From IMG/VR virus record IMGVR_UViG_3300029258_003280, positions 1 through 55,522 of that record: a DNA stretch of 55,522 nucleotides. One strand, written 5' to 3'. The notes beneath the pieces are model-generated. The model was given only the letters and a program-made list of their open reading frames with translations. It was not told the origin of the DNA and made no database searches. The translations under genes were made by a program, and so were the position numbers. This document shows positions 1-55,522 of this stretch, piece after piece; within the stretch, counting starts at the first letter, position 1; each line of letters starts with the position of its first letter. Source of the stretch: a virus.

Positions 1-125
1 AGTCGCTCGATACCGGCATGGGCCAGTTCCTTCCCCCGGAAGCGGCGGAAGTAGGACAGTTCATTCCCGAGCAGTTCGGAGAATACACGGTAGGCATCGG
101 CGAAGAAGCCGAAGTCGAATATTAA
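1..125 (+). CDS. 3' end of the basic-repeat/membrane protein gene (duplicate of 55379-55503)
   Basis: This is the last 41 codons and stop of the gene annotated in full at 54337-55503, repeated here only because of the terminal overlap. It encodes the acidic tail that contains GMGQFLPPEAAEVGQFIP and ends EEAEVEY. It is not a separate gene. Confidence 0.9.
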   Translation, partial: SLDTGMGQFLPPEAAEVGQFIPEQFGEYTVGIGEEAEVEY

Positions 126-144
126 ACAATGAAATTTTTCGGGA
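1..144. repeat. Terminal direct repeat (circle junction)
   Basis: These 144 bases are identical to 55379-55522. The copy holds the 3' end of the basic/membrane protein gene and its stop codon, so the window reads continuously from its end into its beginning. The simplest reading is a circular molecule of about 55,378 bp linearised by assembly with an overlap. A real short terminal repeat on a linear genome cannot be excluded from sequence alone. Confidence 0.95.
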
Positions 145-146
145 TA

Positions 147-178
147 GGGCGTATCCCCGGAGTCCCTTGCTTACGCCC
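147..178 (+). promoter_or_regulatory. Leader stem-loop 1 upstream of capsid-like gene 1
   Basis: GGGCGTA (147-153) pairs with TACGCCC (172-178) over an 18-nt loop, 29 nt before the ATG at 208. The same element precedes the paralogous gene at 918 with one compensatory change (T-A here, C-G there at the sixth pair). There is no U-tract, so it does not look like a terminator. A translational or RNA-processing element of the 5' leader is inferred. Confidence 0.6.
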
Positions 179-207
179 GAACGGTAAGGGAAATTGGAGG
201 AATAGGT

Positions 208-825
208 ATGACCAGACGTGTAGCACCCGCTCCGCCGGGCGTTCCGGCATTGGAGCCAATCAGGCAAGACCTCTATGACACTAAAGTCCAGGACGGCTTG
301 GTGTCAACGCTCGAATTCTTCAGGAATCCGGGCATCGCGGGGCAGGCCGAGCTTGCAACAAACATGCAGGCGAACGGCCAGCTTCCCTATCCGCAGCAGT
401 TCCACGTCTTCGGGATAAACCTCGAATTTATCCCCACATTCGGCGAGGGCGCATCGGTGAGCTACGACAATGCCTTCTGGCAGAACAAGAAGAAAGTCCT
501 CGAACTCTGCTTTATGCGATTTCGCATAGGCTCCAAGGACTATCTTGTTGACCCCGCGAAGCGAATCCCGGCAGGCCTCGGCCCGGCAGGTTTCGCCAAC
601 GGAGCTCAGGCAATCGATGCATTCCCCACTAACGGGTTGCAGGACATCCAGCATTACTACGATGTCACGATTCGCCAGGGCGGAAAAATCAAACCCATCC
701 ACATCCCGGCACAGCAGTCATTCTTCATACAGCTTGTATGGCCGTTCGGGAACCCGGCGGTAAACCGCAATGGATGGGCGGTCAGGGCGTACCTCGTCGG
801 TATTCTCTGGAGAGAAGTTCAATAA
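208..825 (+). CDS. Capsid-like beta-rich protein, paralogue 1
   Basis: The protein has 205 residues and no signal peptide or membrane span. The next gene encodes a clear paralogue: both begin MTRRVAPAP, share LPYPQQ, IGSKDYL, KIKPIHIPAQQSF, and end YLVGILWREVQ. The alternating hydrophobic pattern and conserved C-terminal strand fit an all-beta jelly roll. The strong GGAGG site (196-200) supports the start. Two adjacent paralogous capsid proteins of this size recall the two single-jelly-roll major capsid proteins of P23-77-type viruses, but that link is inferred from size and arrangement, not from a detected match. The FFRNPG segment near residue 40 carries the Asn-Pro motif frequent in late proteins. 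A spike or decoration protein is the alternative. Confidence 0.7.
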   Translation: MTRRVAPAPPGVPALEPIRQDLYDTKVQDGLVSTLEFFRNPGIAGQAELATNMQANGQLPYPQQFHVFGINLEFIPTFGEGASVSYDNAFWQNKKKVLELCFMRFRIGSKDYLVDPAKRIPAGLGPAGFANGAQAIDAFPTNGLQDIQHYYDVTIRQGGKIKPIHIPAQQSFFIQLVWPFGNPAVNRNGWAVRAYLVGILWREVQ

Positions 826-844
826 CTTGACATATTGATGAATA

Positions 845-879
845 GGGCGCATTCATAGCCTTCTTCCCCGCTTGCGCCC
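845..879 (+). promoter_or_regulatory. Leader stem-loop 2 upstream of capsid-like gene 2
   Basis: GGGCGCA (845-851) pairs with TGCGCCC (873-879) over a 21-nt loop. Compared with the element at 147-178, the sixth base pair has changed from T-A to C-G, so pairing is kept while the sequence differs. Flanking bases (TAGGGCG before, CGCCCGAA after) are also shared. The ATG follows at 918. Confidence 0.6.
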
Positions 880-917
880 GAATGCGGGAAGAGGAAAAAT
901 TTTCGATGGAGGTCGAT

Positions 918-1541
918 ATGACCAGACGTGTAGCACCAGCACCGGCAGGTGTCCCGGCGCTTGAGCCTATCGCTCAGGAACTTTATGACACCAAGGATTA
1001 TCCCATCGCGGGTACGGGAACTCTCACATTCTTCCAGAACCCCTCGGCTCTCGGAGAGATAGAGACAAACATGGTGGCTTCAGGCCAGCTTCCCTATCCG
1101 CAGCAGTACCATGCTTTCGGTATCTGTTTCGAGATTTTCCCGGGATACACCGAGCCCGAAGCGGTCGGCAACAACGTAGCGTGGGCTCGCGAAAAGCAGA
1201 AGCTCCGAGAAAAATGCTTCCTTCGCCTCACCATAGGCTCGAAGGACTACCTCACGCTGCCCGGATGCCACATTCCCGAAGGAATGGGCATTGCGGGATT
1301 CTCCGCGGGAGACGATACGCTCTCGAATTACGCATCGTTGACCCAGGGCATTCAGGACATCAAGCATGCTTTCGAGCTTACGGTGCCCCAGGCCGGAAAA
1401 ATCAAGCCCATCCATATCCCGGCCCAGCAGTCGTTCAAGGTCGAGATAAGATGGCCTACTCCGCTCGTGCTTGCGACACCGGAGCAGCCTGTCAAATTCA
1501 GAGTTTACCTCGTAGGAATACTCTGGAGAGAGGTACAGTAG
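918..1541 (+). CDS. Capsid-like beta-rich protein, paralogue 2
   Basis: This is a 207-residue paralogue of the protein at 208-825. The start at 918 is chosen over an upstream in-frame ATG (882) because GGAGG at 908-912 is correctly spaced and the product then begins MTRRVAPAP exactly like its partner. Conserved blocks are LPYPQQY, LTIGSKDYLTLPG, KIKPIHIPAQQSF and VYLVGILWREVQ. Central loops have diverged (GAGATNxx-type loop sequence is not shared), as expected for two capsid subunits or a subunit and a decoration protein. LTFFQNPS matches the FFxNP segment of the partner. The gene is followed by a strong hairpin, so these two genes may form their own abundant transcript. Confidence 0.7.
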   Translation: MTRRVAPAPAGVPALEPIAQELYDTKDYPIAGTGTLTFFQNPSALGEIETNMVASGQLPYPQQYHAFGICFEIFPGYTEPEAVGNNVAWAREKQKLREKCFLRLTIGSKDYLTLPGCHIPEGMGIAGFSAGDDTLSNYASLTQGIQDIKHAFELTVPQAGKIKPIHIPAQQSFKVEIRWPTPLVLATPEQPVKFRVYLVGILWREVQ

Positions 1542-1599
1542 CATTCTCAAGGACGCTCCCCTTCGGTAATCCCGCCGAAAAGAGTGTCTTTTCTTCGCT

Positions 1600-1627
1600 G
1601 GCCGCTCCGTTACGGGGCGGAGCGGCC
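1600..1627 (+). terminator. Hairpin after the paired capsid-like genes
   Basis: GGCCGCTCCG (1600-1609) and CGGAGCGGCC (1618-1627) form a perfect 10-bp stem with an 8-nt loop, 60 nt after the stop at 1541. The tail is TTATAAAAAG rather than a clean U-run, so it could be a partial terminator or an mRNA-stabilising 3' structure. Confidence 0.6.
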
Positions 1628-1703
1628 TTATAAAAAGAATGGGATGAGCGATATTCCAGTAATAGCGGAATAAATAAATGTCACTTTAACAGGAGAAACA
1701 GAC

Positions 1704-2474
1704 ATGGCAGCAAGAATAGTAAAAACAAGAGACGGACGCACCCTTCTCTATAAAGGAATGCCCCATCCCCTCGATGGCTCGATGGGCCAGCTTCCACGGA
1801 ATCAATATGCATCTCCGTCGGCACCCTCGCCGATATCCCCCGAGTTGTCGCCGAGGCTCCCTCAGAGCATTCTTAAGCCCGTCCCCAGAAGCGCGGTAAG
1901 CCCTCAGAGGCGGGTTGAGTACCCGATTCGCACGGCCGAAACGGAAGAGCTTCAAAGAAGCATGTCCCCGGAACAATACTTGCGAAAAAAGACATTCGAG
2001 CGCCCGGCATTTTACGGCATTCAGACGCCGTTGCAGACGACCGCGCCGTGGCAGAATTCGGTGCTCGTAGCGGGGCCTTCGGGTACGGCGGTCACCGGTA
2101 CCTTCGAGATAACCTCCGAGGCCGACTTCGAGGCGGTCAAGATTATGGTTACAGGCCGCAAACTTGTTGACCAGGAATGGCTCCCCACAAGAAACTTCGC
2201 AATAACATTCAAAGACCTCGCGAGCGGTCGAGACCTTAACAATGTTCCCATCTTCGCGGAGCATTTCGGGGGCAATGCCAACGAGCCTCTTATCTTCCCC
2301 GTTACGTTGTTTATCAACCGCAATTCGGCGGTGACGGTGGACTTTATCAACCTTGAGCCGGTGGATGCGGACATCTACGTCTATTTCTCGCTCCTCGGTA
2401 TCAAGTACTACTATCTGGATGCTCTCAATCTCACTACCGGATATCCGGAACAGGGCGAGTACAAAAGAGTTTAA
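1704..2474 (+). CDS. Putative beta-sandwich virion protein with disordered N-terminus
   Basis: This is a 256-residue protein I cannot name. Residues 1 to about 100 are basic and Pro/Ser-rich (likely extended, as in capsid-binding arms). Residues from about 105 alternate hydrophobic and polar residues and end in a segment of the type DADIYVYFSLLGIKYYYL, consistent with a jelly-roll or immunoglobulin-like sandwich. It follows the capsid-like pair with its own AGGAG site. A minor capsid, penton or cement role is inferred from position and composition only. Confidence 0.6.
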   Translation: MAARIVKTRDGRTLLYKGMPHPLDGSMGQLPRNQYASPSAPSPISPELSPRLPQSILKPVPRSAVSPQRRVEYPIRTAETEELQRSMSPEQYLRKKTFERPAFYGIQTPLQTTAPWQNSVLVAGPSGTAVTGTFEITSEADFEAVKIMVTGRKLVDQEWLPTRNFAITFKDLASGRDLNNVPIFAEHFGGNANEPLIFPVTLFINRNSAVTVDFINLEPVDADIYVYFSLLGIKYYYLDALNLTTGYPEQGEYKRV

Positions 2475-2507
2475 TTCAAATGTACAGTCAAGTTGAGAGG
2501 AGCTTCC

Positions 2508-3140
2508 ATGAACGAACGGGAACTATACTATAGGCTCTCGGGTCTCGGGGATAATCCCGAAGACAGAAATTGGTTTTGGCGAGAGGGCTTCCCGGAGCTT
2601 ATGCGCCGGGGCCTCGGCAAGGGGGCCAAGCGCGAATGGCTCGGAAGCGACAAAGACAACATGGGCTCTATGTTGTTGCGCCTCGCCGAAAACTACATTA
2701 TGGCCCCGCAAAATGTAGTGCCTGCTTTCGCACAACCATTCAAAATCACTACCGGGCCCGGGGACGGGCTCGAAATACCGCCTAATGGCGCCGGGCCGGG
2801 TGAAACATTCTATACCGGCGTGAGATTTCCCGTCCCGGTGGATTCGGCGGCGATAGTGACATGTCTTCATCAGGAACTCGAAAGCCCGGCCGCCTATAGC
2901 GATGTCAACATAAGGCTCTGGTATCGCGGCGGCCACAAGAACTTTTGGCATCCGCAAAAGCCGGAAGTAACGCCCGTGAAAATAGTGGTCTTCGAGAAGG
3001 AAACCATAGAAATTCAATGGGAAAACAACGGGCTTATTTCACATTGGCTCAAGGCGGAAATTATAGGCTACTGGTTTAACGTACCCAAGCCCGACAAATC
3101 TCAGCGTGGGCTTACAGTCCCCACTCAAACCCAGGGATAG
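2508..3140 (+). CDS. Putative beta-rich virion protein
   Basis: It has 210 residues. The start at 2508 is preferred to an in-frame upstream codon at 2493 because GAGAGGAGC lies just before it. The N-terminal 60 residues are helical and charged and include LGDNPEDRNW, an early Asn-Pro motif. The rest is beta-rich with aromatic clusters (FRTWYRGG-like region, IEIQWENN, IIGYWFNV) and a Thr/Gln-rich tail. No family is recognised. Its place between other beta-rich late genes suggests a virion vertex or surface protein. Confidence 0.55.
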   Translation: MNERELYYRLSGLGDNPEDRNWFWREGFPELMRRGLGKGAKREWLGSDKDNMGSMLLRLAENYIMAPQNVVPAFAQPFKITTGPGDGLEIPPNGAGPGETFYTGVRFPVPVDSAAIVTCLHQELESPAAYSDVNIRLWYRGGHKNFWHPQKPEVTPVKIVVFEKETIEIQWENNGLISHWLKAEIIGYWFNVPKPDKSQRGLTVPTQTQG

Positions 3141-3149
3141 GAGGAATAC

Positions 3150-4091
3150 ATGGGAACTGAGGATATCAGAATACTGCCCGCGCAAGGAGTTTTCGTACCT
3201 CGAATTACCCACGATTCGAGGGGAAACAGGATTATCCCCCTTCTCGGGGCGGGACAGTCATACGACACCGGCGTTTTTATGGTCAGGGGTTATAACAAGA
3301 TAGACATTATAGCCCGCTCCAATGTCAACGCGGACATCTTCGTTTACATGGGGCCAGACCCCGCCCAACTTGCGGCAATGACGCCCGGGGACAACCGGGA
3401 AAAAGCGAGGCTTCCGTATGCCGAGCTTGCCGTTCCGAACGGCGATTTTCCGCCCGAACAATACAGCGTTCAGGTAAGCGGAGATTTCGCGCGGGTAATA
3501 TTCAGGAACAACACCGCGGAGGCTCAGACCGTATGGGATTTTCAGGTCAACTTGAAGCCCATCGGCGAAGGTCAATGCTTCAGGGAATACATAGACGGCG
3601 CGGTAAACCCGCTCGGGATTCCCATCTATCGTTATCTGACCATGACATCCGACCACAGGCTCCGCGTCGATGTCAGCGGCGGAGGCGGGGGGGCCCTTCC
3701 GGTTTCGGGCGAGAAAGAGCAGTTGGTATGGCTGGCTAACAACTCCTCGGCGAATGCCGGGAACACCATCCCGGCCGACCCCAACACCGGGAGTTTTTCA
3801 ATTGACAGCGCCGGAACATTAACCGAGCTCGATGGCTCCATTAAGGAATTTACCATTTACGCGGAAATATTATCGTCCGGGGCCGGTAGCGGCGATATAG
3901 TAATTGAGGGAAGAAGTATTCATAACGTCGTTCCTTGGGTAGAGTTCGACAGGTTTCCTTTGGCTGCGGGGCAGAGGTTGTTTAAGACATTTAAGGCTCA
4001 GGCCAACGCCTACAGGGTTTATTTCGACAATACGGGGGGCGTGCTTGTTACCGGATTTTATGGTAACGTTTACCTGAAGCCTCAAACATAA
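3150..4091 (+). CDS. Beta-rich virion protein with two domains
   Basis: It has 313 residues. The N-terminal half (about 1-165) begins with a short segment ending in a beta domain. A linker of GGGGG type near residue 178 separates it from a second beta domain (about 185-313). That second domain resembles the next, smaller protein at 4101: both have a YRVxFxxTxG strand near the C-terminus and an EFDRF/AFDRVYRI region. A modular spike or decoration protein is inferred. GAVNPLGIP carries Asn-Pro-Leu at the domain border. Confidence 0.6.
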   Translation: MGTEDIRILPAQGVFVPRITHDSRGNRIIPLLGAGQSYDTGVFMVRGYNKIDIIARSNVNADIFVYMGPDPAQLAAMTPGDNREKARLPYAELAVPNGDFPPEQYSVQVSGDFARVIFRNNTAEAQTVWDFQVNLKPIGEGQCFREYIDGAVNPLGIPIYRYLTMTSDHRLRVDVSGGGGGALPVSGEKEQLVWLANNSSANAGNTIPADPNTGSFSIDSAGTLTELDGSIKEFTIYAEILSSGAGSGDIVIEGRSIHNVVPWVEFDRFPLAAGQRLFKTFKAQANAYRVYFDNTGGVLVTGFYGNVYLKPQT

Positions 4092-4100
4092 GGAGATGAG

Positions 4101-4439
4101 ATGCAAGAGGTTATCGGTACGGATTCAAAAAGGCTCATAGCTAATAATTTGGACATACTCGCGCTCGCGACGGTGGCCGGGCCGACCGAAAATATGAGAA
4201 ATCATGCTTTTCTCGGCGTTACCTGTCATACCAGCCAGGACGGCCAGCTCGAAATAGAATACAGGATGCCCGGCGGGATATGGCGGCAAATAGACGGCAG
4301 CCCTTTCGCGATAACGGGCGGCGTCGCATTCGACAGGGTTTACAGGATTACCCGCGATGAATACAGAGTTACCTTCACCGACACTTCCGGGGTTGCCAAT
4401 AATGTTGATTTGGGAACGCTCAGAACGAATGTAAATTAG
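4101..4439 (+). CDS. Small beta-domain protein related to the C-terminal domain of its neighbour
   Basis: It has 112 residues with AGGAG upstream. Its final 40 residues (DEYRVTFTDTSG) parallel the end of the 313-residue protein just upstream (NAYRVYFDNTGG), so it looks like a free copy of that domain. No catalytic motif is visible. A virion decoration subunit is inferred. Confidence 0.55.
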   Translation: MQEVIGTDSKRLIANNLDILALATVAGPTENMRNHAFLGVTCHTSQDGQLEIEYRMPGGIWRQIDGSPFAITGGVAFDRVYRITRDEYRVTFTDTSGVANNVDLGTLRTNVN

Positions 4440-4447
4440 GAGGCGAT

Positions 4448-4786
4448 ATGACCGCAAGGGAATGGATAGAAAGAGTTTTTGCTAAAAAAATAAAAAACGA
4501 TAAAATTATCATAGCGGCCGGGACGAAAACCGTAAAAGACGGCGCGAGGAAAATCGAAAGACAGACCGGAGCGCGTATTTACGTTGAAGTAGCCAATTTC
4601 GAACGCCTCTTCAAGGAGGAAATAGAAGCTGGAGGCACCGATGCCGAAATAGCGGCCAGAATCGCGGCCAAGAAAACGGTCAGGAGGGGTTTTAATCCCG
4701 AAACCAACAAGGTTGAAGACATGACTTTCGACACGGGATATAAAAGCCTTATCGAGGACATGGCCGACAAGGGGGCGTTTGCTTAG
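4448..4786 (+). CDS. Small helical protein, unknown function
   Basis: This is a 112-residue, charged, mostly helical protein with an excellent AGGAGG site. It differs from its neighbours, which are beta-rich. There is no membrane span or known motif. An assembly or tail-fibre-chaperone-like role would fit its place between structural genes, but nothing in the sequence proves this. Confidence 0.5.
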   Translation: MTAREWIERVFAKKIKNDKIIIAAGTKTVKDGARKIERQTGARIYVEVANFERLFKEEIEAGGTDAEIAARIAAKKTVRRGFNPETNKVEDMTFDTGYKSLIEDMADKGAFA

Positions 4787-4795
4787 GAGATAAAA

Positions 4796-5323
4796 ATGGG
4801 AGCGGTAGTATATCCGAAACTACAGATAACTAATATTTATACCGGAGCGCCTCCGGGGGTTCCCGATTACGATGTCACTATAAGTGCAAGCGATTACAAC
4901 AGCAGTTCATCCTCGCCCTATCGTTCGAGGGGTCAGGCCGGAACTACTGCCCATGAATATACATTCTTCGTCCCGGACGGCTTCCCCGGTCTTTCGAAGC
5001 TGGTTGCGCTCGAACTCATTTTTATAAATCGAAGCGCTAATCCCGGCCCGGCAACCGTCCAGATAGATTTTTCAAGCGAATATGCTCTCGATGGGCAAGC
5101 CAAGAATGCAAATTTTGTCAACCACCCCGACCCCGCGGGCGGTGCTGGCTCCTATGTCCTTCCGGCCGCGAATGTACTCGGAAGGTTTGATTTAACCAAT
5201 CTCGTAGGAATTAATATGTACCCCAATCTCGCCGCCAATCATCGTTGCGGCTTAAGGGTAAACCATCGCGGCATTGGTGGAGCGATAGAGTATCTGGGAA
5301 TACGGATTGCTTTTAACTATTAG
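4796..5323 (+). CDS. Putative beta-rich surface protein
   Basis: It has 175 residues, rich in Gly, Ser, Asn and Pro with regular beta spacing (TVQIDFSSEYAL; IEYLGIRIAFNY at the end). There is no signal peptide. The MGAVVYPKLQI start resembles the starts of the small proteins at 5602 (MGFGSLVYPPQI) and 6878 (MAALAYPELVI), which suggests a shared N-terminal attachment segment of the form xYPxxxI. It may be a host-contact or spike component. Confidence 0.55.
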   Translation: MGAVVYPKLQITNIYTGAPPGVPDYDVTISASDYNSSSSSPYRSRGQAGTTAHEYTFFVPDGFPGLSKLVALELIFINRSANPGPATVQIDFSSEYALDGQAKNANFVNHPDPAGGAGSYVLPAANVLGRFDLTNLVGINMYPNLAANHRCGLRVNHRGIGGAIEYLGIRIAFNY

Positions 5324-5331
5324 AGGTTAAT

Positions 5332-5592
5332 ATGACCGAATATATATACACGCGGGAACTGGTAGCCGACCAACAATATTACAATCTTCCGAATCCGGAC
5401 AGGGACTTAGACCCGGAAACGGGCACCCCCATTCTACCCTGCCAGGACATTTACGATGCGATAGGGCTTTGTGTAGATATATATAACACGACAGCAGAAA
5501 GTTTTACGGTCGTAACGGAAAGAGAATTGACGACACAGGAAAAGACCGACATGGATGCGGCCATCGCCGGACACAAGAATAATTTTCAGTAG
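5332..5592 (+). CDS. Small acidic protein, unknown
   Basis: It has 86 residues with a GAGG site. It is rich in Asp, Glu and Tyr, with an N-terminal segment YIYTRELVADQQYY. No family is recognised. It sits between surface-protein genes, spaced by 8-9 nt on both sides, so it is part of the same late transcript. Confidence 0.5.
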   Translation: MTEYIYTRELVADQQYYNLPNPDRDLDPETGTPILPCQDIYDAIGLCVDIYNTTAESFTVVTERELTTQEKTDMDAAIAGHKNNFQ

Positions 5593-5601
5593 GAGAAACA
5601 G

Positions 5602-5988
5602 ATGGGTTTCGGTTCGCTTGTATATCCGCCGCAAATTATTCCGGCCGAGATGGTTTTTTACCGGCCAGACTTGGTACTTGCGGGCGTAACCCCTACGGTT
5701 GCGGATGTTGTTGCGGCTGGCTGGTTCAAGCGATGCCGGGGCATAGGCATCGGCATCGATGGCTCGGTATGGTGGATGTACTATGACGGCAGCGTTGTCG
5801 AGTCGGTCGAGCTATCATCTACCGGGTGGATTGACCTGTTTTTCGAGGATTTCGAAGCTGGCGACTGGCGCGGGCTTTGGAATGAGCCGACCATCCCGGT
5901 TTTTAATGAAAACTTCGAGGACGGCGACTGGCGAGGTGAATGGATGTCCACTAACAACGTATTTACCGAAGATTTTGAAAGCTGGTAG
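5602..5988 (+). CDS. Small surface protein with DGSVWWMYYDGS segment and acidic repeats
   Basis: It has 128 residues. Residues 1-75 are paralogous to the 71-residue protein at 6878-7093 (PTVADVVAAGW, GIGxDGSVWWMY). The C-terminus adds three short acidic-aromatic repeats (EDFEAGDWRG, ENFEDGDWRG, EDFESW). The stop is a TAG in frame with the next gene, so the two could be one protein if that codon were suppressed. It is probably a fibre or receptor-contact component. Confidence 0.55.
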   Translation: MGFGSLVYPPQIIPAEMVFYRPDLVLAGVTPTVADVVAAGWFKRCRGIGIGIDGSVWWMYYDGSVVESVELSSTGWIDLFFEDFEAGDWRGLWNEPTIPVFNENFEDGDWRGEWMSTNNVFTEDFESW

Positions 5989-5997
5989 GAGAATAAA

Positions 5998-6672
5998 ATG
6001 ACATTGTTTGTTATTATACTTAGCATACTGATTATATATGCAATGTCGGCCTCGGATTGGGACTTCGGGACTCAGAATACCGTAATCCCCACCATAGTCG
6101 CTGACGGCGACTTTGTTCTACAGGTGGACTTCAATCCCGGCGGCGGCCCGGCCGAGATTTTTGACATGTTCTATAACGGCGATGTCAACATAGGCCCGAA
6201 CACCGAGATAGACTTCAAAATCAAGGCGCTCGACACGGAGCAATTTCAGACTCAGGGCAACCCTAATATCTGGTTCCGAAGCGACTCCATTGATGTAAGT
6301 GCGCTGACGGGAATAAATGTTCGCTTCAAGGGCAGCTTCTCGGGCGGATGGTGGCGGGCGGTCGATATATACAAGTATGACGGCGGGACGCCCACCCTGC
6401 TTAATGCTTCCGGTAATCTTCATACCATAGCGGTAAACACATGGTACAGGTACCGGGTTAGGGTATGGGATACGGTTTTTCCGGCGAACAATACGCGCTA
6501 TTCGGTGGAGCTATGGACGGGTGCGGCTTGGAACTTGTTGCTTCAATATGATGACGCGACGGCATGGCTAAAGGGAATTAATGGCAGGTTCGGAACGGGC
6601 GGTCGCGGTTCTACGGCGGTCTTGGCCCAGCAGGAACGATGGAACGACCTCGCGATAGGAGAGATGTCGTAA
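5998..6672 (+). CDS. Lectin-like jelly-roll protein with hydrophobic N-terminus
   Basis: It has 224 residues. Residues 1-17 are very hydrophobic (LFVIILSILIIYAM) like a signal or anchor. The rest has the strand pattern of a concanavalin/laminin-G-like lectin (VNTWYRYRVRVWD, NTRYSVELWTG, NDLAIGEM). Carbohydrate or cell-surface binding is inferred from this fold-like pattern. The reading frame is the same as that of the upstream gene, with only TAG plus three codons between them. Confidence 0.55.
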   Translation: MTLFVIILSILIIYAMSASDWDFGTQNTVIPTIVADGDFVLQVDFNPGGGPAEIFDMFYNGDVNIGPNTEIDFKIKALDTEQFQTQGNPNIWFRSDSIDVSALTGINVRFKGSFSGGWWRAVDIYKYDGGTPTLLNASGNLHTIAVNTWYRYRVRVWDTVFPANNTRYSVELWTGAAWNLLLQYDDATAWLKGINGRFGTGGRGSTAVLAQQERWNDLAIGEMS

Positions 6673-6878
6673 TGTATATAGAGATAGAGGAAGACGGAAC
6701 ATATAAGTTAAACGGAAAGCCGGTCGAAGTCACGCGGCTGGACGTGCTCGGCCATACAGTCGAGGCAATCTTTCACAAGGGGAGCTATTTCCCCGTAACC
6801 ATACCGGACAAGGGTAAAAATTTCCAGCAAGAGTTGAAAAAGGTGCTTCATAACCCAAATTTGTGGGAGGATAAATAA
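6672..6878 (+). CDS. Small protein, unknown
   Basis: It has 68 residues. The ATG at 6672 overlaps the upstream stop (TAATG), and its own stop overlaps the next ATG the same way, so translation is coupled. It is a small beta-plus-helix domain with no recognisable motif. Confidence 0.55.
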   Translation: MYIEIEEDGTYKLNGKPVEVTRLDVLGHTVEAIFHKGSYFPVTIPDKGKNFQQELKKVLHNPNLWEDK

Positions 6879-7093
6879 TGGCTGCGCTGGCGTATCCGGA
6901 GCTCGTCATTCCCGTCGAATTGGCACGCTATAAAGAAGACGTAGCCTTATCCGGCGCGGTGCCGGTCGTCGCGGACGTGGTTGCGGCCGGTTGGAGCGGG
7001 GGCGACCGGGGAGTCGGCATTGGCACGGACGGCAGCGTTTGGTGGATGTATTTCGATGGCTCGGCGCTCGAAGCGGTCGAGCATACAGTATAG
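6878..7093 (+). CDS. Short paralogue of the DGSVWWMY surface protein
   Basis: It has 71 residues and matches the first 75 residues of the protein at 5602-5988: VVADVVAAGW, RGVGIGTDGSVWWMYFDGS. It lacks the acidic repeat tail. The duplication brackets the lectin-like gene, suggesting repeated growth of a fibre module in this region. Confidence 0.6.
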   Translation: MAALAYPELVIPVELARYKEDVALSGAVPVVADVVAAGWSGGDRGVGIGTDGSVWWMYFDGSALEAVEHTV

Positions 7094-7102
7094 GAGGGCA
7101 TA

Positions 7103-8116
7103 ATGCCGCATAAAAGGCAGCATGACATAAATGATACTCTTGACCATGCGCCGGGAACTAACAATACCGTTCTCGGAACGGACGGCGGAGTGCTCGCCGA
7201 AGTACCGTTTTCGGCCGGGGTTTCCAATAATAACCTTGTTCAGAGGGACGGCAGCGGCGACATTGCGGTAAACCTCATCCCGGGCGGAGCATCGGCGGCG
7301 GCCAGCAAGCAATATGTTGACAATGTGGCGGTCGGGCTCAAGTGGGTTTCGCCCGCGCAGGTCTTAAAGATAAAAGACGATGGCGATGCGGGCGGAGCCC
7401 CCCCCGCAGCCAATCGCGGCGATGCTTTCGTGGTCAATAATTGGGGCGGGGGCTACAATGACGGGGATATCGTCGAGTACGACGGGACATCCTTTAATGT
7501 AATACTCTCCAATGTCGGCGGCGAGCCCCCGGATGGCACGAGAGCGGTCGTGATTGATGCGGCCGCGGCCGGGTCTTTTGCTGGTCATGAAGACGAAATA
7601 GCCACCTACGACACCGGAACAAGCTTATGGAGCTTTACTTCCCCGGTCGATGGGAATGCCATTCTTATCGTGGGTGAAAACGGAATAAATGAAAATCGAG
7701 CCTATACCTATGACGCCGCTCCCGGCGAATGGATACAATTCTCTTCGCTTGGAGCTTTCGAGCAGATGCAGTTTTATTTCGGCGTGGACGGAACCATCGC
7801 GGTAGGCGACGACCAGACGCTCTGGCTTATAGCGGGACAGGCCGTAACCGCGATAGAGGCTTATGCCGCAATTAAGACCGCCCCCACCGGCGCGGCTCTG
7901 ACCATTGAAATCGAAAAGTCGAGCAACCTCGGCGGCGCTTGGAGTACGGTAGTTTCTTCGGCGGCGCTTCAAATAGCGGCCGGTGCTCAGGAGGGCGAAG
8001 CTACCGGACTCTCGGTTTCCATCGCGAAAAACGACATACTCAGAATCAACATAGACCAAGTAGGCAGCACGGTCGCGGGCGCGGACTTGTCTGTAGTTTT
8101 GAAGGTGATAAAATGA
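7103..8116 (+). CDS. Phage fibre/adhesion-type protein
   Basis: It has 337 residues with an AGGAGG site. The N-terminus is of the low-complexity fibre type, with an ASKQYVDNVA segment and repeated GD-rich turns (RGDAFVVNN, DGDIVEYDG) as found in phage fibre proteins. The last 110 residues form a beta domain (IKTAPTGAALTIEIEKSS) resembling fibre tips. The role in host attachment is inferred from these features. Its stop overlaps the next ATG (ATGA). Confidence 0.65.
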   Translation: MPHKRQHDINDTLDHAPGTNNTVLGTDGGVLAEVPFSAGVSNNNLVQRDGSGDIAVNLIPGGASAAASKQYVDNVAVGLKWVSPAQVLKIKDDGDAGGAPPAANRGDAFVVNNWGGGYNDGDIVEYDGTSFNVILSNVGGEPPDGTRAVVIDAAAAGSFAGHEDEIATYDTGTSLWSFTSPVDGNAILIVGENGINENRAYTYDAAPGEWIQFSSLGAFEQMQFYFGVDGTIAVGDDQTLWLIAGQAVTAIEAYAAIKTAPTGAALTIEIEKSSNLGGAWSTVVSSAALQIAAGAQEGEATGLSVSIAKNDILRINIDQVGSTVAGADLSVVLKVIK

Positions 8117-8433
8117 TAACAAGTAAAATATTCGAGGTAAGCGGCGGTTACGGTTATGACATATTAATAGATGGGAAGCTGTTTATTCGCCAGCCCCATG
8201 TCCCGGCGATAGGCGGAATGGTTATTATGACCCGCACCCAAGCAGAAAACATGGCGGCATTGGTGATAGACAAACTCAATGACAAGCGTACCGTGCAAGA
8301 AAATGAAGAGCTTCAAACGCTGCTGCAAAAGGACACCCTTACCGAACAGGAAAAAGCGAGGGCGGAAACGCTTTCGAACAAGGAAAACCCGACCGTCACG
8401 GTCGCGGAGGCTGAGAGCATTGTAAATGGGTGA
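8113..8433 (+). CDS. Small fibre-associated protein
   Basis: It has 106 residues. The start at 8113 is fixed by the ATGA overlap with the preceding stop. It has an N-terminal beta part and a C-terminal helical, charged part (NDKRTVQENEELQTLL). It lies between a fibre and a kelch gene. An assembly-chaperone role is possible but unproven. Confidence 0.5.
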   Translation: MITSKIFEVSGGYGYDILIDGKLFIRQPHVPAIGGMVIMTRTQAENMAALVIDKLNDKRTVQENEELQTLLQKDTLTEQEKARAETLSNKENPTVTVAEAESIVNG

Positions 8434-9307
8434 TAGCTGGCAAAGAAAAACTGACTACGGAGGCTCGGCGAAGTTTCGGGCCGTAGGCTTTGCTATCGGG
8501 AGCAAGGGCTACATAGGCACCGGGTGTTGGGGTACGAGCGAATACAAGGACTTCTGGGAATATGACCCCGCCGCCGATGCCTGGACTCAGAAGGCCGACT
8601 TTCCGGGCAATCATAGATATGCCGCGGCGGGCTTTGCCATAGGCTCATACGGCTATCTGGGTACGGGTAAAAACACTTCGACTTTCAATGATTTTTACAG
8701 GTACGACCCCTCGACTAATTCATGGCTCGCAAGGCAGAATTTCGGCGGGTATATCCGGTATGGCGCGGTCGGCTTCGCTATCGGAAGCAAGGGCTATATG
8801 GGGACTGGCTGGAAAACATCGCGCAAGGTTGATTTCTGGGAATACAACCCGGCGACTAATGCCTGGACTCAGAAAGCGAACTTCGGCGGCGCGGCGAGAC
8901 TATATGCTACCGGCTTCGGCCTCAACGGCAAGGGCTATCTGGGCACCGGCAACACGGACGGCGGCGTTCCCGTAAAAGATTTCTGGGAATACGACCCCGA
9001 CCTAAATGCGTGGACTCAAAAAACCGACTTCGGCGGAAGCGCCCGGTATGAAGCTGGCTCATTTACCCTCGGCGAAAAAGGATATATCGGCTTCGGTTGG
9101 GACGGAGCGACCAAGAATGACCTCTGGGAATACGACCCGAGCGCGGATTCATGGACTCGAAAATCCGATTGCGGCGTTACAATGGGATATTCACCATCGG
9201 GCTTCGCGATAAACTTCAAGGGATACATGGGCGTGGGCCAGACCGAACAATTTTGGGAATGGGGCACGGACTCCTTTAAGGCAATGATGATTCAAATGAC
9301 ACCATAG
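8426..9307 (+). CDS. Kelch-type beta-propeller protein, candidate receptor-binding spike
   Basis: It has 293 residues and overlaps the previous gene by 8 bp. Six repeats of roughly 46 residues contain GFAIGSKGYxGTG followed by DFWEYDPATNAWTQK, the GG/W pattern of kelch repeats, so the whole chain should fold as a six-bladed propeller. There is no signal peptide. Kelch propellers usually bind proteins or sugars. Here, at the end of the fibre cluster, a receptor-binding head is the best inference. The DNA of the repeats is similar enough to recombine and diversify. Confidence 0.75.
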   Translation: MGDSWQRKTDYGGSAKFRAVGFAIGSKGYIGTGCWGTSEYKDFWEYDPAADAWTQKADFPGNHRYAAAGFAIGSYGYLGTGKNTSTFNDFYRYDPSTNSWLARQNFGGYIRYGAVGFAIGSKGYMGTGWKTSRKVDFWEYNPATNAWTQKANFGGAARLYATGFGLNGKGYLGTGNTDGGVPVKDFWEYDPDLNAWTQKTDFGGSARYEAGSFTLGEKGYIGFGWDGATKNDLWEYDPSADSWTRKSDCGVTMGYSPSGFAINFKGYMGVGQTEQFWEWGTDSFKAMMIQMTP

Positions 9308-9316
9308 GAGAAGATT

Positions 9317-9598
9317 ATGGATGGTAAAAACGGAACCAAGATGGTAGCCTTGTCACTTCCGGTAGTCGTGATTATACTCGGTGCGCTGGCGACGCTTCTA
9401 ACGAGCTCTCTTCTGGCTTACAGCGATGTATGCGTGGATATAAGGGGTAATAGCGAAAACATAAAGAGTATAAAATACCAGCAGGACAGGGAAATGTCTA
9501 ATTTGAACAAAAAGATAGATGAGCTTCGCGAGGACATTAAAAACCTCAACGACAAGATAGACAAGATGTTCTGGCCGTTTACGAAAAAAAAGGATTAG
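9317..9598 (+). CDS. Membrane-anchored coiled-coil protein (lysis-cassette candidate)
   Basis: It has 93 residues: one membrane span (about 9-35, VALSLPVVVIILGALATLL), then a heptad-rich segment (about 50-85) and a Lys-rich tail. The small size, the single span and the neighbours with a membrane protein and a lipoprotein recall holin/spanin cassettes. A virion membrane protein is equally possible. Confidence 0.5.
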   Translation: MDGKNGTKMVALSLPVVVIILGALATLLTSSLLAYSDVCVDIRGNSENIKSIKYQQDREMSNLNKKIDELREDIKNLNDKIDKMFWPFTKKKD

Positions 9599-9603
9599 CC
9601 AGC

Positions 9604-9819
9604 ATGCAAGAAGACTACAAAGCGATGTTAAAAGCAACCAACCTTAAGGGCGCTCTAATATCACTTAAGGAAGCTTCAATGCATCTGGAAAGGGCCGGGG
9701 AAACGGCCCTTCTTAAACAATGTAAGAAACTCGGCAAAGACATAGTAAAAAGAGCCTATGACGAGTTTCATGAAAAATATCCTAACCTGTGGCGAGGACT
9801 CGAAGGAGAAGAAAGATGA
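9604..9819 (+). CDS. Small helical protein
   Basis: It has 71 residues and is highly charged and helical. The ribosome site is weak, so it may depend on readthrough from the gene that ends 5 nt before. Its stop overlaps the following ATG (ATGA). No family is recognised. Confidence 0.5.
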   Translation: MQEDYKAMLKATNLKGALISLKEASMHLERAGETALLKQCKKLGKDIVKRAYDEFHEKYPNLWRGLEGEER

Positions 9820-10130
9820 ATTGGATAGCCGAAAATTACATGGCCATGATATTTCTTGTGACAACCGCGATGTCGCTAATAATCGCCGTACTCAACCACA
9901 TCGGCAAGAAAAAGACGGCCGCGAAGGTGCAGGCCTTTAAGGACATCCTCCATCAGACTTTCGGCAATGTTGAAAGCCTCAAGGTCAAGTGGAAGGAAAG
10001 CGGCCTTGAAGACAAGTATGGCCGTATAGGCAGTATCTTCGCCGAGATAAACAAACAATCCGATATCGAGGAAGTTTTAAGAAAGGCCTACGAGGAATGG
10101 GCCAAGCAGCAAGGAATCAAGGTAAAATGA
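9816..10130 (+). CDS. Membrane-anchored helical protein
   Basis: It has 104 residues. The start at 9816 follows AGGAGAAGAAAG and overlaps the upstream stop. One span (about 9-29, MIFLVTTAMSLIIAVL) is followed by Lys-rich helices. Together with the genes at 9317 and 10171 it forms a small envelope/lysis-like cassette without a recognisable muramidase. Confidence 0.5.
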   Translation: MNWIAENYMAMIFLVTTAMSLIIAVLNHIGKKKTAAKVQAFKDILHQTFGNVESLKVKWKESGLEDKYGRIGSIFAEINKQSDIEEVLRKAYEEWAKQQGIKVK

Positions 10131-10170
10131 AGATATACTTTTTAAGACAGGATGTTTAAGGAGGTTAGTT

Positions 10171-10452
10171 ATGAAGAGGCTTTGTATGATAATGATATTG
10201 GCCCTTACTTGCTGCGCTTGCGCTCCTCTGATGCACAGGACGGTAGCCGAGCAGACGGTCAGGCTCGACAAGAACTTACACGAGCTCCTTCCGGGGTACA
10301 GGCTTGTACTTAATGACGAGCTCGAAGAGGCCGAAAAGCTCCCGGATGGGCCGGTCGAAGATATAAAGCATGATATATTGCTTCTCGATGCGACCCTGCT
10401 ATTGAGCGAAGACATGAGAAAAACGGCGGACTTGACCCTTAAGGAAAAATAG
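10171..10452 (+). CDS. Small predicted lipoprotein
   Basis: It has 93 residues. Residues 1-17 form a signal peptide (KR then MIMILALT) ending in CCAC, so lipid attachment at one of the cysteines at 14, 15 or 17 is likely. The remainder is helical and acidic. Phage outer spanins look like this, as do some virion lipoproteins. The AAGGAGG site is very strong, with 40 nt free before it. Confidence 0.6.
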   Translation: MKRLCMIMILALTCCACAPLMHRTVAEQTVRLDKNLHELLPGYRLVLNDELEEAEKLPDGPVEDIKHDILLLDATLLLSEDMRKTADLTLKEK

Positions 10453-11712
10453 ATGGCTAAGGCTCCGAAAGTCAGGATTACATATTATGACGAGTATAGT
10501 CGCGAGATGGACTATACCATCGGCAAAAACCGGTACAGGGCTCACGGCATCGAAAAGCTTTTTTACAATGATATAATAAATCTTATAGACCGTAAAAAGT
10601 ATGGAGATGCGATAAAGCTGCTGCGGAAAATAAAGCAATACCAGAAACTCCCGGAGGGAAAAATGGACAATCCAGTTGACAGGGCGGTAGAATGTGCGAT
10701 GAATCAATTCGGCGCGAATCCCCTTAACCAGAGCGAATTCAACAACAAAATCGAGAGGGTTCAAGTCCATCTCGACAAGGGAAAGTCGCTGCTTCGTTCC
10801 GGGCAGGCGCATCTCGCCGAAGAAGAGGCCTATCAGGGTCTCGGACTGCTCGAAGGGGTCGAGGCCGAGGCCGCCTCGATAATGGGCACGAGCGGAGAAA
10901 AGCGCCGTATCGTTCACGAGCTTCGCGCTTCGCTCAACAAGCTCATCGGCCACTCCGATGAAAGGCAGGGTCGAGCTCCTAATCCGCTTACCCAGAATGA
11001 ATATGACAGTCTTCTTGACATGATTATTCATACCGTTGATTTGGCCGAAAAGGAATACAAATGGGGTAATATAGCCGATGCAGTCGAGCGGATTAACTAC
11101 GCCGATGGCTTGATGGGGGCCGCCTACGGCGCGATACTAAAGCCCGGAGTTAAAACCAAGGAGAAATTCAGGGGAGTAAACAACAGGCTAAGGGCCCTGC
11201 AAAAGACATTGCGTGTCAAGTATCTTCCCAAGAAAAAGAATCCGGATGATTGGCAGCATCCGAGCTTGGGCTCTTCCGATATCGCCCCGGGTTACTTTAT
11301 AAATGTTCATGGAGCTCCCGGGTTAATGGTTGGCTATGAGTTCGAGGGTTATGACAGGCCCAGATGGGAAGAAAAACCCTCGCACCCACATCCCCATTAC
11401 AAGCTTATAGTCCTGCATGGCAAGAAGAAACAGACCTTCAACTATTGGGGGAGCCGACATGATTACGACATTGGTAAAAAGACCCTCTCGGAGATTGAGC
11501 TTGTCGAGGCGTTTACCATGCTTCTGGAAGATATCCGGGCGTCCAAGTTGACATTAAAAGACTTCGCCCTCGAATTCGGCTATGTTACTCAGGCGGCGGC
11601 CACAGCGACATGGAAAGCCTGTAAGACTATTCACGAAAAATGGAAGAAGCTCAACTACAGAAGGGGCTTAAGCAATACCATAAATGACATAAGAGACCAT
11701 TACGACCTTTAG
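10453..11712 (+). CDS. Multidomain NP-motif protein (polyvalent-type)
   Basis: It has 419 residues. Modules are separated by Asn-Pro sites at 73 (KMDNPVD), 89 (GANPLN), 177 (APNPLT) and 263 (KKNPDD). The final module (about 265-400) contains FNYWGSRHDYDIG and LKDFALEFGYVTQ, which I recognise as a small domain common as a separate protein in phages and plasmids. The middle modules are helical bundles. It shares MDNP[IV]D and NPL[NT] with the 1518-residue protein downstream, so both may be processed or sorted the same way. The ATG directly follows the stop of the lipoprotein gene. Confidence 0.65.
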   Translation: MAKAPKVRITYYDEYSREMDYTIGKNRYRAHGIEKLFYNDIINLIDRKKYGDAIKLLRKIKQYQKLPEGKMDNPVDRAVECAMNQFGANPLNQSEFNNKIERVQVHLDKGKSLLRSGQAHLAEEEAYQGLGLLEGVEAEAASIMGTSGEKRRIVHELRASLNKLIGHSDERQGRAPNPLTQNEYDSLLDMIIHTVDLAEKEYKWGNIADAVERINYADGLMGAAYGAILKPGVKTKEKFRGVNNRLRALQKTLRVKYLPKKKNPDDWQHPSLGSSDIAPGYFINVHGAPGLMVGYEFEGYDRPRWEEKPSHPHPHYKLIVLHGKKKQTFNYWGSRHDYDIGKKTLSEIELVEAFTMLLEDIRASKLTLKDFALEFGYVTQAAATATWKACKTIHEKWKKLNYRRGLSNTINDIRDHYDL

Positions 11713-11726
11713 AAAGGAGTGTTACT

Positions 11727-12305
11727 ATGCCTATGTTTATAGGACAACAGGGAGGCGGAATGTCGAGCTCGCTCGCGACCGGCAACCCGCAAGCCGAAGA
11801 CAGGAAGGACACCGAGCGGATAGCCCGTTTGGTTGCTATGGCCCGGCAGGGCCAGGGCCAGCTTAGTCTTCCGGAAACAAAGCTTCTCAAGAAGATACAG
11901 CGTGAGCGCGAAAAACATGCCAAGGCTCAAGCCGACTGGCAGCGCAGGGCGGCCGCGCATCGCCAGAAGATAAGCATGCTTCTTGACCAGTTAGAGCAGG
12001 TCAGGAGTCCGCGGCCGGAAGGAAGATTCCAGCAGGCGGCCGCGCAGCCTCGCGTAGTCGGCAAGGGAAACCGCAAAGCCATCTCGAAAGCAAGAGCAAC
12101 CCGAAGAGCACCGGCGCCCGAGCCACCGGCGAGAGTAGCCATGCCTCGCAAGGAAAGAGTCCAGCAGCAGATGCGCCAGCAGTCCAGACGGTTAGCAAAG
12201 AGGAGCATTCCCGCCCAGGCGAAGGCGGCGAGGGGTATCCCCGCCCAGCAGGAAGTGGTCAGGGCTCCGTTGAGAAGAATAAAATCCGTACCGTGGCTCA
12301 GATAG
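11727..12305 (+). CDS. Very basic, Gln/Arg/Ala-rich protein
   Basis: It has 192 residues, with a strong AGGAG site. A helical segment (about 40-95, REREKHAKAQADWQRR) precedes a disordered Arg/Pro/Ala-rich tail. This composition is typical of DNA-binding or internal virion proteins. LATGNPQAED near residue 20 is an N-terminal Asn-Pro motif. No enzyme motif is seen. Confidence 0.5.
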   Translation: MPMFIGQQGGGMSSSLATGNPQAEDRKDTERIARLVAMARQGQGQLSLPETKLLKKIQREREKHAKAQADWQRRAAAHRQKISMLLDQLEQVRSPRPEGRFQQAAAQPRVVGKGNRKAISKARATRRAPAPEPPARVAMPRKERVQQQMRQQSRRLAKRSIPAQAKAARGIPAQQEVVRAPLRRIKSVPWLR

Positions 12306-12314
12306 GAGGTATCA

Positions 12315-12686
12315 ATGAGCATTAACACCGAAATTGAAAGGCTTAAAGAGGTTTACGAAACAATAAAGAATGACAAGGAAGCAAAAGCCATTATCAAGGA
12401 AGGCAAGTCGATTATAGATGCCTTCCTTAAGAAAGGCGACAAGGACATCATCGCCAAGTTGACGGGCTACGCCGATGTGGATGAAACCATTGCTCTGGCC
12501 CACAAGGGACAGCAAATGCGCGAAGCATATCAAGCCCGGACTAAGGCGATTCATTTTATAACTAACGTCCTGCAAGTCGTCTCTCGCTTTATGCCCGTAG
12601 TCAAGGAGGCGGCGAAAGCGGCCGACAACATAAGAAAAACGGCGGAAAAAACCGTCAAGAAAAGCCTCAAGAGAAGGAAGAAATAA
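12315..12686 (+). CDS. Basic helical protein
   Basis: It has 123 residues with an AGGAGG site. It is mainly helical and ends in a Lys/Arg-rich tail (TVKKSLKRRKK). Unlike most late proteins it has no Asn-Pro motif. It lies directly upstream of the giant protein; the stop and the next ATG are adjacent. Confidence 0.5.
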   Translation: MSINTEIERLKEVYETIKNDKEAKAIIKEGKSIIDAFLKKGDKDIIAKLTGYADVDETIALAHKGQQMREAYQARTKAIHFITNVLQVVSRFMPVVKEAAKAADNIRKTAEKTVKKSLKRRKK

Positions 12687-15600
12687 ATGGAAAGCCCTAC
12701 GAAGCTTCATGGTATTCATGTAACAAGCGACCCCCAGCCGGTGCTCGATGTATTGCGAAGCGGCGGCGATATTTCCAAGGGCAGGGTTGAAGGCCTCGTA
12801 GGCGACCTCGGAAGCTCGGGCCTCTATTTCAGCCAGTCTCCCCAGTTGTGGACGGGCCGGGCCTACGGCAAGTGGGAGTTTCTTAAAGGGCTCTCGAAAA
12901 CCCAGCGTGAAAAGCTCGGCGACAAGCTCACAAAAGAGCTCCAAGACGAAAGAAGCTCGGGATATATAACGGAATGGGAGCTCGAAAGCGCGTTAAGATA
13001 CATAGACCAGTATGTAAACCATGACTTTGCGGGCTCTATAGTAATGATTGCGGGGCAACCTTACAACATAGGCTTCTGGAAGGAAAAATGGCTAAGCCCT
13101 CTGGGTATCGAGCAGGCAAGGCCGCCTATGTATATCGAAGTCGAGGCCGAGGGTTTGTTTGCGGACTTGACCGGCATGGCTATAACCCCCGATTTGATAC
13201 AAAAACTCAAGGAAGAAGGATATGACGGCGCTTACCACCGTGGCGATATGATTAACCTGCCTCAAAGCGTTGTCTGGAATACCAATGCCATAACCAAATT
13301 CGGGGAGATGTCATTCGCTCACAATCCGGCTTACTGGCCTATCTTCGCGGCCGGGATAGCTTCCGGGGTGGCAAGCGGCGCGGCCTTCGCTATTACCGGT
13401 TATGCCCTCAATAAATACGCCAGCAATCCCGAAATTAAGGTTTACAAAGGGGCTCTCGGGACTCCTGCGGTCGATTGGCCCGATGGTAAGACTTACATGT
13501 TGTCATACAGGAGTTGGGATGGGGCCTATGTCTTCGTTGACCCCGATACGAAACGTAGGCTTGAATTTGCTCCGCCCGAGGGCCGTAAATGGGAAACAAG
13601 CCCGATGGCCCCGGGTAAGCGGCCGGGATTTTCCCGGGTACAGAGACCGGGAGAATGGGTTTATGACCCGGCAGCGCGAAAGGTTTACAGGAGACCGGCC
13701 GACAATCCGGAGATGGTATCCCCGCATCCGGAAGAGGTCGAGCACCTCAGCGAGCAGGTGAAATTACTCTGGCAGAAAGCATGCGAATGGGAAGGAATCC
13801 CCCCGGACAGCAAGGTTGTAATATTCAGCAAGGACAATCCATACAATGATGCCTACAATAAGGCGATGACACAATACATGAAAACAAGAAAAGAGTTTTA
13901 CAAGGCGGTCGGCAAGCTCTTTGAGCGAAAGCGAGAGGAAAGAATGGACAATCCTATAGACGATTACAAGGGTTTTCGCGCTTGGATTACTCCCATCCCG
14001 GAAGAGAAAAGCGAAGGAAAATGGGATTGGGATGTAAAAGTCCAGCGCCTAAGCGATGGCAAGACAAAGACATTAAAGGTTTCCGGTGGCTGGCAAGTCG
14101 CCGAGAGCTACGTCCGGCAACTAATGGATGAGCTCGGCGAAGACGGCTATGCCAAAAACCCGACAACCAAACAGCCTTGGGAGATGACATATAGAGAGCT
14201 TAGAAACAAACTCGAAGAACTTGAAATGGGAAGCTTAACAGATTTTAATGAATCTAACATTGTAATATCAATGCCGGAAATAGTTATATCCCCGGGCAGA
14301 ATCGACTATACGGGGTTGTCGGCTGCTCATAGGTCGGCGATATCAAGAGCCCTCTCTCAGGGTTTTCAGGTGCCAGCAAAGGTGTTAAGGGAATATAAAG
14401 AAAACCCATCACGTAATGTTTTGCAGGTTTGGGCCGAAGATTTACATCCATCTCAAGCCAAAAAAGCCATTGATGGATGGGCATATGTATTTTGCTATAA
14501 TACTTGGGATATGCGCGGGCCGATTATAACCACCAAACTTGCAAGCCAAGCTTTGCCAGGAAGCGACATTGAATTCTTTCAGAAAAAGTTCGGTCGTCAC
14601 AAGTTTCGTGTCGTGAAAGCCCCGACCGCCAGCAATCCTAAATACATGAAATTCAAAGACCTGGACAAGGGTGCCGTTTTTATCTTCGCATCGGAAAAAG
14701 AATTTCCATATAGCGGCATGGCCAAGGGGCCTTGGAAGAAAATATCATCGAAAAAATACATTCTCGAAGATGAGCCATCGGTAGAGCACCAGGTGGGGAG
14801 CGTAAATGCCGAAGTTATACCCTACCACCAGGCCCGGAAAGGCTATATAGCGCCTTCAGAGCTACCGCCCGCAGGCCGTACAATCCAATTCTACGAAGGC
14901 GGCAGGCTTTTTACGGGCAGGGTAGTAGAGCAGGAACCGGAACTCGACGCCGTGCGGGTAGTTCCGGATACGGACAAGCATGCATTGTGGCTGATAAGCA
15001 GGGTAATGATAGTGGGCTCATACGCCAGCAATCCTCTCAATACGCAAGAAACCGCCGAGCTCGTGCATCTGGCCCGGATAGCTCTTGATACAGCGAAAAA
15101 AAATGTCAAAGGCAAACAATGGTCGATAGTAGCTTTTTATATAGGCGCAGCAGATGCCAACATCGAAGCCGCTTACCAGCATGGACTCGAAAAAACACAT
15201 ATGTCTAAAGAACTATTTGATGAGATAAGGCGCATGCGCAAGGAAATAAAAGACTTTCAAAAAGAACATTCAAGAGCACTGCTCGGTCTCACCAGCAACC
15301 CCGAAAAACCCGGCGTAGTTTGGCCGGTGGGTGCGAAGTTGTATGATAAGCAGGGTAAGTTGGTAGGGGTATGCCTCGATACGCCGAATGCTATAGCTAA
15401 GGCAATGATGGAGCATCCGGAAATAGAAGCCGCTCATACTCTTCTCGGTGTTAAAACGCGAGAGGACTACGTAAGCAGAATGCAGCCTTGGAATACAGCT
15501 AAAAGCCATTTTAAGGCAATGGCCGAAAACCCGGAGGGGTATCAGGGCTGGAAAAACTACGAAACATGGAACGTGGCCCTCTGGATGGGCAACGATGAAT

Positions 15601-17243
15601 TCTGGTATGATGTGGCAAAACATTCCCTCGATTACAGGCGCTTCAAAAATGCGATGATAAATCGTCATGGAATAACCGAGACCCCGGACGGCGTAAAGCT
15701 ACGCAGTCAAAAGCTCGACCGTAAGGCGCTTGACGAGCTCATCCTCGACCTCGGCGGCGGGAAAAAAGCCATAGAAAAACGCAAGCTCGAAAAGAGACGC
15801 GCCGCAAGAGAAGCAAAAGCCCAAACCGGTAAATATGCGCTCTTGAAGGACAACAAGGTTATCTTCGAGGGCACCAAAAACGAATGTCTTGCTTTTCTAC
15901 AAAGGCACCAGGGCCGGTCATGGGATTACGCCTTCAAATACGGCGGATACAGGCTCATCCCCATAAAAGACCTCCCGCCCGACGTCATTCGCATACCCAA
16001 GGGAATGACATCCGAAGGCTTCGTTTACAATCCTCAAAACACGCCTTGGGGAAAGGCCCAGAACCAGACAAAGCTCGCCAAGGGCGTTACCTGGGTTAGC
16101 ACTTCGAGGCACGGCGGGATGATGGTATCGGAAGGATATGCCAACAGGAATCTCAGTATCGCGGCCCGGAAACGGGCTCTCCGATACGGCAAGTATTATT
16201 GCTATGAGGAAGACGATGCCTGGATGATACCGGCATGGGAGCTCCCCCAAGTTTGGGATGAACTTTTCAAATACATGGAGCCCTCCAACTACAAGGAGAG
16301 GAAACTTTATCTTCTCGAAGGGTTGTCACGCTGGAATGCGGACTATCTTCTCGATATTCATGAAACTCCCATCCAGCCGCAATATGACCTATGGCGAGCC
16401 AAGCAAGCCGAAGAGAAATTGAGGCAGATGCAGCATCCCAATCTCATCACGGCTGCCAAACGGACAAGCGACCCCCACATCACTCAGGTATGGACGGCCG
16501 ATGGCGAAACTCATTTTGTTACCGCGAAAAGCTATTCGGAAAAATACCATCCCCAATACCCGACTTATCTAACCGACATGGAGATTGCCCATCCTCCTAC
16601 GCCGAAAGCGATGGGCCCGGCAGACTTCGTGTATAATCCCAAGAAAGCAGGCGGCCTCTACCAATACCGCGAACTCTACAGGAAGAAAAACAACTACATA
16701 CTTTATACAACCATAGGGGGCTTGGGTTGGTCTCGAAGCCGAAGAGACATATATGAGCCTATGGGGTATCCGGGCAAAATAGAGGTCGTGATAGGAAACA
16801 AAAAAGGCGACATAGTTTATGTCGATTCCGCCTATCTCAAGTCAACCAAAAACATTACCTTGAAAAACATTTCCTACTATGACAAAAGCACCATACCTCT
16901 GTACATGCAAAAAGAGGTCGTTAAAATATTCAAGGAGTTTGCCGGGAAAAGCAAGCCGCGCAAAGCCATCAGGGAACTAATGTCGATGGGCGAGTATCCG
17001 ACCGCTTTTCATAAGGAATTCAGCAGCAACCCCCAAAAACATCCCGACGAGATGACTCTGGCAGAGCATGCGGAAGCGTGGTGGCGCGAGCAGGGCAAGA
17101 AGGTGCCGAGACGCAACACTAAGAAATGGAAAAAAATGTATGAAAAATGGGTTGCCTTTGCCTTTAAGGATTTCGGCAAGAATCCGCCCCGGGGCAGGAC
17201 TACAAAAACCTATGGCGGCAAGGGCGGCGCATTACCCAGATAA
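12687..17243 (+). CDS. Giant polyvalent/polyprotein-like protein with ART-like domain and 15 NP sites
   Basis: It has 1518 residues. Order seen: (1) about 1-205, ADP-ribosyltransferase-like pattern (GLYFSQSPQLWTGRAYG; GYDGAYHRGD; VVWNTNAITKFG); (2) about 214-243, a hydrophobic segment; (3) 250-420, unknown; (4) 425-570, beta/alpha; (5) 655-715, a small phage domain (FKDLDKGAVFIF, HQVGSVNAEV); (6) 785-865, helical; (7) about 955-1020, the NYETWNVALWMGND domain (DUF7249-like); (8) about 1118-1190, the TPWGKAQ, SRHGGMMVSE, YYCYEEDDAWMIP domain (DUF7007-like); (9) two basic C-terminal modules. Asn-Pro sites lie at 213, 247, 340, 384, 422, 491, 573, 650, 782, 871, 948, 1115, 1317, 1448 and 1499, mostly between modules. 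Large fusions of small domains are known as polyvalent proteins of phages and conjugative elements, thought to be delivered with DNA. Cleavage at Asn-Pro is my inference. Confidence 0.75.
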   Translation: MESPTKLHGIHVTSDPQPVLDVLRSGGDISKGRVEGLVGDLGSSGLYFSQSPQLWTGRAYGKWEFLKGLSKTQREKLGDKLTKELQDERSSGYITEWELESALRYIDQYVNHDFAGSIVMIAGQPYNIGFWKEKWLSPLGIEQARPPMYIEVEAEGLFADLTGMAITPDLIQKLKEEGYDGAYHRGDMINLPQSVVWNTNAITKFGEMSFAHNPAYWPIFAAGIASGVASGAAFAITGYALNKYASNPEIKVYKGALGTPAVDWPDGKTYMLSYRSWDGAYVFVDPDTKRRLEFAPPEGRKWETSPMAPGKRPGFSRVQRPGEWVYDPAARKVYRRPADNPEMVSPHPEEVEHLSEQVKLLWQKACEWEGIPPDSKVVIFSKDNPYNDAYNKAMTQYMKTRKEFYKAVGKLFERKREERMDNPIDDYKGFRAWITPIPEEKSEGKWDWDVKVQRLSDGKTKTLKVSGGWQVAESYVRQLMDELGEDGYAKNPTTKQPWEMTYRELRNKLEELEMGSLTDFNESNIVISMPEIVISPGRIDYTGLSAAHRSAISRALSQGFQVPAKVLREYKENPSRNVLQVWAEDLHPSQAKKAIDGWAYVFCYNTWDMRGPIITTKLASQALPGSDIEFFQKKFGRHKFRVVKAPTASNPKYMKFKDLDKGAVFIFASEKEFPYSGMAKGPWKKISSKKYILEDEPSVEHQVGSVNAEVIPYHQARKGYIAPSELPPAGRTIQFYEGGRLFTGRVVEQEPELDAVRVVPDTDKHALWLISRVMIVGSYASNPLNTQETAELVHLARIALDTAKKNVKGKQWSIVAFYIGAADANIEAAYQHGLEKTHMSKELFDEIRRMRKEIKDFQKEHSRALLGLTSNPEKPGVVWPVGAKLYDKQGKLVGVCLDTPNAIAKAMMEHPEIEAAHTLLGVKTREDYVSRMQPWNTAKSHFKAMAENPEGYQGWKNYETWNVALWMGNDEFWYDVAKHSLDYRRFKNAMINRHGITETPDGVKLRSQKLDRKALDELILDLGGGKKAIEKRKLEKRRAAREAKAQTGKYALLKDNKVIFEGTKNECLAFLQRHQGRSWDYAFKYGGYRLIPIKDLPPDVIRIPKGMTSEGFVYNPQNTPWGKAQNQTKLAKGVTWVSTSRHGGMMVSEGYANRNLSIAARKRALRYGKYYCYEEDDAWMIPAWELPQVWDELFKYMEPSNYKERKLYLLEGLSRWNADYLLDIHETPIQPQYDLWRAKQAEEKLRQMQHPNLITAAKRTSDPHITQVWTADGETHFVTAKSYSEKYHPQYPTYLTDMEIAHPPTPKAMGPADFVYNPKKAGGLYQYRELYRKKNNYILYTTIGGLGWSRSRRDIYEPMGYPGKIEVVIGNKKGDIVYVDSAYLKSTKNITLKNISYYDKSTIPLYMQKEVVKIFKEFAGKSKPRKAIRELMSMGEYPTAFHKEFSSNPQKHPDEMTLAEHAEAWWREQGKKVPRRNTKKWKKMYEKWVAFAFKDFGKNPPRGRTTKTYGGKGGALPR

Positions 17244-17247
17244 GTCC

Positions 17248-17275
17248 TTGACAGGCGGCCGATTTGAGTTATACT
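17248..17275 (+). promoter_or_regulatory. Sigma70-like promoter of the micro-gene
   Basis: TTGACA (17248-17253) and TATACT (17270-17275) are 16 bp apart, the best consensus match I found on the + strand. It lies 5 bp after the stop of the giant gene and drives towards a 15-codon frame and a strong terminator, giving a predicted transcript near 95 nt. Confidence 0.6.
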
Positions 17276-17316
17276 TTATTACTCAAAGCGACAGGCTTGT
17301 TTTCCGGAGGCGTCAT

Positions 17317-17364
17317 GTGAGTTTTGAGCAACTAGCTAGTTGGCTGGAAGGAAAAGGCCGGTAA
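17317..17364 (+). CDS. Micro-gene or leader peptide (15 residues)
   Basis: A GTG start at 17317 lies 6 nt after GGAGG (17306-17310) and encodes MSFEQLASWLEGKGR. An overlapping ATG-TGA start-stop pair sits at 17315-17320. The frame runs into the terminator hairpin, so translation could affect termination. Own promoter, own ribosome site and own terminator argue for a real expressed unit: a peptide, a small RNA, or both. Very short frames can arise by chance, so confidence is limited. Confidence 0.45.
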   Translation: MSFEQLASWLEGKGR

Positions 17365-17378
17365 AACCGGCCTTTTTT
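17352..17378. terminator. Bidirectional intrinsic terminator between convergent arms
   Basis: AGGCCGGT (17355-17362) and ACCGGCCT (17366-17373) form an 8-bp stem with a 3-nt loop, with AAAA before and TTTTTT after. It can stop both the + strand late transcripts and the - strand early transcripts that converge here. Confidence 0.85.
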
Positions 17379-17415
17379 ATATCGATATCGAATTGTAGCC
17401 AACGCTATAATTAGT

Positions 17416-17637
17416 TTAAGCCTTTTTTGGCAGCGGTATTTCTTCCGTCCAGTCGTTTTTAGAACCTTTTTTATAACCCTTACATTGAAATACCGGACAT
17501 GGGTAGTTTGGGTCAAATCCCTCAAAAAACCAGACATGGTTGGTGTGACCACGCCTCCAAGCACATGCAATATTGGCCGAGCCGGGAACTTTCATTTTAT
17601 TTTTACAGTCCCAACACAACACCCGTTTTTTAGACAT
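17416..17637 (-). CDS. Small zinc-ribbon-like protein
   Basis: It has 73 residues from the second of two adjacent ATGs, which is better spaced after GAAGGGGG. Cys residues at CWDC near the N-terminus and further Cys in NYPCPVFQCKGY suggest one zinc site. It is the last gene of the early arm, ending just before the shared terminator. Confidence 0.55.
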   Translation of the reverse strand: MSKKRVLCWDCKNKMKVPGSANIACAWRRGHTNHVWFFEGFDPNYPCPVFQCKGYKKGSKNDWTEEIPLPKKA

Positions 17638-17657
17638 CATTCCCCCTTCTCTTAATC

Positions 17658-18563
17658 TTAGGAGCTCTCTTCCACGACAGGCTCCGCCTCATCTATAAAA
17701 AGATTGCGCTGCATCTCCCCCTCGGGGATATCGTAGTTGCCTATCACGAGCTCGGTTACACGCTTCCCCTCGGTGAAGACGTTCTCGGAAGTGTAGATGG
17801 TGGGTACTTCTCTTATCGTAAAATCTTTATACATTTCTCTGGCTTCCTCGCAGTCATCTATACTGAGCATCCAGTACCCCTTGAACTTTGCTAATATGGC
17901 CGCAAGGTCTTCATGGTCTTTCATGGTAAAGTCGTTGGCATAACAGGCAACCGGATGCTTGGTGACACAGAAATATGGCGGGTCGCAATAAGCGAAGACT
18001 CGCCGCTTCTTAGTCTTCTTTGTGGCCTTCTTGTTGACGATTTTGAGGAATTCCCGGAAGTCCCTGTTTTCAATTATAACATCCTTAAGCCGCTCGAAGA
18101 CTCCCTGCCAATCTACGCCGTAAAAACCCGTCATTTTATCGGTGCCAACAGTAGAGCCCCATACCTCTTCGCCCGTAAAAAGTCTCATCGTACCGAACGA
18201 GCTTTTAATCAGGTAGTAAGCCATCGCGGCCCGGATATAAGGCGTAATGTCTTTGTAGGTCTCGGGGTCGCTCAGGGCCTCTCGATACTCATAAAATAGA
18301 GCTCTACTTTTTGGGTGAAAGGTCAGATACGAAACAAATTTCTCATGGAGCTCCGGGTCTTTGACCACCTTCCAGAGGTTAATCAGGAGGTCATCGACAT
18401 CACATACCCATTCCTGCTTGCTCTCTTTCTTCCAGAAGAGAAGATGGCCCGCTCCCAGAAATGGCTCTACATAGATATCATGCGGCGGGAACATAGTAAC
18501 AAGTTTGCGCTTGAGACGATTCTTACCCCCAATCCAGCTTAGCGGTGTTTCGATTTTTGACAT
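17658..18563 (-). CDS. Dam-like DNA N6-adenine methyltransferase
   Basis: It has 301 residues. Motifs of the D12/Dam class: PLSWIGGK near the N-terminus, SAM-binding VEPFLGAG (32-39), and catalytic DPPY (194-197). Length fits the family (about 260-300). Phage enzymes of this class methylate adenine in short sites to escape restriction or time replication. The target site cannot be read from the sequence. The acidic C-terminal tail beyond residue 280 is extra. Confidence 0.9.
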   Translation of the reverse strand: MSKIETPLSWIGGKNRLKRKLVTMFPPHDIYVEPFLGAGHLLFWKKESKQEWVCDVDDLLINLWKVVKDPELHEKFVSYLTFHPKSRALFYEYREALSDPETYKDITPYIRAAMAYYLIKSSFGTMRLFTGEEVWGSTVGTDKMTGFYGVDWQGVFERLKDVIIENRDFREFLKIVNKKATKKTKKRRVFAYCDPPYFCVTKHPVACYANDFTMKDHEDLAAILAKFKGYWMLSIDDCEEAREMYKDFTIREVPTIYTSENVFTEGKRVTELVIGNYDIPEGEMQRNLFIDEAEPVVEESS

Positions 18564-18770
18564 AGCTAACCTTTCAAATCGTTACAGGAGCGGGCCCTTG
18601 CGAGCGAAGCGAGCATGATTGCGCGGCTTGCCGCGCTCCACTTTCCCCTCTCCTCTCCGAACCCCTCTCCCCCTTTTTATTTTTATCATCCAAAGAATAA
18701 CCCCGCTAATACCGCAACCAACCCCTGTTTTTAGGCTCAAATAGCCTACATGATTAAAAAAATAGAGTAC
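18564..18770 (-). other. Structured spacer before the methylase gene
   Basis: No gene was found in these 207 bp. On the transcribed strand a perfect hairpin GCGCGGC-AA-GCCGCGC (18621-18636) is followed by a GCTCGCTTCGCTCGC element (18600-18614) close to the methylase ATG. One ATACCGC copy, the heptamer clustered in the primase gene, lies at 18709-18715. It probably is an attenuator or mRNA boundary. Confidence 0.5.
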
Positions 18771-18959
18771 CTAATCCTCTTCGGGCTCTTTTGGTAATGT
18801 AAGCAGTTTTTTCAGGCTCCCGGGAACGGGCGGCCCGGCTACAATAATACCATCATCTAAGGTTCTCGGATTGTCATAAAACCACGGCCACAAAATAAAT
18901 TTTCTGAGCCATTCCCTTTCCTCGGGAAAACCCATCGGCATAAATCTTCTCGGGGTCAT
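18771..18959 (-). CDS. Small unknown protein
   Basis: It has 62 residues, rich in Pro and aromatic residues (WLRKFILWPWFYDNPRTL). No motif is recognised. It starts 6 nt downstream of the preceding stop in the early operon. Confidence 0.45.
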   Translation of the reverse strand: MTPRRFMPMGFPEEREWLRKFILWPWFYDNPRTLDDGIIVAGPPVPGSLKKLLTLPKEPEED

Positions 18960-18965
18960 AAGTTT

Positions 18966-19229
18966 CTAAGTTTTCTTCATCACCGTCTCGACATATTCCT
19001 TGAATCTTTTGCTCTTTTGTAATACTTCTTTGTTTTTGTCTTCCAAGTAGGGAATTATATCTTCGAGCGTGCAGCCGAAAAATTCATCAAAAGTTTTACC
19101 GTCAAGCTTCGTCACTCCGGGCCTGCTGCAATAAAGGCTTACCACTCCGGGCTTGCGACAAAATATGTAATCTACTAACATATCTTCGATAAAATCATTT
19201 AGTCCATATGTGTAGTTGGACTCTTTCAT
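18966..19229 (-). CDS. Small unknown acidic protein
   Basis: It has 87 residues with two Cys in the middle (YCSRPG, FFGCTLED) and a helical C-terminus. No family is recognised. Spacing on both sides is short, which fits the early operon. Confidence 0.5.
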   Translation of the reverse strand: MKESNYTYGLNDFIEDMLVDYIFCRKPGVVSLYCSRPGVTKLDGKTFDEFFGCTLEDIIPYLEDKNKEVLQKSKRFKEYVETVMKKT

Positions 19230-19241
19230 GTCTTTTCTTCG

Positions 19242-19445
19242 CTATTTAGTTTCGAGCAGCAGTTTTTGGTTTTCTACCTTACTGGTAAGCTCATCCACCT
19301 TGTTGAGTAGAAACCTCACCGGGCATAAATCCCCGCGCTTGTCGCGGCGCAAACCGAGTTCGCAGTCAACACAGGGCCTTTTCCGGGAGATTTCTTCCGG
19401 GGTATTGTCATATTTACAGGGATACCTTTCGCTCATTTCAGTCAT
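19242..19445 (-). CDS. Small cysteine-containing coiled-coil protein
   Basis: It has 67 residues from an ATG that overlaps the end of the zincin gene by 8 bp. The first half has four Cys (YPCKY, PCVDCELG, LCPVRF), likely one zinc site. The second half is a leucine-spaced helix. Confidence 0.5.
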   Translation of the reverse strand: MTEMSERYPCKYDNTPEEISRKRPCVDCELGLRRDKRGDLCPVRFLLNKVDELTSKVENQKLLLETK

Positions 19446-20028
19446 TTTCAAGCTCCAAGTCTATAACATCTTCGATAGCCTCTTCCTCTTCAGGCGTCAT
19501 TTCTTCGGCTATCACGACTTCTTTTCCCGCATAGGGGCCATAGCTTCTTGTGGCGTCGGTGGCGATATCTTCCTCATCGAAGGGCTCCGAGCCCATCGGC
19601 AGTTCGACATATTCTATTTCGTTATCATCGTAATGAAGGTTGACTTTGAATATTTCCACTACAACATAGTCGGCATCGCCGTCATCGTAGTTGTCAAGCG
19701 GGTTGTCCATCCCTTCATAATACGGATGTCGCTGGCAAAAAAGATGGCCGAATTCATGTATAAATATCCCCTGTCTGTTTTCTTCCGATAATTCGACCAT
19801 CATGCTGCTGCAACAAACAGTATTGGGGTGATGCATGGTATGGGCGTAGAGTCTCGGCGGCAAACCCTTTTTGGCCTGCTCCTCGATACTTTCCTGATAG
19901 GCCTGCTCGGCGTCCGGGCAGACATGTAAAACCACATTCTTGAATTCCGGCCTTTTATCTACCACGAAAGCCTTTACGACCTCGAAGCTCTGGACGACTT
20001 TTTTCAAGTCTGAATTTATTTTTTCCAT
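19438..20028 (-). CDS. HExxH zincin metallopeptidase-like protein
   Basis: It has 196 residues. IFIHEFGHLF (about 88-97) supplies the HExxH zinc site, and DGDADYVVVE (about 116-125) matches the downstream acidic third-ligand segment of phage zincins. An acidic tail follows. Between the two zinc segments lies GMDNPLDNY, the same M-D-N-P-x-D motif as in the two multidomain late proteins. This makes it one of two candidate processing enzymes here (the other is at 49178). Substrate and activity are unknown. Confidence 0.7.
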   Translation of the reverse strand: MEKINSDLKKVVQSFEVVKAFVVDKRPEFKNVVLHVCPDAEQAYQESIEEQAKKGLPPRLYAHTMHHPNTVCCSSMMVELSEENRQGIFIHEFGHLFCQRHPYYEGMDNPLDNYDDGDADYVVVEIFKVNLHYDDNEIEYVELPMGSEPFDEEDIATDATRSYGPYAGKEVVIAEEMTPEEEEAIEDVIDLELEND

Positions 20029-20351
20029 TCGTCACCATCTTCTTTGTGAAATCCGGACATTAACCTTAGTTGGGTCACCATAAAACATTGTGCGCTATCG
20101 CGGCATCTCGCGCATCGCTTGGTGTAAATCTCCCTGTCAAAGCCGTCCATAACACTACAGTAATTTCCAAAACAGCCGCTCTTTTTATCCATACAGGCCT
20201 CGCGAAACTTCGCATAAGCCTCTTCCTTCTTCCTGAACTCTTCATCGTTGTTGGCATACGGATTTTCCCCGGCTATCACTCCACCTTGTTGAGGAAAATC
20301 TTCCGGAAGCCCGTCCGGAATCTCCGGAAACTCTTGCTTATCTTCTGTCAT
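20016..20351 (-). CDS. Cysteine-rich small protein
   Basis: It has 111 residues. The ATG at 20351 overlaps the stop of the upstream membrane peptide (ATGA). Cys residues in the C-terminal half (EACMDKKSGCFGNYC, RCARCRDSAQCF) suggest two metal sites. The N-terminus is acidic and Pro-rich, with GENPYANN. Confidence 0.55.
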   Translation of the reverse strand: MTEDKQEFPEIPDGLPEDFPQQGGVIAGENPYANNDEEFRKKEEAYAKFREACMDKKSGCFGNYCSVMDGFDREIYTKRCARCRDSAQCFMVTQLRLMSGFHKEDGDEWKK

Positions 20352-20467
20352 TTTCTCTCCATGCACCAGATAAATAGTGTTATTAATGCTCCAAACGAGA
20401 CCTCGAATCTTTCCGGAGTAGAATATACCAGAAAAACAAGGGCCCCTGCAAGCAAATATATAGCCAT
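20348..20467 (-). CDS. Single-span membrane peptide
   Basis: It has 39 residues: an N-terminal hydrophobic stretch AIYLLAGALVFLVY and a second near LITLFIW, ending CMERK. It is coupled by ATGA to the downstream gene. The ribosome site is weak. It is one of several tiny membrane proteins in this arm. Confidence 0.5.
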   Translation of the reverse strand: MAIYLLAGALVFLVYSTPERFEVSFGALITLFIWCMERK

Positions 20468-20481
20468 TTTTTGCTTACGGT

Positions 20482-21078
20482 TTACCACCTGTAATCTTCG
20501 CCCTCTTTGTTGGGGTCTTCCCAATGATGGAACTTCGGAATAACCCCACCGGCCTTATCCTTGTATCCCTGCCAGTATCCGGTGGAATATCCCAGGTCTC
20601 TTTTATACTGCAAACCCTCTTTGAAAATGGGTACGAGCTTGGAATGTACTTCGGGATTGACAAGGGGCTTGGCGGCCTCGGAAAACTTCACCAGAAGCCC
20701 GTTGGATATCTCCGTACTGGCCAGAGTGAGCTCCCCCGGGGCCTCTTTGTTCTCATCGCGGTCGCCGTATCCCCGCATGTAGCCGAGGCGATAGGAAACA
20801 TCCTGCTCTTCGTTGAAAAACTCCTCGGCCTTGGTATAAATCTCATGAGCCGGGGAAGGCAGGCAGGGAACTCTCTTGCTTGCCTTGGTCGGCTTTCCGC
20901 CTTTTATCGCCGAAGGTATCATTACCTCGACCACTCTCTCCTCTTTTTCGTATGGTATGCCGATTGCTTCACAGGCATACCTTCCGAAGGCGTCCTCCAC
21001 GCTTTCGAATACGGGCTTTTTTGTAACGCCATTTTTCGTGGCGACGTTCATCTCCCCTATTTGTTTTAATTCAAACAT
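20482..21078 (-). CDS. Unknown protein with aromatic/glycine repeat segments
   Basis: It has 198 residues. Two similar segments, YRLGYMRGYGDRDEN and RDLGYSTGYWQGYKDK, resemble the GYxxGYxxG helices found in several small phage proteins. There is no catalytic motif. A good GGAGG site precedes it. Confidence 0.55.
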   Translation of the reverse strand: MFELKQIGEMNVATKNGVTKKPVFESVEDAFGRYACEAIGIPYEKEERVVEVMIPSAIKGGKPTKASKRVPCLPSPAHEIYTKAEEFFNEEQDVSYRLGYMRGYGDRDENKEAPGELTLASTEISNGLLVKFSEAAKPLVNPEVHSKLVPIFKEGLQYKRDLGYSTGYWQGYKDKAGGVIPKFHHWEDPNKEGEDYRW

Positions 21079-21087
21079 GTTCCCTCC

Positions 21088-22008
21088 TTACAAAACAAAA
21101 ACCATCAATCCTTCCTTCGCGACTCCAATATAACTGAAATTCAGCTTCTTTACCTCCATTTTCGAGTTTATTAGTGAAAATTTTCCGTCTATACATACCG
21201 ATGCTATTCCGCCGCTAAACGGAAAAGCCCACATATAATCATCCGAAACCTTTTTCCCGGTTTTATCTATATAAAACCAGTTGTTGTCTCGCATCACCGG
21301 GCATACCCCTTCTTTGAAGCCGATGGCATATTCAAATGTCGGCGCTATCACTACATTACCCTTCGTCCCGATAAAGCCGAAAAGCCCGTCTTTGATGTAT
21401 AGTCCCATGCCATCTGAGAAATTACCAAAGCAGGCTTCGGACATCTTGTAAATGTACTCGCCCTTGCGGTTGATATATCCGTCAAGTACGCTTGCTATCC
21501 CGTTGACAAAGCCGCCCGGTTCCTTGAATTTGGGCTCTATGGCAATATTCCCCCTCTTGTCTATGTATCCCCAGAGCTTTGACTTCATTACCGGGGCCAG
21601 CCCGCCGCAAAAGGGCATCGCCCCTTCAAACGTAGGCTCTATGGCCCAATCACCGGAATGGTCGAGATACCCATACAGGCCTTTCCCCGCGACAAGCAGG
21701 CCTTCATTAAATCCCCGATAGTCTATATTACAGTCCTGCTCGCTAACCAGTATCTTACCCCTCTTGTCTATGACACATCTAATGTTGTCTTTCCTGATTA
21801 CCGTAAAACCTTCCCTGAAAGGCATGGCCGCATCAAACTGAGGCATCATCGCGTATTGTCCGGCTTTGGTAATGTAGCCCACAAGGTTATTCTGGCCCTT
21901 TACCTGAGCAAGAAATTCGCTGAAATCCCACGCCCCCTTGAATGCGGCGGGGATAACTACTTCTCCTTGGCGGTCGAGGTATCCGTATTTTCTTGTTCTT
22001 TGGTACAT
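21088..22008 (-). CDS. WG-repeat protein
   Basis: It has 306 residues. Repeats of about 35 residues follow the WG-repeat pattern: G(Y/F)(I/L)D + G + (V/I)xIxPxF + A, with F(S/R)EGLxxV, e.g. GYLDHSGDWAIEPTFEGA. Eight or so repeats fill the protein. WG repeats are usually cell-surface or protein-binding modules. A role in an early operon is unknown. It overlaps the upstream gene by 52 bp, an unusually long overlap. Confidence 0.75.
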   Translation of the reverse strand: MYQRTRKYGYLDRQGEVVIPAAFKGAWDFSEFLAQVKGQNNLVGYITKAGQYAMMPQFDAAMPFREGFTVIRKDNIRCVIDKRGKILVSEQDCNIDYRGFNEGLLVAGKGLYGYLDHSGDWAIEPTFEGAMPFCGGLAPVMKSKLWGYIDKRGNIAIEPKFKEPGGFVNGIASVLDGYINRKGEYIYKMSEACFGNFSDGMGLYIKDGLFGFIGTKGNVVIAPTFEYAIGFKEGVCPVMRDNNWFYIDKTGKKVSDDYMWAFPFSGGIASVCIDGKFSLINSKMEVKKLNFSYIGVAKEGLMVFVL

Positions 22009-22571
22009 TCGTCCATCTCTATATCTGTTTGAATGTCGAATCCGAACATAGACAGTAGTTGGGTGGTGGTATGGGCGAGCTCGACTTGAGGCGGCGCATC
22101 CAGATTGCCCACGTACAAACCCTTGTGAAACTCTACCTGAAAGCCCTTGACGCCGAGGTCTTCCCGGGGAATCTCCAGCCCGGCCTCTACAACCACGGCA
22201 ACTATATCTATGTCGCCTTTATGGGTGTCGATAGTGGCCTTTATGTTGGCAACTCCGAAACGTTCTTTCTTATTGACGGTAAGACATACTAAGTTTTCTT
22301 CCCGTCGTACCCTGTAGTCGAACACCTTGAGGAAGTTTACCAACTTCTTCATCTCCTGATATTGCTCATGGACAGTTTTGATTTGCAGAATTTCTCTCAA
22401 GACGATGCTGTCGAATGGATGGTCTTCCTGAGAGGCCGCAAGAGAGCAAAGTATGGGCATTTCGCCTGCCGGTAGCCCCTTGCGATTGGTGGGGATGGCC
22501 TTGAAGTCGATGGCTATCTGGAAATTTTTGATGGCGTATTGCTTTTCGTTTACATTAATTAGAAGCTTCAT
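21957..22571 (-). CDS. Unknown protein
   Basis: It has 204 residues with a good AGGAG site. The N-terminal part is beta-rich (KLLINVNEKQYAIKNFQIAID), the middle is helical and the tail is acidic and Thr-rich. The tail is encoded in the stretch shared with the WG-repeat gene, so its C-terminus may not be conserved. Confidence 0.5.
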   Translation of the reverse strand: MKLLINVNEKQYAIKNFQIAIDFKAIPTNRKGLPAGEMPILCSLAASQEDHPFDSIVLREILQIKTVHEQYQEMKKLVNFLKVFDYRVRREENLVCLTVNKKERFGVANIKATIDTHKGDIDIVAVVVEAGLEIPREDLGVKGFQVEFHKGLYVGNLDAPPQVELAHTTTQLLSMFGFDIQTDIEMDECTKEQENTDTSTAKEK

Positions 22572-22580
22572 TATTCCTCC

Positions 22581-22814
22581 TTATCCCCAATGTAGTACAA
22601 AATCTTCGAGCGATATCTCCTCGAAGTCGTTACACTCATATCTGGGTCTTAAGCATTCGCCGCCGTGCTTGCCCATGCAGGAGCCGTCCCAAGGGTTGCA
22701 ATGAGCGCATCCCATGTAACCCTTCTCCTCGATGGCTTTCTTGCGGGCTTCTTTACATTTTTCCATGAAGCTCTTGTTTTTCTTCGCGTATTCCCATGCG
22801 TTTTTCTCGGCCAT
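22581..22814 (-). CDS. Small cysteine-rich protein
   Basis: It has 77 residues: a Lys-rich helix and then CAHCNPWDGSC and ECLRPRYEC, five or more Cys suited to a zinc site. It is preceded by AGGAGG. Function is unknown. Confidence 0.55.
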   Translation of the reverse strand: MAEKNAWEYAKKNKSFMEKCKEARKKAIEEKGYMGCAHCNPWDGSCMGKHGGECLRPRYECNDFEEISLEDFVLHWG

Positions 22815-22824
22815 TATTTCCTCC

Positions 22825-23199
22825 TTACAGGACTTCCGGGTCGAGGCCCTTTTTTGCGAGCTTTTCCCTCTCTTTTTTGTTTTTTTCGGCGCGTTTCCTA
22901 ACGCTGTCCTGATAGAATATGCCGCTCCCGTAGCAATACGGACATTTGCCGTGCGTCCCCTCGAAGCCGCTCCCGCCGCAATAAGGACAATGCATCTTTA
23001 CGGGTTTATCGCTCATTATCAATTCGTGGCCTGCCGGTTTTTTGGTATGCTTATCTATCAGGACGTGGCGGCGGCCACAGGCATCGCATTCAAGTACCGG
23101 GTATTCCAGCCCCACGATAAAACGAAACACCATACTCCTGCAATTGGGCTCCGAACACTCCTGAGCGAAAAGGCCGCTATTGAGTTCTCTTGCTATCAT
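22825..23199 (-). CDS. Zinc-finger protein with DnaJ-like CxxCxGxG motif
   Basis: It has 124 residues. One pair, ECDACGRR, and a second pair of DnaJ-like knuckles, CPYCGGSG and CPYCYGSG, suggest one or two zinc sites. The Lys-rich tail is helical. A related, longer arrangement is seen at 24795-25394. Confidence 0.6.
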   Translation of the reverse strand: MIARELNSGLFAQECSEPNCRSMVFRFIVGLEYPVLECDACGRRHVLIDKHTKKPAGHELIMSDKPVKMHCPYCGGSGFEGTHGKCPYCYGSGIFYQDSVRKRAEKNKKEREKLAKKGLDPEVL

Positions 23200-23498
23200 T
23201 CCTCCTCCACTTTCTCTATCTTCATGTAATTAAGTAACACCAATAGCTTCACCAGAAGAGCTATCTTGTCATTCCTTTTTACGAAGTCCACCCCGAGGTT
23301 GTCTATCTTTTCGTTGCCGTGCCTGTTTTCGGAGATGTAGTCATAACACTTTTTACAGACGTTGAATATAACGCCATCGCCGTCTATGTTAATCATCTCT
23401 TCCGGACAGTTGGGGAGCTCAAGGTCTATAAAAATGTCCCAAGAAGCCTCTTCGGTAGTGATTCGCTTGCCGCAAATATCGCATTTGATTGTTATCAT
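23196..23498 (-). CDS. Small zinc-ribbon protein
   Basis: It has 100 residues: CDICGKR at residues 6-12 and CKKCYDYI near residue 50 form a CxxC/CxxC zinc ribbon. The C-terminus is a leucine-rich helix. It overlaps the next gene by 4 bp. Confidence 0.6.
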   Translation of the reverse strand: MITIKCDICGKRITTEEASWDIFIDLELPNCPEEMINIDGDGVIFNVCKKCYDYISENRHGNEKIDNLGVDFVKRNDKIALLVKLLVLLNYMKIEKVEEE

Positions 23499-23508
23499 AA
23501 CCCTTCCT

Positions 23509-24177
23509 TTAACTTACCGGATTAATGCCGGGGGCAAAATGCCTGCCTATCCTCGATTTCAAGATGTTTATAACGGACTTAATCATTGATTCATCATTGC
23601 CCAGCTTGTCGGTGTCGATGCCCTCGAAAACGTACACTATCATCTCGGCGGCCTCGTTGACATCTTTCCAGAATTCCTTGTACTTGTTGAGCACATTTAT
23701 CACGGTGGTCTTGGGGTCGCTCAGGTTGTCGGTCTGGATTGCATTCAGGCCGAAAAACTTACCGGCAATCTGCCGGGCTTCCGAGGACTCCTCGTTGCGG
23801 AGCTTCGCGAGAAAGTCAAATAGGAATGAGCACGACCATTTGTTTGCTTCCTGAAAGCCGAGATAATGAAGCGCCGCATCATGAACATCTTTTCGCTCCT
23901 GTTTAAGGTTTTCAATAAATTCGTTGGCGAGCTTGACGGCGTTTAACAGGTCTTTTTCGGTGGGATTCTTGCCCGGCTCGATTGTGGTAACCTCGGCCGG
24001 GAGAGGTCTTCGCAAGGGAAAAACATCCTTGTCATCTATGCCGAAGTCTTCCTTGATGGCCTTCGCAACCGGGGGTACTATCTGCCCGGAGTTTTCATAC
24101 TTTATGATAACATCCTTGAGCTTTTCCTTGATAAGCTTTCTGAGCTCTTCGTCTTCGATGCCCAGCGTAATACACAT
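23509..24177 (-). CDS. Unknown helical protein
   Basis: It has 222 residues. The start at 24177 is chosen because AGGAG precedes it; an in-frame upstream codon lacks a site. It is helical throughout, with no membrane span or cysteine motif. It has no recognised family. Confidence 0.5.
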   Translation of the reverse strand: MCITLGIEDEELRKLIKEKLKDVIIKYENSGQIVPPVAKAIKEDFGIDDKDVFPLRRPLPAEVTTIEPGKNPTEKDLLNAVKLANEFIENLKQERKDVHDAALHYLGFQEANKWSCSFLFDFLAKLRNEESSEARQIAGKFFGLNAIQTDNLSDPKTTVINVLNKYKEFWKDVNEAAEMIVYVFEGIDTDKLGNDESMIKSVINILKSRIGRHFAPGINPVS

Positions 24178-24188
24178 AATCAACTCCT

Positions 24189-24779
24189 TTACCACTTAAC
24201 GTATGAGGTCACTTCCATCCATCGGTCGAGGCGAATGTAATCGAGCCGGTCTTTTTGTTTGTCTATAGGCAGCACCAAAGCAAAATACCTGCCCGGGCCC
24301 GGGCCCTTGGGGACGGATGTGCCTATAGATATGAAATTCTCTACATGTTTAATCTCGCCGTCTTTTATCTTGTCTGTAAGCGGGTCGGTATTCATTAACT
24401 CTTCCCAATGGCCGCTTGGATTTAATATATAAAATGTTTGGTCGGCTTTTATGTCTTCCACCCCGGCGTTATACCCATCCTCGTAACCCCTAACATATTC
24501 CGGGTTGTCCTCCGGATTGGATTCGAGCCGTTTAAGGTGAAGAAGTTCGCGCAAGTTATTAACATCGTTATAGTCGAAGTCTATATGGGCCAGATTCAAA
24601 AATCTGAATATGGCTTCGACAAAATCCTCCGCATCAACCAGATAGCCGCATTCGGCACATCCAACATGTTTATGCCAGAGCTTATAGGCCATCTCGGCCT
24701 TGTCATGCTCTACCTCGAAGTTCAAGGGGCCTCCAACGCTAAAGTGGCGCTTGCTGCCCGGTACCATAATTCCGGTCAT
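24189..24779 (-). CDS. Unknown protein with CxxC
   Basis: It has 196 residues. A single CAECG pair follows a His-containing helix (LWHKHVGCAECGY), possibly a one-zinc site using His. It has an RGYEDGYNAGVED segment like the GYxxGY helices of the gene at 20482. ESNPEDNPEY holds two Asn-Pro pairs. Confidence 0.5.
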   Translation of the reverse strand: MTGIMVPGSKRHFSVGGPLNFEVEHDKAEMAYKLWHKHVGCAECGYLVDAEDFVEAIFRFLNLAHIDFDYNDVNNLRELLHLKRLESNPEDNPEYVRGYEDGYNAGVEDIKADQTFYILNPSGHWEELMNTDPLTDKIKDGEIKHVENFISIGTSVPKGPGPGRYFALVLPIDKQKDRLDYIRLDRWMEVTSYVKW

Positions 24780-24794
24780 AAAATTTCTCCTATC

Positions 24795-25394
24795 CTACCA
24801 TTTCCTTACCGCATCGAACTGGGCCCAGCGCGGCATAGTCTTGCCATCGACCCTCTCTCCCTGTATTCTTACCGGGAGCCTTACATCGTCATGGTCAACT
24901 TTAACCACGACGGCCTTGGTGCCGGGCACGAAAACCCGCTTAATCCATTGGTCATCGATATGGCCTGTTGTTATGACCACATCGCCGACCCTTACCGGTT
25001 CGAGCTTGCTCATTTTTATATAGGTCTCCCCGTTCTCGACCTCTTTCGAGAGCTCGCAGTAGTTTTTCTTCGAGTGCATAACCGGGGCTTCCTTGATAAA
25101 ACCTTCTCCGTGGCATTCTGGACATCTGGCTATACCCTTGCCGCCGCATCTCCTGCATCGGGATTTTATCTGGCCCGAGCCGCCGCAATTGACACAGGTT
25201 TTTTTAGCTTCCTCTTCGTTGCTGCATATGCTGCATTGTCTCATCCGGAAACCCTTGCCATCGCAGAAGTCGCAATCCTCATTCTTGGGCGAAACACCTT
25301 TCCCCTTACAGTTATTACATGTCGTCTTGTCGAAACAGGCTACAACCCTGACCATCCAATCTCCATACCAGCAAGCAGTATTGGGCTCAATCAT
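24795..25394 (-). CDS. DnaJ-type zinc-finger protein
   Basis: It has 199 residues. CxxCxGxG knuckles: CNNCKGKG, CDFCDGKG, CVNCGGSG, CRRCGGKG and CPECHGEG, plus a CSIC pair, so there is space for at least two to three zinc ions as in the cysteine-rich domain of DnaJ. There is no J domain. The C-terminal 90 residues have an SH3/KOW-like segment (VGDVVITTGHIDDQW). It may be a chaperone- or RNA-related adaptor. Confidence 0.65.
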   Translation of the reverse strand: MIEPNTACWYGDWMVRVVACFDKTTCNNCKGKGVSPKNEDCDFCDGKGFRMRQCSICSNEEEAKKTCVNCGGSGQIKSRCRRCGGKGIARCPECHGEGFIKEAPVMHSKKNYCELSKEVENGETYIKMSKLEPVRVGDVVITTGHIDDQWIKRVFVPGTKAVVVKVDHDDVRLPVRIQGERVDGKTMPRWAQFDAVRKW

Positions 25395-25672
25395 TCTTTC
25401 TCCTCTTTCGTCCCTATCTTTTCAAAAGCCATGATACAATAGCCTTCCGGCAAGCCGAAAACAGGCGGAGCATCCTTATAGATATAAGTCACTTTTACAT
25501 ATAAAGTCCTGCCGGTGAAGCGGCCGCCCCGGCGCTGGGGGATGAATTCGCGCAGCCGAAGCGTGTCTCCCACCCGAAAACCCCTGTCATCCTTGCGATA
25601 TTCGAAGGGTTTTTTACCTTCGAGCATTTCGCCGAAGGAATGGGGCCATGTTTTCAGAGTATGAACTTTCAT
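25391..25672 (-). CDS. DUF3850/ASCH-like protein
   Basis: It has 93 residues. The pattern LKTWPHSFGEMLEGKKPFEYRK, then DRGFRVGDTLRLREF, FTGRTLYVKVTYI and a GYCIMAF end is that of the DUF3850 family of the ASCH/PUA-like fold, which bind RNA or modified nucleotides. Length is complete for the family. Confidence 0.8.
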   Translation of the reverse strand: MKVHTLKTWPHSFGEMLEGKKPFEYRKDDRGFRVGDTLRLREFIPQRRGGRFTGRTLYVKVTYIYKDAPPVFGLPEGYCIMAFEKIGTKEEKE

Positions 25673-25911
25673 TTATCACCTTCATACCACTCTTCTTTTA
25701 CTGTTACTTTTTGCAGGCCGGTAATCCTGTCTATCCCTATATTAAAGTTTCTATTACCGGCGAGACAATCCCCTTCGGGAATACCACCGGCCAGATTTAC
25801 GACATACGGGCGTCCGCATATTTCTATTCTTTCCGCCCCTAATATGTCCTTAAACCTGACAAAGACGGCGTTGGCCCCCTCGATAAACTTCTCAATTTCA
25901 AACTTGGTCAT
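25669..25911 (-). CDS. Small protein whose 5' end is duplicated at 26370
   Basis: It has 80 residues. The start (ATG 25911 after GGAGG) lies inside the 50-bp direct repeat 25896-25945; the second copy, upstream of the next gene, reproduces its ATG and first codons (MTKFE) before diverging. Product is a small beta-rich protein (RIEICGRPYVVNL), function unknown. Confidence 0.55.
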   Translation of the reverse strand: MTKFEIEKFIEGANAVFVRFKDILGAERIEICGRPYVVNLAGGIPEGDCLAGNRNFNIGIDRITGLQKVTVKEEWYEGDK

Positions 25912-25945
25912 AATACCTCCGCAGTACAGTACACTACTAAACCTT
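25896..25945. repeat. 50-bp direct repeat, copy A
   Basis: It is identical to 26370-26419 at 49 of 50 positions (one T/C difference). It holds the ribosome site and first five codons of the gene at 25669-25911 and the first pentamers of the GTNNN array. Together the two copies flank one AT-rich zinc-finger gene. Confidence 0.85.
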
Positions 25946-26354
25946 AAACTATAATATAATTACCCATATATGTTCTTACACGGGTTGCTTTTTTTCGTGT
26001 TTTTGGTAGATGTAATTCATCTAATATTTTTTGGATAAGAGACCTCCGAGTAATATATTTGTCACAACATTTTTTACATAATTTTTTCAGAACACGAACA
26101 TGCCGAGAATTTTCAAGAAACCGGGTTTTTGCGCCGCACCATTTACATTTTACTACTCCTGTATAGTAAACAGGTGGTGAACATTCAATATACCCATCTC
26201 CTTCTCTATCTCCAAAAATTTTATTTCTTTCAAAGCCTAATATAAATGCACAATTTACACATAAAGGCTCATTGTTGTCATCGTATGCTGTCTCATCGCT
26301 ATTTATATATGTTCCGCAGTTATGGCAAATTTTATCCCAAGTTTCTTCCCTCAT
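25944..26354 (-). CDS. AT-rich zinc-finger protein lying between direct repeats (candidate insertion)
   Basis: It has 136 residues from the ATG at 26354 (a TTG upstream at 26375 is possible). Four CxxC pairs are visible: CHNCG, CVNCA, CKWCG and CKKCC, followed by a Lys-rich C-terminus. This recalls HNH-like or other zinc nucleases, but I cannot see an HNH triad. The gene is markedly more AT-rich than its neighbours, and the 50-bp repeats on both sides suggest it was inserted. Confidence 0.55.
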   Translation of the reverse strand: MREETWDKICHNCGTYINSDETAYDDNNEPLCVNCAFILGFERNKIFGDREGDGYIECSPPVYYTGVVKCKWCGAKTRFLENSRHVRVLKKLCKKCCDKYITRRSLIQKILDELHLPKTRKKATRVRTYMGNYIIV

Positions 26355-26369
26355 TTTTAAGTTTCCTTG

Positions 26370-26419
26370 TTTCAAACTTGGTCATAATACCCCCGCAGTA
26401 CAGTACACTACTAAACCTT
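26370..26419. repeat. 50-bp direct repeat, copy B
   Basis: This is the second copy of 25896-25945. On the - strand it opens a 17-codon frame (MTKFETRKLK...) that overlaps the start of the zinc-finger gene. It joins directly to the long GTNNN array. Confidence 0.85.
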
Positions 26420-26830
26420 GCCTTGACCTCACAGTGCGACACTAAACACTACCCTTACTTTACAACACCGCGCCTTACCTTACCCTTACGACACCTTACC
26501 AGACTAAACAGGACAGTCACAGTACTTTACAACACAGCACTAAACATTACCCTTACAAAACGCCACAAGACTAAACTTTACCATCACAGCACTATACGCC
26601 ACCATACACTACAACACGGTACCGTCACATTACCGGGCAAGACAACACAACACCGTCACAGTAAAAGACGCTACGCCACAACACATTATCCTACTAAACA
26701 TGACCTCAGCCATACAACATTCCACTTGACCAATACGGAACCAGACTTCACTTGACTTTACCTCTACATCGCTCTACGCTACTTTACCGGCACGGTACAG
26801 TACGCTATGTGACAAAACGGAACCGCCACC
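26397..26830 (-). repeat. GTNNN pentamer array (about 80 units)
   Basis: Over 434 bp nearly every fifth position on the + strand is AC: units such as agtac, taaac, cttac, aacac, gacac, gccac. A minority of units are 6 bp. Read on the transcribed (-) strand it is GTNNN. TAAAC recurs at least seven times. No gene fits. The spacing, two units per helical turn, suggests a protein-binding array or phased DNA. I know of no named element of this form. Confidence 0.85.
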
Positions 26831-26831
26831 T

Positions 26832-26870
26832 AATTGTCAAAGAGCTTGTAACGGGGCGATGGCCGCCCCG
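26832..26870 (-). promoter_or_regulatory. Hairpin plus boxA-like sequence before the array
   Basis: On the - strand, a 7-bp stem CGGGGCG/CGCCCCG (26852-26870) is followed by GCTCTTTGACAATT (26832-26845), which matches the rrn boxA sequence (TGCTCTTTAACA) closely. In rrn leaders the boxB hairpin also precedes boxA. An antitermination or processing role is inferred. Confidence 0.55.
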
Positions 26871-26889
26871 CTACAGGTCGTCATGAGCG

Positions 26890-27543
26890 CTATTCTACAA
26901 AGACATACTTGAAGCGGCCGTAATCCGCGTTTCTCCATTGGCCTATGCCTTTGAATTCGCCGTAATCGAGCCATTCCTCGATGCAGTCGAGCAAGTCCGG
27001 CGCGAGCGTGACAACTTCTATCCGGCACGTAGTCCCGGCCGGTATCATCTCGCTCCGGGCGATAGAAATCCGCTCTCCCTGCGGAGTCTGGGCCCTGAGC
27101 GGCCGCTCTAACATGGTCGGCTTGGTGCCCTCGGGGAGAGTGAGAATAATCTTCCGGGGATAGACGAAGACATGCCGGTTAATGCGCTTGCTGAAATTTT
27201 TCTTGACCTTCTCGGAGGCCGTCCCTTTTATCGGATAAAGCGCCTGACAGGCCGCCTTGAAGAAGCCCTTGAACATGTAGTTATAGATGAATATCTTGCC
27301 GTCGTCATCCCGAAGAAAGAATGTGCTCCTCTTGTCGGCCTCATCCTGAAAGTCCTTGAGCGTCTCCTTGAGCGTTTTTAAATGCTCAACCTCGACCTCG
27401 GCCGGGATTTCTTCCCCCTTCTTTCTGGCCGCCTCGATAATATGCTTGATAAGTATGTCCACATCGCCCGGATTCGTCCCCAAAACCGGCTCGATAAAAG
27501 TCACATCCGCCACCAACTTAGTCAAAAGCCCTTTCAATGCCAT
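26890..27543 (-). CDS. Conserved phage-type protein with RAMP-like glycine loop
   Basis: It has 217 residues. The second half has SEMIPAGTTCRIEVVTL, then WLDYGEFKGIGQWRNADYGRFKYV at the end. The GxGxxRNxxYGR loop after an RRM-like strand recalls the glycine-rich loop of Cas RAMP proteins. I judge this a possible relationship, not an identification. It may bind RNA. It lies directly upstream of the boxA/pentamer leader region. Confidence 0.55.
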   Translation of the reverse strand: MALKGLLTKLVADVTFIEPVLGTNPGDVDILIKHIIEAARKKGEEIPAEVEVEHLKTLKETLKDFQDEADKRSTFFLRDDDGKIFIYNYMFKGFFKAACQALYPIKGTASEKVKKNFSKRINRHVFVYPRKIILTLPEGTKPTMLERPLRAQTPQGERISIARSEMIPAGTTCRIEVVTLAPDLLDCIEEWLDYGEFKGIGQWRNADYGRFKYVFVE

Positions 27544-27567
27544 AATTGGCTCCTTTCATAAATAGGG

Positions 27568-27861
27568 CTACTGTTTAATCTCCGGAACACCCCGGAGTTT
27601 TCTTGTCTGGTTTATCCATTTTTTTACGAGCTCCACGTTTGTCGTTGCTATCATTCTTAATTGAAGACAGCAGAGAAATATCCTCTTGACGAGAGCCCAT
27701 CTGGCGAAGTAGTCCAGCATTATCTTGCCTTTAATGCTCAACCTGTATGGATGGACGTCATCGCTCTCATCCCGGATAGAAGCGTAAGGAAACTCGGCTT
27801 CGAGCTCCTTCTTGACCTTTTCGTAGTCTTCGGAATTTTCCAGATAAATCAACTCTATCAT
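27568..27861 (-). CDS. Small unknown protein
   Basis: It has 97 residues. The ATG at 27861 overlaps the upstream stop (ATGA). A mixed alpha/beta N-terminus is followed by helices containing CCLQLRMIATT. No family is recognised. Confidence 0.5.
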   Translation of the reverse strand: MIELIYLENSEDYEKVKKELEAEFPYASIRDESDDVHPYRLSIKGKIMLDYFARWALVKRIFLCCLQLRMIATTNVELVKKWINQTRKLRGVPEIKQ

Positions 27862-28091
27862 TTGTTCCACCAAAAGTTTTCTACATTGCCGTTGTTGTGC
27901 CAGTTGTTTCTCGATACCGGGCCCGGGGTCTCTTTATGTGTCTCTCCCCGGACGATGGCGGAGATGGTCGTGGTGCTAACGCCGAATTTTTCCGCAAGCT
28001 CTTTCATTTTGTATTTTTTCGTGGCATATAGCTGGCGAATCTCTATTACATCCCCGCGATAAAGCTTGTCTCTTATGCCGGTTTTGTTCAT
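27858..28091 (-). CDS. Small helix-turn-helix protein
   Basis: It has 77 residues. YKMKELAEKFGVSTTTISAIVR (about 28-49) is a clear resolvase/XRE-type helix-turn-helix. The C-terminus is short and Asn/Trp-rich. It starts inside the 3' part of the upstream frame. It may be a regulator or a remnant of a homing-endonuclease DNA-binding domain. Confidence 0.6.
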   Translation of the reverse strand: MNKTGIRDKLYRGDVIEIRQLYATKKYKMKELAEKFGVSTTTISAIVRGETHKETPGPVSRNNWHNNGNVENFWWNK

Positions 28092-28353
28092 GATTTACAC
28101 TCGCATCCCCGCCCGTCCTGTATATCTTCTTTCGCGTGTCATCGGCTAAGGTGTCCGGATGCCATCCGAGCTCGAAGTTTTTTCTGTACCGGGCGCTAAG
28201 GGCCTTCCACTTGAGATAGTCATTTTTCTTGTTGTACAAGCCCTCTTGCAATAGGGCATAGAAAACCCACCGCAGAGAGACCTTGTATGGCACTTCGTTG
28301 ACGAGCTCAAGGGCCCGGGCGAGTATTTGTCCTGTTTTTCTGTTAGGAGCCAT
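27976..28353 (-). CDS. Conserved small phage domain protein, possibly with scrambled C-terminus
   Basis: It has 125 residues. VSLRWVFYALLQEGLYN and KALSARYRKNFELGWHPDTLADDTRK match a domain I know from phage and plasmid proteins (Rxx(V/L)FYxL ... aR ... DxTR). The last 39 codons share DNA with the helix-turn-helix gene and look non-native (many Arg, Cys, Asn), so a frameshift may have cut the original protein here. Confidence 0.55.
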   Translation of the reverse strand: MAPNRKTGQILARALELVNEVPYKVSLRWVFYALLQEGLYNKKNDYLKWKALSARYRKNFELGWHPDTLADDTRKKIYRTGGDASVNHEQNRHKRQALSRGCNRDSPAICHEKIQNERACGKIRR

Positions 28354-28594
28354 CGCGCTTCCTGTTGATATAATGGCCAACGCATAAACCCGTAAAAAAT
28401 GCAAACAGGTTATTAAGAGACGCCCATCCAAGTCCTGCTACGGCAGTGAAGATAAATGTCACCAGCATTATAGCGCCTAACAAGAATAGTCCCATTTCGC
28501 TTGAACTCCGGTTAGCCTCATCCTTGGCTGTGTAGCCCACAAGAAGACCTGCCAGATAAGCGGACACAAGATTAGCAACTACGATACCTGTCAT
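28343..28594 (-). CDS. Small membrane protein
   Basis: It has 83 residues with two or three spans (about 3-22, 34-56, 60-76). It has a good AGGAG site. It overlaps the next gene by 11 bp. Function is unknown; superinfection exclusion or envelope modification are possibilities only. Confidence 0.55.
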   Translation of the reverse strand: MTGIVVANLVSAYLAGLLVGYTAKDEANRSSSEMGLFLLGAIMLVTFIFTAVAGLGWASLNNLFAFFTGLCVGHYINRKRDGS

Positions 28595-28608
28595 AATAAT
28601 CTCCTAAA

Positions 28609-28662
28609 GGGACGGGCCACTAACGGGTTCAGCGTGTAGTGGGTGGATATCATGCCCGTCCC
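28609..28662 (-). terminator. Long hairpin between the LexA-like and membrane genes
   Basis: GGGACGGGC (28609-28617) pairs with GCCCGTCCC (28654-28662), with an inner CCACTA/TAGTGG pairing. It covers the stop of the regulator gene at 28650 and lies 15 nt before the next ATG. There is no U-tract, so attenuation or RNA protection is more likely than clean termination. Confidence 0.5.
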
Positions 28663-28961
28663 TTCTTCTTTATAACTACTTCGTAAAATTCCGTATTGAG
28701 TCTTATCCCCCGGCTCTGCTCTTTGTCCTTTATTATGTATTTCTTTTCGGCAAGCTGGTTGACGACTTGGGCGGCCCGGGTATGCTGCCACTTCATATGC
28801 GATGCTATCTCCCGGAGCGTAGGGGGCCTATGTATTTTGGCAATACACTTGACTATAATGTTGAACACATCGCGCTCGGTAGGCAATAGATTCGCGAGCT
28901 TGCGGCGCTGGGCCGCCTTGAGCTTCCTGATATGCTTTTTTATGCCTCTACTTTTTTTCAA
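28650..28961 (-). CDS. LexA-type winged-helix regulator
   Basis: It has 103 residues. LPTERDVFNIIVKCI, PPTLREIASHMKW and HTRAAQVVNQLAEKKYI match the LexA-like winged helix (helix 2, recognition helix, wing), ending RGIRLNTEFYEVV. There is no peptidase domain. It is likely a repressor of viral genes. It follows a Lys-rich N-terminal arm. Confidence 0.65.
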   Translation of the reverse strand: MKKSRGIKKHIRKLKAAQRRKLANLLPTERDVFNIIVKCIAKIHRPPTLREIASHMKWQHTRAAQVVNQLAEKKYIIKDKEQSRGIRLNTEFYEVVIKKKGRA

Positions 28962-29298
28962 ATTCTTCTCCTATAGGATACAGGTTGTTGAGTTGTTCGG
29001 CGAAGACATATTTCTTGCGGTTGTATGTTAAGTCCCATTTCCTGCCGTGGCTTGCCCACGTATCGGCGAGCTCTTCATCGGTGACCGCCCTCCAAACGCC
29101 GAGCTTGACTTCTATTGCAATGCAATTAATTCTTTCCAGTCCCCTGCCGTCTTCTTCAAACCATCTTGAGGTATCTACGAATGCATCCATGTAGTCATAG
29201 TCATCCCGCTCTATCGTATCGAGGCGATATTCAATCTCTCGCCTGACTTCCGGGATGACCATTTCCTTAATTACTTCTATCGCTTCCCGCCTTGTCAT
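28948..29298 (-). CDS. Unknown protein
   Basis: It has 116 residues. The start at 29298 follows AAGGAAAG. It is helical and acidic, with RWFEEDGRGLERINC and LADTWASHGRKWDLTYN. It is the first gene after a structured 5' leader that has its own promoter. No family is recognised. Confidence 0.5.
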   Translation of the reverse strand: MTRREAIEVIKEMVIPEVRREIEYRLDTIERDDYDYMDAFVDTSRWFEEDGRGLERINCIAIEVKLGVWRAVTDEELADTWASHGRKWDLTYNRKKYVFAEQLNNLYPIGEEFEKK

Positions 29299-29461
29299 GT
29301 CTTTCCTTCGCAGTAAAGGGGATGGCTCTGGATAACGTGATACAGCCTGAATGTGGTTTTGGTGCGTACAGTTACCATCCCCTTCCATATTTTCAACGCT
29401 TATTAGGGGGAGCCGTTGTGTTCCCTTTCGGCTCCCCCAAGGAGCACGACGGTACTATTCC
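29299..29461 (-). promoter_or_regulatory. Structured 5' leader with two stem-loops
   Basis: On the - strand a 9-bp stem GGGGGAGCC/GGCTCCCCC (29406-29438) is followed by a 10-bp stem AAGGGGATGG/CCATCCCCTT (29316-29384) that closes about 49 nt and ends 17 nt before the ATG at 29298. A promoter lies just upstream (29462-29490). The leader resembles an attenuator or a riboswitch-like element. Confidence 0.5.
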
Positions 29462-29490
29462 AGTTTAACTCCCCTCTATACACTTGTCCA
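29462..29490 (-). promoter_or_regulatory. Sigma70-like promoter
   Basis: TGGACA (29485-29490 on the - strand) and TAAACT (29462-29467) are 17 bp apart. It is placed in the only non-coding stretch (29299-29558) of this part of the arm, upstream of the two-hairpin leader. Confidence 0.45.
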
Positions 29491-29558
29491 GAACTTTTTT
29501 ACAAAAATGCGCCCATTTCTTTGCCGAAACACTATCAATGGCATCTCTGCCTGTTTTA

Positions 29559-30263
29559 TCAAACTATATCTCTTGCCTTAACTCCAATCATACTTACTCT
29601 AACAAAAACCCTGCCCAAGTCTTCTTTGTCGTATTGCGGAGAAACCTCCCATGATAATTTTGCCCTAACCGCTTGAGCCCAATGAATATGTAAGGGGGAA
29701 AGTTTACCCTTTATAAACACACACATACCATAAAAATAATCTCCGGGCTCGGGATTAAATATGGTCTTTTCGAGGACTTCCGGTTTTTCTATTTTTTCGG
29801 AAATGCTTAGCTGGGTGAAATCTTCCGAGCCCAGATTGGGTGTTGAAAATGTATATTTGTAAATCTTCGGCGCATCGGCCGGGATAAGGGCGTTTACCAC
29901 GGAGTTCACCGGCACTTCGAGATATATCTTGTCGCCTATAATAAATTGGAAAAATGCACCTTCGATAAGCTCCTTTGCCTGCAATCGAGTAAAAATGTTC
30001 CCGTCAAGTAAAAGCAGGTTAATCATTAGCCCTACCAGATAAAATGAATTAGGCTCTTCAATCCCGTTTGGCGGCCAGTTGGAATATAAACGGCCCTTGC
30101 CTTGTGGGATGAAAAGATTCATTTCTGACACTCCGGTCTCGGGCAGCTCGACCGTATCATAATATGTATATCTTACCAATTCCTGACACGTTATACCGAC
30201 CATGTGCGAGTGGGATGGTGCTTCTGGTAATTGGTCTTTTTTGTTATGTTTATCTTGGTGCAT
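29559..30263 (-). CDS. Third capsid-like beta-rich protein, on the opposite strand
   Basis: It has 234 residues. It shares the spaced pattern of the two late paralogues (208, 918): FFQFIIGDKIYLEVPVNS (compare FRIGSKDYLVDPAK) and KLSPLHIHWAQAVRAKLSWE (compare KIKPIHIPAQQSFFIQLVWP), with a final hydrophobic strand FVRVSMIGVKA. This is a distant paralogue placed within the early arm. A copy expressed at another time (minor capsid, vertex or decoy) is possible. It has an N-terminal disordered His/Lys-rich tail. Confidence 0.55.
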   Translation of the reverse strand: MHQDKHNKKDQLPEAPSHSHMVGITCQELVRYTYYDTVELPETGVSEMNLFIPQGKGRLYSNWPPNGIEEPNSFYLVGLMINLLLLDGNIFTRLQAKELIEGAFFQFIIGDKIYLEVPVNSVVNALIPADAPKIYKYTFSTPNLGSEDFTQLSISEKIEKPEVLEKTIFNPEPGDYFYGMCVFIKGKLSPLHIHWAQAVRAKLSWEVSPQYDKEDLGRVFVRVSMIGVKARDIV

Positions 30264-30276
30264 TATTTACCCTTTC

Positions 30277-30543
30277 CTACCAAATTCCAAGCATTATCAG
30301 GGTTAGTATTGCGAGAGCAACCCCGAAGAAATAATAGACGGTAAATTCTACCGCCTTGAGCTTTCTGGCCCGGGCCTTTTTCCGCTTAACTTTTTCCAAT
30401 GCCTCCTTCCAAAACGGTGTTATTTCATTATCCAATTTAAGTTTATCGATGTCTATCTCGCTCAAAACGTTAATAAAAAGATACTCGAAGAATGCCATAC
30501 CCAACTTACCCATAGCTTTTTGTTTCGGCGTCATTTGTGCCAT
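30277..30543 (-). CDS. Small tail-anchored membrane protein
   Basis: It has 88 residues. Charged helices are followed by one membrane span near the C-terminus (about 66-88, FTVYYFFGVALAILTLIML). Function is unknown. Confidence 0.5.
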   Translation of the reverse strand: MAQMTPKQKAMGKLGMAFFEYLFINVLSEIDIDKLKLDNEITPFWKEALEKVKRKKARARKLKAVEFTVYYFFGVALAILTLIMLGIW

Positions 30544-30785
30544 ATCCTGTTTTCCTCCATGATTTTATTTACCTTGCTTTCCAGCGCAAGCAGGCGCGTC
30601 TCTATGTTGGCTACCCGGGAAAGAAGGCTGTTAAAATTTTCCCTGAGCGTTTCGACCGTCGTAAAACTATGGATGGATTCGGGCACCATAAGATTTATTA
30701 CACTCTTACGGGTAACCTTAGATAGCTGCTCGCTGGCGGCCTCTGAGTCCTCGCGCTGGCGCTTTAATTTCTCGCTTTCGTTCAT
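30531..30785 (-). CDS. Small coiled-coil protein
   Basis: It has 84 residues. The ATG at 30785 overlaps the upstream stop. The C-terminal half (VETLRENFNSLLSRVANIETRL) has heptad spacing. Function is unknown. Confidence 0.5.
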   Translation of the reverse strand: MNESEKLKRQREDSEAASEQLSKVTRKSVINLMVPESIHSFTTVETLRENFNSLLSRVANIETRLLALESKVNKIMEENRIWHK

Positions 30786-31021
30786 TTTCTTTCCCTCTTG
30801 AGCCTGTTGATAAAGCCGAGTACATCCTGCAAACATGAGTTATTCCAAACCGTATCGCTAAGAGGAAAAAAGCAATACTGCCTCCAGGGGGCGTACCATT
30901 TTATCTCGGCAAGCGGATAATCCCCCTTCTTGTTCATTACGACAAAGAGCGATGTCTTGCCGCTGCTCGATACGGCCGCTTCATCTATGTAGATGTGCTT
31001 GAATCTGGCTATGGTTTTCAT
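30782..31021 (-). CDS. Conserved small phage protein
   Basis: It has 79 residues. The centre YPLAEIKWYAPWRQYCFFP matches a small domain widespread in phages, complete at this length. It is coupled to both neighbours by ATGA. The biochemical role is not known to me. Confidence 0.6.
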   Translation of the reverse strand: MKTIARFKHIYIDEAAVSSSGKTSLFVVMNKKGDYPLAEIKWYAPWRQYCFFPLSDTVWNNSCLQDVLGFINRLKRERK

Positions 31022-31179
31022 TTTCTTTCCCTTTCGACCTTATCCGGCCTTATATTCAGAAATATCATGACCGCTCGGATAAACCGTATCTGTTGCTCGG
31101 TGTCCATTGTTCGCAACACTTTTACTATAACGTTAAATAACCACAATTCCTTCTTTATTGTTTCGTCCGTAGTTTTCAT
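31018..31179 (-). CDS. Small helical protein
   Basis: It has 53 residues (MKTTDETIKKELW...), and its stop overlaps the next ATG (ATGA). It is helical, with a leucine/isoleucine-rich centre. Confidence 0.5.
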   Translation of the reverse strand: MKTTDETIKKELWLFNVIVKVLRTMDTEQQIRFIRAVMIFLNIRPDKVERERK

Positions 31180-31188
31180 AGTTTTCCC

Positions 31189-31482
31189 CTATTGGTAAGG
31201 TTCTTCCCTGTAAAACACGTAAACCATCAGGCCTATCACCAGCCCGGCCGCAAAGCCCACAAGGGAGCCCGTCCAACCGTCAATGATAAGGCCCATAAAC
31301 CATCCCGCTATCACGGCGGACAGTACATAAACCCAAGGCGGAGCATCATCGCTGCAATCTTCGAGAGGGCCGCCGCAATGAGGACATCTCAAGTCCCTGA
31401 TAGGTTCGCGGCTATATATCATGTTGCCCCTGCCACAATAGGCCTTGCATTCCCAATTCCAGCAATGATACTTGTGTTTCAT
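31189..31482 (-). CDS. Zinc-ribbon membrane protein
   Basis: It has 97 residues. The start at 31482 overlaps the upstream stop. Cys pairs CWNWECKAYC and CPHCGG near the N-terminus form a probable zinc site; two spans follow (about 49-68 and 73-92). It may be a membrane-tethered nucleic-acid or protein binder. Confidence 0.55.
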   Translation of the reverse strand: MKHKYHCWNWECKAYCGRGNMIYSREPIRDLRCPHCGGPLEDCSDDAPPWVYVLSAVIAGWFMGLIIDGWTGSLVGFAAGLVIGLMVYVFYREEPYQ

Positions 31483-31691
31483 TGCACCTCTCTCCATATC
31501 GCCGGGATGCACCGGGCGCTCAGGATTTTTTTTCCGCCTTTTTCCTCGTAGAGCTTCGCTCGGCGGTTCATTTCGTCTTCCGCTTGCGCGGCCTTGCCGC
31601 TATAGGGCGGACAGTCGGCCTTGCGCTCTCCGGACTTGTCGATGGTAAAACTCACGGCATCCAAATCGACATACCTAAACTTCCACTTCAT
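31479..31691 (-). CDS. Small unknown protein
   Basis: It has 70 residues. The start at 31691 lies inside the 3' end of the RNase H-like gene (17-bp overlap). It has a beta N-terminus (KWKFRYVDLDAVSFTI) and a charged helix. No family is recognised. Confidence 0.45.
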   Translation of the reverse strand: MKWKFRYVDLDAVSFTIDKSGERKADCPPYSGKAAQAEDEMNRRAKLYEEKGGKKILSARCIPAIWREVQ

Positions 31692-32073
31692 CGTTGTCCT
31701 CCGTAAGGCCGAATATGTTCTCGGATGAAAACTTCGTCTTGAATTTCGCGAAGCGGGCAATCTTGGCGACCGCCTTCTGGTGGAGCTTTAACAGGGATTT
31801 TTTCTTGACGGGCCACTTGCCGTTGAAATGTTTTACCATCGCCCGGCTGTTAAGATGGAGCTCGACCGGCACATCGGCGAGGGCAAAATAGCTTAAAGCA
31901 TTTTCGAGCGCGTATATGACGGCGAGGTATTGAGCCTCCATTTTCGACCGGGCCGGTTCCACCCTTGCGCGGCCCGAGGACATTACTTTGCCATCGGCGT
32001 CATAAAAAACCGTTGCTATCAGGGCCTCTCCATTATCGACCTTGCCATCGCAGTATATCTTAATCGGTTCCAT
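31675..32073 (-). CDS. RNase H-like protein with altered active site
   Basis: It has 132 residues. The pattern IYCDGKVDNG (first Asp), KMEAQYLAVIYAL (Glu) and VELHLNSRAMVKHF follows RNase HI, but the third catalytic Asp (normally DS) is Asn and the C-terminal N..AD motif is missing. The fold is probable; nuclease activity is doubtful. It may still bind RNA/DNA hybrids. It overlaps the thyX gene by 14 bp. Confidence 0.65.
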   Translation of the reverse strand: MEPIKIYCDGKVDNGEALIATVFYDADGKVMSSGRARVEPARSKMEAQYLAVIYALENALSYFALADVPVELHLNSRAMVKHFNGKWPVKKKSLLKLHQKAVAKIARFAKFKTKFSSENIFGLTEDNDEVEV

Positions 32074-32809
32074 CCTCTTCCTCCAAATCGCCGAAGACGG
32101 CTGGCATAAGAGTTATAAACTTGGCCATTATTGCTCTCATTATCTTGCGGATTTCCCATTGGGCCCTCTTGTTGAGCGCCCGGTGCTTGAAGACATGACG
32201 CCATTGCCGAAGATTGAATGTCGCGACCACTTCCGTCTTCGTGGCATTAGGGAGCATAAACCGGGCGTCTTCCGGGCTGTGTCCCTTCTGTAGCATGTGG
32301 AGATAGCTCTTGTAGGCATCGTTTATCCTGTCGAGCCACCATGAACTAACTCTCCACCCGTCTTGATAATACCAGTCATAAATTGCGATGTCTTTGTCTG
32401 GCTCAATCCTGTAGAGCTCGCTATTATCCGAGCGCTTGTATGTCCCGGAAGGAAGGTCATGGTTGTGTTTTCCCATTCGCGGCGGACAGATAACTTGCAG
32501 GCCCAACTTGCCGTAGTCGCAATATCGCTGGCTCTCCTGAGAATAGGCGGCGATGCGATGCCTTACAAGCTGGTGAGAGCATGCGCGGCTGCAATATATC
32601 TTGACGGTTATGACGCAATGTTCAATAACGCTTTCGTGGCCGCGCTTGATTATGCCCCTGACAAAATCCCGGGCGCTGCCATCGGTGATTTTGTTTTCGC
32701 TCTTGTAACATGTACGTCCCGCCTGCTCGATAACATCCAGCATACCGGGAAACCAATCGACCGGCGTAAGCAGCATATACCCCGGTTCCACGACCGTAAT
32801 CTTGTCCAT
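32060..32809 (-). CDS. thyX: Flavin-dependent thymidylate synthase
   Basis: It has 249 residues. The ThyX signature RHRxxxxxxxS is present as RHRIAAYSQESQRY, with an upstream GHESVIEH and C-terminal LNKRAQWEIR. ThyX makes dTMP from dUMP with FAD, NADPH and methylene-tetrahydrofolate, supplying thymidine for viral replication. The start at 32809 follows GGGAGATAGT. Length fits the family. Confidence 0.9.
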   Translation of the reverse strand: MDKITVVEPGYMLLTPVDWFPGMLDVIEQAGRTCYKSENKITDGSARDFVRGIIKRGHESVIEHCVITVKIYCSRACSHQLVRHRIAAYSQESQRYCDYGKLGLQVICPPRMGKHNHDLPSGTYKRSDNSELYRIEPDKDIAIYDWYYQDGWRVSSWWLDRINDAYKSYLHMLQKGHSPEDARFMLPNATKTEVVATFNLRQWRHVFKHRALNKRAQWEIRKIMRAIMAKFITLMPAVFGDLEEEDGTD

Positions 32810-32810
32810 A

Positions 32811-33200
32811 CTATCTCCCTTCAATTTTTTTAAGTAGCGCCAGTCTTGCCACTCGTATTCTTTTGAATTCTTCTATTCTGCCGTCATCGTGGAAAAGGAC
32901 TTCCGCAGTCCATATGTCTTCCAGAAGAGCCAGTCGGAGCTCCCCGGCGTCCTCGGCGCTTCTTCGTGCCTTTCTGAGCGCGGCGTTAATTCGGGCGGTT
33001 ACCATATCCCTGATGCCGTTGGCATCATGGGTGTTGAGAGTGAAGATATTAAAAAGCTTTGCCATCTCATTATTGTTAGAGTAGTTGGCCATGTTTTTCC
33101 TTTCTATTTCAAAGCTCATATAAAGCTTGTTATCTTTTATCTTATGCTTAATCCTGATAGTATCGCCCGGCAATATTTCCATAGGCTCGTTATTTTCCAT
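32811..33200 (-). CDS. Unknown helical protein
   Basis: It has 129 residues. The N-terminus is beta-rich (GDTIRIKHKIKD) and the rest is helical and charged. It overlaps the preceding short frame. No family is recognised. Confidence 0.5.
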   Translation of the reverse strand: MENNEPMEILPGDTIRIKHKIKDNKLYMSFEIERKNMANYSNNNEMAKLFNIFTLNTHDANGIRDMVTARINAALRKARRSAEDAGELRLALLEDIWTAEVLFHDDGRIEEFKRIRVARLALLKKIEGR

Positions 33201-33354
33201 TCTTTTCCAACTCCATCTTTTTATTCCAATGTTTCATGGACTCTTCCAGAGTTTCTATCTTCTCGCCTCAGTTTACGCAAGCGCCGTGGCGGAGGCTTGC
33301 CAACATAAGCCGGGTTACAACCGATTTATCCCTTGTCTTCGGAGTATGTTTCAT
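33190..33354 (-). pseudogene. Small zinc-ribbon-like frame interrupted by an in-frame TGA
   Basis: From the ATG at 33354 (ATGA overlap with the upstream stop, GGAG site) the frame reads 28 codons to ACVN, a TGA at 33268-33270, and then continues open as GEKIETLEESMKHWNKK to 33190. Replacing TGA with a Cys codon would give CVNCGEK, a zinc-knuckle. Either the gene is truncated, or TGA is read through. A short ACTCT/AGAGT hairpin lies 15 nt past the TGA. Confidence 0.45.
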
Positions 33355-34268
33355 TGTTCTCCTAATATCGCATCGAGGCCGCTTTTGCCTGTTTTCGCGC
33401 AGTCATCTATCAGAGACCGCAACGCAAGCTTATGTTTACGCCTGTTTTTATCTATTGTGTTTTTTGGTTTACTTTTACGTACCGTTTCAATGGCTTCTTC
33501 GTCGAGACCTCCCCATGTGTTTACTATAAACTCCCCGGCTTCATCTCTTTCGAGTAATGAGAGCCTTGCGAGGATGGCGAATATCTCGAAAAGGTCATTT
33601 ATTTTATTTTGGAAGCGTGTCAAAAAGCTTAAAATCCTATCCCTTTCAATCTGGCTTTTTTTGTCGATAGTGGCTTTGTTAAGTTCATCTAATAACTTTT
33701 TCTCATTGTCGCCGTAAAAATAATGACCGCCTCTCTCATCTAAAAATTTATCTACTGCCGAGGCGGCGACAAGCGCGTGTTGATGTACTTTTGAGTTTTT
33801 AAGTACATTCTTTGCCGCTTCCGCGATGTAATTATCCTTGTCTTTTTGGAGGCTCCGGGCCAGAGAAGCCAATAAGGCATCATCAATAACGGGGTCTTCT
33901 TTTCTCTCGGCGGCCTTGACTATTCTGAGAGTTTTACCATGCGGCGTCATCCATCCGCAACCCTCGGGAACTTCGTCTATGGTTTTTATTATATTTTTAG
34001 GGGCAACATACCAAAATTCATGAAAGCATTCGCGAGCCCATGCATTTTTACTGGGGTTCTGAATTTCGCGAAGATAGTCATTACGGTCAACCTTAATCTC
34101 AAAGGCCCGGCGCACAAGCCCGTTCGAGGGCCAGAGGCTTATTACGACCGCATCAACCCACGACTGGTAGGCCGCGCCGGTGCAGTCGGCGACTTGTTCA
34201 AGCACTACATAAGCTTCGCCATACTTAAAGCGTAGTTTTTCAATTAAATCGCTCGCCTTATATTTCAT
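33351..34268 (-). CDS. PD-(D/E)XK-like nuclease domain protein
   Basis: It has 305 residues. VDAVVISLWPSNGLVRRAFEIKVDRNDYLRE (D ... ExK) fits the PD-(D/E)XK nuclease core, followed by the FWYVAPKNII and EVPEGCGWMTP segments seen in the MmcB/DUF-type phage relatives. The remaining 180 residues are helical and unassigned. It probably acts on DNA in repair or defence. Confidence 0.65.
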   Translation of the reverse strand: MKYKASDLIEKLRFKYGEAYVVLEQVADCTGAAYQSWVDAVVISLWPSNGLVRRAFEIKVDRNDYLREIQNPSKNAWARECFHEFWYVAPKNIIKTIDEVPEGCGWMTPHGKTLRIVKAAERKEDPVIDDALLASLARSLQKDKDNYIAEAAKNVLKNSKVHQHALVAASAVDKFLDERGGHYFYGDNEKKLLDELNKATIDKKSQIERDRILSFLTRFQNKINDLFEIFAILARLSLLERDEAGEFIVNTWGGLDEEAIETVRKSKPKNTIDKNRRKHKLALRSLIDDCAKTGKSGLDAILGEQ

Positions 34269-34504
34269 TTTAATCCCGTAATTTCATAACCAGTAAAATA
34301 ACCTACCGTGATAAAAACAACGGCCATAAACCCCCAAAAGGTTAGCGGGACTGTCAACCCAACCGCTGTAAAAACTACAACCGAAAACAACATTATTTTT
34401 TCGTAGTCTTGGCCAGCCGAATATGCGGCGAAGCCCATAAGGTAGCCGCATACAAACTCCACCAACAGGGTGACTATGACCGCCATCATTAACCAGCTAA
34501 CCAT
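34265..34504 (-). CDS. Small membrane protein
   Basis: It has 79 residues with two to three membrane spans (about 4-25, 36-60, 58-76). It is coupled to its neighbours by short overlaps. Function is unknown. Confidence 0.5.
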   Translation of the reverse strand: MVSWLMMAVIVTLLVEFVCGYLMGFAAYSAGQDYEKIMLFSVVVFTAVGLTVPLTFWGFMAVVFITVGYFTGYEITGLK

Positions 34505-34610
34505 TCTCAGTTACCGCCTCATTAATGATTTTAATGGTGTAAAGCCAGACAATATACATCACGCCGAAAAAGATGTAGGCTATAAACCTATCTATCGCTT
34601 CCTTCTCCAT
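34497..34610 (-). CDS. Single-span membrane peptide
   Basis: It has 37 residues (MEKEAIDRFIAYIFFGVMYI...), one span (about 9-27). AGGGGAAGC precedes the ATG. It overlaps the MazG-like gene by 23 bp. Confidence 0.5.
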   Translation of the reverse strand: MEKEAIDRFIAYIFFGVMYIVWLYTIKIINEAVTENG

Positions 34611-35232
34611 GAAGCTTCCCCTCCTTTTCTCTCTTCGCGAGCTTCTTGAGGTTTTCGGCCGCAATCTCATCGAGGTTAAGGCCGCAATCCGTGGCAACGG
34701 CGGCGAGTTCCCAGAGCACATCCCCGAGCTCCTTTGAAATCCGGGCCTTTCTTTCGGCATCAAGTTTCCCATCGCAGTCTCTTAATGCCTTCGCCAGCAA
34801 TCCAGAAACCTCCCCGGCCTCTTCGGCGAGGGCAAGCGCCGGATAGATTACAACATATCTCTCCGGGTAAACCGCAGTCTTATATGCCTCTTTCTGATAT
34901 TCCGATAACAACATATCTGACTCCTTAACCATATTAAGTTTGCCATTTAGAATTTTAATTACATGAGAAAGCCAGCCAAAACCGGGCGGCATATCGTTTG
35001 GCCCGTTATATATAATTTCAACCTTTCCCCGGCAGTTCATGCAGAATTTTTCGCTTTCAAGCTTTTCCTTTAAGGAAAGTTTTTTATGATTAGTAATCAA
35101 ACGCATATTATTACCATCAAAAGAAATCAGCGTGCAGTTGGTTTGCGGTATTCCATAATGAGTGGCATAGCAGGCACCGCATTTATAGCAATACATTACC
35201 TTACTTTCGCCTTTTGATGGGTCTATATACAT
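34588..35232 (-). CDS. Zinc-ribbon/MazG-like nucleotide pyrophosphohydrolase fusion
   Basis: It has 214 residues. The N-terminus has CYKCGACY and a later CMNC pair (zinc site). The C-terminal 105 residues have the MazG pattern: LALAEEAGEVSGLLAKAL and KELGDVLWELAAVA, the two acidic metal-binding helices that hydrolyse NTPs to NMPs and PPi. MazG-like enzymes in phages may alter host stress alarmones or clean the nucleotide pool. The added zinc ribbon is not usual. Confidence 0.75.
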   Translation of the reverse strand: MYIDPSKGESKVMYCYKCGACYATHYGIPQTNCTLISFDGNNMRLITNHKKLSLKEKLESEKFCMNCRGKVEIIYNGPNDMPPGFGWLSHVIKILNGKLNMVKESDMLLSEYQKEAYKTAVYPERYVVIYPALALAEEAGEVSGLLAKALRDCDGKLDAERKARISKELGDVLWELAAVATDCGLNLDEIAAENLKKLAKREKEGKLHGEGSDR

Positions 35233-35235
35233 ACT

Positions 35236-35766
35236 TTACCCCTTCAACATGTTAAGTTTACTGATGCTTGTTTCGCTCAATACGTGGACGCCATCCTCTT
35301 CGCTGCCATGTACCGTACCCGTAAGGAAGATGGCTAAACCTATCCTCCCCCATTTCTTTTCGGTATAACGTCTCTTCTTCTTCCAGATTATTTTCATGGT
35401 CGTCTTTTGAAAGCTCTTAATCTCCGGGAAAACTTGAGGCCCGGGCTGCTCGGGGACATCGCTCTTTTCTTCGGCTTCTTGTACGGTCACCTGTATCTTG
35501 TCGGTGGGAATCTCGACTACAGGGCCGCCGTTGGATTGGTAATGTATATGGCTCCCGGAAAGCAGGCGCCGCGCGTCTTTTTCGGTCAAGGGCCTGCCGC
35601 CGCGCATTTTCTCCTTGCGATAGTAGAGACGTATGGCTATCCCTCCCCAGAGGAAAGCGGGAAGGTCAACAGGGGCGGGTAAGAATGTCATGTTTTTGAC
35701 TCCATTCGGTGGTAAGGTCTTGATAACCCCTACAACCTGCCATGACTCCTTGAGTTTACGATTCAT
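35236..35766 (-). CDS. Unknown protein
   Basis: It has 176 residues with mixed beta strands and a basic stretch (IIWKKKRRYTEKKWGR). It overlaps the DUF1643 gene by 11 bp. No motif is recognised. Confidence 0.5.
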   Translation of the reverse strand: MNRKLKESWQVVGVIKTLPPNGVKNMTFLPAPVDLPAFLWGGIAIRLYYRKEKMRGGRPLTEKDARRLLSGSHIHYQSNGGPVVEIPTDKIQVTVQEAEEKSDVPEQPGPQVFPEIKSFQKTTMKIIWKKKRRYTEKKWGRIGLAIFLTGTVHGSEEDGVHVLSETSISKLNMLKG

Positions 35767-36262
35767 ATATCACCGGTTCGGTCGTACTGCAAAGATACAG
35801 GGGATGGCGCGGATGGCCGTCCTTGTTGGTGCCGAGGCAATAAATTTTCTTGTTGTATTTGCGCAGCAGCTTCAACACCTTGGGGGCGCGTTCCTTGACC
35901 ATAATGTTGCTCCCCCATGCCACTATAACCATGTTGGCTTCTTTAGCGAGCCTGCCTATGTAGCGCCCATTCAGAGGGCCTACCGGGTCTTTGGCTTCCT
36001 TGAGGGCCTTCGGGTCTGTAGAAACGAGGGCGAAGAGATTAACGACATGGAATCCGCCGTAACCGAGGCCCCGGGCGAAACCGGAACACCTGTTGACAGT
36101 CCTGTCGAGCTCTTTTTCATCGGCGGTCGATGGATTAAGCATCACAAACAATAGCATGGGCTTATGTCTGTCCCATGTCCTGAACAGGTCGTATCTATAT
36201 GGGCCATCGAAGTCGGCACCGCCCTCGGTGAAGAGGTCTTGCTGTGCTCTCCTTTTATCCAT
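35756..36262 (-). CDS. DUF1643 protein
   Basis: It has 168 residues. YRYDLFRTWD, LLFVMLNPSTADEKELDRTVNRC, FHVVNLFAL, GPLNGRYIG and GHPRHPLYL match the DUF1643 family, which is common on phages and mobile elements. No biochemical activity is established. Confidence 0.85.
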   Translation of the reverse strand: MDKRRAQQDLFTEGGADFDGPYRYDLFRTWDRHKPMLLFVMLNPSTADEKELDRTVNRCSGFARGLGYGGFHVVNLFALVSTDPKALKEAKDPVGPLNGRYIGRLAKEANMVIVAWGSNIMVKERAPKVLKLLRKYNKKIYCLGTNKDGHPRHPLYLCSTTEPVIYES

Positions 36263-36380
36263 TTTTCTTCCCCTTAAGGAGGATATGCATTATATATGTA
36301 ATCCCAAAAAACCCGGATATCAGTATAGCCCAAGATGCCAAATCTGCCCCCCATTGCCACATAGACTCCCAATTAAACAT
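36255..36380 (-). CDS. Single-span membrane peptide
   Basis: It has 41 residues (MFNWESMWQWGADLASW...), a Trp-rich N-terminus and one span (about 16-36). GGAGGAGAAA precedes the ATG at 36380, and both ends overlap neighbours by 8 bp, which supports a real gene. Confidence 0.6.
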   Translation of the reverse strand: MFNWESMWQWGADLASWAILISGFFGITYIMHILLKGKKNG

Positions 36381-36672
36381 TTTCTCCTCCTACCAGTACC
36401 CCGTTTAGGAGCATAAACAACTCGCTGCGCCTCCTGTCATGGCTATGTGCAAGTTTTTGTATTTTTTCATACAGAGCCCTGTATTCCTCCATATTTTCTT
36501 TTATCTCCTGAATGCTTCCGCCTGACAAAAGTTTGGAGATTTTAGAGTGAAGCAACACGGAATTTCTAAGGCCTGCCAATATTTCCATGTATATTTTGGA
36601 CATTTCGAGCCTTGTTTCCTTAATACGGCGCTTTATCTGTTTGCGCTCTTTCAGTTTTTTTAAGATACCCAT
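36373..36672 (-). CDS. Helical protein
   Basis: It has 99 residues, Lys/Arg- and Leu-rich, with coiled-coil tendency (KENMEEYRALYEKIQKLAHS). It overlaps its upstream neighbour by 13 bp. Function is unknown. Confidence 0.5.
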   Translation of the reverse strand: MGILKKLKERKQIKRRIKETRLEMSKIYMEILAGLRNSVLLHSKISKLLSGGSIQEIKENMEEYRALYEKIQKLAHSHDRRRSELFMLLNGVLVGGENV

Positions 36673-37010
36673 TCCAGCCCCTCTATCTTGGCGGTCGTAA
36701 TACCGCGCAATGCTTTATATGATTCCGCCTTTTGCATCGTGACGGCAATGTCGCCATTAGCCAGAGCATTAATAAGCTCATCCGCCACCTCGATGATTAC
36801 TTTGTTGTTTCTGATTGTATTATTTAACATGAGAAGATTATGCTCCAACTGCTTAATCTTCGCCTTACGCTCGGCCTTGCTTCTTTTTTCGGGCTCTCTT
36901 TTGTCTTTTATGTTGGCCTTGAGGTCGGCCACTTGCTGTTTGAGAGCCTTGTTCTCGGCTTCCAGCTTGACGAGTCTTCTGCGCTTCTGGGCCTTCTCGA
37001 ACTTGCTCAT
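36660..37010 (-). CDS. Coiled-coil protein
   Basis: It has 116 residues. The start at 37010 follows AGGAGGAAACA. There is one long heptad-rich helix (VKLEAENKALKQQVADLKA) and a short C-terminal domain. It may pair with the helical protein at 36373. Confidence 0.55.
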   Translation of the reverse strand: MSKFEKAQKRRRLVKLEAENKALKQQVADLKANIKDKREPEKRSKAERKAKIKQLEHNLLMLNNTIRNNKVIIEVADELINALANGDIAVTMQKAESYKALRGITTAKIEGLEWVS

Positions 37011-37405
37011 TGTTTCCTCCTGTCTATCTTTGTACATATAACCTTTACCTTGTTGTATGGTTGCGCATATCTTACCTGAATGTAACCTTTGGCTATACAC
37101 CGGGGATTAACCCTGCCATTTTGGGAATGCTTACAGTTTTGGCAGTACCCCGGGGAGTCGAAATAACACAGGGCTACGCCCCCGGCGTTGGCATATCTTA
37201 ACCATGCAATAAGCCCTATTATAGAAAGAATGTTATACGCCGCGAAGAGGGCCGCCTGACTGTAGATGCCTATATTAAGGTCGATTATAATCCAGATGGT
37301 GTTGGCTGTAATCCACAAGGCGAAGCCGAGCCAATGTTTCTTGATTACAAACCAGTTGCCGGTGAGAGACAACCCCGCCGTAAACCAACCTATTATATCA
37401 AACAT
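37007..37405 (-). CDS. PnuC-like membrane protein with C-terminal cysteine cluster
   Basis: It has 132 residues. Residues 1-70 carry three spans with the GWFTAGLSLTGNWFVI and GFALWITANTIWII pattern of small PnuC/NMN-transporter-like proteins found in phages. Residues 80-130 add Cys at CQNCKHS, RCIAKG and VICTK, a likely zinc site. Nicotinamide-riboside transport is suggested by family pattern only. Confidence 0.6.
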   Translation of the reverse strand: MFDIIGWFTAGLSLTGNWFVIKKHWLGFALWITANTIWIIIDLNIGIYSQAALFAAYNILSIIGLIAWLRYANAGGVALCYFDSPGYCQNCKHSQNGRVNPRCIAKGYIQVRYAQPYNKVKVICTKIDRRKQ

Positions 37406-37413
37406 TATGTCTC

Positions 37414-37986
37414 CTATTTGTATTTCCAGAGTGGCATTATAGTCCCGACCACCGGGCCCACGGATGTTTCTCCCTCTATCCGAAGAGAGGAGTTATAATC
37501 ATCCTTTGCGAGATTGTTTGCCAGATAAATATCGACCGTTTCAGAAGAGCTCATTTCCTTTATGGCTTTAAGTACCTTCATTAGCAGGTCTATTTTTACC
37601 TTTGTCGATTTACACCCTTCCTTAAGCTTGGGGTTTTGGTTTTTCTCCGTTATATCGACAACATCCGGCATGTCGCCATCTTGCATTATACGACAGGGAA
37701 TATAAAGCTTACATCCCGAGTCTTCCCGGGCCTCGACAACGCTTTTATTCTCAAGCTCGAAATCAACAAGGGGGTTTTCGAGGCTCTTTATTTTTAATGC
37801 GTCCTCTTTTTTTACAAGCACCCTCTCACCCTTGTTTAGCTTGTGGGGGTTTAGGATTAAAGCCACCTTCCCATCACTACCGGCCGCCGCGCCAGATGTG
37901 CTTAGTATCATTTCATGAATTTTGTATCTCGAAAGCGTCCTGTCTCCGCATACGGCGGCAACCTCAAAATAGATACCTTTTAACAT
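37414..37986 (-). CDS. Unknown protein, possible sliding-clamp-like ending
   Basis: It has 190 residues. The ATG at 37986 overlaps the upstream stop (TAATG). Beta-alpha-beta pattern; the end, DYNSSLRIEGETSVGPVVGTIMPLWK, has the (S)LRIEG ... IMP form of sliding-clamp C-termini. This is a weak lead. SLENPLVDF contains NPL. Confidence 0.5.
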   Translation of the reverse strand: MLKGIYFEVAAVCGDRTLSRYKIHEMILSTSGAAAGSDGKVALILNPHKLNKGERVLVKKEDALKIKSLENPLVDFELENKSVVEAREDSGCKLYIPCRIMQDGDMPDVVDITEKNQNPKLKEGCKSTKVKIDLLMKVLKAIKEMSSSETVDIYLANNLAKDDYNSSLRIEGETSVGPVVGTIMPLWKYK

Positions 37987-38918
37987 TATTCCTCTCCATA
38001 CAATGAACAATTACAGACGGGCTTGTCGGGGTCGAGCTCGAAGTGGTTGTATATATCGAGAGTTTCCTTGCAAAAACCCACCCACCCCTCGTAGCCGCGC
38101 ATTCTCAAGGCCATCAACACCTTTTCATACATATTTTTTCTTTCCGCAAAAGGAAGTCTCATCTTAAAGGCCTTGCCGTTATACCCGCATTTATCGCTCT
38201 CGCTTGTGGCTTTCCTTAACCATTTATGGTAGCGCCAATTATAATTGAAACGTAGCGAGCCCAAGGTAATGCGCTCTGGCTTAACTTCGGCACATTTAAT
38301 TATCTCATCCTGAGAATCTACATTTTTGCCCGTAAGGTTTTCAGGGATAAGGGGGTCTATCCTCAGCCTTATTCTCCAACCCGACTCTGATAACATCTTC
38401 GCGGCCACAAGGCGGTCTATCACTTCCGGGGCGTTCATTTCGTACATCCCGGCGTTGGTAGATACGCTAAATGAGACTATTACGTTGCCGAGAGCCGGGT
38501 ATGGCCTTAAGGCTTCCACAACATTCTTACCGCCTTTAGTGACAAGCAATAATGTATGTTTCTTGATATTCTTGTCGTAGGCAAACATCTCAAAAAGCAC
38601 TTGTAGATACTTTATATCTATAAAACTATCCGCAAGCTCCCCGGCATTCAGTATCGCCGGTTCCCCGGTCTTTTCTCCCCACGCCGCCAACTCCTTTTTT
38701 ATGTCTTCGGTGTTGGTGAAGACGTTTGGTATCGGCTTGCTGGTGCCTTTTATCAGGGTGTTGCGCATGGTATGTTTAAGATAGCAGTAAGCGCAATCAT
38801 AAAGACACCCGTTGGCGTGGGCGAGAATATAAAAATGAGGGCAAACGACACCCTTCGGGGTCGAGTCGAACTTCTTAATAAACGGTGAATGCCTTATTCT
38901 ATACACTATCTGGGCCAT
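37986..38918 (-). CDS. Radical SAM protein of the spore-photoproduct-lyase type
   Basis: It has 310 residues. CLYDCAYCYLKH (about 39-50) gives the CX3CX2C cluster with the YCYL sequence typical of spore-photoproduct-lyase-like enzymes. Conserved substrate-side strands such as LRIDPLIP follow, and a C-terminal CNC. SPL repairs the spore photoproduct in DNA; phage relatives could repair UV damage or modify another substrate. Which reaction is used cannot be told. Confidence 0.75.
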   Translation of the reverse strand: MAQIVYRIRHSPFIKKFDSTPKGVVCPHFYILAHANGCLYDCAYCYLKHTMRNTLIKGTSKPIPNVFTNTEDIKKELAAWGEKTGEPAILNAGELADSFIDIKYLQVLFEMFAYDKNIKKHTLLLVTKGGKNVVEALRPYPALGNVIVSFSVSTNAGMYEMNAPEVIDRLVAAKMLSESGWRIRLRIDPLIPENLTGKNVDSQDEIIKCAEVKPERITLGSLRFNYNWRYHKWLRKATSESDKCGYNGKAFKMRLPFAERKNMYEKVLMALRMRGYEGWVGFCKETLDIYNHFELDPDKPVCNCSLYGEE

Positions 38919-39219
38919 CGGTTTCCTCTTTTTTGGTTTCCTGTATTTCCGGTTTTTTGGCCAGTCCCTTATATATAAGCCAATCCTCGATGTCGAAGAA
39001 ATGCTTACAGGTGTTGTCTGTGCATATAAACATTAGAGCGGGGTTTACGGGCTCACTCACCTCCACAGAGGATGATTCTCTAACAGGAAGCCCGTAATAG
39101 AAGGCTTTTATTCCCATAAGCAAATCTTGATTCCCGCATTTGGGACACCCGATAACCTGAGCCCCCACCAACATACCTTCAGAGGGTGTATCATTCTCTG
39201 TCTTTTTTCTTGGTTCCAC
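38899..39219 (-). CDS. Small zinc-ribbon protein
   Basis: It has 106 residues. CPKCGNQD and CTDNTCKHFF make a CxxC/CxxxxC ribbon. The acidic tail ends over the start of the radical SAM gene (20-bp overlap). Confidence 0.55.
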   Translation of the reverse strand: MEPRKKTENDTPSEGMLVGAQVIGCPKCGNQDLLMGIKAFYYGLPVRESSSVEVSEPVNPALMFICTDNTCKHFFDIEDWLIYKGLAKKPEIQETKKEETDGPDSV

Positions 39220-39454
39220 GTCTCCCTCTCCTTGCTAAAAAGCCTACAAGATTATATACCAATGTTGACAACCGGCAGCGCTTCTTGTCCGGTATCCAAA
39301 ACCAGCATGTCTCATTCTGAACACAATTTACTATGTTCATGAGATTAGCTATAGGGCATAATTTCTCTTTGTCGGGAGTCATCTCCACATCCTTTCTCTT
39401 AAAATGTTCCTTACTCCGAGCTCTCCCCCGGCGTCTGGTTTCCCCTTGGGTCAT
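39191..39454 (-). CDS. Basic cysteine-containing small protein
   Basis: It has 87 residues. Arg/Lys-rich ends surround a Cys segment (LCPIANLMNIVNC, ETCWFWIPDKKRC). The ATG overlaps the upstream stop by one base (TAATG). Confidence 0.5.
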   Translation of the reverse strand: MTQGETRRRGRARSKEHFKRKDVEMTPDKEKLCPIANLMNIVNCVQNETCWFWIPDKKRCRLSTLVYNLVGFLARRGRRGTKKKDRE

Positions 39455-39756
39455 TATTTCCCCTCTTTTGCTATATTTTCGAGGATATTAAAGATTCCCC
39501 ATTTTTTTGCCGTCTTATACAGGCCGGTAAGTTTTTGTAATGTTTCAGGGGATAACAAGCTTTTGGTTTTTTGGTAACCATCGGCTATATTCACCCTGGC
39601 AGTTTCGACCGCCGAAACGAGCTCGGTAAGAGCATCTATCGTCTTAATAGTTTTTTCTGTCACCCGGCGAGTCGCGTTAATTTGTTCCTTGGTTTTATTT
39701 ATATAGGTCTCTCCGTCCGGGCCCAGAAACTTCTCGATAAACTCATTTACATCCAT
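39454..39756 (-). CDS. Unknown helical protein
   Basis: It has 100 residues from the ATG at 39756 after GGAGGCGAAAG. It is helical, Lys/Thr-rich. It follows the primase-helicase gene by 71 nt. Confidence 0.5.
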   Translation of the reverse strand: MDVNEFIEKFLGPDGETYINKTKEQINATRRVTEKTIKTIDALTELVSAVETARVNIADGYQKTKSLLSPETLQKLTGLYKTAKKWGIFNILENIAKEGK

Positions 39757-39827
39757 CTTTCGCCTCCAAAAATACAATAGAATTTTCAGCTTGATTCGGC
39801 CATACTTGTTAATAATTTTATTTAATA

Positions 39828-42734
39828 TCATTTTGGTTTTTCGTCTTTTTCCTCCTTTTTCTCTTTTTCGTTTGCGGTATTAGCGGGGTTAGATGTGTCA
39901 AGTGCAGGCCCTAATTTAATTTCGGGGGTTTCCCTACTTACCTGCTCTTCTGAAATATCGTTTGCGGTATTAGCGGTATTAGCGGTATTAGATGTGTTAG
40001 ATGTAAGTGGTTTGTTTTTTTCTAACTCCGGTTTTTTAGGTGTTTTTGCGGAGTTAGCGGTATTAGCGGGGTTATTTCCCGCAGCATCCGCCATAAATAT
40101 TTTCTTACTCTCACCATCGAATAAGAAATTCTCCCCATGTATGGCATAGCAACCATTATACCGCAAATACCGCAGATGGTCATCATCTACTATATCTGGG
40201 GGGGATAAAGGGTTTTTAGCACTATCCGTTGGCGGGGTTTTCTGATTTGATAATACCGCACCTGTCTCAGATAATACCGCTAATACCGCAGAATCCCCAT
40301 CAACCTCTTCAAGGCTCCAAAGCTTCTTTTTAAGATGGTCATCGGTAGAATAGTGGAGTTTTAAGTTGTTGAATATCTTACCACTCATACTTGATAATCG
40401 GCGGCCCAGAGAGCGCTTTAGACTCCCCTCTCCTTTTTCCTTTACAGATAATAATACATCAGGAAGGGTTTCTGCAATATCCGTACCATCCGTCATTATT
40501 TGAGAGCAGATTTCGGCAGTACTAACACCCGAGCTTCCCCATGTTTGATACCACGCATTAAAGAATGCCTGCCATTGTAAACCCTCATCATCTTGTAGGT
40601 CTCTAAGGGCGCCTTGGTTGCTTAGGAAACCTTTTATCCCGGCATGTTGGAGTACCCCGCCTATAATTTCACTCCATTCTATAAAACTACCCACGACCGG
40701 AATATCTTTCGGCGGCGGTTTACCGGCCGCATACCATGAACGGATAACTATAAAGGCGGCGCGAAGCAACTTAATGCGGTTTTCTCTCACATACCTCTCA
40801 AGGTTAGGATGTATAAATGAATCAGGACTTCTTTCCCAAGGACGCTCAAGATTACTATCAAGCCTTACAGTATAACACCTTCGAGGCATATCCCCTGTGA
40901 CTTTAATGTTATTACCCGTAGCCACCCATGAAATATTAACCTTGTAGGTTGGGTTATTGGTCTGTCCGAGTATTCGCCCGGCATAGTTACCAGAGGTTAT
41001 GATTGCGGCCAGAGGGGCGCTATCGAGCACTTCCTTCTCGGAAATATTGTCGAATAAAACGGCCGGGCTCCCCTGATGTAATATAGAAAGTAGGAGTTTT
41101 CGCCATTCCTCTTCGGCATAGCGTCCGTGAGGAGCGGACTGGCTCGAAAGTTCATCGCCGAGCGCTATAACGCTTAGGTTCTTTACAAGCTTTCCCTTGC
41201 CGGTACCTTGGGTTGGCGCATCCACAAGACAAAGAGGGACATAACCATCTATAACATTTCTCATTAACATAGTAAACAAGAAGGCCATAATATTAGCCGG
41301 GCCAGCCTTGTCCGCAAATGGGAAGTCGGCTATTACGTCAAGAAGAAGAGCCCTTGAATTTAAGAGCTCTTCTTCCGAGGGGCTTTCGGGGATTTCAGGC
41401 ATGCGAAAATCATCGGAAGGCGAATAATACATTGCGGTGTATTCATCATAGCCGGGCTCGGTGCATATAGAGCCGTCATCGCGCAAGATTGGAGCCCCTG
41501 TAACGCCGCGGAGCGGAGGAAAGGGCCAGTCCCCCAGAGTTAAAATTGCCTCTACCACATCATCGGGGGGTTTTTTGTAATGTTCTTCATCGTTACTTGC
41601 AAGCCATACATACCTGGCGCATTCGGACAACCTAAATCGAAGATTAGACTTTACCCAAGAATCGATTGTTATATTATCATTATCATCACGCAAAACCCTT
41701 ACGAGGCCGTTTCCTCTTGTAAAAATTGTTGGTGGGTCATTCTTTTTAACAAGAGCATCGAGCGATTGCCTAACCAGAGAGTCCACTATATGATTGTTGA
41801 CGTATATTTCAGGTAGGTCATATTTTTTACTCGGGTCTTTGGGTTTATATTTCTTTTTTGTTTCAAGGAGCTCCAGCATGGCTTTTCGTTTGTCTTTTTG
41901 GTAGCGCAGCTTATTGTCGAGGTCGGTTTTCCCGGCAGGAACATAATACACTTCACATTGGGTGTTAAGAAGCATTTCTCCTATATCGGTGAGCCATTTT
42001 CTTCCGGCTGCATCCGGGTCTGGAAATAAAATAACCTTACGAGATGCAACCATCGCAGTAAGTGAGGCCTCGCCTATCTGCCCGGGATTAACCCCCGCCG
42101 TACCTATAACATTATTAAAACCCGTTGACAGGGCGGCCAGCGCATCAGCCTCTCCCTCGACTATAAAAAGAGGGTCGTCTTCGGTGATGCCGGTTTTGGG
42201 GTAAAACAGGCCGTGCTTGTTGTTGCGCGGGGTATAGCTTTTTACGGGCTTGCCGTACCATTTAAATGATTTATTATTCCCCTTGCGTCTTTTAACACCG
42301 ACAATCGTTCCGGAGTCATCGCGCATTGGTATGCTTACATAGTCCTTTTCGTTTTCACAGCCGAGCAAATCAAAGGCGTGTACGCTCCAACCACGCAGGT
42401 TTGCAAGCATGTTAATTGGGGCAATCGGTTTAACATTCTTCTCATCGGGCGCGGCCATCCCGAACTCAGAGCGCAGCCAGTATGCGGCGTCCTTGGCCTC
42501 CAAGTCCTTTACCTGCATCACGAGGCCGAGGTTGTCCTTGGCTATATTGCATTTGAAACACTTGACGAGGTTTTTCTTGCCGCCGACCTCGCAGGCAGGA
42601 TTGGTGTCGTCATGTTCATGGTGGGTAAACGGGCATTTAATCCAGAGCTTGCCGCCGCGCTCTGTTGTTTCGAGCCCGAGAGCCTCAACGACTTTCTTAA
42701 CGGGTATAGAAAGTATGTTGTTTGTAAAATTCAA
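39828..42734 (-). CDS. Primase-helicase replication protein
   Basis: It has 968 residues. Domains in order: a CHC2-type zinc region (about 33-61, KCPFTHHEH ... KCFKC); a TOPRIM nucleotidyltransferase core (IVEGEADAL at 191-199, DPDAAGRKW at 239-247); a superfamily-3/D5-like ATPase (Walker A DAPTQGTGKGK at 505-515; Walker B AVLFDNIS at 558-565); and a C-terminal low-complexity linker of Asn/Thr/Ala repeats. It should prime and unwind DNA for viral replication. No DNA polymerase is encoded, so the host replisome is probably used. The 3' part contains the ATACCGC iteron cluster. Confidence 0.85.
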   Translation of the reverse strand: MNFTNNILSIPVKKVVEALGLETTERGGKLWIKCPFTHHEHDDTNPACEVGGKKNLVKCFKCNIAKDNLGLVMQVKDLEAKDAAYWLRSEFGMAAPDEKNVKPIAPINMLANLRGWSVHAFDLLGCENEKDYVSIPMRDDSGTIVGVKRRKGNNKSFKWYGKPVKSYTPRNNKHGLFYPKTGITEDDPLFIVEGEADALAALSTGFNNVIGTAGVNPGQIGEASLTAMVASRKVILFPDPDAAGRKWLTDIGEMLLNTQCEVYYVPAGKTDLDNKLRYQKDKRKAMLELLETKKKYKPKDPSKKYDLPEIYVNNHIVDSLVRQSLDALVKKNDPPTIFTRGNGLVRVLRDDNDNITIDSWVKSNLRFRLSECARYVWLASNDEEHYKKPPDDVVEAILTLGDWPFPPLRGVTGAPILRDDGSICTEPGYDEYTAMYYSPSDDFRMPEIPESPSEEELLNSRALLLDVIADFPFADKAGPANIMAFLFTMLMRNVIDGYVPLCLVDAPTQGTGKGKLVKNLSVIALGDELSSQSAPHGRYAEEEWRKLLLSILHQGSPAVLFDNISEKEVLDSAPLAAIITSGNYAGRILGQTNNPTYKVNISWVATGNNIKVTGDMPRRCYTVRLDSNLERPWERSPDSFIHPNLERYVRENRIKLLRAAFIVIRSWYAAGKPPPKDIPVVGSFIEWSEIIGGVLQHAGIKGFLSNQGALRDLQDDEGLQWQAFFNAWYQTWGSSGVSTAEICSQIMTDGTDIAETLPDVLLSVKEKGEGSLKRSLGRRLSSMSGKIFNNLKLHYSTDDHLKKKLWSLEEVDGDSAVLAVLSETGAVLSNQKTPPTDSAKNPLSPPDIVDDDHLRYLRYNGCYAIHGENFLFDGESKKIFMADAAGNNPANTANSAKTPKKPELEKNKPLTSNTSNTANTANTANDISEEQVSRETPEIKLGPALDTSNPANTANEKEKKEEKDEKPK
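39874..40289. repeat. ATACCGC/GCGGTAT iteron cluster inside the primase-helicase gene
   Basis: GCGGTAT lies at 39874, 39964, 39973, 39982 and 40057; ATACCGC at 40158, 40167, 40253, 40274 and 40283. Neighbouring copies are spaced exactly 9 bp. Variants GCGGGGT/GCGGAGT occur at 39883, 40048 and 40066. The motif is read in three different codon phases (AAT-ACC-GC, CGG-TAT, GCG-GTA), so it is not just an amino-acid repeat. It could be an origin or a control site. Confidence 0.65.
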
Positions 42735-42754
42735 AGCAGCCCTCTACGAAGAGA

Positions 42755-42970
42755 CTAACCCCTCGCGTCGGAAACCAATATTTCATTGATTTCCACATTA
42801 AGCAGGTTTGAAATGACGACAAGGCGGCGCAAAGTAGGAGTGCGCTTGCCTTGGACGTAGAAATACAGGGTGCGCCTATTTACGCCGATGGCCTCGGCAA
42901 ACTCAGCCATCGTGTAACCGCTCAGTTTTATAGCTTTACGCAGCACCTTGCCGTCAATTAAACGCTTCAT
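42755..42970 (-). CDS. XRE-family regulator
   Basis: It has 71 residues. YTMAEFAEAIGVNRRTLYFYVQGKRTP (about 18-45) is a classic XRE helix-turn-helix; the rest completes the five-helix domain. It sits just before the primase-helicase gene and is a good candidate for the control of the early promoter at 46442. Confidence 0.85.
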   Translation of the reverse strand: MKRLIDGKVLRKAIKLSGYTMAEFAEAIGVNRRTLYFYVQGKRTPTLRRLVVISNLLNVEINEILVSDARG

Positions 42971-42982
42971 GTTGCCCCCGCC

Positions 42983-43369
42983 TTATTCGGGCTCCTCGGG
43001 TTTCGGCTCGGCCTCGCCTTCCTCTTTTTTTGTCACAGGCTCTTCCGGGGATGATTTTGCCTCCTCCTCTTTTTTTGCCTTTCTGAGGCCCACTTCGGCA
43101 TGTCTCATAACTTTACGGTATTTCATGCTCAGCGGGATAGCGGCCTTATAGACATCTATAAGGTCTTGGAGCTTTACGGCATCCTCTTCATCCGACTGCT
43201 CCTGTAGTTCGGCTATCGAGTCCGCCTGAGCCATGAAAAAATCGGGCGGGATGGTCGCTATCAATGAGGCCGCCTGCTTAAACTGCCCGTCGTATTGAAT
43301 CTCGGGGGCCAACTCTATCAGTTTGCCCGTTATCAAAGCATCGATATCAATGCCATTTTCACCATTCAT
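42983..43369 (-). CDS. Acidic helical protein
   Basis: It has 128 residues. Two helical segments are followed by a Glu/Lys/Pro-rich acidic tail. No family is recognised. It lies between a thioredoxin-like and the XRE gene. Confidence 0.5.
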   Translation of the reverse strand: MNGENGIDIDALITGKLIELAPEIQYDGQFKQAASLIATIPPDFFMAQADSIAELQEQSDEEDAVKLQDLIDVYKAAIPLSMKYRKVMRHAEVGLRKAKKEEEAKSSPEEPVTKKEEGEAEPKPEEPE

Positions 43370-43467
43370 ATCCTACCTCCAAAACCGTTAAAGGGATGAA
43401 AAACTTTCCTTCGCGCCCTAAACCTAACAAAACCCCGGCGGCGTTTCAAGTCTATACACTTGTAATG

Positions 43468-43797
43468 TCAAAAAAAATCCTTTTTTGCCGCCCATTTCTT
43501 TAAGGTATCCGTTATCTGCTCATTGTCGCCGACGATACGTTTCAGCGCCGTCCCGTTGTCCATTATTAGCAATGTCGGCACGGAATACACGTCATGAAAC
43601 GCAGCGGCCGCAAGGCCGTCAACCGTCCCGGAACAAAAAACCCACAACAGGCTCTCCCCCCGGGGAACTGTCTGGGGGCGGATGGTGAGACTTTCCGCCT
43701 GGTCTTCATGAAAAATCCCCGCGCTAACGAGCTCGGAGATGACCTTCTCGCACTTCGGGCAATCGGGCCCGGTAAACAGGTATAAACTGTCGGGCAT
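43468..43797 (-). CDS. Thioredoxin/glutaredoxin-like protein
   Basis: It has 109 residues. LFTGPDCPKCEKVI has the CPxC redox motif, and YSVPTLLIMDNG has the cis-proline strand of the thioredoxin fold. It could reduce viral enzymes or host ribonucleotide reductase, but no partner gene is present. Confidence 0.8.
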   Translation of the reverse strand: MPDSLYLFTGPDCPKCEKVISELVSAGIFHEDQAESLTIRPQTVPRGESLLWVFCSGTVDGLAAAAFHDVYSVPTLLIMDNGTALKRIVGDNEQITDTLKKWAAKKDFF

Positions 43798-43840
43798 AAA
43801 CTTTCCTTCCTACGGGCTATCGCCCGAATTGAAACGAAAT

Positions 43841-43863
43841 GCCCGGCGAGAGCCTCGCCGGGC
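43841..43863 (-). terminator. Hairpin between two early genes
   Basis: A perfect 9-bp stem GCCCGGCGA/TCGCCGGGC with a 5-nt loop lies 8 nt after the stop at 43872 on the - strand. A second small stem (CGGGC/GCCCG, 43813-43826) follows. The tail has no U-run, so it may attenuate rather than end transcription. Confidence 0.5.
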
Positions 43864-43871
43864 CGTCCTCC

Positions 43872-44528
43872 TTAATTTTCTATTATAGCATCGAGACCGA
43901 ACTTCTTTGGCTTGGAGCTCTTCAAGGGTTTTGTAAAGCGCTCATCATTGTCCGGGACTGACATTATGTCTATCCCCTGCTCTTCGTACTCCCTGACTTT
44001 CTCTTCGGTTATGGCCGATTCGGTCATTACCTTTAAGAGCTTGTTGGGACGACAAAGCATTATTATCCCGGGCTTTTGAACAAGCTTTTTCTTCTCCTCG
44101 CTAAACTCCCTCACCGCTTTTTTATGGGCGAGAAAAAGCCATGTTTTACCCACCTTGAAAAAGTTAGGCAGGGCATTGATACGCTTCGAGACTCCCATTT
44201 CGATTGCTTCCTTGTTGAAGCTCTCGGGGGAATAATACTTGTCGCCTACCCACATCAATGCCGCCGGGTCTTCGCTCGGCTGGCATGCCGGGCAGGGTCT
44301 TAAGGACTTCGGGTCTTTGCAGTCTTTATGCTCCCCGAAGAGCTTAAGGGCGTTTAACTTCTGGATTCCCCCGCTGAAACGGATGGTCTCGCCGCAAGTC
44401 GGACATACCGGTATAGTGAATGGGAGCCTGTCGCAAACTACTGGCACTCCCGCCGAAACCAGATAGAGCCCGTTTACTTGCGGGTATCCGCAGCCGCGCT
44501 TTTCTCCGCCGAACTTAACTACAGCCAT
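43872..44528 (-). CDS. Conserved phage zinc-binding protein
   Basis: It has 218 residues from the second of two adjacent ATGs. GCGYPQVNGLYLV, then CPTCGETI, CPAC, and LFLAHKKAV follow a phage hypothetical family I recognise by pattern but cannot name. Two zinc sites are likely. AGGAG precedes the start. Confidence 0.6.
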   Translation of the reverse strand: MAVVKFGGEKRGCGYPQVNGLYLVSAGVPVVCDRLPFTIPVCPTCGETIRFSGGIQKLNALKLFGEHKDCKDPKSLRPCPACQPSEDPAALMWVGDKYYSPESFNKEAIEMGVSKRINALPNFFKVGKTWLFLAHKKAVREFSEEKKKLVQKPGIIMLCRPNKLLKVMTESAITEEKVREYEEQGIDIMSVPDNDERFTKPLKSSKPKKFGLDAIIEN

Positions 44529-44731
44529 CATTTCTCCTTTCGAGGCCGGGTGCCCCCGGCCTCTCTTTCGCAAATATGCCGATGACTACACATCGGACAG
44601 AAATTGTTCTCTACATATTTTTGGCCGTAAGTACTGCAACAATAATCATGAAGCCTTCCTTCCCGTATGGCCTTTTCGGTCTGGAATTGAACGATTCTGG
44701 CCGGGGACAGCTTCGATATGGTTTGTTTCAT
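44528..44731 (-). CDS. Small cysteine-rich protein
   Basis: It has 67 residues. YCCSTYGQKYV, CPMCSHRHIC has five Cys and a His for one or two zinc ions. A GAGGCCGGG/CCCGGCCTC stem lies in its last codons and may also influence the next gene. Confidence 0.55.
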   Translation of the reverse strand: MKQTISKLSPARIVQFQTEKAIREGRLHDYCCSTYGQKYVENNFCPMCSHRHICEREAGGTRPRKEK

Positions 44732-44738
44732 ACTACCC

Positions 44739-45155
44739 TCATTTCGCAAGAAAGTTTAATGCGCTTTGTTTCCTTCCTCGTTTGGGCGGTACAGGCTTCC
44801 CTTCGCGGACGGCCTCTTCCACCTTTTCTCGATAGGCTTTTTGCGCCTGTTTCTCTTTCGCCTTGCGCTCGGCCTCTGCTTTTTCTTGGGCTTTACGCTT
44901 TATCATTTTTGTAACCCGAAGCCTTTCGGCCCGGGTCTTGGCTATTTGCTCATCGAGGGGGTTGATGAAATTATCCGAGTGAAGCTTTTTAAGGGCTTCA
45001 TCATATTGCTGCTGGCATTCCCGTATCTCCGCCTTCGCGCTTTTAACTTCTTCCTTCGTCCATGTTTTCTTGAAATTCTGCAATTCCCATTTCAAGTGTT
45101 TAATGAACTTGCCAAAGGCTTCAATACCACGCCTATAGAGCTTGCGGTATTCCAT
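44739..45155 (-). CDS. Basic coiled-coil protein
   Basis: It has 138 residues from ATG 45155 after AAGGAG. One long charged helix (MIKRKAQEKAEAERKAKEKQ) and FINPLDEQIAK (an Asn-Pro-Leu-Asp motif). A boxA-like leader precedes it. Confidence 0.55.
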   Translation of the reverse strand: MEYRKLYRRGIEAFGKFIKHLKWELQNFKKTWTKEEVKSAKAEIRECQQQYDEALKKLHSDNFINPLDEQIAKTRAERLRVTKMIKRKAQEKAEAERKAKEKQAQKAYREKVEEAVREGKPVPPKRGRKQSALNFLAK

Positions 45156-45169
45156 CGCATCTCCTTTCA

Positions 45170-45297
45170 AATTGTCAAAGAACGGAAAGGTATAAGGCCC
45201 TTATCTCTTCGCCCTCGGGGACTAAGGCAGGGGTAGTGAAGTGGTTTAAGTGGATGCCCGCCTCGGCGCTCTAAGGGCGAAGAGTAAAAGTCTTATT
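45170..45297 (-). promoter_or_regulatory. Leader element 2: stem plus boxA-like sequence
   Basis: On the - strand AATAAGACT precedes an 11-bp stem (CTCTTCGCCCT/AGGGCGAAGAG, arms 45205-45215 and 45274-45284), a conserved GGCCTTA and then GTTCTTTGACAATT (45170-45183), ending 14 nt before the ATG at 45155. The same order occurs at 45553-45623. Confidence 0.6.
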
Positions 45298-45326
45298 CCG
45301 GTATTGAGCCAGCAAGGCTAAAGAGA

Positions 45327-45536
45327 CTAATCGCCAGATAGTTTTTCTTCTCCGCATCGTAATGTTCGCGGTAAGAAACAATCCTCTTCGGCGGCTTCCA
45401 TGGTGCCGTATCGAGCCATGCCGCCTATGTCATGGGCGACATTCATAAGGACTTCTCCGAAGTCTCTTCGCGCCTCTATCGACTCCACGATATAGGCCGC
45501 AATACCGAGTAATACCATCGCTTCCTTGCGAGTCAT
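45327..45536 (-). CDS. Small unknown protein
   Basis: It has 69 residues; helical N-terminus (EAMVLLGIAAYIVESIEARR), acidic and Cys-containing end. It has leader element 1 directly upstream. No family is recognised. Confidence 0.5.
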   Translation of the reverse strand: MTRKEAMVLLGIAAYIVESIEARRDFGEVLMNVAHDIGGMARYGTMEAAEEDCFLPRTLRCGEEKLSGD

Positions 45537-45552
45537 ATTACTCTCCTTTCCT

Positions 45553-45625
45553 AATTATCAAAGAACAAGGCTAAGGCCACTATCACATCCCACTCTCCCA
45601 AGTGGGATGAGTAGTAGTCTTATTT
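45553..45625 (-). promoter_or_regulatory. Leader element 1: stem plus boxA-like sequence
   Basis: On the - strand AATAAGACT, a 9-bp stem (CATCCCACT/AGTGGGATG, 45586-45609), GGCCTTA and GTTCTTTGATAATT (45553-45566) stand in the same order as at 45170-45297, while the stem sequences are unrelated. The gene at 45536 follows. An attenuation/antitermination leader is inferred. Confidence 0.6.
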
Positions 45626-45802
45626 TTTGAAGCCGCTCGCCTGCAAAAACATGTCTTCGTCAAACCGACTGTTATCATTCTTGAACATCCTGATAAAGTC
45701 TTTTTCGATTCGGCGAATTACTACGCTTTTGCTATGCTTGCGAGCTTCTTTCAAGATACTCGCGACATCTGCATAGTGTCGCTTCGCGTACCTACTGGAC
45801 AT
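45620..45802 (-). CDS. Conserved small phage protein
   Basis: It has 60 residues. DFIRMFKNDNSRFDEDMFLQAS matches a short domain common in phage and plasmid proteins (FxxDNxRFDxxxFxxA). The start is separated from the previous gene by a terminator. Function is unknown. Confidence 0.55.
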   Translation of the reverse strand: MSSRYAKRHYADVASILKEARKHSKSVVIRRIEKDFIRMFKNDNSRFDEDMFLQASGFKK

Positions 45803-45826
45803 GATTGCATCCCTTCGCTAACTAAC

Positions 45827-45853
45827 AAAAAAGGACAGGCCCTAACCCTGTCC
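45827..45853 (-). terminator. Intrinsic terminator after the first early gene
   Basis: On the - strand GGACAGG/CCTGTCC (45833-45839 and 45847-45853, 7-nt loop) is followed by TTTTTT (45827-45832), just after the stop at 45876. Transcripts passing it would need antitermination, consistent with boxA sequences nearby. Confidence 0.85.
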
Positions 45854-45875
45854 CCTTTTGCCGTAACGCCTCGCG

Positions 45876-46337
45876 TTACTTTTTCGTGGACGACTTGGAC
45901 TTTTTTGGCGAGCTCTTTTTGGCCTTGGCTTTCTTTCCTTTGGCCTTGGAGCTTTTCTTGGCCTTTGTCGGCTTTGACTCTTCCGACTTCTTCTCGGGCT
46001 TTTTTGCCGTCTTGTCGGGGGACTTTTCGGCTTTTACCGGAGCGGCCCATCCAAGCACGTCATCCCACTTTACCTTGCCACTCTTGAGCCCGTCCATCAA
46101 GCAATTACAAGCATGCTGAACGGCCCAATTTTTTCCGGCGTAGATGGGCGTCCCATCGTCTTTTTTCCCCACCGGCAAGGCTCCAAGGTACTCCCGGGCC
46201 TCGTGGCATTTCTTCATGTAAGCTATCTTCTCGGGCGTTGGCTTGCTATCAAGCTTGACCTGATTGGTACAAACCGGATTCACCCCGAGCGGATGCGTAC
46301 TGTCCGGATTGCTATGCTGTTTGTTATCTACTGTCAT
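45876..46337 (-). CDS. Small protein with histone H1-like Lys/Ala/Pro tail
   Basis: It has 153 residues from the ATG at 46337 (RBS AAAGGGG); a longer upstream frame lacks support. Residues 1-95 form a small domain with CHEAREYLGALP and YAGKNWAVQHACNCL; residues about 100-153 are almost only Lys, Ala, Ser and Pro (SKAKGKKAKAKKSS). Such tails condense DNA. It is the first gene of the early arm and may coat incoming DNA. GVNPVC and HSNPDS carry Asn-Pro. Confidence 0.6.
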   Translation of the reverse strand: MTVDNKQHSNPDSTHPLGVNPVCTNQVKLDSKPTPEKIAYMKKCHEAREYLGALPVGKKDDGTPIYAGKNWAVQHACNCLMDGLKSGKVKWDDVLGWAAPVKAEKSPDKTAKKPEKKSEESKPTKAKKSSKAKGKKAKAKKSSPKKSKSSTKK

Positions 46338-46405
46338 GGTCGTACCCCTTTCTATTGAGTAACATGATAGCAGACGGTTAGGGCGCCTGCATAGCCATCC
46401 TGCCT

Positions 46406-46419
46406 TGTTGTCAAAGAGC
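46406..46419 (-). promoter_or_regulatory. boxA-like sequence in the early leader
   Basis: On the - strand GCTCTTTGACAACA, close to boxA (TGCTCTTTAACA), about 70 nt before the first early ATG and 10-25 nt after the operators. It is one of four such sequences on this strand (others at 45170, 45553 and 26832). Confidence 0.55.
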
Positions 46420-46432
46420 CACTTCACATCGT

Positions 46433-46450
46433 GTGTACCAAAGTGTACCA
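46433..46450 (-). promoter_or_regulatory. Tandem TGGTACAC operator
   Basis: Two copies of GTGTACCA (46433-46440 and 46443-46450) lie 10 bp apart, one helical turn, and overlap the -10 box of the early promoter. A repressor, perhaps the XRE protein at 42755, could bind here. Confidence 0.5.
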
Positions 46451-46470
46451 TAAGGCCACATTCAAATCAA
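46442..46470 (-). promoter_or_regulatory. Early sigma70-like promoter
   Basis: On the - strand TTGATT (46465-46470) and TACACT (46442-46447) are 17 bp apart, after an A/T-rich run. It would drive the whole early arm. Confidence 0.45.
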
Positions 46471-46723
46471 TAAAAAAATAAAAAAATCTGTCCTCTTGTT
46501 TGTAACCTGTTGAGATATAAGGACTTATGACTACAAAAATATTGATGGGAAAAGAGGCTCGATTGATATTTTATCTTCATCGAGGCTTTCATTTAATCCC
46601 TAACTCTTTGCTCCCCAAGGGTTTACGCTCCGATGTGGCCTTCCACTCGATTATGCACCAATACATTCCCGGATGCGCTAAGCATTAACCGATTTACTCT
46701 AAAATAGCGCATAAATTGTTTTT

Positions 46724-46775
46724 GTATAGTCCGGAAATATTTTCTCTTGACTATACCTCATTAGCATTGTAACTT
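46724..46775 (+). promoter_or_regulatory. Inverted repeat and possible late promoter
   Basis: GTATAGTC (46724-46731) and GACTATAC (46749-46756) are perfect inverted arms 17 bp apart; the right arm overlaps TTGACT (46747-46752), 17 bp before TAACTT (46770-46775). This could be a late promoter with an operator. The -10 match is weak. Confidence 0.35.
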
Positions 46776-46916
46776 CCATCGTGAAGAAAAGATACTTGCT
46801 TATGGGAATCGACTATTGAAATTCCTGATTAAAACCATGCAAAAAACCCGGAAAACCTACTTAAATCCCACGAGAAAAGTCTATTTTACCACATAAGCCT
46901 TTGTAAGGAGGAAGCA

Positions 46917-48830
46917 ATGCCCAAGAAAAAAGTGAGGGTTAATAGGACGGAAGAATTCGATGAGGAATTGCCGGAAAACGAAGAAGAGGAAGAAGAAGAT
47001 GATGGCCCCAAGCGGAAAACAAAATTACCCAAAATAGTAGAAGATATTCTGCTTGGCGAGATAACGGAGGTTCCCCCGGCCTATCAAGACTGGTCTATGC
47101 ATCTGATGCGATGGGCCCCGAAATACACGAGCGACAACAAATGGGAGCTCATAACCGGCCGCATCAGAAAAATCGACACCTTGACACCCTACAAGGATGT
47201 CGAAGAGGTAGCCGAAAGCGAGCACGGCGGAGGCACATATCACGTCAATGTCCTGAATGAAAAAGGCCAGATAGTTACAAGGAGAAAATTTATAATAGAG
47301 GGTCTTCCCAAGGTCACCAGAGAAGACATGAGACATACCACGGAAAAATCACCCCTCTTAAACAATGACGACAAGGAAGAGGGAGCCGATTACTGGCGAA
47401 AGAAAAAAGAGGAATACGAGGCGAAAGCGGAGGCTATGGAGGCTAAAAAACAGTATGAAAAAATGAGCTACCGGGAATCCGAAGAAGAAGAAGACGAAGA
47501 TGACTACAGGCCCGTTACCAATCCATTTATGGTTCCCTCTATGACGCCTCCATACCAAGGGCCCGGATATGTAAACGAGGAAAAACTCAGGCAAAAAATA
47601 GAGAAAGAAGTTTTCGAGAAGTTTTCGCGGCTCGAAGAGGAAAAAGAGAAAAACAGGGAAATCGAAGTTTTAAGAAGCGAGCTTAAAGAGCTTCGGCTGC
47701 TATTAACCGAGAAAGCCAATGCGCCGGACAATGGCTTTACAATGAAAGACGCCATGAAAATTATGTCAGACATGACCAACAAGGTGCTTGAAGCAAGGCA
47801 GGCCACAATTCCACCGGCGAGCGAGGATTCCAAGATGAGCGCCTTTGCGGCAATGATTACTCAGGCGATGCAGGGCGTCAACACGATGATGATGAACACT
47901 ATGCAGCAAACAGCTTCGGCTCAGCAGGAAATTCTCATGCAGAGCATTAAAAATGCGATGGCCCCTCCCGGCGAAAGAGACTGGAAGCTCGAACTGATAA
48001 ACAAGGGCGCCGACACCATGAAGGAGTTTGTCGGCAGTATCGTTGATGCTAACAAGAGCAGAAACGAGGTCGAAAAGAAAAAGCTCGAACTTTATGGCAA
48101 TATCAAGCCGGTGATGATACCGAAGAACATGGTAAAAACTCCTCAGCAGTCGCAAGCTCAGCAGCCTCCACAACCGCGGCAACCGCGGCAAGCTCAGCAG
48201 CCTCCACAACCGCGGCAACCAGAATACCAGGAAGTTACGGAAGCGCAGGCAAGGGAAATAATGCAGCGAGCGGAAAAACTCCAACACGAAGCCATCGCGG
48301 CATACCTGAGCGGCCAGAGTCCAGCATTCTTTGCAAGAAAGACATTACAGATAGCCGGGCAGGAAGTAACCAACTGGCTACGCGAAAACCCGAATTTGGA
48401 GACGTTACGCCAGCTTGCCCATGAACAAAAGGGAGATGCCGGTTTACAGGAGTTTGACAAATATATCACCAACAACCCGCAAGCCCGGGGATGGGTCGAA
48501 CAATGGCTCGGAGGTCTAACAGAAACATTCCATAGAGTTGACAAACAGTCCGGGGAACCGATTCAACAAGCCACTCAACACCCAAGACAACATGAAATAA
48601 TACAGGGGAATTTCAAGGTCGAAGAGCCGGAAGATGACGGAGATGAAGAGGATGAATACCTCGACATAGACGACTATGAAGAATTGCCGGGCGATGATTT
48701 TGAGAAAACAGAAAAAAAATTAGGGCAAGAAAAAGGCCTAAAAAACAATGAACAATCGGCCGAAAGCCCTTCAAATGCTAAGGATAAAGTGAATATGCCC
48801 GAAAATGCCGTAGGCGAACGTACAATATAA
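46917..48830 (+). CDS. Large acidic coiled-coil protein, first gene of the late arm
   Basis: It has 637 residues with a perfect AAGGAGG site. It has an acidic N-terminus (ENEEEEEEDD), a small beta domain (about 75-145), charged helices (about 160-250, including a coiled coil), a Met/Gln-rich helix (about 290-370), a Pro/Gln linker with a 12-codon repeat (about 413-434), a helical domain (about 440-560), and an acidic tail. No ATPase or nuclease motif is visible. It resembles a scaffold or internal virion protein more than an enzyme. TNPFM, RENPNL and NNPQAR carry Asn-Pro. Confidence 0.6.
   Translation: MPKKKVRVNRTEEFDEELPENEEEEEEDDGPKRKTKLPKIVEDILLGEITEVPPAYQDWSMHLMRWAPKYTSDNKWELITGRIRKIDTLTPYKDVEEVAESEHGGGTYHVNVLNEKGQIVTRRKFIIEGLPKVTREDMRHTTEKSPLLNNDDKEEGADYWRKKKEEYEAKAEAMEAKKQYEKMSYRESEEEEDEDDYRPVTNPFMVPSMTPPYQGPGYVNEEKLRQKIEKEVFEKFSRLEEEKEKNREIEVLRSELKELRLLLTEKANAPDNGFTMKDAMKIMSDMTNKVLEARQATIPPASEDSKMSAFAAMITQAMQGVNTMMMNTMQQTASAQQEILMQSIKNAMAPPGERDWKLELINKGADTMKEFVGSIVDANKSRNEVEKKKLELYGNIKPVMIPKNMVKTPQQSQAQQPPQPRQPRQAQQPPQPRQPEYQEVTEAQAREIMQRAEKLQHEAIAAYLSGQSPAFFARKTLQIAGQEVTNWLRENPNLETLRQLAHEQKGDAGLQEFDKYITNNPQARGWVEQWLGGLTETFHRVDKQSGEPIQQATQHPRQHEIIQGNFKVEEPEDDGDEEDEYLDIDDYEELPGDDFEKTEKKLGQEKGLKNNEQSAESPSNAKDKVNMPENAVGERTI
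48153..48220 (+). repeat. Tandem 36-bp repeat in the Pro/Gln linker
   Basis: Two near-identical 36-bp units (starting 48153 and 48189) encode AQQPPQPRQP twice in the linker of the large acidic protein. It looks like a recent in-frame duplication. Confidence 0.8.
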
Positions 48831-48894
48831 AACGGAAATAAAAAAAATATTTCAGAAAAAAATAATTGACTTCGCTTATTGAGGGTGTATTTTT

Positions 48895-49104
48895 ATGACA
48901 GCTAAGGATAACAAGCCCGACTTGGACAGTATGATTGACAAGGGCTTGGAGCTCCTTGAAAAACAGAATGAGATTGAGGCAAAGAAAGAATTTCTCAATT
49001 TGGTAAAGCGTCATGGTTTGGCTATTTGGCATGCTCTCGTGGGTTTTATCTTGCGCGACCCGGGCGAGATAAAAAAATATAACGACACCTTGCCAAAAAA
49101 GTAA
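48895..49104 (+). CDS. Small helical protein
   Basis: It has 69 residues, charged helices with a short hydrophobic centre (GLAIWHALVGFIL). It has a GAGGG site and is closed by a strong terminator 20 nt later, so it ends the first late transcription unit. Confidence 0.5.
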   Translation: MTAKDNKPDLDSMIDKGLELLEKQNEIEAKKEFLNLVKRHGLAIWHALVGFILRDPGEIKKYNDTLPKK

Positions 49105-49124
49105 ATCGCCGCCCTGAATATCAG

Positions 49125-49162
49125 GCCCGCGATGAACCAGAATGTTCATGGCGGGCTTTTTG
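49125..49162 (+). terminator. Intrinsic terminator within the late arm
   Basis: GCCCGC and GCGGGC (49125-49130, 49151-49156), with inner ATGAAC/GTTCAT and a 6-nt loop, are followed by TTTTTTG-type U-rich sequence. It separates the acidic protein unit from the virion gene block. Confidence 0.85.
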
Positions 49163-49177
49163 TTTTGAGGACGGCGA

Positions 49178-49744
49178 ATGCCAATACATGAGATTTGTAC
49201 CACCGGCGAAGTACCGGTAAGAGTGCAAAAAATCAACATCCCAAACGGTAATGCCGGGATAATGGTTTCGGCTAAGAAGATAGTCGAGCTTATCCGGGAA
49301 TATTCCGCAAATCAGGAACGCATTCGCTTTCTCGCCGAAGATATCACCAGAGGTTGCAGGTCTAAGGATTATCTCTGCAATGCAAAAAGCGTCTATGATT
49401 GGGTTAAGGCCAATATCAAGTGGGACAGAGACCCGGATGGCATGGAAATGCTTCGCTCGCCCATTGTCACTCTCGACAGGCGGGTGGGGGACTGCGATGA
49501 CCATACCATTCTTATAGCGTCTCTTCTCAAGAGCATTGGTATGCCGGTCAGAATCGTGCTTATAGCGTCCCGGAGTTACCGGCCCGAAATATACAACCAT
49601 GTTTTAGTGGAAACTCTCGCGCCCGTAAACGGCGAGATGAAATGGGTTGCAATCGACACGACGCCTCTGGATGTAAACGGTAAGTATTTTCCCTTCGGCG
49701 TCAGGCCTCCTTCATATAAAGCGAAGGTAATGGAGGTAAGATGA
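49178..49744 (+). CDS. Transglutaminase-fold cysteine hydrolase
   Basis: It has 188 residues. RRVGDCDDHTILIASLL has the nucleophile Cys (106), YNHVLVE the His (141) and VAIDTTP the Asp (160), the triad of the transglutaminase/cysteine-protease superfamily. Homologues of this size occur in phage genomes beside structural genes. It may process virion precursors at the Asn-Pro sites, cross-link them, or digest a host barrier. The first option fits the genome content best but is unproven. Its stop overlaps the next ATG (ATGA). Confidence 0.75.
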   Translation: MPIHEICTTGEVPVRVQKINIPNGNAGIMVSAKKIVELIREYSANQERIRFLAEDITRGCRSKDYLCNAKSVYDWVKANIKWDRDPDGMEMLRSPIVTLDRRVGDCDDHTILIASLLKSIGMPVRIVLIASRSYRPEIYNHVLVETLAPVNGEMKWVAIDTTPLDVNGKYFPFGVRPPSYKAKVMEVR

Positions 49745-50604
49745 AATACAGCGACAACCCGGCAGCGTTGCTTCTTGTACCACTTTTCCTGCTGGTAGGC
49801 GGCGGCGTAGCGGCGGCCGCGGTGATAGCAAAAAAGAAAAAAGAGCCGCAACCCGTCCCGGTGCCGCCCGGGTCGTTCAATTATCCATACGGCGAGCAGC
49901 CCACTAACCAACCCACAGCCAAGGATGCTCCCTACGGCGCGAACCCAGCCGAGATGATTAAGACGGCACAGGAACAATACAAGCAATATGGCCCGGGGAT
50001 AAAAGATGCGGCCCAGACGGCCTACGACATATTCAAAAGCGGCGAGACCCCGCCCGAAAAACCCGCCCAAAAATCAATCTCGGAAATGAGCAGCAAGGAA
50101 ATGTCTATATACTTCGAGCAGCGAGACAAGACTACCGGCAAAAAACCCACCGATGAGGAAATGAAGGAATACTTCCGTAAACTCGAAGAAGAGGAAGCCA
50201 AGAAAGCCGATGCCGAGGGTAAGGCTAAACCCGGAGACCTCGACAAGGCCAAGAAAGCGGCGGGGCCGCTCTCTCTTGTGACCGGAGCGGGAAAGCTCGC
50301 ATGGGCTGGCGTCTCCGGAGCGGCCAAGGGTGTAGCGGCCGGTGTATCCGCGGCGGCGCCCATCCTCTTGCCGTTGGCGGCGGTTGCGGCCGTCGGTGTC
50401 GCGGTCAACAGCTATCGTATGGTACAGAAAAAGTATGATAAATATGACGACCTTTACGATGCCCATCGCGCCAACGCAATAATTTATGACCAGGGTACCC
50501 AGAAACTAAACGAAGCCATCGCGACGTTAAAGTTAGCCAAGAATGACCTTTTACGAAAAATAGAAAACATGAAAACAATCGTCAATGCGGTGACCGGAGG
50601 ATAA
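49741..50604 (+). CDS. Membrane-anchored virion-type protein with N-terminal SDNP
   Basis: It has 287 residues. MKYSDNP is directly followed by a span (8-29, LLLVPLFLLVGGG) and a Lys-rich stop. Then come a Pro-rich segment with GANPAEM, a charged helical middle, an Ala-rich hydrophobic stretch (about 205-225) and a final helix. The short leader ending in Asn-Pro before the span recalls a cleaved propeptide. Confidence 0.55.
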   Translation: MKYSDNPAALLLVPLFLLVGGGVAAAAVIAKKKKEPQPVPVPPGSFNYPYGEQPTNQPTAKDAPYGANPAEMIKTAQEQYKQYGPGIKDAAQTAYDIFKSGETPPEKPAQKSISEMSSKEMSIYFEQRDKTTGKKPTDEEMKEYFRKLEEEEAKKADAEGKAKPGDLDKAKKAAGPLSLVTGAGKLAWAGVSGAAKGVAAGVSAAAPILLPLAAVAAVGVAVNSYRMVQKKYDKYDDLYDAHRANAIIYDQGTQKLNEAIATLKLAKNDLLRKIENMKTIVNAVTGG

Positions 50605-50605
50605 C

Positions 50606-51037
50606 ATGCCGCTTCAATATGTAAAGTACAAGAAACCATTCCCCCGGATGCAAGTTCCGGGCATGGGGAGTCTCGGCCGGTCAGTCCAGCAAAAACGCAA
50701 AAGAAAAAAACAGGCCGAAAGAGCGTTTGCCCTAATGCAGCTTCGCAAAAAAGAATTTGAAGAAGCACAAATGAAAGCCGAGGAACTCAAGGTCGAAGTC
50801 GAGGAATTAGGTAAGGTTTTGGGAGTCCTCGCCGAGGTTGCGAAGATAAAGGGAGTCCCCGAAGATAAGATAAATTCCATAGTCGAGGGAAAAGGGGGCC
50901 TCGCCAAGGTAATGGAAGCCGCCAAGAAAGGCCCGCCCGAAGGAGGCGAGAAGCTTTCCCCCACCGAGCAAGCGGCCCTCCAAGCGAAGGCCGCCGAAAA
51001 CCTGAAAAAGAGAATTGGTCGCGGATTTTGGAGTTAA
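50606..51037 (+). CDS. Basic coiled-coil protein
   Basis: It has 143 residues: a basic N-terminus (QKRKRKKQAER), a helix with heptads (about 40-80) and a Glu/Lys-rich tail ending RIGRGFWS. It has a GGAGG site. Function is unknown; an internal virion protein is likely from the context. Confidence 0.5.
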   Translation: MPLQYVKYKKPFPRMQVPGMGSLGRSVQQKRKRKKQAERAFALMQLRKKEFEEAQMKAEELKVEVEELGKVLGVLAEVAKIKGVPEDKINSIVEGKGGLAKVMEAAKKGPPEGGEKLSPTEQAALQAKAAENLKKRIGRGFWS

Positions 51038-51048
51038 AAGGAGGAAAC

Positions 51049-51309
51049 ATGAAGCGAAGAGGAAGAGCCAAGCTGCCGAGAGGCTACTATCTTTGCAATA
51101 CTGCCAAAAAGGGCGGGTTACAGGCGGCGGACAGCATGGAGACTATGCCGGTTGTCGCCAACATGGGACAGGAAGATGCCGGGCCCATAGAGTACAGGAC
51201 GGTAGAGACCGCAATGGCCGGGGCGGCATTACTCGGAACAGCCATAAGGGTCGGCGTCATCGCGCTTCTGGGCTATCTCGGATACAAGGTAGTGAAAGGT
51301 GAAATATAA
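51049..51309 (+). CDS. Small membrane protein
   Basis: It has 86 residues from ATG 51049 after AAAGGAGGAAAC. It has a basic N-terminus, and a C-terminal span (about 60-80, AALLGTAIRVGVIALLGYLGY). TAATG overlap with the next gene. It probably is a virion membrane protein. Confidence 0.55.
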   Translation: MKRRGRAKLPRGYYLCNTAKKGGLQAADSMETMPVVANMGQEDAGPIEYRTVETAMAGAALLGTAIRVGVIALLGYLGYKVVKGEI

Positions 51310-52271
51310 TGCCTTTTCGCAGGAAAGAATCTGAGCTCGCATCGGATATGAGGATGCATTGGCTCAACAATAAATACAAAAATGGAACTCAAAGAGATGT
51401 TATGACGCCCGACATGGTAGAGAGCTACGGGGCCCGGTTAAGGGCCCGGATAAGGCCCAAGGCGATTATCGACAAGTCGGGCATAAAAGAAACATTCTCT
51501 TTCGAGGCACCGGCAAGAGATTCAAGACTTGGAGCATACAAGGAGGTAAATATGAGGGGACGCTCGAAAAGCGCCTACAATATCATTACCGGAAAGGGCG
51601 AAACAGCCAAAAAGAGAATGGTGTTGACCGCCGCCGATAGCGGCCAACCTGCCGGGGTGAGCGATTATGTCACCACGCAGCAGATGCAGGGACTCGGGCA
51701 GACGGTCTCGGCCGAAGACCTCTGGAGGAGAGACCTTGACGATTTCAGCAAGGACATTCAGGGGATGCACATGTTCACAACCAACAGCCAAGAGATACGC
51801 TACTACACCAAAGGGCGTACTCTTGTGGACAACGGCAAACAGATATTTGCCAACAACCCGCAGATGCTTGCCGCCATCGCGCCGATAGAAGGCGAGCTCG
51901 GCAGATGGCGCGACCATAGGGCATGGGCCTTGACTCAGCAGCAGGGAACCGAAAACAGGGTTTCCATAGGCAAGATTCAGGACAGGATGATTAACGCGCT
52001 CAACTATGCCAGGACGGCGATGGGTATAGCGGCCATCCCGGGCGGAAACATTATCCCCGAGATGAACATACCGGAAGGCCAGCTTCCGAATATACCCGGC
52101 GCCCCCGGGACTCCGCAGCCGCCGCCGCCCGCGCCTCCAGTCCAAGCGACGCCGAGCGAAAAGGCGCTCGCGCCGAGGTCATGGTTGCAGAAAAACAAAA
52201 CTCTTGTTGCGGGTGCGGCATTCTTAACCCTGCTTATAGGCGGGTATGTCTGGATGCAAAGACAAGGATAA
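51309..52271 (+). CDS. Late protein with C-terminal membrane anchor
   Basis: It has 320 residues. The soluble part (1-250) is helical and contains IFANNPQMLA near residue 180; a Pro-rich linker (PGTPQPPPPAPP) leads to a span (about 299-316, TLVAGAAFLTLLIGGYVW). This layout fits a virion membrane spike or tether. No family is recognised. Confidence 0.55.
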   Translation: MPFRRKESELASDMRMHWLNNKYKNGTQRDVMTPDMVESYGARLRARIRPKAIIDKSGIKETFSFEAPARDSRLGAYKEVNMRGRSKSAYNIITGKGETAKKRMVLTAADSGQPAGVSDYVTTQQMQGLGQTVSAEDLWRRDLDDFSKDIQGMHMFTTNSQEIRYYTKGRTLVDNGKQIFANNPQMLAAIAPIEGELGRWRDHRAWALTQQQGTENRVSIGKIQDRMINALNYARTAMGIAAIPGGNIIPEMNIPEGQLPNIPGAPGTPQPPPPAPPVQATPSEKALAPRSWLQKNKTLVAGAAFLTLLIGGYVWMQRQG

Positions 52272-52273
52272 CA

Positions 52274-52615
52274 ATGGGAAAACCGGCATATATAAAAATC
52301 AATGGCAAGACCGTAAAAGGCGAATGGCTTGAACCGGATGAGATGCCCTTCATAGCCAATCCGCAGGTTGCCAATACGGTCATGTTTATTGCTGGTGCCG
52401 GGCTTGCGGCTATGAAAGCTATTCGAAACATTTCAGGAGTCGCCCTGAACCCGCCCCTGAGAACCAAAATTCAGAGGGCTCTTCCTTGGGCGTTCGCATC
52501 GGGCATTACTTTGTTGGTGGCACCGGCATGCGGCAAGGCCAAGAATCCCTTGAGGGTTATCGCCGCTCTTCTGGGTCTCAAAGCGGTCAACGACTATGTA
52601 AGGAAGGAAGACTAA
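52274..52615 (+). CDS. Small membrane protein with three NP sites
   Basis: It has 113 residues. The start at 52274, 2 nt after the stop of the previous gene, is preferred to an earlier frame start. Asn-Pro pairs at 29 (FIANPQV), 59 (ALNPPL) and 91 (AKNPLR) lie at the borders of hydrophobic stretches (about 32-50, 68-84, 93-103). Confidence 0.55.
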   Translation: MGKPAYIKINGKTVKGEWLEPDEMPFIANPQVANTVMFIAGAGLAAMKAIRNISGVALNPPLRTKIQRALPWAFASGITLLVAPACGKAKNPLRVIAALLGLKAVNDYVRKED

Positions 52616-53484
52616 TGGCCGATGAGGTCGTGACAATCAGCATAGGCGGAAAGCTCCGTACTTTCACGAGCAGGCCCTTGGGCCCCGAGGATGCGTCAAC
52701 GGCCCGGAAAAGTCTCGCCGTCTTCTATCAGACCGGCGAAGAGCTTAAGGTTTGGCGCGAAAACCTGATGGGGTTAAGGGACATAGCCTATACTCAATGG
52801 CCCGAGTTTGTCAGAATGAAAATGCTTCCCCTTATACCAAAAATGACAGAAGAGCAGTACAGGCTCTTCGAGCAGGTAGATAATCGAATAAAAGAGACCT
52901 ATGACCTAATGTCCGGTCAGTATGGCAAGGCTCAGTCCGATTGGGACTCTCTCCTTCCCCATATGACCAAGATGAAGGAAGAGCTCGGGATGGCGGGTTT
53001 CGGATATCTGGGAAACCCAGTCCCCATCCTTATTATTATCGCGGTCATAGCGGTCGCGGCCTCCGCCGCAACGGTCGGCACTATGGTTTATCTCAGAGAA
53101 AAAGAAATTTCGGACAGGGCCTTGCAGCCAATCAAGGCATATAACGAAGCGGTCACCAAGAAGGTGGAGCTAACCGAACAGACCATAGGCAGAATTGAAC
53201 AGCTTAACAGGGATATAATCAACGAAACCGACAAGGCCAAGCAGGATATCATGGTCAGGACTTATAATGATACGGTCGATGGTTATCTCTCGGCCTTGGG
53301 GACTCTCAAGGATGTAGAAAAAACCATACCAGACATTATAGAAAAACAGGCTAAATTCGAGAAGGCGGTATCAGAAGGGAACGGGCCTCTGGGCTGGATG
53401 AGACATATTCCCCTTATACTTCTGGGGGTGGTTGGGGTAATGGTAGCTCCGTCAATAGCACAATCATTACCTAAAAGGAAATAG
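52615..53484 (+). CDS. Membrane protein with two spans and coiled coil
   Basis: It has 289 residues, starting with TAATG overlap. Residues 1-130 are soluble and helical. GYLGNPVPI (130-138) immediately precedes a span (136-160). Then comes a coiled coil (about 165-245) and a C-terminal span (about 262-282). It probably is a virion membrane or DNA-delivery protein. Confidence 0.6.
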   Translation: MADEVVTISIGGKLRTFTSRPLGPEDASTARKSLAVFYQTGEELKVWRENLMGLRDIAYTQWPEFVRMKMLPLIPKMTEEQYRLFEQVDNRIKETYDLMSGQYGKAQSDWDSLLPHMTKMKEELGMAGFGYLGNPVPILIIIAVIAVAASAATVGTMVYLREKEISDRALQPIKAYNEAVTKKVELTEQTIGRIEQLNRDIINETDKAKQDIMVRTYNDTVDGYLSALGTLKDVEKTIPDIIEKQAKFEKAVSEGNGPLGWMRHIPLILLGVVGVMVAPSIAQSLPKRK

Positions 53485-53486
53485 AG

Positions 53487-54326
53487 ATGGCAAATTATTT
53501 GTTCAAAAACCCGGGTAAAGGCAAAAGACGGCCGCCTAAAGAGTGGTTTTACTATACGGTCGAAAGGGTGAAGCAAAAACTGAAAAAGCGCGGTTTCAAA
53601 CATCGTCCGGGAAGCCCGTACAAGACCATACCTCAAGTTGCCAAGGCGATAGTCGGCGGTATGTGGTGGGGGACGACCGATGGACTCCACGAAAGCACGA
53701 AGCGCGACATTATAAGCGAAGTCATTAAAAACAGGGCCAAGGGCAAGGCCGCCGTGGTTACCAGCGATGGCACATTAACAAAGAAAGAAGTCAAGAGCGA
53801 GGTCGGCAAAAAGGCGGCCGAGAGCATATACAAGAAACTAAAGCTCACGAAGACGGAAATCAAAGAAGCCAAACAATTAAAGCGGGGAGTTCCCGCTATC
53901 GAACGGATAGCCGAGAGGCGAATGGTCGCTCCCAATCCTTCATTGCTTGTTGTTACCGGCAATCCGGGTATAGATTTATATGACAAGGGCAATCCTCCAT
54001 CGCTCGAAGACTTCAAGGAAGCCTATCCCGAGCTCTGGAAGGCCGCCATGAAACAATATAAGAAATTTCATGGCGTAGTGCCCGAAACGGTACAGATGCA
54101 ATGGGTTGATTCGGATGTTCCTCCCATACTGATTAAGATGGGAGATGCGCCCGATGTAACCTATCATGTCAAGGGGGCCAGCAAGAAACAGAAAAAGATA
54201 CCCTTTAAGCATGACTACAAGGGCGTTGTACATGTCTGTACCGATGCCAACGGCAGGATGATATTTCACATACCGGACGCCAAAAAAGGCAAAAATGTAA
54301 AAGTTACGGATTGGGTCAGAGGTTAG
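53487..54326 (+). CDS. Basic late protein with C-terminal phage-type domain
   Basis: It has 279 residues. MANYLFKNPGKGKRR is a basic N-terminus with an early Asn-Pro. Asn-Pro recurs at MVAPNPS, VTGNPGI and KGNPPS (about 149-172), just before a C-terminal domain (about 175-279) with VPPILIKMGDAPDVTYHV and HVCTDANGRMIFHI, a small beta-rich domain seen in other phage proteins. The NP cluster thus marks a domain border. Confidence 0.6.
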   Translation: MANYLFKNPGKGKRRPPKEWFYYTVERVKQKLKKRGFKHRPGSPYKTIPQVAKAIVGGMWWGTTDGLHESTKRDIISEVIKNRAKGKAAVVTSDGTLTKKEVKSEVGKKAAESIYKKLKLTKTEIKEAKQLKRGVPAIERIAERRMVAPNPSLLVVTGNPGIDLYDKGNPPSLEDFKEAYPELWKAAMKQYKKFHGVVPETVQMQWVDSDVPPILIKMGDAPDVTYHVKGASKKQKKIPFKHDYKGVVHVCTDANGRMIFHIPDAKKGKNVKVTDWVRG

Positions 54327-54336
54327 GAGAAAAACT

Positions 54337-55503
54337 ATGTGGGTATTTTTAGCGAATCCGCCCGAAAAAACGAAGGGAGGCAGTAAAGTGAGTTCCACTA
54401 CAAGAACGGGCAACAAGTTTCGGTCGCTTGTCAGGAAGCATGGCGTCACCAAGGGCGCCAAGGAATATAGAAAATGGAAGAGGGAGCAAAAACGGAAAAA
54501 GCCCTCTAAGAAGGCCAAGGCGAAAGGAGGAAAGCGTATGGCCAAAAGAGCATCTGGTTACAAGGCGCTCGTCAAGAAACACGGCGTCAAGAAGGCAGCG
54601 AAAATGTGGAGGGGTCGCGGAAAGAAAAAATCTTCGCGCAAATCCACGAAGGGCCGGAAACGCGCAACCGGCTACAAGGCGCTCGTCAAGAAGCACGGCG
54701 TCAAGAAGGCGGCGCGGATGTGGAGAGGTCGCTCGAAGAGCACCAAGAAGCGCTATGCCGCCAATTCATGGTCGGGCGACAAGAAGGGCCATTCCATCGC
54801 TTCGGCGGCGGGATGGGCGAGGCGTAAAGGCGTCCCCGTCCCCATATACCTTTCGCAGCGAGGCTACAGCAAGGCCGCAATCGACAGGTACATCAAGAAG
54901 CATGGCCCGGTCGGCAGAAGCCACAGGTCATACACCAAGACATACCCGGCGCGAAGCGCCAGGTATGCCATGAATCCCCTCGATACCGGCGTGGAAACCG
55001 TAAAAGGCGTCTTCGCCACGGAAACCGCCAAGACGGTTTTCGGTGTCGGTCTCGGATTCGTGGGGGTTGCGCTCGGAAACGCCGTAGTGCGCAGACTCAA
55101 ACCCGCAGCCGGGGGAGCCATGATAATCGGCGGCGAATTCGGCGGCTCGATACTTGCGGGCGCGGCCTATGCGATGGCAACGAAAGATGTCACCAAGGGC
55201 CTCTTGACCGCAAGCTCCGGTATCGCATTGAGCGTCTTCAAATTCGTCTGGGGCAAGTATGTCTCGGGCAGGAGTATATTCGGCCTCACCATGCCCGGCC
55301 TCAGCGACTATGTTGAGCTCCCCTACGGAGTCAGCGACTATGTTGAGCTCCCCTACACGGCGGGTTACGGCATGGGTCAGTCGCTCGATACCGGCATGGG
55401 CCAGTTCCTTCCCCCGGAAGCGGCGGAAGTAGGACAGTTCATTCCCGAGCAGTTCGGAGAATACACGGTAGGCATCGGCGAAGAAGCCGAAGTCGAATAT
55501 TAA
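54337..55503 (+). CDS. Basic-repeat/membrane late protein with acidic tail
   Basis: It has 388 residues and continues across the circle junction. Three basic repeats (about 27-48, 74-95, 112-133) read GYKALVKKHGVKKAAKMWRGR or similar and should bind DNA. RYAANSW and RYAMNPLD follow; then come hydrophobic stretches (about 231-250, 259-281, 287-305), a SDYVELPY repeat (323-340) and an acidic tail. Internal ribosome sites precede a GTG (54388) and an ATG (54538), so shorter forms starting at repeats 1 and 2 are possible. It may link DNA to the virion membrane or shell. Confidence 0.65.
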   Translation: MWVFLANPPEKTKGGSKVSSTTRTGNKFRSLVRKHGVTKGAKEYRKWKREQKRKKPSKKAKAKGGKRMAKRASGYKALVKKHGVKKAAKMWRGRGKKKSSRKSTKGRKRATGYKALVKKHGVKKAARMWRGRSKSTKKRYAANSWSGDKKGHSIASAAGWARRKGVPVPIYLSQRGYSKAAIDRYIKKHGPVGRSHRSYTKTYPARSARYAMNPLDTGVETVKGVFATETAKTVFGVGLGFVGVALGNAVVRRLKPAAGGAMIIGGEFGGSILAGAAYAMATKDVTKGLLTASSGIALSVFKFVWGKYVSGRSIFGLTMPGLSDYVELPYGVSDYVELPYTAGYGMGQSLDTGMGQFLPPEAAEVGQFIPEQFGEYTVGIGEEAEVEY

Positions 55504-55522
55504 ACAATGAAATTTTTCGGGA
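55379..55522. repeat. Terminal direct repeat, second copy
   Basis: It is identical to 1-144. See the first copy for interpretation. Confidence 0.95.

What the first reader, a model, noticed from the sequence alone, without database searches (positions are those of the whole stretch)
12687..17243. Asn-Pro motifs mark module borders of a 1518-residue protein and recur across late proteins
Fifteen Asn-Pro pairs occur in the giant protein (213, 247, 340, 384, 422, 491, 573, 650, 782, 871, 948, 1115, 1317, 1448, 1499), several times more than N and P content would predict. They lie between recognisable domains. Forms such as [YF]-A-x-N-P (SFAHNP, YASNP, YAKNP, YASNPL) and M-D-N-P-[LIV]-D repeat in unrelated proteins (10453, 19438, 44739, 51309, 52274, 54337). 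In some late proteins the site directly precedes a membrane span (MKYSDNP at 49741, GNPVPI at 52615) or follows a short N-terminal leader. This looks like a virus-wide cleavage or sorting signal. One chemical precedent is autocleavage between Asn and Pro in FlhB/YscU-type proteins (NPTH).
Basis: partly seen in the sequence, partly recalled or inferred. Interest (0 to 1): 0.9.

Follow-up and report, generated by a model that had tools for sequence, protein, structure and literature searches.

The report
Phage cassette protein with Asn-Pro borders
A groundwater-type bacterial virus encodes a 1,518-residue protein built as a string of small exchangeable proteins, and the seams between them carry a conserved Asn-Pro tag that is probably a cutting or sorting signal, an arrangement not described before in such viruses as far as I could find.

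Summary
All 15 Asn-Pro (NP) pairs are at the stated residues; shuffling predicts 3.3, and PN occurs only twice. Phages in general show 1.1-1.4-fold NP excess, so the giant protein is far outside the norm and the other late proteins only modestly so. Three related viruses (window, IMG/VR 57-kb relative, contigs binned in an Omnitrophota MAG) carry homologous giants of 1518, 1187 and 1104 aa whose modules were swapped, inserted or deleted. 24 of 34 homology-block ends lie within 6 residues of an NP (null mean 4.7, maximum 14 in 20,000). A second protein (10453-11712) behaves the same. NP was kept at 17/17 homologous sites while flanking residues diverged, and its codons vary, so selection acts on the protein. 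Free-standing relatives of three modules start or stop at the NP seams and lack the motif. [FY] sits three residues upstream in late proteins only. I conclude that this is a modular, polyvalent-type cargo protein whose cassettes are delimited by a short motif. Cleavage, most likely by a virus-encoded protease (a transglutaminase-like cysteine enzyme or a zincin), is the best inference but is unshown. FlhB-type NPTH autocleavage is not supported as a membership claim.

The parts
12687..17243 (+). Giant modular (cassette) protein, 1518 aa, 15 NP seams
   Evidence: homologues of 1187 and 1104 aa with swapped modules
12687..13322 (+). Module 1 (residues 1-212), shared by all three viruses; distant free-standing relative on archaeal plasmid P-10H_0
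13323..13328 (+). NP213 seam; a 53-aa module is inserted here in the 57-kb relative
13329..13424 (+). Membrane-span module (residues 215-246) between NP213 and NP247
   Evidence: sequence; shared as a block
13425..13430 (+). NP247 seam
   Evidence: kept in all three viruses
13704..13709 (+). NP340 seam
   Evidence: kept in third virus
13836..13841 (+). NP384 seam
   Evidence: kept in third virus
13950..13955 (+). NP422 seam (MDNPID)
   Evidence: kept in third virus
14157..14162 (+). NP491 seam; homology with the third virus ends here
14403..14408 (+). NP573 seam
14634..14639 (+). NP650 seam
15030..15035 (+). NP782 seam
15297..15302 (+). NP871 seam; homology with the 57-kb relative resumes here
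15528..15533 (+). NP948 seam
   Evidence: kept in the 57-kb relative; free-standing S-RIM4 gene starts here
15534..15752 (+). DUF7249 module (residues 950-1022); free-standing gene in cyanophages
15831..15953 (+). phrog_38200-like module (residues 1049-1089); preceded by NP in the third virus but not here
16029..16034 (+). NP1115 seam
   Evidence: kept in all three viruses; free-standing Nostoc/Vibrio genes start here
16032..16406 (+). DUF7007 domain (residues 1116-1240)
16635..16640 (+). NP1317 seam
16641..17027 (+). Module present only in the window virus (residues 1319-1447), flanked by NP on both sides
   Evidence: absent from both relatives at this point
17028..17033 (+). NP1448 seam
17034..17180 (+). 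Helical module AEAWWREQGKKVP (residues 1450-1498); free-standing 43-aa gene in an unrelated viral contig
17181..17186 (+). NP1499 seam; a 177-aa module is inserted here in the third virus
10453..11712 (+). Second modular protein (419 aa; 643 aa in the 57-kb relative) with NP at 73, 89, 177, 263
   Evidence: module insertions at NP89 and NP263; NP263 carries none, module A or module B in the three viruses
49756..49761 (+). N-terminal MKYSDNP leader of membrane protein 49741-50604
   Evidence: conserved as MQYRENP/MKYSDNP
52358..52363 (+). MPFIANP before membrane span of protein 52274-52615
   Evidence: conserved in the third virus
53014..53019 (+). GFGYLGNP before membrane span of protein 52615-53484
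   Evidence: conserved in the third virus
53508..53513 (+). N-terminal MANYLFKNP leader of protein 53487-54326
   Evidence: conserved in the 57-kb relative
54355..54360 (+). N-terminal MWVFLANP leader of protein 54337-55503
   Evidence: conserved in both relatives
49178..49744 (+). Transglutaminase-like cysteine enzyme, candidate processing protease (C106, H141, D160)
   Evidence: PF01841 E=2e-12; conserved in both relatives and in SSIP-1 gp34
19438..20028 (-). HEFGH zincin-like protein, alternative candidate protease
   Evidence: HExxH conserved in the two relatives; no Pfam hit

Best explanation
The 1518-aa protein is a string of 15 or so small, independently evolving protein cassettes, most of them probably host-directed cargo of the virion (inferred from the polyvalent-protein precedent). 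It sits in the late operon of a circular, about 55-kb dsDNA bacterial virus of the tailless SSIP-1-like kind (kind inferred). Cassettes are added, lost and replaced between related viruses, and nearly every seam carries a short motif, [FY]-x-x-N-P in its fullest form. Shown: the seams coincide with NP, the motif is under protein-level selection, free-standing relatives of cassettes begin or end at the seams without it, and the same motif forms conserved short N-terminal leaders on separate late proteins. Inferred: the motif is a processing site. A virus-encoded protease, most likely the transglutaminase-like Cys-His-Asp enzyme encoded at the head of the structural block (or the HEFGH zincin), cuts at or next to Asn-Pro. 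It would do so during virion maturation or after delivery, releasing each cassette as its own protein and trimming the leaders. Component probabilities: motif-delimited cassette architecture 0.95; motif is cut 0.5; cut by the transglutaminase-like enzyme 0.3.
For: Enrichment 15 vs 3.3, PN 2. 24/34 homology-block ends within 6 aa of NP, null 4.7, maximum 14 of 20,000. Third giant is a mosaic of window modules 1-492 and a module of the 57-kb relative joined at NP. Same behaviour in 10453-11712, where site 263 carries no insert, insert A or insert B. NP kept 17/17 vs other Asn 28/41 (p = 0.006), while the four residues before NP diverge faster than average (10/27 vs 551/756 identical, p = 1e-4). 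Seven of eight NP codon pairs are used, so this is not a DNA scar. Free-standing DUF7249 (S-RIM4), DUF7007 (Nostoc, Vibrio) and AEAWW (G002) genes start or stop at the seams and lack NP. A doubled site [GC]YADNP precedes the IQITLHRG module in two viruses, which looks like a leader-bearing gene fused in whole. Conserved N-terminal leaders. Transglutaminase-like triad conserved in the 57-kb relative and SSIP-1 gp34 (a structural protein by its record), and the protein is 94% identical in the third virus.
Against: There is no proteomic evidence of cleavage. Most proteases disfavour Pro at P1' (established knowledge), so cutting N|P would be unusual; cutting after Pro is equally compatible. One seam lacks NP (residue 1048, where the third virus has it), so the motif is not obligatory. 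Only 9 of 15 giant sites have Phe/Tyr at -3. [FY]xxNP also lies inside a conserved capsid-candidate protein (EFFRNP). The transglutaminase-like enzyme could instead crosslink proteins or act on the cell wall. Only three related viruses were available.
Confidence: 0.5

Rival explanations
1. The motif is a docking or sorting tag, not a cleavage site: each cassette or leader carries [FY]xxNP so that it binds a capsid or membrane partner and is packaged, and the giant enters the host uncut.
For: The motif sits at extreme N-termini and just before membrane spans, and the aromatic at -3 resembles an anchor residue of a short linear motif. Some polyvalent-type proteins are transferred full length (PMC5512222).
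Against: One tag would suffice for a single chain, yet nearly every seam has one. Doubled sites six residues apart and the exact coincidence with cassette ends are easier to read as cuts.
Confidence: 0.24
2. The motif is a passive linker: cassettes were fused by recombination, and Asn-Pro is merely a favoured break between folded domains.
For: NP is mildly over-represented in all phages tested (1.1-1.4x). Seams are predicted as coil in a low-confidence model. One seam lacks NP.
Against: Other Pro pairs common in linkers (DP, SP, GP, PN) are not enriched. NP is invariant while its neighbours diverge. The aromatic at -3 is not explained, nor are leaders at residues 6-8 of separate proteins.
Confidence: 0.19
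3. The protein cuts itself between Asn and Pro through attack by the Asn side chain, as in FlhB/YscU.
For: FlhB is cut autocatalytically between Asn269 and Pro270 (PMC3708937).
Against: FlhB cleaves within a highly conserved NPTH; here the two residues after NP vary freely and no FlhB domain is found. Seams lie in presumed flexible linkers.
Confidence: 0.06
4. Chance: a composition effect of an Asn- and Pro-containing protein.
For: None beyond the mild phage-wide NP bias.
Confidence: 0.01

Closest known systems
Polyvalent proteins of phages and conjugative elements (Iyer et al. 2017, PMC5512222)
   Same: Very large multidomain late protein that combines small unrelated domains, thought to be injected with the DNA; proteolytic processing into units was proposed there, mainly by zincin-like peptidase domains.
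   Different: No such short seam motif is mentioned in that paper's text. Here the peptidase candidates are separate genes, modules are mostly uncharacterised, and borders are marked by NP and conserved as seams of cassette exchange.
Giant structural protein gp43 of Salisaeta icosahedral phage 1 (SSIP-1)
   Same: A very large (2319 aa) multidomain protein annotated as structural in a phage that shares the transglutaminase-like protein.
   Different: Only 3 NP in gp43 (2.5 expected); no sequence homology to this giant.
Processed polyproteins of RNA viruses and maturation proteases of adenovirus/PRD1-lineage and T4-type viruses
   Same: The logic would be alike: small recognition motifs at borders and a virus-coded protease.
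   Different: Different motifs and enzymes; cleavage not shown here. No paper with a phrase such as 'phage polyprotein' was found in the held library.
FlhB/YscU/SpaS autocleavage (NPTH)
   Same: Asn-Pro as the residue pair.
   Different: No TH after NP, no shared fold found, many sites instead of one.

Membership tests
Polyvalent proteins (Iyer et al. 2017) | 2-15 distinct domains in one polypeptide of a phage or conjugative element | tested here: met
   DUF7249, phrog_38200, DUF7007, a membrane-span module and other blocks exchanged as units
Polyvalent proteins (Iyer et al. 2017) | Domains of disparate biochemical activity | tested here: inconclusive
   Modules match only DUFs or nothing in Pfam
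Polyvalent proteins (Iyer et al. 2017) | Fused zincin or other peptidase domain (common, about 36%, not obligatory) | tested here: not met
   No HExxH or peptidase match in the giant; a zincin-like protein is a separate early gene
Polyvalent proteins (Iyer et al. 2017) | Delivered with the DNA into the host | not testable with these tools
   No proteomics
Protease-processed viral polyprotein | One chain containing several proteins that exist separately elsewhere | tested here: met
   Free-standing relatives of DUF7249, DUF7007 and the AEAWW module
Protease-processed viral polyprotein | Conserved recognition motif at the borders | tested here: met
   A conserved motif at the borders is shown; that a protease recognises it is not
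Protease-processed viral polyprotein | Cleavage into mature products by an identified protease | not testable with these tools
   Candidates only
FlhB/YscU autocleaving proteins | Conserved NPTH in an FlhB-type cytoplasmic domain | tested here: not met
   Residues after NP vary freely; no such Pfam match
SSIP-1-like tailless membrane phages (virus identity) | Transglutaminase-like structural protein | tested here: met
   35.5% identity to gp34, E=8e-17
SSIP-1-like tailless membrane phages (virus identity) | Two small jelly-roll capsid proteins | tested here: inconclusive
   Tandem paralogues 208-825 and 882-1541 predicted as beta-sandwich, pLDDT 49; best BFVD hit is 211 aa long, like gp46, but unnamed
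SSIP-1-like tailless membrane phages (virus identity) | A32-like packaging ATPase | tested here: inconclusive
   A simple Walker A scan found no plausible ATPase gene

The most novel reading that the evidence does not exclude
A dsDNA bacterial virus makes a true processed polyprotein: interchangeable host-takeover cassettes are strung together with one portable [FY]xxNP signal, and the same signal trims leaders of virion membrane proteins, all cut by one virus-coded transglutaminase-fold protease acting at Asn-Pro. New cassettes would be recruited simply by fusion of a leader-bearing gene.
Probability: 0.3. Interest if true: 0.9.

Novelty: new variant of a known kind. Interest (0 to 1): 0.72.

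Why it matters
If the seams are cut, this would be a phage counterpart of the polyprotein strategy known from RNA viruses, with a portable motif that allows cassette exchange, and it would give Asn-Pro-directed proteolysis an enzyme. Even without cleavage, NP seams give a rule for cutting giant phage proteins of unknown function into testable units. They also bear directly on an open question about polyvalent proteins: how domains with different cellular targets act from one chain.

Tried and rejected
Composition or chance (shuffles, control phages) was rejected. A DNA-level recombination scar was rejected, because NP codons and flanking codons differ from site to site. FlhB-type membership was rejected. 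IMG/VR scans with the giant, the capsid paralogues, the transglutaminase-like protein, protein 53487, its FHG stretch, the AEAWW module and DUF7007 gave only one related virus, plus one unrelated contig with a free-standing AEAWW gene; the seed patterns the tool chose were narrow, so rarity is not proven. Of 384 genomes of the phylum of the MAG, only the MAG itself held a giant. Module 1 and most other modules have no Pfam or PDB match. AlphaFold models were weak (pLDDT 49 and 41): in the second model the NPs lie in coil, mostly at low confidence, and two small domains between seams score about 60-80, which is only weak support. NP counts in SSIP-1 are near baseline (ratio 1.32), so the giant's motif does not extend to that phage, although gp41 begins MRENP. 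The SSIP-1 virion paper is not held.

Full report
WHAT WAS CHECKED. Within-protein shuffling gives 3.3 NP on average (maximum 11 in 5000); the reverse pair PN occurs twice; DP, SP and GP are not enriched; NP is the most over-represented dipeptide of the protein. As a control, parts of T4, cyanophage S-RIM4, a methanogen virus and all of SSIP-1 show a general NP excess of 1.07-1.43. Against the highest of these the giant is still extreme (p = 1e-4), the other late proteins are marginal (p = 0.015), and the early proteins are ordinary (p = 0.54). The aromatic residue three places before Asn is a late-protein feature: 19/49 NPs against 27/293 other Asn (p = 8e-7), but 1/21 in early proteins.

THE VIRUS. 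The window carries a 144-base terminal repeat, so it is probably a complete circular genome of about 55.4 kb. Its gene order continues across the ends as it does in the 57-kb relative. Late genes are on the plus strand, early genes on the minus strand (inferred from layout). A transglutaminase-like protein (49178-49744, PF01841) is closest to gp34 of the tailless, membrane-containing Salisaeta phage SSIP-1. Two tandem paralogues (208-825, 882-1541) are predicted as beta-sandwich proteins, with low confidence. I infer a tailless SSIP-1-like phage; no packaging ATPase was recognised with a simple motif scan, so this is not settled.

CASSETTE EXCHANGE AT NP. A 57-kb IMG/VR virus (IMGVR_UViG_3300018080_000022, G001) encodes a 1187-aa homologue. 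Blocks 1-214, 213-257, 867-1318 and 1452-1499 of the window protein match it at 59-79% identity, while what lies between is unrelated. A third virus is represented by contigs binned in the Omnitrophota MAG RBin_191; two of them overlap by exactly 141 bases and give a giant of 1104 aa. This giant matches window residues 1-492, then carries the IQITLHRG module of the 57-kb virus, then the phrog_38200-like, DUF7007 and AEAWW modules, then a 177-aa module of its own. I collected all homology-block ends in the three giants and in the second modular protein (10453-11712 and its homologues). 24 of 34 lie within six residues of an NP; random placement gives 4.7 on average and never more than 14 in 20,000 trials. 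In the second protein one site (NP263) is empty in the window virus, holds one module in the 57-kb virus and a different one in the third virus, each ending in NP.

SELECTION ON THE MOTIF. In the homologous blocks NP is kept at 17 of 17 sites, against 28 of 41 other Asn (p = 0.006). The four residues in front of it are less conserved than the rest (10/27 against 551/756 with the 57-kb virus, p = 1e-4). Seven of the eight possible NP codon pairs are used, and wobble positions of the preceding codons differ between sites. Selection therefore acts on the peptide, in a linker that is otherwise free to change.

FREE-STANDING RELATIVES. The DUF7249 module is a separate gene in cyanophages; the S-RIM4 gene (73 aa) starts with Met exactly where NP948-949 ends. 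DUF7007 is a separate gene on Nostoc and Vibrio plasmids, starting at NP1115. The AEAWWREQGKKVP module is a 43-aa gene in an unrelated viral contig; it ends a few residues before the seam. A distant relative of module 1 is a separate gene on an archaeal plasmid. The free versions lack the seam NP. So the motif belongs to the joining, not to the modules.

LEADERS. Separate late proteins begin with short NP leaders that relatives keep while changing neighbours: MKYSDNP/MQYRENP, MANYLFKNP/MANYLFKENP, MWVFLANP/MWTFLVNP. Hydrophobic spans follow NP in 49741, 52274, 52615 and in the giant itself at 213. In two viruses the IQITLHRG module is preceded by a doubled seam, NP[GC]YADNP, which looks like an entire leader-bearing gene taken into the string. 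This last step is inference.

MECHANISM. Architecture, exchange and selection are shown. That the seams are processed is inferred from their position, the doubled sites, the leaders and the existence of the modules as separate proteins elsewhere. Iyer et al. argued that polyvalent proteins need processing because their domains have different targets (PMC5512222); the motif described here is absent from that text. Two protease candidates are conserved in the relatives: the transglutaminase-like enzyme with Cys106, His141 and Asp160 and the HEFGH zincin-like early protein. The first is favoured because it lies at the head of the late structural block and its relative is annotated as a structural protein in SSIP-1. 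Cleavage between Asn and Pro by a cysteine enzyme would be unusual; cleavage just after Pro fits the starts of the free-standing genes as well. A docking or sorting tag and a passive linker remain open rivals.

LIMITS. Only three related viruses were found; seed patterns of the collection scans were narrow. One seam (residue 1048) lacks NP in two viruses. The structure models are poor. Host assignment to Omnitrophota rests on binning only. The novelty claim rests on the held paper library and on the collections searched here.

Noticed in passing
window 1-144 and 55379-55522: Exact 144-base terminal repeat, so the contig is probably a complete circular genome of about 55.4 kb.
   Followed up: partly
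window 208-825 and 882-1541 (+): Tandem paralogues (56% identical), predicted beta-sandwich; likely the two small capsid proteins, cf. SSIP-1 gp45/gp46.
   Followed up: partly
window 19438-20028 (-): HEFGH zincin-like early protein conserved in the two relatives, with a conserved NPLD just after the motif.
   Followed up: partly
window 37986-38918 (-): Radical SAM protein resembling spore photoproduct lyase (PF20903 just under cut-off).
   Followed up: no
window 32060-32824 (-), 17658-18563 (-): ThyX thymidylate synthase and a D12-type adenine methyltransferase.
   Followed up: no
window 39828-42734 (-): Toprim/CHC2 primase fused to a phrog_10537-like region; closest named relative is a Methanosarcinales-linked virus (vir525).
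   Followed up: partly
window 24795-25394 (-): Protein with a DnaJ CXXCXGXG central domain.
   Followed up: no
window 37007-37405 (-): Short PnuC-like NMN transporter match in a 132-aa protein.
   Followed up: no
L041 (archaeal plasmid P-10H_0, LC711081): Neighbouring proteins with RelA-type and other domains and TIVNP near their N-termini; may be another cargo-rich element.
   Followed up: no
L018, L025, L038-L040 (MAG RBin_191, G003): Contigs of a close relative of this virus are binned in an Omnitrophota MAG, a weak hint at the host.
   Followed up: partly
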